Assembly: GCA_024330185.1 (NCBI GenBank)
Contig: JANDLV010000030.1
Span: forward strand, 1-47,886
Length of the DNA stretch: 47,886 bases
Source of the DNA: Candidatus Siliceabacter maunaloa
GTDB taxonomy: Bacteria > Actinomycetota > Thermoleophilia > Solirubrobacterales > Solirubrobacteraceae
Reading direction: 5' to 3'
The position numbers and the translations under genes are program-made. Each line of letters begins with the position of its first letter. Position 1 is the stretch's first letter. Positions 1 to 47,886 of the stretch are shown here, piece after piece. Under the pieces are notes generated by a model. That model was not told where the DNA came from, did no database searches, and worked only from the letters and a program-made list of their open reading frames with translations.

Positions 1-1225
1 CCCTGCGGCACGCAGGACTCCTGCTCAGCACCACGACACCCCGTGAACGCCTACGGTAGACCTGTGCGGTGTCTTCGGGGTCAAAGAGCGTGAACATCGC
101 CTCACAGGCGAACTTCGAACCAGCAACTGAACTCGACCCGTCAATGCGAAGACTCGAGTTGGGCGCGATCCAGTCTGCCTCCCCCAAAAGCGCCAGGGAA
201 CGCCCTTCCACCGTCGCGAAGTCAGCGTAGGCGGCGTTGCCCTCGAAGGCCCGGTCGGCTCTAGAGTACTGATACTGGCCAAGCGTTCCCGGGTCGCCGG
301 GGTTTGCCAGGTCGACTGTGAGCAGTCCCTGGTCGAAATAGGGCAGCAACGCCTTGCTGCCGTCCGGATATGTTCCCACGCCCTCCGCGCCATCGAAGTT
401 TCTGCAGCCGTTGTTCGAGAAGCCGTTGGGCTGGCCATTGAACCCCGAAGGCCGCTCGGGCGTGGGAAACTCGTTGGGATAGGAGCCAATCTCGGTCGGC
501 GTGGTCGGATTGGTGACGTCTACGACGCGCAGATCTCCACGGAGGCCCTCCGGGTCAGGCCCTGGCCCTTGCCTTGCAGAGGAACCGGGTTGCGTCGACA
601 GCGACAGCACCTGTCCATCGGGCCGCTGGACGAGGACAACCTGGTCCTGCGAGGGGCACGGGAATCGGCCGCTCCCAGTGGGAGGTCCCCCACAATCCAC
701 CCTGGGATTGGGGCGGTTGGCGTCAGCCTCGTAGCGGCCCAGCAGCACGGGGTCAGCAGGGTCCGTGATGTCGTAGTAGCCAACGCCTCCGTTCTCGGCC
801 TCGTCGTTGCAGCGCGCGAGCGCTACTGCCAGCAGATCACCGCTGAAAGAGGGGGTGCTGACGCGTAGGGCGGCGACGTCGTTCGCGACCGCGCCAGCAG
901 GGAGGGGGATCTGCGCCGTGACGCGCGGCGCGCTCGGCGAGGACACGTCCACGACCTTCACGGTCGTCGGCGGGCACGTGTACGTCTGATCGTAGAAGCT
1001 CGTATGAAAGTTCCTTGCCTGGAGAATGCCCGAGGCGACGATAGCCGTGTTCCCGATCGTGGCGACCTGGCCGTTCAACCCGCCACCACCCAAGTCGTTC
1101 TCGCCGATCACATCGAGGGTTGCTGCGGGGGCAACAACGGGGACAGCAGCCAAGGCGACTAGCGCCGTGAAGACAAGCGCGACGCCGAACGACTTTCGCC
1201 TACGCGCCGCTAGTGTCACATTCAT
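1..1225 (-). CDS. LVIVD-repeat exported protein (3' end outside window)
   Basis: The reading frame is open from an ATG at 1225 to the window edge (408 codons). It starts with a signal peptide (positive MNVTLAARRK, then a hydrophobic stretch ending near VVAAPAA). The body has LVIVD beta-propeller units such as TVKVVDVSSPSAPRV and LRVVDVTNPTTPTEIGSY. It matches the first ~400 residues of the protein at 4035-6809 almost segment for segment, including the conserved SKFACEAMFTLFDP stretch, so the two are paralogues. The cut falls where the paralogue begins its PA-like insertion. By analogy I expect the missing part to carry the proline linker and C-terminal domain of its neighbours, but that lies outside the window. 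A GGAGG lies about 10 bases before the ATG. Role unknown; LVIVD proteins are usually secreted or surface proteins. Confidence 0.85.
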   Translation of the reverse strand, partial: MNVTLAARRRKSFGVALVFTALVALAAVPVVAPAATLDVIGENDLGGGGLNGQVATIGNTAIVASGILQARNFHTSFYDQTYTCPPTTVKVVDVSSPSAPRVTAQIPLPAGAVANDVAALRVSTPSFSGDLLAVALARCNDEAENGGVGYYDITDPADPVLLGRYEADANRPNPRVDCGGPPTGSGRFPCPSQDQVVLVQRPDGQVLSLSTQPGSSARQGPGPDPEGLRGDLRVVDVTNPTTPTEIGSYPNEFPTPERPSGFNGQPNGFSNNGCRNFDGAEGVGTYPDGSKALLPYFDQGLLTVDLANPGDPGTLGQYQYSRADRAFEGNAAYADFATVEGRSLALLGEADWIAPNSSLRIDGSSSVAGSKFACEAMFTLFDPEDTAQVYRRRSRGVVVLSRSPACRR

Positions 1226-1327
1226 CCTGTTCTGCCTCCGCCGTTACACAAGCCGGACTACAAGGCGGCGAGCGTATACCTCCGCCACCCCAAAGGCAAG
1301 TTGCGCGCCTCCGGGAGGGCAAGTGAC

Positions 1328-2113
1328 TCAGGGCCGGCGGGTCTGGCCGGCGTCGAGCTCGTAGGCCAGCATCTCGCCGCGGATGCGCCGCTCGAAAAAG
1401 CCCGTGAACAGGATCGACAGGTAGCCCCCACACTGCGCGAGCTGGGGCGGGACCTCGTCATCGGCCAGCTCCCAGTCACCGTCATCCTGGATAGTGGCCC
1501 GCGCGAGATGGACCTGCGGGCTCCCGTCAGGAGCCAGGTAGGAGTAACGCAAGCGCACGATGCCCTCCGCGCGACCGGTCACGCTGCCCTGCGCCGACAG
1601 GCCATCGCCGGTCAGACTGAGCTCCCCCACCTCCAACTCCGCGCGCTGGGAGGCCGCACGCAGACGCACCTCCTCAGCACGCGTATCCGCGTCACCCCCG
1701 TAGTTCAACGTCACGATCCCCGTGCCCAGGCTCGCCTGACCACGCGTGATCGACTCCTGAAAGCGGATGCGATCCAGCTCGGCATCGCCCGACGTCACCT
1801 CGGCATCGAACGTATCGCTACGCCCATCACCCTGATAGGTCACCTCCACACCACCCCGCGCCCGCGACGTGATCGGCGCCAACACATCCAACCGACGATC
1901 CCCACGCAACACCCGCGAACGCGACACCCGCAACTTGGCCGGATACAGATACCCGGCAGCACCCTCGACCCCACACGCATCAACCACCGCAGGCAACGGC
2001 GAAACCGGAGACGGCGACGGCCCGACCGGGGCCACGGGCGGCTGCGGGCCCGGCGGCACGGGCGGCACGGGCGGCTGCGGACCCGGCGGCGGCGGTGATG
2101 GCGGAGCCGGCGG
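1328..2113 (-). repeat. 786-bp direct repeat, copy 1 (type A linker plus C-terminal domain)
   Basis: Identical by eye to 4035-4820 (offset 2707). It begins exactly at the stop codon and ends inside the proline-linker coding region; flanking bases differ on both sides. Confidence 0.92.
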
Positions 2114-3925
2114 TGAGGGCGGCTCGACCGGCGAGTTGTCGCTGCGGAGGATGTACGCCCGGCCCTGCGCAGAGCCGGTCGATCCGGCGAAGTTCTCCGC
2201 TGCGGCGGCGAAGTCCAGGAACCCATCGCCGTTGATGTCACCAAGCGGCACGAGGGCGCCGCCGAAGCCGCTCCCCGTCTGGCTGTCGGGATCGGGGATG
2301 GTCTGCAGGACCCGCTCCGTCGCCGGGTTGAACACGTGGACGTCGTTGCGCTCCGAGCGCGTGAAGCCCTCGACGCCGATCAGCAGCTCGTTGGCCGGGT
2401 TGGCCGCGTCCGGCACGAGATCGCCCACGCCGGCGCTGCCTCCGCCGAAGTTGCCCGACCTTGATGGCGTCGGGTCGTCGAGCCGGCTCAGGAGCACGAA
2501 GCCCGACCCCGCCTTGAAGTTGCCGTTCATGACGTAGCCACGCCCCGTGGCCGTGCCCGCCGGGGTGTTCTGGAGCGGCGCGGGCAGGTAGACGTCGGAC
2601 GCTGTAGTGCTGCCGAGGTCGCCTACCGCCGGCTCGTGGCTCGAGAGTTGCGAGCCGAAGGTGGCGCCCGACTGGCGCTCGGGATGCACGTAGGTGTAGA
2701 GGACCGCCCCCGTCGCTCCGTCGACCATGTAGGCGACGCCGACGTTGGCGAAGCCGGGATCGGGGTTGTCGAGCGGCAAGTCGGTCCCTGGCGACGGGAT
2801 CAGGATGTCGGGAATGCCGTCCGGCGTCGTCGTGCTGTCGACGCGCGAGCACGGCTCACCCGCTTCGATGTCAGGATCGATGCACGTCCCGATGTCGCCG
2901 ACAGCGCTCACCGTGTTGGCGAGCTGCTCGTTGTCGGCCGGCACGCCGCTCGTCGCGTCGCCCTGGGCGTCGGGGTTGCGGATCGTCGTGATGTCCTGGC
3001 CCGGCTCGGTGCCGTCGAGGATCACGGACGGATCGCTTCCTGCGATGTCCTCGCCGCTGTAGATGTAGGCCCGCCCGGCCTGCTCACAGACCGTGGCCGC
3101 GGTCTCCGCGCAATGCGAGCCCGGCTCGGCCGTCGTGCCACTCTCTGTGAGCTGCGGTGCGCCGACGACGAGGTCGGGGCGGGCGCCGCCGTCGAGGTCG
3201 CCGATCGCCACGGCGCGCGTGACGGTTGGACAGCGCCCGACGCCGAAGTTGCCCTCGCATGCCGTCATGCCCGCTGGATTGAGCGCAGTGCGCCCGAAGC
3301 CCGAGCCGCGCAGCAGCGCGTTGGGGTTCGCGGCGTCCGCGGGCGGCATGTCGATCCGCTTCAGCAGCGCCTGGGTCACACCATCGTAGATGTAGACACG
3401 TCCGCTGTCGGTCCCGTTCGCGTCAACGCCTCGGGCGCCGACGACGATCTCGGGAATGCCGTCGGCCGGGCCGATCGGGTTCTGGGGACATATCGCGCCG
3501 GTCGTGCCGCCGGCACAGCTGCCGAGGTCCGACATCGAGATCGCCCTGCTGCCCACCTTGGACGTCCAGAACGAGCCGAACCCCGCCCTGCTCCCGGCGC
3601 CGCCGGGGTCGGGTGCGTCGATCCGGTCGATCAGCTCGCCGGTCGCGCCGCTGATCACGAAGACCATGCCGTCCCCGTCCGGGCTGCCGGCCTGCTGGGG
3701 GAAGAGGAGGTCGTCGATCCCGTCGCCGTCGAGGTCGCCGGCGCTAGCCATGCCGCGCCCGAACACTCCGCTCACCAACGGCATGGGGCTGTCGAGGCGC
3801 TCCGCCTCGTAGGTTCGTGGCAGCCCAGGGCCCTGGGCGAGTGCCGTGCCGGCGCTAAGCGCGACGGTAACGCCTGCTCCGCCTAGAAGCGCAAGAAATC
3901 GTGCACAGCTCAATCGATTACTCAT
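1328..3925 (-). CDS. FG-GAP repeat exported protein with proline linker and shared C-terminal domain
   Basis: 865 residues. The start is ATG 3925, preceded by AAAGGGAAG; the frame is open further upstream, but only this start gives a signal peptide (MSNRLSCARF, hydrophobic core, ALA/Q cleavage). Residues ~35-600 form FG-GAP (integrin-alpha-type) units with Ca-binding DxDGxxD loops, such as GDLDGDGIDDLLF near the N-terminus and GDINGDGFLDFAA near the end. A Pro-rich linker (PPSPPPPGPQPPVPP) follows, then a ~200-residue C-terminal domain with LDVLAPIT, LGTGI and FTGFFERRIRGEM blocks. The last 262 codons are identical in DNA to the end of the next gene upstream (4035-6809). An extracellular or surface role is likely; the ligand is unknown. 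No membrane segment follows the C-terminal domain. Confidence 0.88.
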   Translation of the reverse strand: MSNRLSCARFLALLGGAGVTVALSAGTALAQGPGLPRTYEAERLDSPMPLVSGVFGRGMASAGDLDGDGIDDLLFPQQAGSPDGDGMVFVISGATGELIDRIDAPDPGGAGSRAGFGSFWTSKVGSRAISMSDLGSCAGGTTGAICPQNPIGPADGIPEIVVGARGVDANGTDSGRVYIYDGVTQALLKRIDMPPADAANPNALLRGSGFGRTALNPAGMTACEGNFGVGRCPTVTRAVAIGDLDGGARPDLVVGAPQLTESGTTAEPGSHCAETAATVCEQAGRAYIYSGEDIAGSDPSVILDGTEPGQDITTIRNPDAQGDATSGVPADNEQLANTVSAVGDIGTCIDPDIEAGEPCSRVDSTTTPDGIPDILIPSPGTDLPLDNPDPGFANVGVAYMVDGATGAVLYTYVHPERQSGATFGSQLSSHEPAVGDLGSTTASDVYLPAPLQNTPAGTATGRGYVMNGNFKAGSGFVLLSRLDDPTPSRSGNFGGGSAGVGDLVPDAANPANELLIGVEGFTRSERNDVHVFNPATERVLQTIPDPDSQTGSGFGGALVPLGDINGDGFLDFAAAAENFAGSTGSAQGRAYILRSDNSPVEPPSPPAPPSPPPPGPQPPVPPVPPGPQPPVAPVGPSPSPVSPLPAVVDACGVEGAAGYLYPAKLRVSRSRVLRGDRRLDVLAPITSRARGGVEVTYQGDGRSDTFDAEVTSGDAELDRIRFQESITRGQASLGTGIVTLNYGGDADTRAEEVRLRAASQRAELEVGELSLTGDGLSAQGSVTGRAEGIVRLRYSYLAPDGSPQVHLARATIQDDGDWELADDEVPPQLAQCGGYLSILFTGFFERRIRGEMLAYELDAGQTRRP

Positions 3926-4034
3926 GTGAATGTGTGGCTTCCCTTTCGAACCTCGGAACTGACGGACGATGCGATGAACTGCGGTGCCGCGGTGCGCTGG
4001 TCGCGCCCTGCCAGGCCGGCCCGGACCGCCACGG

Positions 4035-4820
4035 TCAGGGCCGGCGGGTCTGGCCGGCGTCGAGCTCGTAGGCCAGCATCTCGCCGCGGATGCGCCGCTC
4101 GAAAAAGCCCGTGAACAGGATCGACAGGTAGCCCCCACACTGCGCGAGCTGGGGCGGGACCTCGTCATCGGCCAGCTCCCAGTCACCGTCATCCTGGATA
4201 GTGGCCCGCGCGAGATGGACCTGCGGGCTCCCGTCAGGAGCCAGGTAGGAGTAACGCAAGCGCACGATGCCCTCCGCGCGACCGGTCACGCTGCCCTGCG
4301 CCGACAGGCCATCGCCGGTCAGACTGAGCTCCCCCACCTCCAACTCCGCGCGCTGGGAGGCCGCACGCAGACGCACCTCCTCAGCACGCGTATCCGCGTC
4401 ACCCCCGTAGTTCAACGTCACGATCCCCGTGCCCAGGCTCGCCTGACCACGCGTGATCGACTCCTGAAAGCGGATGCGATCCAGCTCGGCATCGCCCGAC
4501 GTCACCTCGGCATCGAACGTATCGCTACGCCCATCACCCTGATAGGTCACCTCCACACCACCCCGCGCCCGCGACGTGATCGGCGCCAACACATCCAACC
4601 GACGATCCCCACGCAACACCCGCGAACGCGACACCCGCAACTTGGCCGGATACAGATACCCGGCAGCACCCTCGACCCCACACGCATCAACCACCGCAGG
4701 CAACGGCGAAACCGGAGACGGCGACGGCCCGACCGGGGCCACGGGCGGCTGCGGGCCCGGCGGCACGGGCGGCACGGGCGGCTGCGGACCCGGCGGCGGC
4801 GGTGATGGCGGAGCCGGCGG
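4035..4820 (-). repeat. 786-bp direct repeat, copy 2 (type A linker plus C-terminal domain)
   Basis: Second copy of 1328-2113. Both synonymous and nonsynonymous positions agree, which points to recent duplication or gene conversion rather than protein-level selection alone. Confidence 0.92.
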
Positions 4821-6809
4821 CTCGGGCTCTGGCTGTGACGAGGCCTTGAGCACGTACAGCCCCGAGTTGGTGTCGCTGATGACGATCGTGCCGTCCGGCC
4901 CCGCTGCGACGCCCCTGACGTGCGCTTTGGGCGGGATCGAGTCCGTCGGGTCGGCTGTATCGGGCGGCACGAACGACGCCGCCTCGGCCAGCGTCGGGCT
5001 CGCGAGGTTGACGACCCGCACACCGCCTGCGTACGCCGCCACGAAGGCCTGATCCCCGCTTGGGCTCGAGACCGCGCTGTGGACCGAGTAGACGCCGCGG
5101 TCGGGCGGCGGAAACACCTGCGCCGGGGGGGTATGATACGTCCCGCGCAGGGTCGGCGCAGCGGGATCGGTGACGTCGACGACGCGTAGTCCGCCCCATT
5201 CGCCCTGCTCGTCCACCATCGCCCCGTTGGTCGTCTCGCCGCCGGGGCCGCAGCCGGTCTCGGGGGCCGTGGGAACTGGGCAAAGGGCGTCGCGCAGCGC
5301 CGTGCTCTCGGGGATGTCCAGCCCGATCGTCGGTGTCGACAAAGGCCCGACCGTCGGCTGGTTGTTCTCGCCCAGGAAGGTCTGCACGCGCGCTCTATCG
5401 CTCGACTGCACGCTGGCGACGATCACGCCCCTGGCTCCGGCGACCTCGAGGCCCTTGGAGGCGTCGCTGGCCGAGCAGTTGCCCGTGAGCCCGGTCTGCC
5501 TCGGGTTCTCCGACTCGGGCAGCGCGGACGCGTCGCGGAAGGCGATCTTGCCGTCGGGGTCCGCCAAGAGCTCGTCGGCCGGGCAGCCGCGCCCGACGTA
5601 GACGATCTCGCCGGGCACCCTGCTGTCCGGCTGGCGGTAGATCTGGGCCTCGTCGTTAGGGTCAAAGAGGGTGAACATCGCCTCGCACGCGAACTTCGAG
5701 CCCGCGACCGATGATGGCGCGTCAATGGTGAGGCTCGTCTTCGGTGCGATCCAGTCGGTCTCCCCCACGAGCGCGAGCGACCGGCCCTGCGTGCGCGCGA
5801 AGTCGACGTAGGCGGCGTTACCCTCGAGGTTGCGGTCATTGCGATCGTAGGACCACTGCCCGAGGAACGACGGCATGGCGGGGTTGGCCAGGTCGACCGT
5901 CACGAGCCCCTGGTCGAAGTAGCTCAGCAGCGCCTGATCGCCACCAGGGACGGCCCCCGGGCCGTAGCCCGAGTCAAACGGCCGGCAGCCGTTGTTCGAT
6001 TGGCCGTAGCGCGGGTTCTCGGCGGTGGCTCCGAACCCAGTGAAGCGGTCGTCTCCGTTGGGATAGGAGCCGACCTCGACCGGGTCGGTCGGGTCGGTGA
6101 TGTCGACGACGCGCAGGTCGCCGCGGAAGCCCTCGGTGGTCCCAGCCCTCCTGAACGGGCTGTTGGAGGCGAACGGCTCGGTCGACAGCGAGAGCACCCG
6201 CCCGTCCGTGCGCTGGACGAGCGCGACCTGGTCCTGGGAGGAGGCGCACTTGAATCCGTCGTTGTTGCTGGGGGGGTCGGACCGCTCGCCGCACGGCGGA
6301 TCGTCCGGTAGAGACAGGTTCTCGTCGGCGAAGTAACGACCAAGGAATTCCGGGTTCGCCCGGTCGCTCACGTCGAAGTAGCGGACGCCGCGGTCGGTGA
6401 AGTTCCCGCGAGCGTCGCAGCGAACGAGCGCCACTGCGGCGAGGTCTCCGGTGAACGACGGGGTGCTCACGCGCAACAGAGCCACGTCGCTGGCGACGGC
6501 GCCCGCCACCACGGGGATCTCGGAAGCGACCTGCGGCGCACTCGGGGTGCTCAGGTCGACGACCTTCACCGTGGTGGTCGGGCACTGGTAGGAGCCCCGA
6601 AACGACGAGCGCACACCCGAGCCTCCGAGGATGCCCGATCCGACGATCGCGGTGTCGCCCAGGACGGCGACCTCGCCGTTCAGGCCTTCTCCGCCGAGAT
6701 CGCTCTGGCCGATGACGTCGAGGCCTTGGGCCTGGGCCGCCACCGCCGGGGTGAAACCGGTGACCGCCACAAGAACGCCCACCGTCACTGCCCATGACCG
6801 AGTACGCAT
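4035..6809 (-). CDS. LVIVD-repeat exported protein with PA-like insert, proline linker and shared C-terminal domain
   Basis: 924 residues. The start is ATG 6809, chosen for the GGGAGAGG just upstream and the signal peptide (MRTRSWAVTV..., cleavage near AVAAQA). Residues ~30-385 and ~560-650 carry LVIVD propeller units (TVKVVDLSTPSAPQV, LRVVDITDPTDPVEVGSY, VVDVTDPAAP). Between them, residues ~385-520 look like a protease-associated (PA) domain inserted in the propeller (EIVYVGRGCPADELL, then DGKIAFRD and GARGVIV). A Pro/Glu linker and the type A C-terminal domain form the last 262 codons, identical at DNA level to those of 1328-3925. The protein is likely secreted or surface-exposed. It follows the Asp-box gene (6957-8765) with a 147-base gap and may be co-transcribed with 1328-3925. 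Confidence 0.88.
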   Translation of the reverse strand: MRTRSWAVTVGVLVAVTGFTPAVAAQAQGLDVIGQSDLGGEGLNGEVAVLGDTAIVGSGILGGSGVRSSFRGSYQCPTTTVKVVDLSTPSAPQVASEIPVVAGAVASDVALLRVSTPSFTGDLAAVALVRCDARGNFTDRGVRYFDVSDRANPEFLGRYFADENLSLPDDPPCGERSDPPSNNDGFKCASSQDQVALVQRTDGRVLSLSTEPFASNSPFRRAGTTEGFRGDLRVVDITDPTDPVEVGSYPNGDDRFTGFGATAENPRYGQSNNGCRPFDSGYGPGAVPGGDQALLSYFDQGLVTVDLANPAMPSFLGQWSYDRNDRNLEGNAAYVDFARTQGRSLALVGETDWIAPKTSLTIDAPSSVAGSKFACEAMFTLFDPNDEAQIYRQPDSRVPGEIVYVGRGCPADELLADPDGKIAFRDASALPESENPRQTGLTGNCSASDASKGLEVAGARGVIVASVQSSDRARVQTFLGENNQPTVGPLSTPTIGLDIPESTALRDALCPVPTAPETGCGPGGETTNGAMVDEQGEWGGLRVVDVTDPAAPTLRGTYHTPPAQVFPPPDRGVYSVHSAVSSPSGDQAFVAAYAGGVRVVNLASPTLAEAASFVPPDTADPTDSIPPKAHVRGVAAGPDGTIVISDTNSGLYVLKASSQPEPEPPAPPSPPPPGPQPPVPPVPPGPQPPVAPVGPSPSPVSPLPAVVDACGVEGAAGYLYPAKLRVSRSRVLRGDRRLDVLAPITSRARGGVEVTYQGDGRSDTFDAEVTSGDAELDRIRFQESITRGQASLGTGIVTLNYGGDADTRAEEVRLRAASQRAELEVGELSLTGDGLSAQGSVTGRAEGIVRLRYSYLAPDGSPQVHLARATIQDDGDWELADDEVPPQLAQCGGYLSILFTGFFERRIRGEMLAYELDAGQTRRP

Positions 6810-6882
6810 GACCTCTCCCCCAGAATTGAAGCTATCACCCAGTCGCCCGCATGAGCAGGTCGACCACGAGGAGAACGTATCC

Positions 6883-6900
6883 GCGGCGTTGAAGCGCCGC
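6883..6900 (-). terminator. Small hairpin after the Asp-box gene
   Basis: GCGGCG and CGCCGC are separated by six bases (TTGAAG) in the gap after the stop at 6957. There is no T-tract, so a terminator role is only possible. Confidence 0.25.
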
Positions 6901-6956
6901 AATAGATGCCACGAACACATAGCCCGAGGGACGCCCCAGAGAGCCCCGGCGCCGAG

Positions 6957-8765
6957 CTACCACCGCGATGTTCGCGACTGCCGCGAGGACCTGCGCCTCG
7001 GGCGCCACACGGCGAGCAGGCCGAGGCCGGTCAGCGCGAGGGCGAGGCCGCCGTAGCGCAGGCTGCCTTCAACCGGTTCGGCAAGCCCCTCAGGCTCCAC
7101 CACGGCCGCCACGGCCTTCGCGAGATCCTGCTTCTGCGTCTCTGGCGTTCCCGCGCGGGTGTCCGTCCAGAGCCCGAGCGATCCCTGATCGCTGGAGATG
7201 AGCCCCAAGCGGCTGCCGAGGTCGGGCAGGCCTTCCTTGGCGCCGAACCCGATCCGCGAATCGAACGAGCGGCTGGAGAGACGCAGGGCTGGCGTGAACG
7301 ACTTGCCGGCGTCGAAGGACGATTGCAGCGAGACGTGGTTCATCATGTTCCCGGGGTCCGGGCGAGGGTCGGCGGCGACGACATCGAGCCGGCCGTCGGG
7401 CGACACCGAGACCGTGGGCAGATCGAACGGGCGGCCGGAGAGACGCAGGGCGGGCGTCAACGACTCCTCAGCCCCGGAGGACGACTGCAGCGAGACCTTG
7501 CTCATGATCGTCGCGAAGTCCCCGCGACGGTCGTAGTACACGACGTCGAGCCGGCCGTCGGGCGACACCGAGACCTTGGGCAGGTACTGCCAGGTCCCGT
7601 CGCGCCGGGGGGTGTCGTTCACGCGTGTGGGTCCCCGCCAGTCCGAGCCTCCGGGCTCGAGCGTCCACAGCCAAACGTCGGCGTCGCCGAGGCGGTCGTC
7701 GTGGTAGGCGGCGTAGACGCGTCCGCTGCGATCGACCGCCACGGACGGGAAGGCGGGCAGGAAAACGATGAAGCGCTGGATCGGAGACACCGGGCTCTTG
7801 ACCACCGACTCTGCCCACGTCGATCCGCCGTCGCGCGAACGGGCGAGCACCAGCCTGAAGTCCCCGGCGTAGGGTGGACCGCCCATGCCCTCGTGAGCGC
7901 CCGCGTAGTCCAGCCTGTCCTCTCCGATGTCCAGGTGGAGGACGTAGATCTCACCCTCTGGACCAACGACCGGTGAAGGTGCGATCACCCGCTCGCGCGA
8001 TGGGGCGCTCACGCGCACAGGATCGCTCCAGGACGCTCCGCCGTCGTCCGAGCGAGCAATCTGGATCGGATTGCCCGTCTCCGTGAACTTCAACGTGCCA
8101 ACGTCGCCGGCCTGGAGCCAGGTCATATAGAGGCGGTTCGGCTTGACGGGATCGGCGGCGAGCCGGACCTGGAAGGCGAGCCGGCCCGCCACCTTGACCG
8201 GATCGGAGAGCGTGCGCCCACCGTCCTTCGAGCTGGAGACCCACACGGCGTTGGGGACGTTGCCCGATCCCCGAAGCGTGACGAACGAAAGATGGAGGGT
8301 GCCGTCAGCCGAGAAGGCGAGATCGGGAGCAAAGCACTTGGCCTCCTCTCCACGCGGCGCCGGGATCGCAGTCTGCGACCAGCTCGACCCTCCGTCGGAG
8401 GAGACGTGCAGGCCACACGAGAAGAAGGGCGTGTCGATACGGCTGGCGGCGGCCAGGTTGTCCGGCCGCACCGGGTTGCGCACGAGCGCCGGCGAGTTGT
8501 GGGCACTGATGTCCTCTGCGCTACCGGCGCCGAGATTGACCGGCGAATCGCTGCCCAGGACACGGGCGCTCGGTGCGCGATCGAAGGCACCCGAAAGGGT
8601 TGCCATCCCACCGCCGACGAGCACGAGCGACACACCCACCAGCCCCCAAAGCCACGAGCCCCGCCGCCTGTGGCGGTCGGGGCCCGTGTTTGCGACTGAC
8701 TCCTGTGAGGACTCAGCGGCCTCGTACTGCTCCTCGGGCCGCTTCTTCCCTCCGACTGCGATCAG
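6957..8765 (-). CDS. Asp-box (BNR/sialidase-fold) protein anchored by N- and C-terminal membrane segments
   Basis: About 602 residues. It carries Asp-box motifs of beta-propeller sialidase-like proteins: SSDGGSSW, SKDGGRTL, SDDGGASW and SRDGGSTW. A short charged N-terminus precedes a membrane segment at ~37-58 (WLWGLVGVSLVLVGGG), and a second segment sits near the C-terminus (YGGLALALTGLGLLAVW) followed by an Arg-rich tail. The propeller is therefore probably outside and tethered at both ends. No ATG or GTG fits well; I chose the CTG at 8765, which overlaps the previous gene's stop as CTGA with GAGAGG eight bases upstream, suggesting translational coupling. Its paralogue at 38356-39903 starts just before the same membrane segment. 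No evidence for real sialidase activity: the catalytic Arg triad was not identified. Confidence 0.85.
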   Translation of the reverse strand: MIAVGGKKRPEEQYEAAESSQESVANTGPDRHRRRGSWLWGLVGVSLVLVGGGMATLSGAFDRAPSARVLGSDSPVNLGAGSAEDISAHNSPALVRNPVRPDNLAAASRIDTPFFSCGLHVSSDGGSSWSQTAIPAPRGEEAKCFAPDLAFSADGTLHLSFVTLRGSGNVPNAVWVSSSKDGGRTLSDPVKVAGRLAFQVRLAADPVKPNRLYMTWLQAGDVGTLKFTETGNPIQIARSDDGGASWSDPVRVSAPSRERVIAPSPVVGPEGEIYVLHLDIGEDRLDYAGAHEGMGGPPYAGDFRLVLARSRDGGSTWAESVVKSPVSPIQRFIVFLPAFPSVAVDRSGRVYAAYHDDRLGDADVWLWTLEPGGSDWRGPTRVNDTPRRDGTWQYLPKVSVSPDGRLDVVYYDRRGDFATIMSKVSLQSSSGAEESLTPALRLSGRPFDLPTVSVSPDGRLDVVAADPRPDPGNMMNHVSLQSSFDAGKSFTPALRLSSRSFDSRIGFGAKEGLPDLGSRLGLISSDQGSLGLWTDTRAGTPETQKQDLAKAVAAVVEPEGLAEPVEGSLRYGGLALALTGLGLLAVWRPRRRSSRQSRTSRW

Positions 8766-9601
8766 CGCTCGTTCCTCTCGCTGTTGCGGCCAAACTGTAC
8801 CCGCTGCCGACGGGCGGCTGTGACCAGGAGACCGCCCACCAGGCCGGTGAGCCCCAGGGCCAGGACGGCCATGCTGATCGCCTGCGAGCCGAGGCCGTCG
8901 CTCTGCGGCGCAGCGGAGGCCTCCGCTGCAGACAGGGAAGCGGACTCCTCGGTGGCAAAGCCGCTCCACAGGTTGCCCGTCGCGCTACGCGCGGGGGCGG
9001 GTGACGCTACGGAGTCGGCCGTCGATCGTCCGCCCGCGGCCTGTGTCGCCGGTGCAGACTGCGTCACCGGCTCCTGCGCCACCGAGCCGGCGAAGACGTT
9101 CTGCCTACCGCTGCTCACCAAGCCCTGCGTAGCTCCGCTGCGCCGCGCCGCGAACTGCTCGGCGGCGGATGGAGCCGTCGCGCCGGACGGCCTGTCTGAG
9201 ACGACCGGGCTGGCCTCCTCAGACGGGCGGGCCGGAGTCAGGGACGACGCCGGCGCCGTGGCCGGGGCGGGGGCCGCAGCCGGGGATGGGGTCGCGGGCG
9301 TCGCGGGCGGGGTCGGGGTCGCGGGCGGCCCTGCAGCCGGGGGCGGAGGCGGAGGCGGAGCTGCAGCCGGGGCGGAGGTAGGGGCAGGCGCCGGGGCCGG
9401 CACTGCAGCCGGGGCCGGCACTGCAGCCGGGGCCGGGGCCGCAGCAGGGGCCGGGGCGGGGGGCGGGGGCGGCTGGACCGGAGCAGGCGGGGAAGAGGGC
9501 GTCCCGAAGTTAGGGCCCGTGCAGGCCCAAGCAAAGCTTGCCCCTACGACAACCACGGCCAAGACGGACAGCACCGCGCCCGGAAGAATCCTACGTACCA
9601 T
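8762..9601 (-). CDS. Ala/Pro-rich exported protein with C-terminal membrane anchor
   Basis: 279 residues. ATG 9601 has a strong GGGGGAG six bases upstream. The signal peptide ends in AWA/C (GASFAWACTGPNFG), a pattern shared with 37306-38229 (GASVAWACAPGEYG). A long APAPAA/PPPP low-complexity stalk occupies ~35-115. Then comes a Ser/Ala-rich region, a conserved ATGNLWSGF motif (~221), a membrane helix (SMAVLALGLTGLVGGLL) and a basic tail. The paralogue has ATGDLWSAF at the equivalent place. It is likely a cell-surface stalk or wall-spanning protein. No enzyme domain is visible. The next gene (Asp-box) overlaps its stop. Confidence 0.85.
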   Translation of the reverse strand: MVRRILPGAVLSVLAVVVVGASFAWACTGPNFGTPSSPPAPVQPPPPPAPAPAAAPAPAAVPAPAAVPAPAPAPTSAPAAAPPPPPPPAAGPPATPTPPATPATPSPAAAPAPATAPASSLTPARPSEEASPVVSDRPSGATAPSAAEQFAARRSGATQGLVSSGRQNVFAGSVAQEPVTQSAPATQAAGGRSTADSVASPAPARSATGNLWSGFATEESASLSAAEASAAPQSDGLGSQAISMAVLALGLTGLVGGLLVTAARRQRVQFGRNSERNER

Positions 9602-9642
9602 CGGTACTCCCCCTTCTTGAAGTTGACACCTGCCTGACGAGG

Positions 9643-9671
9643 ACTATGCACAGTCCGTAACGCGAAGTCAA
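9643..9671 (-). promoter_or_regulatory. Sigma-70-type promoter for the Ala/Pro-rich and Asp-box genes
   Basis: On the minus strand TTGACT (9671-9666) and CATAGT (9648-9643) are separated by 17 bases. The predicted start of transcription lies about 35 bases before ATG 9601. It sits in the 195-base gap after the FtsH-like gene, so this pair can be transcribed independently. Confidence 0.6.
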
Positions 9672-9796
9672 CATCTGTCGCACCCAGCGTCGCATCCCGC
9701 CGGCAGGCCGATGTCTCCGGCGCGGCGACACCGGCCGCGGTCCTGCTCATCGCCGGCCGCGTGCAGGAGCTGCGGGTCGTCTCACAGCGGGGAAGG

Positions 9797-12469
9797 CTAC
9801 GGACGCATTCCCGAGGTCGGTTGGGTGGCCGCGATCTCCTCGACCTCCTTCAGGGTGAGCGTCTCGCGCTGCAATAGCTCGGCGACGACCCGGTCCAGCA
9901 GCTCCCTGGAGTCCGCGAGGACGTCTCTGGCCAGCTCGCCGGCCTCGTCAACCAGGCGGCGGACCTCGGAGTCGATCAGGCGAGCGGTCTCGTCGGAGTG
10001 GACGTGCCGACCGTCGGGTCCGTGCTGGCTGTCGTGATTGATCGCCCCGACCGCGTTGCTCATGCCGAGTTGGGCGACCATCCGGCGGGCGAGATCGGCC
10101 ACGGTGGCAAGATCGGTGCTCGCACCGTCGCGGGGTTCGCCGAAGACGAGCTCCTCAGCGGTACGGCCGCCGAGCAACGTCGCCATCCTCTCGATCAGCA
10201 GCGAGCGAGAACGCGTGTAGTGCTCGTCTGACTCCGGTAGCCACGCCGTCCCCAGCGATCCCGCTCGGGGGATGATCGAGAGCCTGTGCAGCACCCGGCC
10301 GCCGGGCAGTGCCATGGCGACGAGACCGTGGCCGGCCTCGTGGTAGGCGACGGCGCGCCGGTCCTCGTCGGTCATCTTCCGTGCGCCACCAATGCCGAGA
10401 TAGGCCCGTTCGACGGCCTCCTCCAGAAGTTCGGTCGTGATCCGGCCGACGCCGCGCCGGGCGGCGAGCAGCGCCGCCTCGTTCATGACCCCGGCGAGAT
10501 CGGCGCCGGCCATGCCGCGTGTCAGGCGCGCGACCGCGTCGAGATCGACGTCAGGACCGATGGGCTTGCCCGCCGCGTGCACGTCGAGGATACCCCGCCG
10601 CGCGTCGACATCGGGCAGCTCCATCACGACCTGCCGGTCGAAACGGCCGGGCCGCACGAGCGCCGGATCGAGGATGTCCGGGCGGTTCGTGGCCGCCATC
10701 ACGACGACCCCGGCGCGCGGACTGAAGCCGTCGAGCTCGACGAGGATCTGATTCAGGGTCTGATGGCGATCGCTGTCGTCGCTCCCCAGCGAGCCGCGCG
10801 CAGCGCCGACGGCATCTATCTCGTCGATGAACAGGATCGCGGGGGCGATCGACCTCGCCTCGGCGAACAGGTCGCGCACGCGGCCGGCGCCCTCACCGAC
10901 GTAGCGCTGCACGAAGTCGCTTCCCGAAACCGCGACAAAGGCTGCATTGGACTCGCCCGCGACCGCCCTGGCCAGCAGCGTCTTGCCGCAGCCCGGCGGA
11001 CCCGAGAGCAGGTAACCCCGCGGGATCCGCGCCCCCATCTCCGCAAAGCGCTCAGGGGCGCCGAGGTAGTCGCGGACCTCGCGCAGCTCCTCGATCGCCT
11101 CGTCGGCTCCGGCCACCTGAGCGAAGGTGACCCGATCCTCCGCGAGCGTACGCTGGCCGACGGAGCGCTCGCGCATCGACAGGCGGCGCTGGCGCTCCGG
11201 GGCCTCCAGGATCCGCTCCAGCGCGCGCTCGAGGTCGGCCTGCGAGATCGTCTTCATGTCGGCGCGACCGGCGAGCATCCCTGCCTCGTTGATCACGCTC
11301 GCCAGATCGGCGCCGGTCGTACCCACGGCGCGCTCGGCGATCGCCTCCAGGTCGCTCTCCGGATCGAGCGGCCTACCCCTGGCGTGCACCGCCAGGATCG
11401 CTTGACGGCCCTGTTGATCGGGCAGCTCAAGCCCGATCGAGCGGTCGAAGCGCCCCGGGCGCAGCAGCGCCGGGTCCAGCGTGTCCGGGCGGTTGGTAGC
11501 GCCGACGAGCATGATGCCCTCGGTCGGGGAGAAACCGTCCATCTCGGCGAGGATCTGGTTGAGCGCCTGCTCCTGCTCGGAGCCCGAGCCCGTGGTCGGG
11601 GCTCCCCCGCCGGTTCCCCGCCGGCCGGCCACCGAGTCGAGCTCGTCGATGAACACGATGGCCGGCGCGTTCTCGCGCGCCTCGTTGAACAGCTCGCGCA
11701 CCCGGGAGGCGCCGACACCGACATACATCTCGACGAAGTCCGAGCCCGAGATCGAGTAGAAGGACGCACCCGACTCCCCGGCGAGCGCCCGGGCGACGAG
11801 GGTCTTCCCGCAGCCCGGCGGTCCGAACAGCAGGATGCCCTTGGGCATTCGTGACCCCATGGCCGCAAAGCGCTCTGGCCGCGACAGGAACTCCGAGATC
11901 TCGCGTAGTTCGGTGACTGCCTCATCCTGTCCGGCGACGTCCGCAAACGTGACGTCGCCCTCCTGAGGCTCAATCTTCCGCGCCCCGCTGCTGACGTTGA
12001 ACAGCCCCGTGCCGCTTCGGAACGAGAAGATGAAGTACAGGAACACGATCACAAGGATCAGTGCCGGAATCAGGACCGAGATCGGCGTGATGACCCGCTT
12101 GCCCTGCTGCTGATCGACCGTCGTGGGGACACCGTTGGGGATCAGCACGTCGGCGAGGTTGTCGCGCAGCACCTCCGACTTGAAGTACGGCGTGTTGTAC
12201 GGGCGCACAGCACCCCCGGGGGCGACGTAGGAGCCGACGACGTACGCGTCGACGTCGAGGATCCGCGCGCTCTCGATCCGATCTCGCTCGGTGAGGTCCA
12301 GGAAGCGGTCGAGCGCGAGGGGATCCCCCGACACGTGCGGGCGCGAGTACTCCAGGAGGCCGATGTAGCCGGCCAGCAGCGCGGCGACGGCGAGCAGTGC
12401 CCAGCCGCCGGCCGAGAGCTTCGGCGTCCATAGTGTCCTGCGTCGCTTCTTCTTCCTCTCGGCCCCCAT
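9797..12469 (-). CDS. FtsH-like membrane protease with two AAA+ modules and M41 peptidase
   Basis: 890 residues, clearly longer than ordinary FtsH (~600-700). Order: two membrane helices (~21-42 and ~128-149) flanking an extracytoplasmic segment; AAA-1 (Walker A GPPGCGKT at 216-223, Walker B IVFIDELD, pore YVG, Arg-finger RPGRFDR); AAA-2 (GPPGCGKT at 490-497, [18 protein letters not shown]); then an M41 zinc protease with HEAGH at 710-714 and the third-ligand region [10 protein letters not shown]. All key ATPase and protease residues look intact in both modules. Family knowledge: FtsH degrades membrane and misfolded proteins. A Cdc48-like double ATPase ring on an FtsH body is unusual. It follows the SBP gene by 33 bases. 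The start has no strong ribosome site, but the paralogue at 44519 begins at the same place. Confidence 0.93.
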
Positions 12470-12502
12470 CGGCGCCAGCTTATACGGTCCCAGGCTTCGC
12501 GA

Positions 12503-14278
12503 TCATCCGCTTCGCATCCGGCCCAGGAGCCCCAGAGCGACGATCACGAGTACGACGCTCAGCAGACCCAGCGAGACGAGCCCCAGGGTGCCGATCCCGC
12601 TGTCGGTGTTCTGCGATCCGGGAGTGGGCGGGGCTGCGGGCGCTCGGGTCGACGGCCGCATGACCAAGGGCAGGAAGGAGCGCTTGTCGAGGATGCCCTT
12701 CCCCGCCACGTAGGTCCAGCCGTCGTAGATCGAAGGCCGGAAGACGAACGCGCCCTCCCGGAAGAACAGGGGGATCACCGGGGCGTCCTGCGCGAGCAGG
12801 TCAATCTCGTCCTTCACCAGGCGGCGGCGTTCCCTGGGGTTCGTCTCGGCGGCGACGCGCTCGGCGAGCTCGTCGAAGTCGGCGCTGCGATAGCCGGAGT
12901 AGTTCAGCGGGGCCTGGCCCGAGCCGAACTCCACGCGCAAGAAATCCGGGTCATAGGAGGCGAGCGGGGGTGAGCTCCAGATCGCCGCCTGGAAGCTCGG
13001 CGATCCGCCGTCCTCACCCACTGCGGCCGACAAGCGGCTCGCCGAGAGCTCCTGCAGCCGGGCGCTGGCTCCCGCCCGCTGCAACGCGAGGACCACCTCG
13101 CGCCCGGCCTCGCGCGCGACCGGATCGTTGTCCGGGGCCATGACGCGAATCTGCGGCAGCTTCAGGCGCGCAAATGCGCTGCGGGCACGAGCCAGCTCCA
13201 AGCGGTACACGGCTCCCGGCGTCGTCCAGCCCGACCCGGGGTGCAGATAGCCGCGGTCGGCCGGTACGGCGGCCCCGCCTCCGCCTCCGATGGTCTCGTT
13301 GCGCGCGATCCGCCGCAGGTCGAGCGCGCTCGCGACCGCCCTACGCGCCGAAGCCTCGTCGAAGGGCGCCTCCCTCAAGTTGAACATCAGCGTGGTGCCC
13401 GCGTACGTCGAGCCGAACCTCGTCTTGAACTCGGCCCGCCGGAGGCGATCCCGCGCAGCCTGTGGGAGCGTGGCCGGGATCATGTCGATCCGCCGGGCTT
13501 CGAGGGCTCGCACCGTCCTGTCGAAGTCCGCGATGAACGGCACGTCGATGTTCTCGACCGTCGGCCGCCCGAGGAAGTAGCCGCGGTTGGCCTCGAAGCG
13601 ATAGCCCGCTTCGCGCCGGTGCTCCACCAGGCGGTAGGGGCCGCTGCCGACCGGAAGGCCCTCCGGCGCCGACGCTCCCCGGGGCAGACCCTCCCACAGG
13701 TGTTGGGGCAGGATCGGTACGTCGGACAACGGCTGGTCGCTGAAGCCCGGCGAGGGGTGACTCAGCGTGAACTCGACCGTCTGGGCATCGAGCGCCTCAA
13801 CGCTGCGCACGGCCTCGAGCTGAGGCGTGAACCGCGGATGGAAGCGCTCGGCGAAGTACGAGTAGGTAAAGGCCACGTCCGCGGCCGTCAGCGCCCGCCC
13901 GTCGTGCCAACGCACGCCCTCAGGCAGCCTGATCGTCAGGGTCTTCCCTGCGTCGCTCTTGTCCATCGAGCGGGCGAGCCACGGAGCCGGCGCCCCGTTC
14001 CTGCTGCGCCACATAAGCGTGTCGTAGATCAGCGTGACCAGCGGGTAGCCGAGCTCGAAGGTATAGGGCGTCAGACTGCCGTCATCGCCCGGAAAGGGGA
14101 TCCGCACCCGCTCGGCGGCGCGGGCCGCCTCGGCGCTTGACACCGCTGTCGTGGCGAGGCTTGCGAGCACGACTGCGATGACGGCGAGCGAGATGAGTCT
14201 CGCCCGCCGGGCGAGCGCGACCCCGCGCGACGGGCGCGCCTCTGCGCGAGCGCTTCGGCAGGACGGGATCGGGAGCAT
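12503..14278 (-). CDS. Family-5 (peptide/nickel type) solute-binding protein with C-terminal membrane anchor
   Basis: 591 residues. Signal/anchor near the N-terminus (LISLAVIAVVLASLATTAV), then an SBP_bac_5 body: LIYDTLMWR, ADVAFTYSYF, PVGSGPYRLVE, the hallmark SALDLRRIA, LNYSGYRSADFDELAERV and VIPLFFREGAFVFRP. It lacks a lipobox. Instead the last ~30 residues form a membrane helix (GTLGLVSLGLLSVVLVIVALGLLG) with a basic end. No ABC permease or ATPase gene lies in the window, so it is an orphan binding protein; a role as a surface sensor or substrate presenter is possible. It is paralogous to 42760-44457. It starts 12 bases after the CooC-like gene and precedes the FtsH-like gene, so the three are probably one operon. 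Confidence 0.9.
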   Translation of the reverse strand: MLPIPSCRSARAEARPSRGVALARRARLISLAVIAVVLASLATTAVSSAEAARAAERVRIPFPGDDGSLTPYTFELGYPLVTLIYDTLMWRSRNGAPAPWLARSMDKSDAGKTLTIRLPEGVRWHDGRALTAADVAFTYSYFAERFHPRFTPQLEAVRSVEALDAQTVEFTLSHPSPGFSDQPLSDVPILPQHLWEGLPRGASAPEGLPVGSGPYRLVEHRREAGYRFEANRGYFLGRPTVENIDVPFIADFDRTVRALEARRIDMIPATLPQAARDRLRRAEFKTRFGSTYAGTTLMFNLREAPFDEASARRAVASALDLRRIARNETIGGGGGAAVPADRGYLHPGSGWTTPGAVYRLELARARSAFARLKLPQIRVMAPDNDPVAREAGREVVLALQRAGASARLQELSASRLSAAVGEDGGSPSFQAAIWSSPPLASYDPDFLRVEFGSGQAPLNYSGYRSADFDELAERVAAETNPRERRRLVKDEIDLLAQDAPVIPLFFREGAFVFRPSIYDGWTYVAGKGILDKRSFLPLVMRPSTRAPAAPPTPGSQNTDSGIGTLGLVSLGLLSVVLVIVALGLLGRMRSG

Positions 14279-14290
14279 CCGCGTCAGATG

Positions 14291-15082
14291 CTAGTTGTGC
14301 GGTTCAGAGCGCGGGGCACTGGGAGAGATCGCGCCGATCAGCCGCTGGATCGCCGCGACCGCGGGCGAGTCGGGCGCGTGATCGATCGGCGCCGCCCCGA
14401 CGCGCTCCGCGGCGGCCACGCCCTCGTCGGCGGGAAGGGACGCGAACACGGGCTCACCGAACAGTTCCTCGACGCGGCGTACGTCGTCCTCGCCTCGCAC
14501 ACGATTGGCGATGAACGCGACCGTCGCCTGACGAGACTGCAGGCGCGCCAGGCGCGCCAGGCGCGCCACCCGCTGCGCGGTCAGCGCGGACTGGGCGCCG
14601 GGCTGCACGACCACCAGGTAGGTGTCTGCATAGGGCGCCCAGTCCTCACCCGTCTGGCGCTGGCCGCCAGGCAGATCGCGAATGAGCGCCCAGTCGCGGA
14701 AGGCCGGCGCGTCCACCAGGCCGTGGGCGACCTCCCAGAACGCCTTGCTCGCACCGATGATCGCTGCGAACCCAGCGCGGCCCACCTTGCCGCGCTGCAG
14801 CAGGCGCACCCCGTCGGGCGCGGCCGTGGCAAAGCGCTGCGCGGCGATCGTCGCGTCGACGCCCTCGCGCCAGCCGCACTGGCCCGTCTCGTCCTGCTCT
14901 GAGGCCCCCAGCAGCGGCGGCTCCACCGGATCGGGCCCGCTTCCAAGACTCACCGACAGTCCGGGGAAGAGGTCCGAGTCGAGCGCGAGTACCGGCGTTC
15001 CCCGGCGGGCGACCAGCCGGGCCATCGTCCCGGCGATGACTGACTTCCCCGCGCCCCCCTTGCCCGTAACGGCGACCCTCAC
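14291..15082 (-). CDS. CooC/MinD-type deviant Walker P-loop ATPase
   Basis: 263 residues, start GTG 15082. The N-terminus MRVAVTGKGGAGKS is the deviant Walker A (KGGxGKS) of the SIMIBI class (MinD/ParA/CooC); LALDSD is a Walker A'-adjacent aspartate motif, and VVVQPGAQS and FIANRV fit switch and base-recognition positions. CooC proteins load nickel into CO dehydrogenase, but no CO dehydrogenase is visible here, so the partner is unknown. The gene lies 12 bases upstream of the SBP gene. A decayed copy of its first ~35 codons lies at 17613, next to a duplicated downstream region, showing that the unit was duplicated before. Confidence 0.85.
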   Translation of the reverse strand: MRVAVTGKGGAGKSVIAGTMARLVARRGTPVLALDSDLFPGLSVSLGSGPDPVEPPLLGASEQDETGQCGWREGVDATIAAQRFATAAPDGVRLLQRGKVGRAGFAAIIGASKAFWEVAHGLVDAPAFRDWALIRDLPGGQRQTGEDWAPYADTYLVVVQPGAQSALTAQRVARLARLARLQSRQATVAFIANRVRGEDDVRRVEELFGEPVFASLPADEGVAAAERVGAAPIDHAPDSPAVAAIQRLIGAISPSAPRSEPHN

Positions 15083-15198
15083 TGTGGCGACACCATTGCG
15101 CGCTGCCGTCAGACCCCACAGCGAACGCAGCGAGCACGCTGGGCCTCGTTGTGGTCATGGGAGAGCGTGTCGGATCAGGGGCGGGGCATCGGGTACGC

Positions 15199-15235
15199 CG
15201 CGACCGGTCCGGCGTGTTGCCGCGGGCCGGTCGCG
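15199..15235 (-). terminator. GC hairpin after the PD40 gene
   Basis: CGCGACCGGTCC pairs with GGGCCGGTCGCG (one G:U) around a 13-base loop, 31 bases after the stop at 15267. No T-tract, as is common for high-GC actinobacterial terminators. It resembles the perfect hairpin at 17671-17705. Confidence 0.55.
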
Positions 15236-15266
15236 CGGGGGTCTTCAGCGCTCGCGCTCGGGTGGC

Positions 15267-17228
<1,962 letters not shown>

Positions 17229-17395
17229 AGCGCTCCCAGTTCCCTTCGCTTTTCGATCGATCCCACCAGCGCTGCGGCGACCCAGTCGCCCGAGCGCGAG
17301 CGTGGGAAGGTACACACTGCGTTGATGGTCCGGTAGATGCAAGGGGCACCTACGCAGCCGGTCGAGTAGCCCTTCGCGTCGCGGTTGCAACGCAC

Positions 17396-17613
17396 ACGCT
17401 GATTCTTCGAATCCGATGTCCTCGGTGAAGTCGAATCGCCCGCTGGGCGCCAAGAACTCCACCGGGACGTAGAAGCGGCAGACCAGTCGGCCGTCGAGGA
17501 CCAGCACCTTCGAGGACCAGCACCTTGTGTCTCGCGCGCGGTCGCGCGAGGAAAACCGTGCCCGACACCGTCGTCTTGCCGGCCCCGCCCGTTCCGGCGA
17601 CCGCGATCTTCAC
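17396..17613 (-). pseudogene. Relic: start of a CooC-like ATPase joined to a fragment of the type B C-terminal domain
   Basis: A GTG at 17613 opens VKIAVAGTGGAGKTTVSG, the P-loop of a CooC/MinD-like ATPase, and runs to HKVLVL. A 16-bp tandem duplication (17495-17526) then shifts the frame. In the other frame the text continues DGRLVCRF and then VEFLAPSGRFDFTEDIGFEES, which matches VEFFAAQERFEFTEDVDSEN of the type B C-terminal domain at protein and DNA level. Nothing after that looks like a working gene. The relic shows that a PD40-end/CooC-start junction existed in a second copy and was deleted and rearranged. Confidence 0.75.
17495..17526. repeat. 16-bp perfect tandem duplication
   Basis: CGAGGACCAGCACCTT occurs at 17495-17510 and again at 17511-17526. 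It breaks the reading frame of the ATPase relic. Confidence 0.95.
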
Positions 17614-17614
17614 C

Positions 17615-17652
17615 GTTGCCTCACCACGTCGGAGTTGCCTCACCACGTCGGA
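17615..17652. repeat. 19-bp perfect tandem duplication
   Basis: GTTGCCTCACCACGTCGGA occurs at 17615-17633 and 17634-17652, just upstream of the relic start. A second small tandem copy in the same decayed stretch suggests slippage. Confidence 0.95.
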
Positions 17653-17670
17653 AAGAGCATTCGGCGCGGG

Positions 17671-17705
17671 CGCGACCGGCCCGGCGTTGAGCCGGGCCGG
17701 TCGCG
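17671..17705 (-). terminator. Perfect 15-bp GC hairpin after the truncated PD40 copy
   Basis: CGCGACCGGCCCGGC and GCCGGGCCGGTCGCG are perfect complements around a five-base loop (GTTGA), 25 bases after the stop at 17731. No T-tract. It is the counterpart of 15199-15235, so the duplication included this 3' region. Confidence 0.65.
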
Positions 17706-17730
17706 AGTCTTCAGCGATCGCTGGGCCGGT

Positions 17731-18648
<918 letters not shown>

Positions 18649-18651
18649 GAC

Positions 18652-19074
18652 TCACGCCACCGCGACCACCGCCCCGAGCTGGCGCAATATTCCCAGTTCG
18701 TCGAACTCCGACCACTCCTCGACGATCTTGCCGTCGACGATGCGGTAGATGTCGGCCCCGGTGAAGGTCACCGGCCTTCCGGTCGGCGCGATCTCCTCGT
18801 AGGGACCCTGGTGAGTGCCGCGCCAGACGTGGCGCACGGCGACCATGTCGCCTTCGCCGACGAGGTGCTCGAGCGTGGTGGTCATGTCCGGGAAGGCCGC
18901 CCGGAGCGCGCGGAAGAACTCCACCCATGCCGGGATGCCGCGCACCGGCTCTGCTTGCCCCGGGAGGTGGTTGACGTACTCGGTGGCGAAGCACTCGGTG
19001 GCGACGGCGATGTCGCCGTTGTTCACACCGTCCTCGTAGTGGCGGCGCACCAGTTCCTTGTTCGCTTCGGACAC
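18652..19074 (-). CDS. SnoaL-like polyketide cyclase/ester cyclase family protein
   Basis: 140 residues, the usual SnoaL length. GTG 19074 was chosen because GGGAG lies seven bases upstream and the fold starts right after it (NKELVRRHYEDGVNNGD). Motifs of the NTF2-like ester cyclase family: ATEYVNHLPGQ, FRALRAAFPDM, VWRGTHQG, VTFTGADIYRIVDGKIVEEW. The family contains cyclases and many uncharacterised small-molecule hydrolase or isomerase-like proteins, so the substrate cannot be told. It is divergent from the ligase/ALDH gene, with 116 bases between starts. It ends three bases before, and in frame with, the truncated PD40 copy. Confidence 0.85.
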   Translation of the reverse strand: MSEANKELVRRHYEDGVNNGDIAVATECFATEYVNHLPGQAEPVRGIPAWVEFFRALRAAFPDMTTTLEHLVGEGDMVAVRHVWRGTHQGPYEEIAPTGRPVTFTGADIYRIVDGKIVEEWSEFDELGILRQLGAVVAVA

Positions 19075-19190
19075 GGTTGCTCCCTTCGGCTTGAAGTCGT
19101 GTGCTGCGCCCCTGCCCATCCGGCGTGAAGCCATCACCGGTGTCGGGCCAAGGTAGGTAGCTCGGCAAAAAGAACCCGTACGACTACGCA
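19075..19190. other. Divergent intergenic region
   Basis: It separates the SnoaL-like gene (minus) from the ligase/ALDH operon (plus) and must hold both promoters. I see an 8-bp palindrome CACCGGTG at 19135-19142 but no convincing -35/-10 pair. Confidence 0.4.
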
Positions 19191-22181
19191 TTGTTGCCGG
19201 CCGCCCTCTTCGCCACGATCGACCGAACCGGTGTGCCCAACGCTCACCGCGCGGCTCATCACCGAAGAGGGAGGAGGATCGTCATCTCAGGAGGCAGTGC
19301 GTCAAGCTGCGAACGGGCCGCCCCCGTGCTGGTTGGTCAAGAGGCTCGCGGGAGCACGCTCGGCGACCTGCTCGCCGACACCGCGGCGCGGCGCGGCGAC
19401 GCGGCCGTGCTCGCGGACCACACCACCGCGACGCGAGGCGCGGTCGGTGACGCCCCGTCTATCGCTCGGGAGCAGACCTTCGAGGAGCTGGACCGTCAGG
19501 TCAATAGCCTCGCTCAGGGCCTGATCGAAGCCGGACTCGGGCGCGGTGAGCGCATCGGCGCGGTGCTGCCCAACTGCGCCGAGCTGCTGGCGCTGTGGTT
19601 CGCGGTCGCTCGCGCTGGCGGCGTACTGGTGCCGCTCGATCCGCGGCTGACCTGCCACGAGCGCGACGGACTGCTGCGCCATGCGGGGGTCTCGCTCCTG
19701 GTCGCCTCGCCCGGGCATCTCTCCGAGCACTCCGACCTCCCCCGCCTTCGCACTCGCGTGAGCGTCGGCGGCGGGCTCGCGGGCGCGGAGTCGATCGAGG
19801 CGCTCACCGCCACCGATGGTGCTCGCCCCGGCGTGCGGGTGGCCTCTAGGGATCCGCTGGCGGTGCTCTACACGTCGGGGACCTCGGGCCGGCCCAAGGG
19901 ATGCGTACTCGCCCACGACAGCTTCGTCGTCCCGGCACGCTCCTTTCGTGACAGGCTGCAGGTGACCCCTGCGGATCGCTGCCTCGTCTGCCTGCCGCTG
20001 TTCCACATGGCCGGCCAGTCGTTCGTCACGGCGGCGGTCGCCGGCGGCGCCACGATCGCGCTGGTGGATCGCTTCCGCGCCTCACACTTCTGGGCGCAGG
20101 TGCTGGAGACCCGCGCGACGCTGGTCCGCCACCTCGGGGAAATGCTCGCGCTGCTCATCCAGCGGGAGCGCCAGCCCGAGGACCGCCGCCATGCGCTGCG
20201 CGCGGTCTACGGCGGCGGCGCGGTCCGACCGGTGGCGTCGACCTTCGAGCGGCGCTTCGGGGTGCCTGTCGTGGAGGGCTACGGCCTGACCGAGACCAAT
20301 ACCGTGCTGTGCAACGAGCTGGCGAACAACAGGCACGGCTCGATCGGCCGTGCCCTGCCCCACTGCGAGGTAAGGATCGTGGACGAGGACGGGATCGCGC
20401 GCGCCGACGGCGAGGTCGGGGAGATCCAGGTCCGTCGCAACCCGGTCGTGATGCGCGAGTACCTCGAGGACCCGGAGCTGACGGCCGAGACCTTCGCCGG
20501 GGAGTGGCTGCGGACCGGAGACCTCGGGCGGCGGGACGCCGACGGCCACTTCTCCTTCGAGGGCCGGACCAAGGACGTCATCCGCCGGCGCGGCGAGATG
20601 ATCTCGGCGCCGGAGGTGGAGGAGGTCCTCAACCGGCATCCGGCCGTGGCGACGTCCGCGGTGGTCCCGTCGCCAGGTGCGCACGGCTCGGAGGAGGTCA
20701 AGGCGTTCGTCGCTCCCGCGAGCGGGGCAACCGCTTCGGCCGCGGAGCTGACCGCGTGGTGCCGGCGCTTCCTCGCGGAATTCAAGGTGCCGACGCTCGT
20801 CGAGCTCAGCGACAGCCTCCCGCGCACGTCTACCAACAAGGTCAACAAGGCGATGCTGCGCGCCGGGGGCGCCGGGGACGACGCGGGCCATGACGCGCCC
20901 GGGCGATCGCGGAAGCCGAAGGCTGTCGCGTCGCAGCGCGACGAGCCCTGGCAGGCCGTCACGAGGCTGGCCGCCGTGGTGCGACGGCGAGCCCGGGAGA
21001 TCGAGGACTCCGCCGTGGAGCTGCTGGGGGTGTCGAGGCGCGTCGCTCGCGCGGACATCTCGCTCACGCTGCGCCGGCTGGACGCGCTCCCAGACCTACG
21101 CTCGCTGCTCGAGGATCGAGTGCCCGTCGGGAAGGTCGCGCTCGCCCTGCCGGGCAACGCGATCCTCAGCAACCCAGTGGCCACGGTGCTCTGCGCCACC
21201 GTCGCCGGCAACGAGGTCAGGGCGCGCCTGCCGCGCCGCCGCCGGGCCTGGATGGAGCTGCTGGGCGAACTACTGGACGCCGCGGCACTGCCGGCGACGG
21301 AGCTCGTGGAGGGCGACGGGCCGAGCTTCCTCGCCGAGAGCCTCGCCGACCCCGAGGTCGCGGTCGTCATGGTCTTCGGAGCCGATGCCTGGGCGGCGCC
21401 CTACGAGAACGACGCTCGTCGCACGGGGACGACCTTCATCTTCGAGGGCCCGGGCAAGGATCCATTTCTGGTCCTTGCCCCCGTGGCCGTCGAGACGGCT
21501 GCCGTCGATGCCGTGCACGCCGCGTTTCACAACGCCGGCCAAGCGTGCACGTCACCGGAGCGCTTCTATGTCTTGCGCGACGCCCACGATCGGTTCGTCG
21601 CTCGCGCGGCTGAGCTTGCCACCGTCCTCGCTGTCGGCGAGCCACGCGACGAGCGGACCGAGGTGGGGCCGGTGGATAGCCCCGAGCGCGCCCGCCACGT
21701 CCGGGGCCACATCGTCGACGCGATCGCACGGGGCGCAGAGGCGGTCTGCGGCGAAACGGCGACCGACCCCGCGCACCACGACGGTTCCAACACGCTTGTC
21801 CTCCCCACCGTCCTCGCCGGAGTCGATCATCGAGCCGCCGTCGTACGCGAGGAGACCTTCGGTCCCGTGATCCCGGTGATCGAGGTGTCCTCGGCGCGTG
21901 AGGCGATCGAGCTGGCCGAGGACTCCGTCTACGGCCTGTCCGCCAACGTCTACGGCGGCCCGGAGTGGGTGTCACGCCGGCTGGCCCGCAGTCACGGCAC
22001 GGTATTCGTCGACGAGACGTGGCTGGGGCGCCGCCGCAGGCAGCCGCTCGCGCCCTACGGCGGTCGCAAGCGCTCGGGGTGGGTCTGGGAGTCCCACGGC
22101 GAGACGTTCGTCAGGCGCGACGGTCCGCGCAACAACCTCCTCGAGTTCAGCGCGCCCCGGCCGCTCGCCTCGAGCAGGTGA
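19191..22181 (+). CDS. Fusion of AMP-forming acyl-CoA synthetase and aldehyde dehydrogenase
   Basis: Up to 996 residues. The first half (~55-550) is an adenylate-forming ligase: LYTSGTSGRPKG (227-238), GYGLTETN, WLRTGDLG, GRTKDVIRRRGEMISAPEVEE and catalytic Lys in NKVNK (~545). The second half (~590-990) is a complete aldehyde dehydrogenase: Glu in FEGPGK (E752), catalytic Cys in NAGQACTS (C786), EETFGPV. Family knowledge suggests the ligase makes an acyl-AMP/acyl-CoA and the dehydrogenase interconverts it, or a related acid, with the aldehyde; direction is not visible. Unlike carboxylic acid reductase there is no carrier-protein domain between them. The start is uncertain: TTG 19191, GTG 19233 or GTG 19326 all lie before the domain, and none has a good ribosome site. 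First gene of a nine-gene operon. Confidence 0.88.
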   Translation: MLPAALFATIDRTGVPNAHRAAHHRRGRRIVISGGSASSCERAAPVLVGQEARGSTLGDLLADTAARRGDAAVLADHTTATRGAVGDAPSIAREQTFEELDRQVNSLAQGLIEAGLGRGERIGAVLPNCAELLALWFAVARAGGVLVPLDPRLTCHERDGLLRHAGVSLLVASPGHLSEHSDLPRLRTRVSVGGGLAGAESIEALTATDGARPGVRVASRDPLAVLYTSGTSGRPKGCVLAHDSFVVPARSFRDRLQVTPADRCLVCLPLFHMAGQSFVTAAVAGGATIALVDRFRASHFWAQVLETRATLVRHLGEMLALLIQRERQPEDRRHALRAVYGGGAVRPVASTFERRFGVPVVEGYGLTETNTVLCNELANNRHGSIGRALPHCEVRIVDEDGIARADGEVGEIQVRRNPVVMREYLEDPELTAETFAGEWLRTGDLGRRDADGHFSFEGRTKDVIRRRGEMISAPEVEEVLNRHPAVATSAVVPSPGAHGSEEVKAFVAPASGATASAAELTAWCRRFLAEFKVPTLVELSDSLPRTSTNKVNKAMLRAGGAGDDAGHDAPGRSRKPKAVASQRDEPWQAVTRLAAVVRRRAREIEDSAVELLGVSRRVARADISLTLRRLDALPDLRSLLEDRVPVGKVALALPGNAILSNPVATVLCATVAGNEVRARLPRRRRAWMELLGELLDAAALPATELVEGDGPSFLAESLADPEVAVVMVFGADAWAAPYENDARRTGTTFIFEGPGKDPFLVLAPVAVETAAVDAVHAAFHNAGQACTSPERFYVLRDAHDRFVARAAELATVLAVGEPRDERTEVGPVDSPERARHVRGHIVDAIARGAEAVCGETATDPAHHDGSNTLVLPTVLAGVDHRAAVVREETFGPVIPVIEVSSAREAIELAEDSVYGLSANVYGGPEWVSRRLARSHGTVFVDETWLGRRRRQPLAPYGGRKRSGWVWESHGETFVRRDGPRNNLLEFSAPRPLASSR

Positions 22182-22204
22182 ACGAGTCCAGCGAGAGGAA
22201 CGCC

Positions 22205-23398
22205 ATGCGAGAGAACGAGAACCTGCCGTTTTCACTCGACGAGTACCGCAGCCGCCTCGCCGGACTTCGGGCTGGGATGGCCGATCGCGGCATCGACACG
22301 GCCTTCATCGCCGTTCCCGAGAACATCTACTACCTCACCGGCTACACCACGCTGGGCTACTACATGCCCCAGAGCCTCATCGTGCCGCTGGAGGGCGAGC
22401 CGATGCTCCTGACCTACCGGGAGGAGCTGATCAACATCGAGCGGCTGTCGTGGCTGGAGCGCTACGAGTGCTACGAGGTCGGCGACGACCCGATCGAGAT
22501 CACCGCCAGAGCCGCTCGGGAGATGGGGGTCGAGGGAGGGACCGCAGCCATCGAGGAGAGCGGCTACTTCTTCCCGATCCGGATCTACAAGCGGCTCGTG
22601 GCCGAGCTTCGAGGAGTCTCCTGGGAGGACGGCAGCGGCCTCGTCGAGGCGGTCCGGGTCCGCAAGTCCCCTGCGGAGATCGACTACATCCGCCGGGCGG
22701 CCGCCGCGACCATGGCCGGCATGGGCGAGGCCCTCGCCTGCGCTGAGCCCGGTCGAACGGAGAACGACGTCGCGGCCGAGGTCTACGGCGGGATGCTGCG
22801 CCACGGAAGCGAGTACCCCGGCAGCCCTCCGTACGTGATCTCGGGCGAGCGGTCAGGCCTCCCGCACGGAACCTGGGAGGGGCGAACGCTTCGCGAGGGG
22901 GACATCGTGTTCCTCGAGTTCGCCGGGTGCGTGAAGCGCTACAGCGCCGCCATGATGCGTACGGGCTTCATCGGCGACCCGCCGGATTCCGTGCGAAGCC
23001 GCGCTGACGCGGTGATCGAGAGTCTCGAGGCGGCCATCGACGCGATCGCCCCGGGGGTCAGCTCGGGCGACGTGGACCACGCCTGCCGCAGCACGATCCT
23101 GCGCCACGGCCTAGGCGAGCACACCCACGAGACCGGCTACTCGATCGGCGTCTGCTACCCGCCGGGCTGGAACGAGACCCACATCCTGAACCTGGCCCCC
23201 GGCGGGAAGACCGAGCTGGAGCCGGGAATGGTCTTCCACCTCGTCCCGTCCCTGATCGTGCCCGAGCTCAACGGCCACGTCGGCTTCAGCGAGACCGTGG
23301 TGGTGACCGAGTCGGGGTGCGAGGTGCTCACCGACGGCCAGACGCCGCGCGCGCTGCAGGCCCTGCCCGCGACCGAAGCTGTGTCGGGCGCCGCATGA
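22205..23398 (+). CDS. M24-family, creatinase-like hydrolase without the metal site
   Basis: 397 residues. ATG 22205 has GAGAGG eight bases upstream. It has a creatinase N-terminal domain (~10-145) and an M24 'pita-bread' domain (~165-385). Compared with metallopeptidases (ligands D, D, H, E, E), this protein has E238, A249, H301 (in RHGLGEH), Val in FHLVPS and Ser in GFSET, so only the His survives. Creatinase also lacks metals and cleaves a C-N bond in a small molecule; related M24 proteins hydrolyse ectoine. I infer a non-peptidase C-N hydrolase acting on the pathway substrate. It lies 23 bases after the ligase/ALDH gene and overlaps the aminotransferase start (ATGA). Confidence 0.85.
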   Translation: MRENENLPFSLDEYRSRLAGLRAGMADRGIDTAFIAVPENIYYLTGYTTLGYYMPQSLIVPLEGEPMLLTYREELINIERLSWLERYECYEVGDDPIEITARAAREMGVEGGTAAIEESGYFFPIRIYKRLVAELRGVSWEDGSGLVEAVRVRKSPAEIDYIRRAAAATMAGMGEALACAEPGRTENDVAAEVYGGMLRHGSEYPGSPPYVISGERSGLPHGTWEGRTLREGDIVFLEFAGCVKRYSAAMMRTGFIGDPPDSVRSRADAVIESLEAAIDAIAPGVSSGDVDHACRSTILRHGLGEHTHETGYSIGVCYPPGWNETHILNLAPGGKTELEPGMVFHLVPSLIVPELNGHVGFSETVVVTESGCEVLTDGQTPRALQALPATEAVSGAA

Positions 23399-24729
23399 GC
23401 GCACTCGCGCTGCTCGGTGGCCGGCCGGTGCTCGACCGCGAGCTCGACGAGAGCGCGTGGCCGCTCGTCGAGGATGCCGACGTCGAGGCGGTGGTCGCCA
23501 CGCTGCGCTCGGGCCGGTTGAGCTGGCTTGACGACACCGAGGTGCCCGCGCTGGAGCGCGAGTGGGCGAGCTACGTCGGCACCTCGCAGTGCATGGCGCT
23601 CAACAGCGGGACCGCCGCCCTCCACGCCGCCGTCGCGGCAGCCGGAGTAGGCCCGGGCGACGAGGTGCTCGTGCCGGCGCTCAGCTTCCTGGCCTCGGCC
23701 ACGAGCGTGCTCCACCACCAGGCGATCCCCGTCTTCGTGGACGTCGACCCCGGGACCTTCACGATCGACCCTCACGACATGGAGGCCCGCATCACTCCCC
23801 GCACGCGCGCGGTGGTAGTGGTGCACCTCCACGGCCTGCCGGCCGATGTGGACCGCGTCGCCGAGGTCGCCAGACGCCACGACCTCGTGGTCATCGAGGA
23901 CGCCGCGCAGGCCCACGGCGCCGAGATCGACGGTCGGCGCGTCGGGAGCCTGGGAGACATCGGGGCGTTCAGCATCATGGCCGGCAAGAACCTGCCCACC
24001 GCAGGCGAGGGCGGGCTGCTGACGACCGACCGACCCGAGCTGCGCGACCGTGCCGAGATGCTGAAGATGTTCGGCGAGCGCGCCACAACGTCTGGCCCGC
24101 GGGAGTACCACGCCCTCACGCTGGGTTGGAACTACAGGCTGAGCTCGGTGCTCGCCGCCTTCACGCGATCGCAGCTCTTGCGCCTGGACCGCCACATCTC
24201 GACGGTCCGCGAGAACGCCGACCACCTGTCCACGATCCTGGCCGACCTGCCCGGTCTCTCGCCGCCCGTCGAGCCGGCCGGCTATCACCACGTCTACCAC
24301 CACTACCGTCTGCGCGTCGACCCCCACGAGGCCGGGGTCGACCTTCCGGTGGGGACGTTTCGCAGGGCGATCCAGGACGCCGTGACCGCCGAGGGCGTCC
24401 CGCTGATCGAGTACCAGAACCGTCCGCTGCCAGGCCAGGTGCTCTTCCAGCGGCGCGAGGGCTACGGGCGCGGCTGCCCCTGGACCTGCGGCCACACCGA
24501 CAGGGACGTCACCTATGAGCCCGAGGACTATCCGCGCACGCTGGACGTCATCCGCTCGTCCCTGCTGGTCGGCAGGCGCCTGTGCATGGCGTCGCTGCTG
24601 CGGCGCGAGAACGCCGAGCGGGTCGGCGCTGCCTTCACCAAGGTCTTCAGCCACCTCGACGAGGTCCGCGACCACGCGGTGACGCTGGACTACCAGGACC
24701 CGTGGCTGGAGGAGACGCGCCTGTGGTGA
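23395..24729 (+). CDS. DegT/DnrJ/EryC1-family PLP aminotransferase
   Basis: 444 residues. The ATG overlaps the previous stop (ATGA). Fold-type I DegT features: N-terminal GGRPVLDREL, SGTAALHAAV (phosphate-binding region), EDAAQAHGAEIDGR, and the PLP lysine K198 in IMAGKNLPTAGEGG, with NYRLSSVLAAF after it. Such enzymes transaminate keto sugars or cyclitols, or make 3-amino-5-hydroxybenzoate. It is longer than many members, with a His-rich segment (YHHVYHHYRL) in the middle and a C-terminal extension. Near a split transketolase this recalls aminoshikimate clusters, but their DAHP-synthase and dehydroquinate steps are missing here. The precise substrate is unknown. Confidence 0.88.
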   Translation: MSALALLGGRPVLDRELDESAWPLVEDADVEAVVATLRSGRLSWLDDTEVPALEREWASYVGTSQCMALNSGTAALHAAVAAAGVGPGDEVLVPALSFLASATSVLHHQAIPVFVDVDPGTFTIDPHDMEARITPRTRAVVVVHLHGLPADVDRVAEVARRHDLVVIEDAAQAHGAEIDGRRVGSLGDIGAFSIMAGKNLPTAGEGGLLTTDRPELRDRAEMLKMFGERATTSGPREYHALTLGWNYRLSSVLAAFTRSQLLRLDRHISTVRENADHLSTILADLPGLSPPVEPAGYHHVYHHYRLRVDPHEAGVDLPVGTFRRAIQDAVTAEGVPLIEYQNRPLPGQVLFQRREGYGRGCPWTCGHTDRDVTYEPEDYPRTLDVIRSSLLVGRRLCMASLLRRENAERVGAAFTKVFSHLDEVRDHAVTLDYQDPWLEETRLW

Positions 24730-24778
24730 CCGACATGACCGACAGCACCGAGATGACAAGCCGACAGCAGGAGGACCG

Positions 24779-25633
24779 ATGACGCTGGACGTCAGCAACC
24801 TCGCCGTGGATACCGAGCTGCCCGAGCGGGCGCGCAGCCTGCGCCGCCATGTGGTCCGCCTCACCGCCGACAGCTCCGGCGCCCACCTGGGCGGCTCGAT
24901 GTCGTCGGTCGAGATCCTCACCGCCCTCTTCTTCGGCGGCGTGCTCCGCGTCGACCCGCGCGACCCCGAAAGCGAGGGCCGCGACTACCTGATCTACAGC
25001 AAGGGCCACGCCAGCGCCTCGCTGTACGCCGTTCTGGCCGAGCGCGGGTTCTTCCCGGTCGAGGAGCTGGAGACCTACAAGCAGCCGGGCAGCCGGCTGG
25101 CGGGACACCCCTCCAAGGAGGTGCCGGGGGTCGAGCTGGCCACCGGATCGCTGGGCCACGGGCTGCCCGTCGGCGTGGGCCTGGCGCTGGCCGGCAAGCA
25201 CGATCGAAGCGACTACCGAGTCTTCGTCGTCCTCGGGGACGGCGAGTGCCAGGAGGGATCGGTCTGGGAGGCGGCGATGTGCGCCGCCCACTACGGGCTG
25301 GACAACCTGTGCGCGATCGTCGACCGCAACGGCATCCAGGAGGATGGGCCGACGGAGGAGATCATGGCCCTCGAGCCGTTCGCCGACAAGTGGCGCAGCT
25401 TCGGGTGGGAGGTCGCCGAGATCGACGGTCACGACCTCGGGCAGGTCACCGACGCCCTGCATCGGGTGCCTCACCGCGACCGGCGCCCGACGGCGATCAT
25501 CGCGAGGACGCAGAAGGGACACGGCGTCTCCTTCGCCGCGGGCATGACCGCCTGGCACTACGGACAGCTCACGCCGCAGCAGCGCGAGCAGGCGCTCGGC
25601 GAGCTCGACGCCGACGCGGAGAGCTCGGCATGA
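24779..25633 (+). CDS. Transketolase, N-terminal (TPP-binding) subunit
   Basis: 284 residues. ATG 24779 follows AGGAGG with good spacing. It matches the N-terminal half of transketolase: SSGAHLGGSMSSVEILTALFF, SKGHASASLYAVL, HPSKEVPGVELATGSLGHGL, and the TPP/Mg motif GDGECQEGSVWEA (from G153) with IVDRNG. Split transketolases work as N/C heterodimers or tetramers and transfer two-carbon ketol units. Its C-half follows with an ATGA overlap, and a second C-half lies two genes further on. The 49 bases after the aminotransferase stop hold only the ribosome site. Confidence 0.93.
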   Translation: MTLDVSNLAVDTELPERARSLRRHVVRLTADSSGAHLGGSMSSVEILTALFFGGVLRVDPRDPESEGRDYLIYSKGHASASLYAVLAERGFFPVEELETYKQPGSRLAGHPSKEVPGVELATGSLGHGLPVGVGLALAGKHDRSDYRVFVVLGDGECQEGSVWEAAMCAAHYGLDNLCAIVDRNGIQEDGPTEEIMALEPFADKWRSFGWEVAEIDGHDLGQVTDALHRVPHRDRRPTAIIARTQKGHGVSFAAGMTAWHYGQLTPQQREQALGELDADAESSA

Positions 25634-26628
25634 GCGCGGTGGTCGACCAGCAACCTCCCGGCTCGCCTGGGTGGATCTCCCAGCACGGCCTCTCAGCCGT
25701 CGACACCGCGCGCCTGGCCCAGCTCGACGCCGCCGAGCACGACCCGCGCGTGTTCTCCGTCGAGGGCGATCTCGCCGACTTCGGCGGGATGGCGTTCAAG
25801 GAGCGCTACCCGCGGCGCTTCTTCGACATGGGCATCGCCGAGGCGAACCTGATCGGCGCCGCGGCCGGCCTCGCGATGCGCGGCAAGGTCCCGTGCGTCA
25901 ACACGTTCGGGGCCTTCGCTCTCATGCGCGCGTGCGAGCAGGTGCGCGTCGACGTCGCCTACCACCACTCCAACGTCAAGATCTTCGGGAGCTTCACAGG
26001 ACTCGCCTCGGGCTTCTCCGGCCCCACCCACCACTGCATCGAGGATCTCGCGATCGCGCGCGTGCTCCCCGGGATGACGGTGCTGGCACCCGCGGACGCC
26101 GTGGCGGCCTACCACCTGGGTCGCGCGGCGATAGAGCACGACGGCCCGACCTACATGCGCTTCGGCATGGACGTCACTCCGCAGGTCCACGACGAGCACG
26201 CGAGCTTTCGCCTTGATAAGGGGCTCGTCCTGCGCGAGGGCTCCGACGTGGCCGTCATCGCGGCCGGACTCACGCCGGTCGCCGCCGCCCTGGAGGCGGC
26301 CGACCTGCTCGCCGAGCAGGGAGTGCGCGCCCGCGTGGTGGATATGCACACGATCAAGCCCCTCGACGAGGATCTGGTCGAGGAGTCGGCGCAGATCGCC
26401 GGGCTGGTCCTGACCGTGGAGGAGCACTCACGGATCGGGGGCCTGGGCAGCGCCGTCGCAGAGGTGCTCTGCGAGCGTCGACCGACGCCCTTGCGCATCC
26501 TCGGCGTGCCCGACAGGTTCGCGACAGAGCTCTCTGACCACGAGGGCCACCTGCGGCGCTGCGGACTCGACGCCGCCGGCATCGCGTCGGCGGCGCTCGC
26601 CGCGCTGAGGGAGGTCGACGCGACATGA
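25630..26628 (+). CDS. Transketolase, C-terminal subunit (copy 1)
   Basis: 332 residues; the start overlaps the N-half stop. It contains the pyrimidine-binding domain (FDMGIAEANLIGAAAGLAMRG, with the TPP-activating Glu of the GIAE motif; NTFGAFALMRACEQVRVD; THHCIEDLA) and the C-terminal transketolase domain (DVAVIAAGLTPVAAALEAADLL, MHTIKPLD, VEEHSRIGGLGSAVAE). It should pair with 24779-25633. It differs from copy 2 mainly in active-site-near stretches (GSFTGLASGFSG here, GYYAGISGGWAG there), which may change the acceptor. Confidence 0.92.
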   Translation: MSAVVDQQPPGSPGWISQHGLSAVDTARLAQLDAAEHDPRVFSVEGDLADFGGMAFKERYPRRFFDMGIAEANLIGAAAGLAMRGKVPCVNTFGAFALMRACEQVRVDVAYHHSNVKIFGSFTGLASGFSGPTHHCIEDLAIARVLPGMTVLAPADAVAAYHLGRAAIEHDGPTYMRFGMDVTPQVHDEHASFRLDKGLVLREGSDVAVIAAGLTPVAAALEAADLLAEQGVRARVVDMHTIKPLDEDLVEESAQIAGLVLTVEEHSRIGGLGSAVAEVLCERRPTPLRILGVPDRFATELSDHEGHLRRCGLDAAGIASAALAALREVDAT

Positions 26629-27335
26629 GCGCGCGGCACGAGCCGACCCTCGGGATCCTGATGCTCGAGGGCAAGATGGCCAACGTCAGCGGCTGCATGG
26701 CCGGGGACGACACCTTCCCCTACCGGACGGTTCGCCACGTCGTGGCCGGAGCGCGCACGCCGCGCACTCCGGACGACGCGATCGCGATGCTGCCGCTCTA
26801 TGAGGAGGCCGCGAAGCAGCTTTCGGAGGGGGTGGACGTCATCACGGCCAACTGCGGCCTCATCGCGCTGCTCCAGCAGGAGCTGGCCGAGGCGGTGGAT
26901 GTGCCCGTCGTGACCTCGAGCCTGGTCTCCGTGCCCACGGTGGCGCGCCTGATCGGTCCGCAACGCCGGATCGGGATCCTCACGTTCTTCCGCGACGCGG
27001 TGGGTGAGCGTAATTACGTCGCGTCGGGCTGGTCGAGCGCGACGATCCCTGTGAGCGTCGCCGGCGTCGACGGGAGCGAGGCGTGGCTCGAGTTCCTCGA
27101 GACCAAGGAGGTCGGGACCGAGCTGCGGCGTCGGCTGGGCGCCGATCTCCGCGGCGCGATCGACGCGCTGCTCGAGCAGGAGCCGGCGATCGGGGCCCTG
27201 GTCAGCGAGTGCACGATGCTGCCCGCGGTGCTCGACGACATCCGCGAGGACGTGCCCGTGCCGATCTTCGACCTTCCCACGACGCTCGACTGGGCGCTGA
27301 GCGGCTACCGGCGAGCCGCCGGCGGTCACAACTAG
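26625..27335 (+). CDS. Asp/Glu/hydantoin racemase superfamily protein
   Basis: 236 residues; ATGA overlap with the previous gene. The two-cysteine pattern of the superfamily is present: Cys in ITANCGL (~residue 78) and Cys in VSECTML (~residue 192), each after a strand, with RIGILTFFRDAVG between them. The family contains Asp/Glu racemase, hydantoin racemase, maleate isomerase, arylmalonate decarboxylase and AroM-like proteins. I cannot say which reaction it does. In this operon a racemase or isomerase step on an amino or keto acid would fit. Confidence 0.8.
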   Translation: MSARHEPTLGILMLEGKMANVSGCMAGDDTFPYRTVRHVVAGARTPRTPDDAIAMLPLYEEAAKQLSEGVDVITANCGLIALLQQELAEAVDVPVVTSSLVSVPTVARLIGPQRRIGILTFFRDAVGERNYVASGWSSATIPVSVAGVDGSEAWLEFLETKEVGTELRRRLGADLRGAIDALLEQEPAIGALVSECTMLPAVLDDIREDVPVPIFDLPTTLDWALSGYRRAAGGHN

Positions 27336-27337
27336 GC

Positions 27338-28519
27338 ATGCTGGCCAACCGTCAGACAAGCCACTTCTTCCACCTGGCGCCGAAGACCCACTACGGGCCG
27401 GGGGTGGCGGATCGCGTGGGGAGCGCCCTCGCAGAGCTCGGTGCCCGGCATGTGCTGGTGATCACCGACGCAGGCGTGCTGGAGGCCGGAGGCTGTGACC
27501 TGATCTTCGACCAGCTCGAGCAGGCGGGGCTGTCCTACGGCGTCCATTCCGACCTGAAGACCAACCCGTCCGACCTCGACGTGGAGGCGGCGGCGACGAC
27601 GTATCGCGAGCAGGGAGCCGACGCCGTTCTGGGTGTCGGTGGCGGCAGCTCGATGGACGTGGCCAAGTGCGCCGCCCTCGTCGTGTCCAACGGCGGTCCG
27701 ATCACCGACTACGAGCGGGGCCGAAGGCCGGTGACGGACCCCGCTCCCCCGTTGGTGCTGGTGCCGACGACCGCCGGCACCGGCAGCGAGATGGTCGCCG
27801 GAGCGATCATCACCGACAGCGCCCGGGTGCTGAAGATACTCGTCGTGACGGTCCCCGCCCACGTGGCTCTGTGCGACCCGCTGCTCACCCTGACGCTGCC
27901 GCCGCTGCCCACCGGGGCGGCGGCGCTGGACGCGCTGGCACACGCCATCGGCGCCTACACGTCCGTCGAACGACAGCCGCTCGCCGACGCGATGGCGCTC
28001 TACGCGATCTCCAGGATCAGCCGCTGGCTGCCGCAGGTGATGCAGGACGGCGCCGACGAGCAGGCCCGCCACGAGCTGATGGTGGGAAGCATGACCGCCG
28101 GCATCTCGATGAAGGGCGGCGGCTCGGCCGACCACGCCTTCGCCCACGCGGTCAACGCCATGTTCGACGTGCTGCACGGCGTCGGGGTCGCCCTGTTCAT
28201 GCCGGACGTGATGGAGCTCAACATGCCTCACACGCCCGAGCGCCTGGCCGAGGTCGCGGTGGCGTTGGGGGTTCCCGACATGGGGCTGCAGCGCGAGGAG
28301 ACCGCCACCGCCGGGATCGAGGTGGTCCGGTCCCTGATCGATGCGTGCCAGATCCCGTCGCTGAGAGACCTCGGTGTGCGCGCGGAGCACGTGCCGGAGC
28401 TGACCGGGAAGGTGATGGCCGACCACCTCCACCTCGACCTCAACGCGGTGACGATCACCGCCCCTCAGGCGGAGCGTCTCCTCACCCACGCAGTGGCCCG
28501 GGAACGGGCCGTGCGATGA
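27338..28519 (+). CDS. Iron-containing (group III) alcohol dehydrogenase
   Basis: 393 residues; ATG 27338 lies two bases after the racemase stop. NAD-binding GVGGGSSMDVAK, PTTAGTGSE, and metal ligands in ALDALAHAIGAY (Asp and His four apart) and ADHAFAHAVNAMFDVLHGVGVAL (two His) are all present. The family reduces aldehydes or ketones, or oxidises alcohols, with NAD(P) and Fe or Zn. Dehydroquinate synthase and maleylacetate reductase share the fold, but the ligand set here fits alcohol dehydrogenase. It sits between the racemase and the second transketolase C-half. A likely partner reaction is the aldehyde made or used by the ALDH fusion. Confidence 0.92.
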   Translation: MLANRQTSHFFHLAPKTHYGPGVADRVGSALAELGARHVLVITDAGVLEAGGCDLIFDQLEQAGLSYGVHSDLKTNPSDLDVEAAATTYREQGADAVLGVGGGSSMDVAKCAALVVSNGGPITDYERGRRPVTDPAPPLVLVPTTAGTGSEMVAGAIITDSARVLKILVVTVPAHVALCDPLLTLTLPPLPTGAAALDALAHAIGAYTSVERQPLADAMALYAISRISRWLPQVMQDGADEQARHELMVGSMTAGISMKGGGSADHAFAHAVNAMFDVLHGVGVALFMPDVMELNMPHTPERLAEVAVALGVPDMGLQREETATAGIEVVRSLIDACQIPSLRDLGVRAEHVPELTGKVMADHLHLDLNAVTITAPQAERLLTHAVARERAVR

Positions 28520-29523
28520 CCCGAAAGGACGACCGGATGAGCGGCGACCTGCTCGACGCACAGATCGGCCGCGACCTGGCCGGCTGGTTCTCCGACCACG
28601 GGCGCAGCGGCCGGACCACCTGCCGGCAGGCCCAACTGGACCTGGCTCACCGCGATGAGCGGATCTTCAGCCTGGAGGGCGACCTCGGGCTGCCGGCGGT
28701 GCCCTTCCCCGACGAGCTTCCCGACCAGTACCGGCAGATCGGCATCGCCGAGGCGAACCTGATGGGGGTCGCCGCGGGGATGGCCATGCGGGGGATCAAG
28801 CCGTTCGTGAACACCTTCGCCACCTTCGCCACGATGCGAGCGTGCGAGCAGGTGCGACTCGACATCGCCTACCACGCCAGCAACGTCAAGGTGGTCGGCT
28901 ACTACGCAGGGATCTCGGGTGGCTGGGCGGGGCCCTCGCACCACTGCATCGAGGACATCGCGATCATGCGCGTGCTGCCGAACATGACGATCCTGTCGCC
29001 CGCGGACGCCTTCGAGGCCTACCAGGCGACGGTCGCCGCCGCAGCGCACGAGGGCCCCGTCTACCTGCGGCTGGGCAGGAGCGACACCCCGCGCGTCCAC
29101 GAGCAGGGTCAGCCGTTCGAGATCGGCCGCGCTGTGCAACTGCGCGACGGTCACGACGCGACCATCGTCGCGACCGGCGGGCTGATGGTCGCCGAAGCGC
29201 TGCGCGCGGCGGAGCTGCTGGAGGCCCACGGCGTCAACTGCCGCATGCTCAACGTGCACACGCTCAAGCCACTGGACACCGAGGCACTCACGGCCGCGGC
29301 GCGGGAGACCGGCGCCATCGTCACGTTGGAGGACCACAACGTGATCGGCGGCCTCGGCTCGGCGGTCGCCTCGGTGCTCGCGCAGCGGCACCCGGTGACC
29401 GTGGATCGCTTCGGCATCAGCGACCGCTACTGCGTGCGGTGCGACGACTACGAGGAGATGCTGTCTCTCCACGGCATCGCGGCCCAGGACGTGTGCGATG
29501 GCCTGCTTCGCCGCCTGCGATGA
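28516..29523 (+). CDS. Transketolase, C-terminal subunit (copy 2)
   Basis: 335 residues from ATG 28516 (ATGA overlap); the in-frame ATG 28537 has the better ribosome site (AAAGGA, spacing about eight) and may be the real start. Same architecture as copy 1: IGIAEANLMGVAAGMAMRG, NTFATFATMRACEQVRLD, SHHCIEDIA, LNVHTLKPLD, LEDHNVIGGLGSAVAS. The operon has only one N-half, so both C-halves may compete for it or form a mixed complex. Similarity runs over the whole length, so both look functional. Confidence 0.92.
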   Translation: MTRKDDRMSGDLLDAQIGRDLAGWFSDHGRSGRTTCRQAQLDLAHRDERIFSLEGDLGLPAVPFPDELPDQYRQIGIAEANLMGVAAGMAMRGIKPFVNTFATFATMRACEQVRLDIAYHASNVKVVGYYAGISGGWAGPSHHCIEDIAIMRVLPNMTILSPADAFEAYQATVAAAAHEGPVYLRLGRSDTPRVHEQGQPFEIGRAVQLRDGHDATIVATGGLMVAEALRAAELLEAHGVNCRMLNVHTLKPLDTEALTAAARETGAIVTLEDHNVIGGLGSAVASVLAQRHPVTVDRFGISDRYCVRCDDYEEMLSLHGIAAQDVCDGLLRRLR

Positions 29524-30734
29524 AGCTGCGCACCCTGTCGATCGTCCTGATCGGCTTCCTGGTGATGTTCTTCTCGTCGGGCATCAAGAGCGTCTTCCAG
29601 GTCAACTTCGTCACGCTCGCGGAGTCGTTCGACGTCAGCCGGGGAGCGCTGTCGATACCGGGGTCGCTCTTCATGCTCGTCGTGGGCGTCGGGTCGCTGG
29701 TCGCCGGATTCCTCTGCGACCGGATCGGCGTGAAGCGGACCCTCATGCTCAGCTCCGCGCTGGCCGGGGTGGCGCTGGTCAGCACCGCCGCATCCGACTC
29801 CTTCCTGGTCTTCATCGGCATGTACGGCGGCGTCGCGGCATTGGCCTTCGCGGGCGTGCAGTGGGTACCGCTGGGCGTGCTGATCGACCAGACGTTCTCC
29901 GACAAGACGAAGGGGGTCGCCCTGGCGGCGGTCACCAACGGTACGGCGGCCGGCTTCGCCGTCCTGGCCCCACTGTGGGTCTGGCTCAACGTCCGCCAAG
30001 ACTGGAACACGGTCTTCCTCTGGCTGGGCCTCTTCCTCCTCGTGGCGGTGACCGCGTTGATCGGCTTCGGCCTGCGCGTCCCCCCTTCCACGACGACCGA
30101 GTCCTCCTCCCCCAGGACGCCCACCGACTGGCGCGGCGTGCTCACCGGCGCCGAGTTCTGGTTCCTGGCGCTCTCGTTCGCGGGGTGCGGGGTGAACATG
30201 GCCTTCATCGACGTGCACCTCGTGCCGCTGATGCAGGACCGCAGCGCCGACCCCGCCGCTGTGGCCTCAACGCTGACCGCCCTGGGCATCTTCGAGATCA
30301 TCGGCGGGTTCGCGGTGGCCGCACTGGCGGTGCGCTCGCCATTCCGCGTGCTCCTGAGCTCCCTGTACCTGGTCAGAGGGCTGTCGATCTTCCTGCTCGT
30401 GGCCGGCGGCAGCGAGCTCGCCTACGTGATCTTCGGCGCGATCTTCGGCCTCACCTACCTGGGCACGGTGATCATCACGTCGCTGTACTGCCTGCGCTTC
30501 TACGGCAAGGAGGTCAAGGGAACCGTGTTTGGCGCGCTGTGGTTCGGGCACCAGCTCGGTGGGGTGGCCTGCGTGTCGCTGGGCGCATGGGCGTACGACG
30601 TCCAGGGCGACTACTACCTGGTCCTGTGGGTCACCGGCGCGATCTCGCTGGTCTCCGCGCTGCTCGCGCTGACTATGCCTGCGCGTAGGGGCGCCGAAAG
30701 GCAGACGCAGGTCGCCGTCAGCGAAGCGCGATGA
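29520..30734 (+). CDS. Major facilitator superfamily transporter
   Basis: 404 residues; ATGA overlap with copy 2 of the transketolase C-half. About 12 hydrophobic helices, with the MFS loop 2-3 motif as GFLCDRIGVKRTL (near residue 65) and a charged central loop (~195-215, PSTTTESSSPRTPTDW). It resembles the oxalate/formate or monocarboxylate branch in general layout. As the last gene of the operon it is likely the importer or exporter of the pathway compound. It ends 16 bases from the convergent gamma-glutamyltransferase-like gene; I see no clear terminator in that gap. Confidence 0.9.
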   Translation: MKLRTLSIVLIGFLVMFFSSGIKSVFQVNFVTLAESFDVSRGALSIPGSLFMLVVGVGSLVAGFLCDRIGVKRTLMLSSALAGVALVSTAASDSFLVFIGMYGGVAALAFAGVQWVPLGVLIDQTFSDKTKGVALAAVTNGTAAGFAVLAPLWVWLNVRQDWNTVFLWLGLFLLVAVTALIGFGLRVPPSTTTESSSPRTPTDWRGVLTGAEFWFLALSFAGCGVNMAFIDVHLVPLMQDRSADPAAVASTLTALGIFEIIGGFAVAALAVRSPFRVLLSSLYLVRGLSIFLLVAGGSELAYVIFGAIFGLTYLGTVIITSLYCLRFYGKEVKGTVFGALWFGHQLGGVACVSLGAWAYDVQGDYYLVLWVTGAISLVSALLALTMPARRGAERQTQVAVSEAR

Positions 30735-30750
30735 GTCCGCGTCCCCGGGC

Positions 30751-32358
30751 TCAGACGTGCAGCGCGGTCCCTCCGTCGCCGCGGGGGTCGGACGCTCCGT
30801 GCAGCGTGCCGTCGTGGCCGATGCGCAGGGCCTGGACCATGGCGAAGTAGAGGTCGTAGTTGTGGACGTGACGGTTGACGCGCAGGCCGTCGCGCTCCAG
30901 CGCGTCGACGACCGTGGAGGGGATGCGTCCCTCGGCGTGAACGTCGCCGCGGTCGACGTGCAGGCGGGGAGCGCAGACCGCTTCGACGACGCCGTGGCCG
31001 TGGTCGAGCAGGTTGACCAGCGTCTGGCCCACGCTGGTGAGGATCTTGTTGCCGCCCAGTGCGCCGATCACCACGGACGGTCGCCCGTCCGCCATGATCA
31101 GCGTGGGCGCCATCATCGTCACCCGGGTCTTGCCGGGCGCGAGCGAGTGGATGCTCCCGGGACGGGGATCGAAGGAGTTGAGGTAGTTGTTGTAGCCGAA
31201 CCCCAGGCCGGGCGTTACCACGCCGCTGGAGGTGCCCAGCGTGTGGGTCAGCGAGACGGCGTTGCCGCTGGCGTCGACAACGCTGACGTTGGTGGTCGTC
31301 GGCGTGTCGGGGAGCATCCCGCCGGCGAGCACCGGGGAGCCGCCGGCCGAGCGCGACCGCGCCTCTGCGGCGCGGTCCTTGGCCAGCAGGTCGTCGACGG
31401 GGACGTCGACGAACGCGGGATCGGCCATGTGGCGCTCCTGCTCGGCGAAGACCCAGGCCATGGCCCGCGCGCGCAGCCGGGCCTCCTGCGCCGAGGGCCA
31501 GCGCAGCGCCCCCAGATCCTCGCCCTCGAGGAAGTTCAGGAGCTGGATGAGCGCGGCGCCACCGGCCGGAGGGCCCGGCGACACCACCGTACGCCCGCGG
31601 TAGCTGCCCCGCAGAGGCTCGGTCACCGCCACCCGGTAGTCGGCCAGGTCGCCGGCGGTCAGGGAGGCACCGTTGGCCTGCAGGTCGGCCGCCATCGCCT
31701 CGGCCACCTCGCCTCGATAGAAGACCTCCGAACCGCCCGCGGCGAGACTGCTCAGCGTGCGGGCGAGGTCGAGCTGCACCAGGATCTCCCCCGGCGCGTA
31801 GAGCTCCCCGCCCTTGGTGTAGACGCGGATTGCCTCCGCCGTGGCCCGCAAACGTTCACGGTGCGCGACGACGTCGGGGCCGGTGTCGAACGCCCAGTCC
31901 TGATGCATGTAGACGCTGACGGGAAAGCCATCGCGTGCGACCGCGATCGCCGGTGCGATGGCCTCCGCCCACGCGATCGTCCCGAACCGCGCGAGCGCCT
32001 CGTGCAGGCCCGCCACGGTGCCCGGAACGCCGATGCTCCCATACCCGATGTCGTTGAGGGCGCCCTCGAGCACGTAGCCGAAGCTGTGGGCCGCCTCGCG
32101 CACGAAGGCGCCCGCCCACTGGTCCTCGCGCACCCGAGAGCCCGCTCGGGGGAGGAACTCGAGCACGACGTCGGCACCGGTGTCCGCGCAGTGCACGAGC
32201 ATCACGCCCCCGCCGCCGATGCCGCCCATCTGCGGATCGACGACGCCCTGGACGAACGCGGCGGTCACGGCGGCGTCCACCGCGTTGCCGCCCCGGCGCA
32301 GGACGTCCGCCCCGCTCTCGGCCGCGAGCACCTGCGGCGCGGCGATCATCCCCGCCAT
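30751..32358 (-). CDS. Gamma-glutamyltransferase-like Ntn hydrolase with altered substrate pocket
   Basis: 535 residues, starting at the family's usual N-terminus (MAGMIAAPQVLAAESG) with no signal peptide, so probably cytoplasmic. GGNAVDAAVTAAF and GGIGGGGVML are typical. The autoprocessing nucleophile is Thr355 in TTNVSVVDASGNAVSLT. Compared with E. coli GGT, the carboxylate-binding Arg of the DFRE stretch is Leu (EFLP, residue 69), and the SS pair is TM (TRVTMMAPT); the GG oxyanion pair remains (GALGGNK). This suggests a substrate other than a gamma-glutamyl peptide, such as an amide or acyl compound. It follows the methyltransferase by 13 bases. Confidence 0.88.
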   Translation of the reverse strand: MAGMIAAPQVLAAESGADVLRRGGNAVDAAVTAAFVQGVVDPQMGGIGGGGVMLVHCADTGADVVLEFLPRAGSRVREDQWAGAFVREAAHSFGYVLEGALNDIGYGSIGVPGTVAGLHEALARFGTIAWAEAIAPAIAVARDGFPVSVYMHQDWAFDTGPDVVAHRERLRATAEAIRVYTKGGELYAPGEILVQLDLARTLSSLAAGGSEVFYRGEVAEAMAADLQANGASLTAGDLADYRVAVTEPLRGSYRGRTVVSPGPPAGGAALIQLLNFLEGEDLGALRWPSAQEARLRARAMAWVFAEQERHMADPAFVDVPVDDLLAKDRAAEARSRSAGGSPVLAGGMLPDTPTTTNVSVVDASGNAVSLTHTLGTSSGVVTPGLGFGYNNYLNSFDPRPGSIHSLAPGKTRVTMMAPTLIMADGRPSVVIGALGGNKILTSVGQTLVNLLDHGHGVVEAVCAPRLHVDRGDVHAEGRIPSTVVDALERDGLRVNRHVHNYDLYFAMVQALRIGHDGTLHGASDPRGDGGTALHV

Positions 32359-32371
32359 CTCGGCCGCCGGC

Positions 32372-33097
32372 CTACTCCGGCCTGAGCTGGAGGATGACGA
32401 ACGCGGGCTCGACGACCTCGCGCACGGACTGCCCGCCGAAGAAGGCCCTCATCTCCTCGACCTCCTCATCGGTCCACCACTTCGAGACGTAGCCGGTGCG
32501 GCTGGCGAACAGACCGCTCTGGAAGTCCGTCCTGCCAGGATCCGGCTCACCGATCATCTCGCTCAACTCCTTGTACATCTCCACGCCCCAGCCGGCGAGG
32601 GCGCCCTGTCGGAACAGGGACAGGACGACGTCTCCTCCGGCCCCCTTGGCGACCTGCTTCATCGCGGCGAGCACCCTGCGATCGTCGCCCTCGATCGTGC
32701 CAAGGGTGTTCTGCAGCAGGACCACGACGGGAGAGACGACGTCGAGACCCTGGAGGAGATGGGGCAGGTGCTGGACGTCGCCGTCGATCACTGTCACGTT
32801 GCGATGCCGTTCGCTGCGCGCGTGGAGCTCGGCGAGCATGTCCTGGTTGAGCTCGACGCAGATCGCGTTGCGAGCCACCTCGGCGAACAGCGACACCGCA
32901 CGTCCATGGCCGGCGCCGAGCTCCACGAAGGTCCTGGACGAAGCGTCCCCAACGCTTGCGAGGAACTCCCGCTCGGCCTCCATGTAGGCCTGAAGGCCCT
33001 CGTTCGGACTGTCCTCGACGAGCCGCTTGTAGCGCTCGGCCGTGTAGGGACGGATCTCGCCCTGGTCGGGCGCTGTCGTCTCGCTCGTGTCAGCCAT
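32372..33097 (-). CDS. Class I SAM-dependent methyltransferase
   Basis: 241 residues. ATG 33097 has GGGGGGAAGG just upstream. Rossmann motif I is VELGAGHGRAV (~residues 58-68), the acidic end of strand 2 is CVELNQDML, and VIDGDVQHLPH is motif II-like. The rest does not identify a substrate; long acidic and Trp-containing helices near the C-terminus (KWWTDEEVEEM) could be a lid. It overlaps the GNAT-like gene by eight bases and precedes the GGT-like gene, so the three form one operon. Confidence 0.85.
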   Translation of the reverse strand: MADTSETTAPDQGEIRPYTAERYKRLVEDSPNEGLQAYMEAEREFLASVGDASSRTFVELGAGHGRAVSLFAEVARNAICVELNQDMLAELHARSERHRNVTVIDGDVQHLPHLLQGLDVVSPVVVLLQNTLGTIEGDDRRVLAAMKQVAKGAGGDVVLSLFRQGALAGWGVEMYKELSEMIGEPDPGRTDFQSGLFASRTGYVSKWWTDEEVEEMRAFFGGQSVREVVEPAFVILQLRPE

Positions 33098-33998
33098 GCC
33101 TTCCCCCCTCGTCGTGAGATGCCCCGTCGGGCTGACGGTGCAGGACGTAACAGGGCTGCGAGTCGGGCTCGCGCCCGTCGTGGTCGAAGCCTCGTATCCG
33201 GTACCCCCGTCCCAGGTAGGTGGTGAACATCTCGCGCGTCTGGGCACGCCAGGCCTGCGCCAGCTCGACGTTCGCCTCCTTGACCGCTGCGATGTCGCGC
33301 GGAATCCAGATGCGAAGCCACTCGTCTTCCCGCGTGAGGTCGTATCCACGGTTGATCGGGACGCCCAACCGTGGATGGGACTCGAGCAGGTTGACCCCCG
33401 CTGGGGCCCACTGCGGCAGCTCGGCGCGCTCGGGACCTGGCCGACCCGTCTCGGAGAGCCACCACTCCACGAGCAGGCGATCCGTCTCGAGCCCGGCGTT
33501 CAAGCCTCGACCGAGTCCGTAGACGTTCGTCAGGTACGTCGACGACTCACCCCCGAGCTTGGCGAGATTGAGGTAGGCATTCGTGCTCACGAGCGGGTCG
33601 AACGTCCACGTAATGAGATCGATGCCGTGCGCGAGCGCTGTGTCCCGCTGAGCCAGTTTCAGGCGCAGCCCGACGTTGCGGTTCTGGTAGTCAGGGTGAA
33701 CCGCCAGTATCACTGAGCACTGCTTGAGCCTGCCCGCCGGGGACAGCCCGGGGAATGAGTAGACGAAGCCCACGAGCGCTCCACCCGGCACGAATGCCCC
33801 CAGGACGATCCCGCCGTTGTCCTGCGCGGTGACGAGACCGAGTAGAGGTATTCCCACGATGTCGTCGGGACCCCACACCGTCGTCTGGAGCTCCTCGCAC
33901 CTGCGGTAGTCCTCGATCGTCTCGACCGATTGGATGGCCACCTGCTCTCGGGTGGCGTGGGCGATGTCTCCTGCGGCTGTCTCGGTCACCGGGTGCAT
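33090..33998 (-). CDS. GNAT-superfamily protein (COG3375-like)
   Basis: 302 residues from ATG 33998; a TTG at 34007 is also in frame. The acetyl-CoA-binding motif A appears as AVHPDYQNRNVGLRLKLAQRD (two parts around residue 110), after a strand-rich start with TTVWGPDDIVGIPLLG. The long C-terminal part, with NLLESHPRLGVPINRG, fits the COG3375 type of large GNAT-like proteins, whose substrates are unknown. It is the first gene of the minus-strand operon with the methyltransferase and GGT-like genes, and is divergent from the LuxR-type regulator. Confidence 0.8.
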   Translation of the reverse strand: MHPVTETAAGDIAHATREQVAIQSVETIEDYRRCEELQTTVWGPDDIVGIPLLGLVTAQDNGGIVLGAFVPGGALVGFVYSFPGLSPAGRLKQCSVILAVHPDYQNRNVGLRLKLAQRDTALAHGIDLITWTFDPLVSTNAYLNLAKLGGESSTYLTNVYGLGRGLNAGLETDRLLVEWWLSETGRPGPERAELPQWAPAGVNLLESHPRLGVPINRGYDLTREDEWLRIWIPRDIAAVKEANVELAQAWRAQTREMFTTYLGRGYRIRGFDHDGREPDSQPCYVLHRQPDGASHDEGGRHG

Positions 33999-34308
33999 GG
34001 GCTTCAACCAGCGTGCGCGAGCCAGGGGCTCGTATCAATTGGTAGCGCTACGTAACTTTTTCCCCAGCTACTGACTCTCCGGCCCTGCGCGGTGCTCACC
34101 GGCGGCTCGGGGAACTCCCAGGCTGCTCGCGCGGGCCGACGACCGCCCAAGGACCGATCGTGCACGTCGACGGTCGCACCACCGGAGACCCTTGGTAGCA
34201 GGCCCCTCCGCGCGCTGACACCGTTCCTTAGAGCCGCTCGCGTGATTAGATGCGCCGTTCCGGAAAATTGCCTCGTTCTCATGTTCCTCGTTCTCAGAGC
34301 AAGCCGCT
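33999..34308. promoter_or_regulatory. Divergent intergenic region with possible operator
   Basis: 310 bases between the GNAT-like gene and the LAL regulator. An inverted repeat CGAGCC-AGG-GGCTCG lies at 34018-34032, about 20 bases before the GNAT-like start. TAGCGCTA (34043-34050) overlaps TACGTA in a locally AT-richer stretch. These may bind a regulator, possibly the adjacent one. I see no gene here. Confidence 0.4.
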
Positions 34309-37227
34309 TTGGCGGGTGTAGGAAAGCGCGACGGCCGGGACCGGCCGCGACGTGGCATATCGGAGCGAGAGTCTTCGCCGACGCTCATCGGGCGAGACCG
34401 TGAACTGGAACTTCTCCACGACGCGGCCACGAGCACACCGGCCATCGTCCTCGTGGAGGGCGAGAAGGGCATCGGTAAGAGCAGGTTGGTGCGCGAAGCG
34501 CTCGACAACCCCGCACTGGCGCACCGTCGCGTCCTCGTCGGCCACTGCCAGCGACTGCGCGAGCCCTTCTTCCTCGCGCCCATCGTCGAGGCACTCCAGG
34601 ACCTGCAAGCAAATCTCCCCCGGTTGCGCCTCGGCCCCGTCGGCGGGGCGCTGCGGTCGCTGCTCCCCGAACTCGCGCCCATGCTCCCGGAAGACCACGC
34701 GCCCAGGGGAGACTCCACGGCGGAGTGCCACCGGGTCTTCCGAGCGCTACGGGAGTTGCTCGGCGCTCTCGGACCGACCATCTGCGTCCTGGAGGATCTC
34801 CAATGGGCCGATAACGCCACCCTCGAGTTCCTCGAGTTCCTGCTCCCCGGCGTCCCCGAGGATCTCGTGATCGTCGTCACCTACCGCGGCGACGAGGTTC
34901 CACCCGCCTCACCCCTGGCCCGACTGGCGGCGCGCCGCCCCCCCGGAGCATCGCAAACGACGATCGAGCTCCCTTCTCTGTCCGACGACGAGGTGCGAGC
35001 CCTCGTGCGTGCGATCCTGGGTAGCGAACAGGTCTCGGAGGAGTTCGCCCGGGCCCTGCGGACGCGTACCGCCGGTGTGCCGTTCGTCGTCGAGGAGGTC
35101 CTGCGCCTACTGGAGGACCGCGACCGGTTCGCCGTCGCCGCCGGCGTACGCGCGATCGCGGATCTGGAGGAGGCCGGCGTGCCCTCCGCGATCCGGCAGG
35201 CGATCCGCGAGCGCATGAACGCGCTCAGCCATGACGCCTGCCTGGTCACCCGAGCCGCCGGCGTACTCGGCGTACCGGTGGAGGAAGAGCTGGTGGCGGC
35301 GGTGGCCGGCCTGGCGCCCGCGCGGTCGGCCAGAGCCCTGACCCGAGCGCTGCAGTCGGGCCCGCTCGAGGAGAAAGGTCACAACCTCTACGGATTCCGG
35401 CACCCGCTCGCCGCACAGGCCGCCTGCGGCGATGCTCCCGGTCCGCAGCGGCGACGTATGCATCTACGTGCCGCACAGGCACTCAAGAGCGACCCGCAGA
35501 GAGGGGAGCCCACCCAACTCGCCCATCACTTCAAGGAAGCGGGGCGTTGGGAGGAATGGGTGCGCCACGCGGAGGCTGCCGCCGCTGTCGCCCGTTGTGC
35601 GGGCGACGACCGCTCCGCCGCGCATCTCCTCGAGCAGGCGCTCTGCGCCCCCGGTGTCGCTCGGGCGACGCGGATCAGGATGGCCGTGGACCTGGGGCAC
35701 GCCGCGGTCTCCGGCACGGCTCCCGAGAGACCCATCCTCCTGCTGCAGCGGACCCTGGACGGGGAGCGGATCCCCGTCGGACTCCGTGGCGAGCTCCGAT
35801 TCTGCCTCGCTCAGCTGCGGCGCGACGCAGGCGACACCGCCTCCTGGCGCGCGGAGATGGTCCGGGCCGTCGAGGAGCTTCGGGGAAGGCCCGAACTGGC
35901 CGCGCGCGCGATGATCCACCTTGCGGGGCCGGCGCTGGCGGGAGACCTCGAGGAGGATCTCCGCTGGCTTCGTCGCGGTGTGGACGAGGCGGCGCGAACC
36001 CGCGACCCCGCGACCAAGGTCGAGATCCGCGCCCGCCAGGCGGCTGTCCTGCTCAGCGTCGGCGATCCGGCCGGATGGCGAGCGCTCGAGGAGATCCCTC
36101 GTAAAGCCGGAACGATAGAGGCGCAGGTTCAGCGTCTTCGCGCATACCGCAGCGTCTCGATTGTCTCGATGGAGATCGGTCACCACGGGCGTGCCGAGGC
36201 CCTGCTCGCCACGGCAGCGCGTATCGCTGAGGAGCTCCATGGCCTGCCCTGGGATCCTTGGCGCGCGAGCGCGGAGCTCGCCCTCGATTGGCGCACGGGA
36301 CGGTGGGAGGGCCTGGTAGCACGAGCTCGCGATCTCATCCGGGCCACCGGAAGCTCGCCCTTGTTCGGCAACGAGGTCGTCCTCGGCTCACTGCTGGCGA
36401 CTCGGGGACAGGTCGAGGAGGCTGAGCACGTCCTCGCCGCAGCCGCCGTCCCGCGGGGCAACAGTCGGACGTACCTGGCGGCAGTGGCAACGCTCGCCAG
36501 CCTTCGTCTATACCGGGGCGACGCGTCGGAAGCCCACGAGCTCGTCGCCTCGCCACTCGATGCCATCGAGCGTAAGGGGACCTGGGTGTGGGCTGCGAGG
36601 CTGGCACCGATCGCAGTGCGCACGCTGCTCGCCCGTGGCGAGCGGGTCGAGGCGCAGGAGTTGACAGCTGCGTTCGCGGCCGGCTTGCGCGGCCGAGACG
36701 CTCCGGCGGCCAGTGCGGCGGAGGGGCTCTGCAAGGGTGCGCTGGCGGAAGCGCAGGGTCGCTACGACATCGCAGGGTGCCTCTTCGGCCACGCCGAGCG
36801 AGCCTGGGTCGAGCTGCCCGCTCCCTACGAGGCGGCGCGTGCCAGGGAGGCAAGAGCCCTCTGCCTGCTCGCGCGGGAAGACGAGGGCGGAGCTCAGCTC
36901 CTCCTCCGCGCCCTCGAGACCTTCGAGACACTCGGGGCGAGCACGGACGTGTCGCGTGTCCGCGGGCAACTCAAGACCCAGGGCATCGCGTTGCGCTCGC
37001 AGCGGCGTGGCGGACGCCGCGCGTACGGGAACCAGCTCTCGCCGCGCGAGGCTGAGGTGGCTCGCCTGGCGGGCGCAGGGCGGAGGAATCGAGAGATCGC
37101 CGACACGTTGTTCATATCGACCCGGACCGTCGAGGCGCACGTGGCCTCGGCGCTGCGCAAGCTCAGCGTCGACTCCAGGCGCGCGCTCGCCGGGCCCGAA
37201 GCGGCGCGAGCGATGGACGGACGCTGA
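34309..37227 (+). CDS. LAL-type LuxR-family ATPase transcription regulator
   Basis: 972 residues. The N-terminal ATPase has Walker A GEKGIGKS (~residues 51-58) and Walker B ICVLEDLQWAD; a helical TPR-like middle spans ~400-880; the C-terminal LuxR HTH is LSPREAEVARLAGAGRRNREIA then STRTVEAHVASALRKL. This is the MalT/LAL layout, in which ligand binding controls ATP-dependent activation of transcription. The TTG at 34309 is the first usable start in the frame (a TGA lies at 34243) and has a weak ribosome site. It is divergent from the GNAT operon and 78 bases upstream of the right surface cluster in the same direction, so it may control either. Confidence 0.88.
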   Translation: MAGVGKRDGRDRPRRGISERESSPTLIGRDRELELLHDAATSTPAIVLVEGEKGIGKSRLVREALDNPALAHRRVLVGHCQRLREPFFLAPIVEALQDLQANLPRLRLGPVGGALRSLLPELAPMLPEDHAPRGDSTAECHRVFRALRELLGALGPTICVLEDLQWADNATLEFLEFLLPGVPEDLVIVVTYRGDEVPPASPLARLAARRPPGASQTTIELPSLSDDEVRALVRAILGSEQVSEEFARALRTRTAGVPFVVEEVLRLLEDRDRFAVAAGVRAIADLEEAGVPSAIRQAIRERMNALSHDACLVTRAAGVLGVPVEEELVAAVAGLAPARSARALTRALQSGPLEEKGHNLYGFRHPLAAQAACGDAPGPQRRRMHLRAAQALKSDPQRGEPTQLAHHFKEAGRWEEWVRHAEAAAAVARCAGDDRSAAHLLEQALCAPGVARATRIRMAVDLGHAAVSGTAPERPILLLQRTLDGERIPVGLRGELRFCLAQLRRDAGDTASWRAEMVRAVEELRGRPELAARAMIHLAGPALAGDLEEDLRWLRRGVDEAARTRDPATKVEIRARQAAVLLSVGDPAGWRALEEIPRKAGTIEAQVQRLRAYRSVSIVSMEIGHHGRAEALLATAARIAEELHGLPWDPWRASAELALDWRTGRWEGLVARARDLIRATGSSPLFGNEVVLGSLLATRGQVEEAEHVLAAAAVPRGNSRTYLAAVATLASLRLYRGDASEAHELVASPLDAIERKGTWVWAARLAPIAVRTLLARGERVEAQELTAAFAAGLRGRDAPAASAAEGLCKGALAEAQGRYDIAGCLFGHAERAWVELPAPYEAARAREARALCLLAREDEGGAQLLLRALETFETLGASTDVSRVRGQLKTQGIALRSQRRGGRRAYGNQLSPREAEVARLAGAGRRNREIADTLFISTRTVEAHVASALRKLSVDSRRALAGPEAARAMDGR

Positions 37228-37270
37228 CAGTCAGGTGGCAAGCCGCAAGTTAAACTGGTACGGTCGAATC

Positions 37271-37284
37271 GGTCGAAATCGACC
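37271..37284. promoter_or_regulatory. Palindrome upstream of the Ser/Pro-rich protein gene
   Basis: GGTCG-AAAT-CGACC, preceded by a direct repeat of its left half (CGGTCGAAT at 37261-37269). It lies 22 bases before ATG 37306, in the gap after the LAL regulator gene, where a repressor or activator could bind. Confidence 0.45.
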
Positions 37285-37305
37285 ATGAACCAAGGGAGGG
37301 TGCAC

Positions 37306-38229
37306 ATGCAGCATCGCAGCCGCAGAAACGGCGGCCGTATGTCGTTGGCAGTGCTTCTCAGCATTGTCGGAGTCGGTCTGCTCGGCGCCAGCGTTGCCTG
37401 GGCGTGCGCGCCCGGCGAGTACGGCTGGAGCAAGCCGCAGGCCCCGGCGTCGGAGGCCCCGAGTCAGAGCGGTGCCGGCCAGTCTTCGGGTGGTGGCTCC
37501 GGTTCGGGTGGTGGCCAGTCCACCGGTGGTGGCGGGTCCTCGGGTGGTGGTGGCCAGTCTGCGCCAGCACCGAGCAGCGCCCCCGCTCCGGCGGCGTCCT
37601 CGGCTCCGGCTCCGGCTCCGAGCTCGAGCCCGAGCTCGAGCCCGAGTTCGAGCTCGAGCTCTGGCTGGCAGTCAGCGCAGCAGAGTTCGAGCAGCCAGCC
37701 CGCCGAGCAGCCGAGTTCTGGCAGCCGGCCCACGGAGCGTGGCTCCGACAGCCCGTCCGCGGGGCAGAGTGCTCCGTCGGCGCAGAGCTCCCCGTCCGCG
37801 GTGGGGCAGAGTGCCCCGTCCACCGGGCAGAGCTCGAGCGGGACGGCAGGTGCAGGCCCGTCAAGTGGTGACGGGTCCGCGCGGGCGACCGCCAACGACT
37901 CGGGCGGCGATGACGGCAGTCGCGGAGGGTCTGCGACGAGCTCCGAATCGTCTGATTCCGGCGGCCGGGACGGCGCAGGGGAAGGCAGTTCGACACAGAC
38001 ACCCACCGCGCAGGGCGCAACGGGCGATCTGTGGAGCGCCTTCGAGGCCGACCGAACCTCGCTCACAGCGAGCGGGGGAGATACGGCGGCCGCGAATACC
38101 GGCCCGGACACGGGGTTCGGAGTGGGCCTGGCATTGCTCGGGCTCGGAGCCGCAGCACTGTTCGGAGGCTTTGCCTTCGCAGTAGTGCGCCGGCGTCGCA
38201 GCCTGGCTTCGACCCAGGACCGCCGGTAG
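37306..38229 (+). CDS. Ser/Gly/Pro-rich exported protein with C-terminal membrane anchor
   Basis: 307 residues. ATG 37306 was chosen over 37285 because GGGAGG precedes it with normal spacing. The signal peptide ends AWA/C (GASVAWACAPGEYGW). A low-complexity stalk follows: GGGSGSGGGQ, APAPSSAPAPA, SSPSSSPSSSSSS, then Gln/Ser-rich sequence. After ATGDLWSAF (~245) come ~30 residues, a membrane helix (VGLALLGLGAAALFGGFAFAV) and RRRR. Head, LWS motif and tail match 8762-9601; the stalks differ in composition. It is probably a wall-spanning or surface stalk. A strong terminator follows immediately, unlike the left copy, which is coupled to its Asp-box gene. Confidence 0.85.
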   Translation: MQHRSRRNGGRMSLAVLLSIVGVGLLGASVAWACAPGEYGWSKPQAPASEAPSQSGAGQSSGGGSGSGGGQSTGGGGSSGGGGQSAPAPSSAPAPAASSAPAPAPSSSPSSSPSSSSSSGWQSAQQSSSSQPAEQPSSGSRPTERGSDSPSAGQSAPSAQSSPSAVGQSAPSTGQSSSGTAGAGPSSGDGSARATANDSGGDDGSRGGSATSSESSDSGGRDGAGEGSSTQTPTAQGATGDLWSAFEADRTSLTASGGDTAAANTGPDTGFGVGLALLGLGAAALFGGFAFAVVRRRRSLASTQDRR

Positions 38230-38246
38230 TTGAAGGATGACTCGGG

Positions 38247-38288
38247 GCGCAGGACGCGGTTCGCCGCGTCCTGCGCCTCAGTTTTTTG
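38247..38288 (+). terminator. Rho-independent terminator with TTCG tetraloop
   Basis: A perfect 14-bp stem (GGCGCAGGACGCGG / CCGCGTCCTGCGCC) closes a TTCG loop at 38261-38264 and is followed by six T (38283-38288). It ends the Ser/Pro-rich gene 18 bases after its stop. Confidence 0.95.
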
Positions 38289-38355
38289 TGCGCGCACTCT
38301 TGCTCTCGGGTAGAGTCGCGCTAGAGACCCGCCGCCGAAGGAACTGGGAGGCTTT

Positions 38356-39903
38356 GTGAAGCGGTTGTCGTTTGGCCCACTGCTGTGGGCGCTGGCGGGT
38401 GCATTTCTGCTGATGGGACTCGGGGCGGTGATCGTCTCGACCGCCTTCGATGCCCCGCCGACCGCAAGCGCGGTCGGCGCCAACGCCCCGATCAACGCCG
38501 GGGCGACCCAGGCCGACGACATCAGGTCGAACAACTCGCCGACGGTCGTGCGCAACCCGACCAGCGCGGGCAACCTCGTGGTCGCCAACCGGATCGACAC
38601 ACCGGAGTACGGCTGCGCGCTGCACGTCTCCCGCGACGGTGGCGCTGCGTGGGCCGACACGCCGCTCCCGCTTCCCGAGGGCGAGGAGCCCAAGTGCTTC
38701 GGGCCCGACGCGGTGTTCGCGTCCGATGGCACGCTGTACGTGTCGTTCGTGACACTGGAGGGAGAGGGCAACACCCCGAACGCCGGATGGCTTGTCAAGT
38801 CCACCGACGGCGGGCGGACCTTCTCGGAGCCTGTGCGGGCGCTCGGTCGTGAGCTGGTCTTCCAACTGCGCCTCGCCGTCGATCCCAACGACCCGCGCCG
38901 CGTCCACCTGATCTGGCTGCAGGGGTCGGACGTCGGCTTCCTGAAGTTCGCGCAGCCCGGGAATCCGATCCTGACCACCCGCTCCGATGACGGCGGATCG
39001 ACGTGGAGCTCCCCCGCGCGCGTGAGCAGTCCGGAACGAGGGCGGGCCATCGCTCCCGCGCCGGCGGTCGGTCCCGACGGCGAGCTCTACGTCCTCTATC
39101 TGGACCTGCAGGAGGATCAGCTCGACTACGAGGGAGCCCACCGAGGCGAAGGCGGGCCGCCCTACCCGGGGCCGATCTCGCTCGTGCTGGCCCGGTCGGT
39201 GGACGATGGCAGGACCTGGGGAGAGTCGCTCGTCGCCGACCGCATCGTCCCCATCGACCGGTTCGTCGTCTTCTTCCCCCCCTCCCCCTCCGTCGCGGTG
39301 GCGCCCGACGGTCGCGTCTACGCCGCCTTTCACGACGCGCGCCTCGGCGACCCCGACGTACTGCTCTGGTCGCTGGCGAAGGGGAGCGACGCGTGGGAGG
39401 GGCCGACGCGCGTCAACGACACCCCCGAGCGCGACGGCTCGTCGCAGTACCTGCCCCAGGTCTCGGTCGCGCCCGACGGCCGTCTCGACGTCCTCTACTA
39501 CGATCGCCGCTTGGACCCGGAGAACGTCATGAACCACGTGTCGCTCCAGGCCTCGTTCGACGAGGGCGACCGCTTCACCGCGTCAGCGCGCCTCACGAGC
39601 CAGCCGTTCAGCTCGCAGGTCGGCTTCGGGAGCAAGGAGGATCTCCCGACCCTCGGGAGCCGTCTGGGTCTCGCCTCGACCGACGACCGGGCACTCGCCG
39701 TCTGGACCGACACCCGCGCAGGGACCGTCGCCAGCAACAAGCAGGATCTCGCTCGGGCCGTGGTGGCCTTCTCCGAGCCCGAGCGTCTCTCGCCGGGAGC
39801 GCAGGACGGCCTCCGTTACGGAGGGATCGCACTCATGGTGCTCGGCCTCGGCATGCTCCTCGTGGGCCTACTCGGCGTGGTCTCGAGACGGGCTTCGACG
39901 TAG
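38356..39903 (+). CDS. Asp-box (BNR) propeller protein with N- and C-terminal membrane segments
   Basis: 515 residues. GTG 38356 has GGGAGG six bases upstream. A membrane segment starts at once (GPLLWALAGAFLLMGLGAVIV, ~7-29). Asp boxes are SRDGGAAW, STDGGRTF, SDDGGSTW and SVDDGRTW. The C-terminus has LRYGGIALMVLGLGMLLVGLL and RRAST. It matches 6957-8765 along its whole length (NNSPTVVRNP, DTPERDGSSQYLPQVSV, LWTDTRAGT) but lacks that protein's cytoplasmic extension and one internal repeat. It lies behind a strong terminator, so it should have its own promoter in 38289-38355. Sialidase activity is not supported. Confidence 0.88.
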   Translation: MKRLSFGPLLWALAGAFLLMGLGAVIVSTAFDAPPTASAVGANAPINAGATQADDIRSNNSPTVVRNPTSAGNLVVANRIDTPEYGCALHVSRDGGAAWADTPLPLPEGEEPKCFGPDAVFASDGTLYVSFVTLEGEGNTPNAGWLVKSTDGGRTFSEPVRALGRELVFQLRLAVDPNDPRRVHLIWLQGSDVGFLKFAQPGNPILTTRSDDGGSTWSSPARVSSPERGRAIAPAPAVGPDGELYVLYLDLQEDQLDYEGAHRGEGGPPYPGPISLVLARSVDDGRTWGESLVADRIVPIDRFVVFFPPSPSVAVAPDGRVYAAFHDARLGDPDVLLWSLAKGSDAWEGPTRVNDTPERDGSSQYLPQVSVAPDGRLDVLYYDRRLDPENVMNHVSLQASFDEGDRFTASARLTSQPFSSQVGFGSKEDLPTLGSRLGLASTDDRALAVWTDTRAGTVASNKQDLARAVVAFSEPERLSPGAQDGLRYGGIALMVLGLGMLLVGLLGVVSRRAST

Positions 39904-39970
39904 GGGCGGTGAGGCCGCGTCGAGGTCAAGGCCTCCTGCGAGCGCATGCTGCGCGCCGCGGCTGCCGAGC

Positions 39971-40300
39971 GTGACGCTTCCGCGCGCGGAAGCACTGGCC
40001 GCGGCGCTCGTCGGCCGCCCCGTGAGCACCTACCTGTGGGGGGACGGCCGCGTCGTGCGGGTCGAGGACGGGGTGATCCTGGTCGCGGGATACCACGGCC
40101 CCGAGGACGCACGGGTTCGCCTCGCCGACGTCCAGGCCGGCTTGGATCAGCTCGACGCGGCGGGCGAGGTGCCGGTGACGGTCGACGCGCTCGGGCCCTG
40201 GGCGACGTACGTCGCGGCGATGCTCGTCGGGGTCGAGGACGCGACGTTCGCTGACGCCCCCGCCCGCGTCAAGCTGTCCGAGCGCCCGGTCGCGGGCTGA
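39971..40300 (+). CDS. Small hypothetical protein
   Basis: 109 residues from GTG 39971. Codon use is strongly GC-ending at third positions, like the neighbours, which supports a real gene. No signal peptide or membrane helix. Two parts are visible: a beta-rich start (VSTYLWGDGRVVRVEDGVILVAGY) and a VDALGPWATYVAAMLVGVEDATF helix. I do not recognise the family. No good ribosome site is seen. It sits between the Asp-box and PAP2-like genes of the right cluster. Confidence 0.55.
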   Translation: MTLPRAEALAAALVGRPVSTYLWGDGRVVRVEDGVILVAGYHGPEDARVRLADVQAGLDQLDAAGEVPVTVDALGPWATYVAAMLVGVEDATFADAPARVKLSERPVAG

Positions 40301-40312
40301 CCTGCCGCCCGT

Positions 40313-40340
40313 TTGGATACGGCGGCCCTGCCGGTACGGT
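40313..40340 (+). promoter_or_regulatory. Possible promoter of the PAP2/DM13/SBP operon
   Basis: TTGGAT (40313-40318) and TACGGT (40335-40340) are 16 bases apart, in the gap after the small gene. If real, an ATG at 40341 would be too early, which supports a later start for the next gene. Confidence 0.3.
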
Positions 40341-40391
40341 ATGTTGGCACCCGGGTGGGGGGTTTGGCATGCGACGATCCGCGAAGTCGTC

Positions 40392-41936
40392 ATGGCTGCA
40401 CGAGAAGCGGTCCGCGTTGGAGGGGAATTGGTAAACGAAGTCACTGAGTGCGAACACGGTGCGGGGGCGGCCACGGCGGCGGCGCACCGGTCGGGCACAA
40501 CCGCTGGAGTGGGTGTCTCGCGAGCAGCACTGCTGGCCGCCTTCGCAGCCCTCGCACCCGTCCTGCTCTTTGGGGGGTGCGGCGGAGACGGCGCTCAGAG
40601 CGCTCTCGCCGCCGAGCCGGGGGCCGGGGACTGGCGACCGTGGGTGCTGGAGTCCGGCTCGCAGATCGCCGTGCCCCCGCCTCCCCGGGAGGGCTCGCAG
40701 GCAGCGCGTCAGGACGACGAGGAGCTGCGGTCGGTCGTGGCGTCGCGCAGCAGGCGCGACGAGGAGCAGGCCAGGGCGCTCGCGCGCCAGCCGGCCGTCG
40801 AGCCGTGGCTGCGAGACGTCATGGGCTTCGTGGCGACTCGCCCCAAGGATCCGGCGCGGGCGTCGCGCAACTACGCGCTCGTGAGTGTGGCGATGCACGA
40901 CGCCACAATCGCCGCCTGGCACTGGAAGTCCGAGTACGACCGCGAGGCCCCGAGCGAGGACGCGCTGTTCGACGCCGCGGCCGATCCCTCGTACCCGTCC
41001 GAGCACGCGGCGATCGCCGGCGCCGCCTCGCGGGTCCTCGCCCACCTCTATCCCGAGGAGCCCGCCGCGAGCCTGGAGCGCCAGGCCCAGGAGATCGCGG
41101 GCGCGCGGGTGATCGCGGGCGTCAACCACCCGAGCGACGTCGAGGCCGGAATGGCCCTCGGGCGCCAGGTAGCCGACCAGGTGATCGAGCGCGCCCGCAC
41201 CGACGGCGCCGACCGCGAGTGGGACGGCAGCAGGCCGGGACCCGGGCCGCGCAACTGGGAGCCCCCGCCGGGCTCGGCCGCGCGCCCGACCTCTCCGGTG
41301 GCGGGCACCTGGGACACGTGGGTGATGGAGTCGGGCAGCCAGTTCCGCCCGCCCGCGCCGCCGGCCTTCGGCACGCCGGGCTTCCGTGAGCAGGCGCAGG
41401 CAGTGGTCCGCGCCCAGGAGGAGCTCACCCCCGAGCAGAAGAGCGCAGCGGAGTTCTGGGAGGGCGGCGAGGGAACCGCCCTGCCGCCGGGCATCTGGAT
41501 GCAGGTGGTGCTCGAGCGCCTGCGCAACGAGCCGCTCACGACGCCGCTCACGACGCGGCTGTTCGCGTCGCTGACCGTGGCGATGGCCGACGCAGGCGTC
41601 GCCGCCTGGGACTCCAAGTACGCCTACTGGTACCCGCGGCCCGAGAACGGGATCCGCGACAGCGTGGATCCCGACTGGGAGCCCTTCGTGGAGACGCCGC
41701 TTTTCCCCGCCTACGTCTCGGGCCACTCGACCTACTCCGCCGCGGCCGCGGTGGTCCTCGCCGACGTCTTCCCCGACCGCGCGGAGCTGTGGCGCGAGCG
41801 GGGCGAGGAGGCCGGCCTGTCGCGCATCTGGGGGGGCATCCACTGGCCGGTCGACCACACCTACGGCGCCCGGCTCGGGAGCAGGATCGGCGACCTGACG
41901 GTCGCGCGCGCCGATCGCGACGGAGCCAAGCAGTGA
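40392..41936 (+). CDS. Lipoprotein with two PAP2/vanadium-haloperoxidase-like domains
   Basis: 514 residues from ATG 40392; a GTG at 40509 would give a compact lipoprotein signal (GVSRAALLAAFAALAPV, lipobox LFGGC). Two tandem halves are related: each begins with W..WV.ESGSQ (WRPWVLESGSQ, WDTWVMESGSQ). The second half has the full PAP2/haloperoxidase triad: KYAYWYPRP, VSGHS and SRIWGGIHWPVD. In the first half the equivalents are PSEHA and ARVIAGVNHPSD, where the usual catalytic His position seems to be Asn. So the second half may be a phosphatase or haloperoxidase and the first a degenerate copy. Probably anchored outside the membrane; it overlaps the DM13 gene. Confidence 0.85.
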   Translation: MAAREAVRVGGELVNEVTECEHGAGAATAAAHRSGTTAGVGVSRAALLAAFAALAPVLLFGGCGGDGAQSALAAEPGAGDWRPWVLESGSQIAVPPPPREGSQAARQDDEELRSVVASRSRRDEEQARALARQPAVEPWLRDVMGFVATRPKDPARASRNYALVSVAMHDATIAAWHWKSEYDREAPSEDALFDAAADPSYPSEHAAIAGAASRVLAHLYPEEPAASLERQAQEIAGARVIAGVNHPSDVEAGMALGRQVADQVIERARTDGADREWDGSRPGPGPRNWEPPPGSAARPTSPVAGTWDTWVMESGSQFRPPAPPAFGTPGFREQAQAVVRAQEELTPEQKSAAEFWEGGEGTALPPGIWMQVVLERLRNEPLTTPLTTRLFASLTVAMADAGVAAWDSKYAYWYPRPENGIRDSVDPDWEPFVETPLFPAYVSGHSTYSAAAAVVLADVFPDRAELWRERGEEAGLSRIWGGIHWPVDHTYGARLGSRIGDLTVARADRDGAKQ

Positions 41937-42763
41937 GGCGTCCGCTGAGGATCCGAGGACTTGGAGCGCTCGCGACGAGCGCAGTGGCGGTGGCGCTCGT
42001 CGCCTCGGGCTGCGGCGACGAGGCGAGCGACCGCCCGGACCCCTTCGAGGCCGTCGAGCAGAGCGAGCAGGCCAGCAGCCAGCAGGTCCGCGCCGAGGCG
42101 GCCCCCCGCTGGGAGCGGGTCACCTCGCTGAGCGGCTCGGGCGACGCGACGGAGTCGATCCGCATCGCGCCCGAGGCCATCCAGTGGCGGGTGCGCTGGC
42201 GCTGCAGCGAGGGTGGCTTCCAGGTCAGCCAGACGCCCGGGCCCCAGGAGGGCAACCCGATCGCCTCGGGACAGTGCCCGGGCGAGGGCGAGGCGGAGGC
42301 GATCGACACAGGCGAGCTGCAGCTCGCGGTACAGACCGAGGGCCGCTGGGAGGCGGTGGTCGAGCAACAGGTGACCGAGCCCATCGCCGAGCCGCCGCTG
42401 CCGGAGATGGAGGCGCAGGACGCCGAGGTGGTGGCCAGCGGGGACTTCTACCCGATCGACGAGCGCGGCGAAGGCGAGGCCGTCCTGCACGAGCTGCCCG
42501 ACGGTCGCCTCGTCCTGCGCCTCGAGGGCTTCGGCACCCTCAACAACACGGACCTCTTCGTGTGGCTCAGCGAGGCCAGGCGACCGGAAACGACGCAGCA
42601 GGTGCTGCGCTCCGACCACACCGAGCTCGCGCTGCTGAAGTCGACCATCGGCGACCAGAACTACCTGCTGCCCGAGGACGCCGACGCCGACGACATCCGC
42701 TCGGTCGTGATCTGGTGCGAGCCGGTGCGAAACGCCTACACGGCGGCTAGGCTCGAGCGATGA
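41933..42763 (+). CDS. DM13-domain lipoprotein
   Basis: 276 residues; GTG 41933 overlaps the previous stop (GTGA). Lipoprotein signal: MRRPLRIRGLGALATSAV then lipobox VASGC. The middle (~40-150) is unrecognised and acidic. The C-terminal ~105 residues are a DM13 domain: ASGDFYPID, LVLRLEGFGTLNNTDLFVWLS, LLKSTIGDQNYLLPED and SVVIWCEPV with the conserved Cys. DM13 has been proposed to take part in electron transfer or redox at the cell surface. Its coupling to a PAP2/haloperoxidase-like lipoprotein and to an SBP hints at surface redox chemistry, which is inference. Confidence 0.88.
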   Translation: MRRPLRIRGLGALATSAVAVALVASGCGDEASDRPDPFEAVEQSEQASSQQVRAEAAPRWERVTSLSGSGDATESIRIAPEAIQWRVRWRCSEGGFQVSQTPGPQEGNPIASGQCPGEGEAEAIDTGELQLAVQTEGRWEAVVEQQVTEPIAEPPLPEMEAQDAEVVASGDFYPIDERGEGEAVLHELPDGRLVLRLEGFGTLNNTDLFVWLSEARRPETTQQVLRSDHTELALLKSTIGDQNYLLPEDADADDIRSVVIWCEPVRNAYTAARLER

Positions 42764-44457
42764 CTCGCGCGCGACTTCTCACCTGTCTCATCGTCGCCGC
42801 GGCGTCGCTCACCGCGCTGCCGGCGCAGGCCCAGGAGGAGGGCAACACGGCCGAGCGGGTACGGATCGCGTGGCCGCGCGACGACGGCACGCTGACGCCC
42901 TACACCTACGACGTTGGCTACCCGCTGATGACGCTCATCTACGACACGCTCCTGTGGCGCGACGAGGGCGGGTCGGCCGAGGAGTGGCTCGCCCGCCAAA
43001 TCCGCAATACCGAGGCCGGCAGGCGCGTGACCGTGACGCTTCGCGAGGGGGCACGCTTTCACGACGGCAGGCCACTGACCGCTGAGGACGTGAAGTTCTC
43101 CTACGACTACTTCGCGGAGCGCTACCAGTCGCGCTTCACGCCGCAGCTCCAGGCGATCGAGAGCGTCGACGTCGTGGACGAGCTCACCGTCGCGTTCAAC
43201 CTCGAGTACCCGTCGCCAGGCTTCAACCTGCCGCTGTCCGACGTGCCGATCCTGCCGCGCCACCTGTGGGAGGGCCTCGGGCCCGGCGAGACGCCCCCCG
43301 GGATGCCCGTGGGAAGCGGGCCCTATCGGCTCGTGGAGCGCAGCCCGGGGGAGCGCTACGTCTTCCGTGCCAACGACGACTACTTCCTCGGTCAGCCGCG
43401 CGTGGCCACCCTGGAGCTGCCGTTCGACAGCGACTTCGCTGGAACCGTTCGCTCGCTGCTCAACCGGGATGTCGACATGATCCCCGTCACCCTGCCTCAG
43501 GGCACGCAGGACGACGTGACGGGGCCGGGGTTCAGGATCGATCGGGGAGTGCTGTACAGCGGGACCGCCCTGACGTTCAACGTGCGCAAGCCGCCGTTCG
43601 ACTCCGTGCGAGCCCGGCGCGCCATCTCCAGCGCGCTCGACCTCCAGCGGATCGCCGACAACACAGTGGGCGCCAACGAGCGCGCCTTCCAGGCCGACCG
43701 CGGATACGTCCACCCGCGGTCGGGTGCGGCCTCCGAGGGTCCGCTGCATCGCTTCGAGCCGGAGCGCGCCCGCTCGGAGCTCGCAGCGCTCGACCTGCCG
43801 CAGATCAGGGTGCTGGCGCCCGACAACGACCCCATTAGGAACGTGGCCGGCCAGCAGGTCGTTCTGGCGCTGACGCGTGCGGGCGCGGACGCCGAGCTGG
43901 TGACCGTGACGCCCGGCGAGCTCAACGCCGCGGTGGACCCAGAGGGCGGGACACCGACCTTCGAGGCGGCGATCGCGAGCATCCCACCGCTCGCGTCCTA
44001 CAGCGCTGACTACCTGCCCGTCGTGTTCGGCTCCGACGAGCGCCAGGCGCCGCTCAACTACTCGGGCTACAGCAGTGAGGAGTTCGATCGCCTCGCGGCG
44101 CGCGCGGCGCGCGAGACCAACCCGCGTGAGCGCAGCCAGACGATCCGGTCCGAGCTGCGCCTGCTCGCCCAGGAGGACGTGCCGGTGGTGCCCCTCTTCT
44201 ATCCGGAGGGAGCTTTCGTCTACCGGGACAGCATCTACCAGGGCTGGACCTACATCGAGGGAACGGGCATCCTCGACAAGCGCTCCTTCCTGCCGCGAGA
44301 GATCAGCGCCGAGGCGGGAGCCCGCCCCAACGCCGCTCCGATCGACCGGGCCAGCGGCTCCGGCGGCGGGATCGGGGCGCTCGGGCTGGTTGCCCTCAGC
44401 ATGCTGGGCCTCGTCGTGATCGTGCTCGTGCTCGGAGTGGTCCGGCGACGCCCGTGA
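42760..44457 (+). CDS. Family-5 solute-binding protein with C-terminal membrane anchor
   Basis: 565 residues; ATGA overlap with the DM13 gene. Signal peptide MTRARLLTCLIVAAASL, cleaved near AQAQ. SBP_bac_5 landmarks match 12503-14278: LIYDTLLWR, EDVKFSYDYFAER, PVGSGPYRLVE, SSALDLQRIADN, LNYSGYSSEEFDRLAARA, VVPLFYPEGAFVYRD. It ends in GGGIGALGLVALSML, a hydrophobic helix and RRRP: again a C-terminal anchor, no lipobox, and no permease or ATPase nearby. It probably binds a peptide or similar ligand at the outer face. The FtsH-like gene follows after 61 bases. Confidence 0.9.
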   Translation: MTRARLLTCLIVAAASLTALPAQAQEEGNTAERVRIAWPRDDGTLTPYTYDVGYPLMTLIYDTLLWRDEGGSAEEWLARQIRNTEAGRRVTVTLREGARFHDGRPLTAEDVKFSYDYFAERYQSRFTPQLQAIESVDVVDELTVAFNLEYPSPGFNLPLSDVPILPRHLWEGLGPGETPPGMPVGSGPYRLVERSPGERYVFRANDDYFLGQPRVATLELPFDSDFAGTVRSLLNRDVDMIPVTLPQGTQDDVTGPGFRIDRGVLYSGTALTFNVRKPPFDSVRARRAISSALDLQRIADNTVGANERAFQADRGYVHPRSGAASEGPLHRFEPERARSELAALDLPQIRVLAPDNDPIRNVAGQQVVLALTRAGADAELVTVTPGELNAAVDPEGGTPTFEAAIASIPPLASYSADYLPVVFGSDERQAPLNYSGYSSEEFDRLAARAARETNPRERSQTIRSELRLLAQEDVPVVPLFYPEGAFVYRDSIYQGWTYIEGTGILDKRSFLPREISAEAGARPNAAPIDRASGSGGGIGALGLVALSMLGLVVIVLVLGVVRRRP

Positions 44458-44518
44458 GAGCTGAGATCGCCGTGAACTCGAGCATTGGCCGCACGCCACG
44501 CACTACGCTGACAGCCCC

Positions 44519-47242
44519 ATGAGCACCGATCAACGCAATCGTCGGGCCAGCGGATGGCTGCCCCAGCTCTCGGCCGGCACCTGGTCGCTGCTGGGCATCG
44601 TCGTGCTTCTCGCCGCGTACGTCGGCCTGCTGGAGTACTCGCGACCGCACGTGTCGGGCGAGCGGCTGACCTACGACCGCTTCGTCGACCTGGTCGAGAC
44701 GGACATGGTAGTCAACGCGCGCATCCTGGACAGCGACGGCTTCGTGGTCGGCACCTACCGCACGCCCGATGGTGGGACGCGCGAGTACAACACGCCGTAC
44801 TTCCGGTCGGAGGTCCTGCGCTCGGACCTGCTGGACGTCGTCATCCCGAACAATGTCTCCACCTCCGTCGATCAGCAGGGCGGCAAGCGGTTTATCGGCC
44901 CCGTTTCGCTGCTGATCCCGGCGCTGATCCTGGTGATCGTGTTCGTGTACTTCATCCTCTCCTACCGCAGTGGGAGCGGTCCGTTCAGTGTGCGCAGCGG
45001 GGCCCGCCTGCTGACCAAGGAGGAGGGGGGACCGAGCTTCGACGAGGTGGCGGGGCAGGACAATGCGGTGAAGGAGCTGCGCGAGGTCTCGCAGTTCCTC
45101 GCGGACCCAGAGCGCTTCAGGGCGGTCGGCGCCCAGGTGCCCAAGGGAGTGCTGCTCTTCGGCCCGCCCGGGTGCGGGAAGACGCTCCTCGCGCGGGCGC
45201 TGGCCGGCGAAGCGGGTGCCTCGTTCTACTCGATCTCCGGCTCGGACTTCGTCGAGATGTACACCGGGGTCGGCGCCGCCCGCATGCGCGAGCTCTTCCG
45301 CGAGGCGCGCGAGAACGCCCCGGCGATCGTGTTCATCGACGAGATCGATGCCGTCGGCAGCCGTCGCGGAGCCGGGGCCGGAGCCGTGGCGACCGGCACG
45401 AGCGACGAGCAGAACCAGGCCCTGACCGGCATGCTCGCCGAGATGGACGGCTTCTCGACGACGGAGGGCATCATCGTCGTCGGCGCGACCAACCGGCCCG
45501 ACGTCCTGGACCCCGCGCTGCTGCGCCCGGGACGCTTCGACCGCAGCATCGGCCTCGAGACCCCCGACGAGCACGGGCGCCTCGCGATCCTCAAGGTCCA
45601 CGCCACCGGCAAGCCGCTCGCCCCCGACGTCGACCTGGCGGCGATCGCGCACCGTGCGATCGGGATGACGGGGGCGGATCTTGCGAACGTCGTAAACGAG
45701 GCCGGGTTGCTCGCGGCCCGCGCGGGGCAGCGCGAGATCGACCACGCACGGCTCCAGGAGGCCCTCACCCGGATCCTGGAGGCGCCGGAGCGTCAGCGCC
45801 GGCTGTCGATGCGCGGACGCACGCTCGGCCAGCGTTCCCTGAGCGACGAGCAGATCACCTTCGCCGACGTCGCGGGCGTGGACGATGCGATGGTCGAGCT
45901 GGCCGAGGTCCGTGACTATCTCACCGAGCCGGAGCGCTTCACCCGTCTTGGGGCGCATATCCCCCGCGGATTCCTCCTCAACGGGCCGCCGGGCTGTGGC
46001 AAGACGCTGCTCGCGAGAGCGGTCGCCGGAGAGTCCAACGCTGTCTTCTTCTCGGTGGCCGGCACCGAGTTCACCGAGGTCTTCGTCGGTGAGGGCGCCG
46101 CCCGCGTGCGCGATCTCTTCGCTCAGGCCCGCGCCGTGGCGCCGGCGATCGTGTTCATCGACGAGATCGACGCGATCGGCGCCAAGCGGGGCGGGGGCGG
46201 AGACGCGGGAAGCCGTGAGTCGGACCAGACCCTCAACCAGATCCTCATCGAGCTCGACGGCTTCGGTCAGCGTGCCGGAGTCGTAGTGATCGCCGCGACC
46301 AACCGCGCGGACATGCTCGACCCGGCGCTCGTCCGCCCGGGCCGCTTCGACCGCCAGGTCACGATCGACCTGCCCGATCTGCGCGGTCGCCGCGCGATCC
46401 TCGACGTCCACGCCAAGGACAAGCGCCTGGGCCCCAACGTGGACCTCGACCGCGTGAGCATCCTCACCCGCGGGCTCTCCGGAGCTGACCTCGCAAACGT
46501 CCTCAACGAGGCAGCTCTGCTCGCCGGCAGGCGCGGCTCGAGGGACATCGACATGGGCCTGGTGGAGGAGGGCCTCGACCGGGCGCTGTCCGGCGTCGGC
46601 AGCGGACGGCTCATGTCCGACGAGGAGCGCCGTGCGGTCGCCTACCACGAGGCCGGCCACGCCCTCGTCGCGCGGATGCTCCTGCGCGACACGGTCGTGC
46701 ACAAGCTGAGCGTCGTTCCACGCGGCCGCAGATTGGGAGTGGCATGGCTGCCCGAGGCGACAGATCGCCTGCTCTACCCCCGCTCGGTACTGATCGAGCG
46801 GATGGCGACACTGCTCGCCGGACGAGCGGCGGAGGAGATGGTCCTCGGAGAGTCGAGCGGAGGAGCCTCGGACGACCTTGCCAGGGTTGGCGAGATCGCC
46901 AGGATGATGGTCTGCGACTACGGCATGAGCGAGCGGGTTCGCGCGTTGCCCTCGGGGCGCGGCGGGGAGTCGCAGTGGTCGGATGAGACAGCGCGCCTGA
47001 TCGACTCCGAGGCGAGCCGCATGGTGGAGGAGGCCGAGGAGCTGACCCACGCGGCGCTCACCGCCTCCCGGGCTGCGCTCGATCGTGTCGCCCTGGCCCT
47101 CATCGACCGCGAGACGCTCGTGCTCGACGAGGTCGACACGCTCGCCGGTCCGCCAGCCTCGTTGCCGGGTCGCAACGGCGCCGGCTCCAGGGGTCGCGTT
47201 TCAACGGCCGCCGAGCAGGCCGGCCGGTCCAATCAGGCGTAG
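44519..47242 (+). CDS. FtsH-like membrane protease with two AAA+ modules and M41 peptidase
   Basis: 907 residues, paralogous to 9797-12469 in every domain: membrane helices at ~19-39 and ~128-148; AAA-1 with GPPGCGKT (215-222), IVFIDEID and RPGRFDR; AAA-2 with GPPGCGKT (489-496), IVFIDEID and RPGRFDR; M41 with HEAGH at 710-714 and GASDDLARV for the third zinc ligand. Pore loops are YTG (AAA-1) and FVG (AAA-2), against YVG and YVG in the left copy, so substrate grip may differ. All catalytic residues look intact. The 3' end overlaps the convergent gene by ten bases. The C-terminal ~30 residues are a Gly/Arg/Ala-rich tail without homology to the left copy. Confidence 0.93.
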
Positions 47243-47676
47243 TCTGCGGCTCGCGCGCCAGGGCGGAACGTGAGCCAGAGCGCGAACGCCGCGATCAGCG
47301 GGCCGGCGGTCGAGTGCAGCGCCACCGCGGCCCACGGAGCTTGCGCCTCTCCCCCCTCCAGGACGAGCGGAAAGTGGGTCGCAGCCTGCCACAGGCCGCC
47401 CAGGAAGCACCAGCCGGTGAGCGCCTGGCTCAGGAGACTGTGCTCGTCCTCCTCGCCCCGGCGGGCGAGCAGCGCCGCTGCCACCGCGCCCAGCACGATC
47501 GCGACTCCCGGCACCACGTGGTCGACGACCTCGACGTCCGCCGGCACGGCCAGCTCGAGGCCGATGGCAGGCCCGAGGTAGGGCGGCACGATCGACAGGG
47601 CGCCCAGCAGCGCGAGGACCAGCTGCGCACGCCCCGCGTGGGGGCGAGGCGGTGGAGCGGGCGACCAGGATGACAT
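47233..47676 (-). CDS. Small four-helix membrane protein, unknown
   Basis: 147 residues from ATG 47676. About four hydrophobic helices (QLVLALLGALSIVPPYLG, VVPGVAIVLGAVAAALLA, LTGWCFLGGLWQAATHFPL, STAGPLIAAFALWL). I do not recognise the family. It is convergent with the FtsH-like gene, and the last ten bases overlap. A longer in-frame extension to 47877 would cross the neighbour's stop and hairpin and has poor coding character, so I rejected it. Confidence 0.65.
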   Translation of the reverse strand: MSSWSPAPPPRPHAGRAQLVLALLGALSIVPPYLGPAIGLELAVPADVEVVDHVVPGVAIVLGAVAAALLARRGEEDEHSLLSQALTGWCFLGGLWQAATHFPLVLEGGEAQAPWAAVALHSTAGPLIAAFALWLTFRPGARAADYA

Positions 47677-47738
47677 CGGCGCAACGGTAGCGACCTGCGG
47701 ATCTGGGCGGGCCCGCCTTCCTTCACGCTGGGCCCGAG

Positions 47739-47770
47739 GGCGGGCACCCGGGCGTGCCCGGGTGCCCGCC
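47739..47770 (-). terminator. GC hairpin after the partial gene
   Basis: A perfect 14-bp stem, GGCGGGCACCCGGG / CCCGGGTGCCCGCC, with a CGTG loop, 46 bases after the stop at 47817. No T-tract on either side. Confidence 0.6.
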
Positions 47771-47816
47771 TCGTGGCCGACCCTGATGTACTGCGCGCCC
47801 AGCGGGCGCGCGGGGC

Positions 47817-47886
47817 TCAGTCCTCGTCGCCGTCGCCGATGTCCAGTGGGCTGATTAGGCAGCCGCCGGGGCCGCATTGGGGTGCT
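47817..47886 (-). CDS. C-terminal 22 residues of an unidentified protein (5' part outside window)
   Basis: On the minus strand the frame reads APQCGPGGCLISP then LDIGDGDED and TGA. The CGPGGC pair of cysteines and acidic end look like a real C-terminus, and a strong hairpin follows. Nothing more can be said of its function. Confidence 0.5.
   Translation of the reverse strand, partial: APQCGPGGCLISPLDIGDGDED

What the first reader, a model, noticed from the sequence alone, without database searches (positions are those of the whole stretch)
1328..6809. One C-terminal module mounted on different beta-propellers
LVIVD (4035-6809), FG-GAP (1328-3925) and PD40 (15267-17228) proteins, unrelated in their N-terminal propellers, all end in a proline linker plus a ~200-residue domain with LDVLAPIT, LGTGI, EVRLRAASQ and FTGFFERRIRGEM. 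Two subtypes (A, B) are homologous. The domain is not one I recognise; it has no membrane helix. It may be a secretion, wall-binding or assembly domain shared by a surface toolkit.
Basis: partly seen in the sequence, partly recalled or inferred. Interest (0 to 1): 0.76.

Follow-up and report, generated by a model that had tools for sequence, protein, structure and literature searches.

The report
Exchangeable C-terminal domain on exported proteins
About 28 otherwise unrelated exported proteins of one actinobacterium end in the same undescribed two-part immunoglobulin-like domain, which recombination copies from gene to gene like an interchangeable tail, probably to attach each protein to something outside the cell.

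Summary
The ~200-residue module ends about 28 proteins of this genome (Solirubrobacteraceae), not three. It is a pair of homologous Ig-like repeats (AlphaFold2 pLDDT 93.6) and matches no Pfam, NCBIfam or PDB sequence family. Among 76 full-length copies from 19 genomes, 75 end within 17 residues of the stop codon. Hosts are propellers (FG-GAP, LVIVD, PD40, RCC1, NHL) but also proteases, CAP, CHAP, amidase, nuclease and glycosidase proteins, usually with signal peptides. Cysteines occur only as one-inside/one-just-before pairs (15 of 15), as expected of an exported, disulfide-stapled domain. The module moves independently of its host: two window genes share 786 bp at 100% identity, from the proline linker to the stop codon, although their propellers differ. 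The FG-GAP propeller's ortholog (77% identical) carries a different module (45%; AU p=0.00035). Other relatives carry RTX or Ig-like tails after similar linkers. Best reading: a non-catalytic extracellular attachment domain, homogenised by gene conversion and swapped at proline linkers. The swapping is shown; ligand and attachment role are inferred. A dedicated sorting signal (T9SS-CTD-like analogue) is possible but unsupported.

The parts
1328..3925 (-). FG-GAP propeller protein with signal peptide (MSNRLSCARFLALLGG...), proline linker and subtype-A module
   Evidence: Pfam FG-GAP 3e-15; permissive signal-peptide scan; N-part 77% identical to the G007 ortholog
1331..1948 (-). subtype-A module, copy 1 (two Ig-like repeats)
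1949..2113 (-). proline-rich linker inside the identical tract, ending in Cys-GVEGAAGY
1328..2113 (.). 786-bp tract 100% identical to 4035-4820, from linker start to stop codon
4035..6809 (-). LVIVD propeller protein with signal peptide (MRTRSWAVTVGVLVAV...), proline linker and subtype-A module
   Evidence: Pfam LVIVD 5e-14
4038..4655 (-). subtype-A module, copy 2
4035..4820 (.). 786-bp identical tract, second copy
15267..17228 (-). PD40 propeller protein with proline linker and subtype-B module
   Evidence: Pfam PD40 6e-32
15270..15875 (-). subtype-B module, copy 1
15876..16038 (-). PEP-repeat/proline linker of the PD40 protein
17731..18648 (-). remnant: last PD40-like residues, linker and subtype-B module; no signal peptide; probable truncated gene
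17734..18339 (-). subtype-B module, copy 2

Best explanation
The module is a family-restricted, non-catalytic C-terminal accessory domain of exported proteins, made of two tandem Ig-like beta-sandwiches behind a flexible proline linker. Shown here: it sits at the extreme C-terminus, its hosts are diverse and mostly carry signal peptides, it is homogenised between genes of one genome, and it is swapped on orthologous hosts at the linker. Inferred: the host is exported by its N-terminal signal peptide, the linker spaces the active domain away, and the (usually basic) module holds the protein non-covalently to a common extracellular partner, most likely an anionic wall polymer or exopolysaccharide matrix. 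Gene conversion between paralogous modules, bounded by the linker and the stop codon, keeps the copies of one genome matched to that partner and lets new hosts acquire the tail.
For: About 28 copies in the genome; 75 of 76 full-length copies end within 17 residues of the stop. Hosts: 6 FG-GAP, LVIVD, PD40, RCC1, NHL, 3 CAP, trypsin, subtilase, Amidase_2, CHAP, GDSL+PKD, LTD+phosphoesterase, LTD+Exo_endo_phos, GH39/5-like, galactose-oxidase-like. Strict signal peptides in 38 of 67 host ORFs against 21 of 480 other long ORFs, an imperfect control. Cys in 15 of 76 modules, always one in the module plus one in the 15 residues before it; 61 have neither. Two homologous Ig-like halves. Module DNA 99.3-100% identical in five same-genome pairs, host DNA 54-79%, downstream 44-59%. 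FG-GAP ortholog with swapped module: host 77%, module 45%, AU p=0.00035. Subtype A is a supported clade private to one genus, on FG-GAP, LVIVD, PD40, CAP and glycosidase-like hosts. Host relatives carry RTX, Ig-like or GH114_assoc-like tails after similar linkers. Module net charge averages +16 to +27 outside this genome, while host parts are mostly near neutral or acidic.
Against: No ligand, localisation or binding datum exists. In this genome the modules are near neutral (mean -0.8, range -15 to +12), which weakens a purely electrostatic attachment. Hosts can do without the module. Ig-like pairs are also used as spacers, stabilisers or dimerisers.
Confidence: 0.5

Rival explanations
1. A dedicated C-terminal sorting signal: the module is recognised by one unidentified envelope machine that exports, cleaves or covalently anchors all bearers, analogous in logic to the T9SS CTD or PEP-CTERM systems.
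For: Strictly C-terminal, many per genome, hosts with signal peptides, sporadic distribution; the T9SS CTD is also a C-terminal Ig-like sandwich (PMC4804311); PEP-CTERM shows the same many-per-genome pattern (PMC1569441).
Against: Host relatives carry unrelated tails; some genomes have only one or two copies; no invariant processing motif or membrane helix; sortase does not track with it; no partner was identified.
Confidence: 0.17
2. A protein-protein assembly or dimerisation domain that clusters exported proteins into surface complexes; gene conversion keeps the interfaces compatible.
For: Homogenisation within genomes is what a self-interacting interface would favour; Ig-like C-terminal domains can dimerise by strand swapping (PMC4804311).
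Against: No dimer was modelled; the module is not limited to proteins expected to act together; many copies of one genome differ by about half of their residues.
Confidence: 0.15
3. A passive spacer or stabiliser with no specific ligand, spread as a recombinational hitchhiker because proline linkers and near-identical 3' ends recombine easily.
For: Linkers are GC-rich low-complexity DNA and are the swap points; alternative tails are tolerated.
Against: 23 columns are invariant over 22 diverse copies, several of them Arg or Lys, and the cysteine pairs arose more than once, which suggest selection on a defined structure or surface.
Confidence: 0.15

Closest known systems
T9SS C-terminal domain (Por secretion CTD; RgpB CTD, PMC4804311)
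   Same: C-terminal Ig-like beta-sandwich on many unrelated signal-peptide proteins, joined by a flexible linker
   Different: the T9SS CTD is a single seven-stranded sandwich of Bacteroidota with an outer membrane and PorU; here two sandwiches in an actinobacterial family and no sequence match to any Pfam or NCBIfam model
PEP-CTERM / GlyGly-CTERM sorting signals (PMC1569441, PMC3237569)
   Same: sporadic, many per genome, C-terminal, on diverse exported hosts
   Different: PEP-CTERM is a short tail with a motif, transmembrane helix and basic cluster (GlyGly-CTERM likewise, from own knowledge); this is a ~200-residue folded domain without a helix
RTX calcium-binding repeats (PF00353)
   Same: occupy the same position, after a Pro/Ala linker, on homologous FG-GAP propellers of sister genomes
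   Different: unrelated sequence; not replaced genome-wide, since this genome keeps RTX matches
Bacterial Ig-like / FnIII-like accessory domains of adhesins and enzymes
   Same: fold (Z 7-9 to many Ig, FnIII and macroglobulin-type domains)
   Different: no sequence membership in any Big or fn3 model; fixed as a C-terminal pair

Membership tests
T9SS type A CTD | match to a T9SS CTD sequence model | tested here: not met
   no credible Pfam or NCBIfam hit
T9SS type A CTD | T9SS machinery (SprA/Sov) in the genome | tested here: inconclusive
   PF14349 gave no match, but the control rang nowhere
T9SS type A CTD | C-terminal Ig-like sandwich on signal-peptide proteins | tested here: met
PEP-CTERM / LPXTG-type sorting tails | short motif plus C-terminal transmembrane helix plus basic tail | tested here: not met
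   folded beta domain runs to within 17 residues of the stop
LPXTG/sortase substrates | presence tracks with sortase | tested here: not met
   sortase in 95 of 146 family genomes, module in 25; G011 (96% complete) has module hits and no sortase hit
RTX calcium-binding domain | PF00353 match | tested here: not met
   no PF00353 hit to modules; an alternative tail does match
Bacterial Ig-like fold | Ig-like beta-sandwich | tested here: met
   model and structural matches
Bacterial Ig-like Pfam families (Big_x, fn3) | score above curated cut-off | tested here: not met
Carbohydrate- or wall-binding module | demonstrated ligand binding | not testable with these tools
   no binding data; positive charge outside this genome is only suggestive

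The most novel reading that the evidence does not exclude
The module is the tag of an undescribed protein-sorting or anchoring system of Actinobacteria, working like the T9SS CTD with an unknown partner machine, and kept uniform across dozens of cargo genes by gene conversion.
Probability: 0.17. Interest if true: 0.85.

Novelty: new variant of a known kind. Interest (0 to 1): 0.6.

Why it matters
It gives boundaries to a domain family that none of the libraries used here holds, links dozens of uncharacterised exported proteins of one actinobacterial lineage, and is a clear case in bacteria of a C-terminal domain evolving in concert while the proteins that carry it do not. If the common ligand is found, the module would be a ready-made surface-display or attachment tag for Solirubrobacteraceae.

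Tried and rejected
Known family: Pfam, NCBIfam and PDB-sequence searches, none credible. Sortase coupling: sortase is widespread and does not track. RTX tails as the genome-wide alternative to the module: not complementary, both coexist. Mobile-element origin: no match in plasmid or phage records; no dedicated insertion-sequence or integron search was made. Assembly artefact as the cause of the identical tracts: the same pattern with small differences occurs in further pairs, one of them in another genome; the exact 786-bp identity could still hide collapsed near-copies. Host-module co-inheritance: rejected for the window FG-GAP gene, the PD40 genes and an FG-GAP group, not for RCC1 (p=0.14); the PD40 proteins are only distantly related in their N-parts, so that test says little about swapping on true orthologs; the protease and amidase orthologs do keep matching modules. 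Papers on the domain: none found.

Full report
Observation. The three named genes are present at the stated places and end in homologous ~200-residue modules after proline-rich linkers. Module A (1328.. and 4035..) and module B (15267..) are 52% identical. A fourth copy at 17731-18648 sits on a truncated PD40 remnant. One search of the window's own genome gave 29 matches, about 28 copies (one gene is split by a frameshift, one is cut by a contig end).

Anatomy. The module is two tandem repeats of ~95 residues. The halves align to each other (HHalign 91%, E 1e-6) and the AlphaFold2 model (pLDDT 93.6, pTM 0.85) has the same strand order in each half. Structural matches are to many Ig, FnIII and macroglobulin-type sandwiches at middling Z (8.8 at best), so the fold is common and says nothing about function. 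Single-repeat relatives also sit at extreme C-termini, on subtilase, CAP, cellulase and reprolysin-like hosts. No Pfam, NCBIfam or PDB sequence family matches.

Position and export. Of 76 full-length copies from 19 genomes, 75 end within 17 residues of a stop codon; the exception lies in a reading frame cut by a contig edge. A strict signal-peptide rule finds 38 of 67 hosts against 21 of 480 other long ORFs (the control includes spurious ORFs, so the contrast is rough). Cysteine occurs in 15 modules, each time as one residue inside and one within 15 residues before it; the other 61 have neither. On the module tree these fall in more than one place (subtype A; the L119/L120/L137 clade; the L128/L133 pair). 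I read this as an exported-domain disulfide staple (inference).

Hosts. In this genome: six FG-GAP, LVIVD, PD40, two RCC1, NHL, three CAP, trypsin, subtilase, Amidase_2, CHAP, GDSL lipase with PKD, LTD with metallophosphatase, LTD with Exo_endo_phos, a GH39/GH5-like and a galactose-oxidase-like protein. So propellers are common hosts but not the rule.

Distribution. 25 of 146 genomes of the same family have it, from 1 to about 28 copies; named relatives are mostly Solirubrobacteraceae/Solirubrobacterales MAGs. In a class-wide sample the only hit outside the family was a weak single-repeat one; a phylum-wide sample gave none outside the family. These searches scored only a few candidates per genome, so rare distant copies may be missed. 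Plasmid and phage records gave nothing.

Exchange. In five same-genome pairs module DNA is 99.3-100% identical, while the host part is 54-79% and the 300 bp downstream 44-59%. The window FG-GAP propeller is 77% identical over 645 residues to one in another genus (G007), but the modules are only 45% identical and the switch falls at the linker; holding the two modules together as a clade is rejected (p=0.00035). Subtype A is a supported clade restricted to one genus but carried by FG-GAP, LVIVD, PD40, CAP and glycosidase-like hosts. Other orthologous pairs (subtilase, trypsin, amidase) keep matching modules, so vertical inheritance and exchange both occur. Relatives of the same FG-GAP propeller end instead in RTX repeats or Ig-like tails, and relatives of the subtilase in Ig-like or GH114_assoc-like tails or none visible, after similar linkers (the Ig-like call for these tails is by eye, without a Pfam match). 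The C-terminal slot is thus a general exchange point. Gene conversion as the mechanism is inferred from the tract shape, not observed.

Function. Shown: C-terminal, exchangeable, homogenised, on hosts that mostly carry signal peptides. Inferred: attachment to a shared extracellular partner. In the other genomes the module is strongly basic (mean +16 to +27) while host parts are mostly near neutral or acidic; in this genome modules average -0.8 and hosts are more acidic too, which could be salt adaptation but weakens a simple charge model. A sorting-signal reading is kept as a rival: the T9SS CTD is also an Ig-like sandwich (PMC4804311) and PEP-CTERM shows the same many-per-genome pattern (PMC1569441), but no partner was found, sortase does not track, and hosts tolerate other tails.

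Verdict. Real and new as a family, ordinary in fold, notable for its concerted evolution and swapping.

Noticed in passing
6957-14278 and 38278-47242: An inverted pair of paralogous blocks: BNR protein, double-AAA FtsH-like protein and substrate-binding protein (71-75% DNA identity; the last two named by eye).
   Followed up: no
17731-18648 and 18652-19191: A truncated PD40-plus-module remnant directly behind what reads by eye as a SnoaL-like gene.
   Followed up: partly
2-1225: A second LVIVD-type gene is cut by the contig end, so whether it carries the module is unknown.
   Followed up: no
G000 loci L030-L048: Modules and hosts of this genome are less basic or more acidic than those of related genomes, suggesting salt or other environmental adaptation.
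   Followed up: partly
L077 6001-6600: A subtype-A-like module in a MAG labelled Chloroflexi; probably a mis-binned contig.
   Followed up: no
L123, L116, L034: Frameshifted or fragmentary module copies, apparently decaying genes or assembly errors.
   Followed up: no
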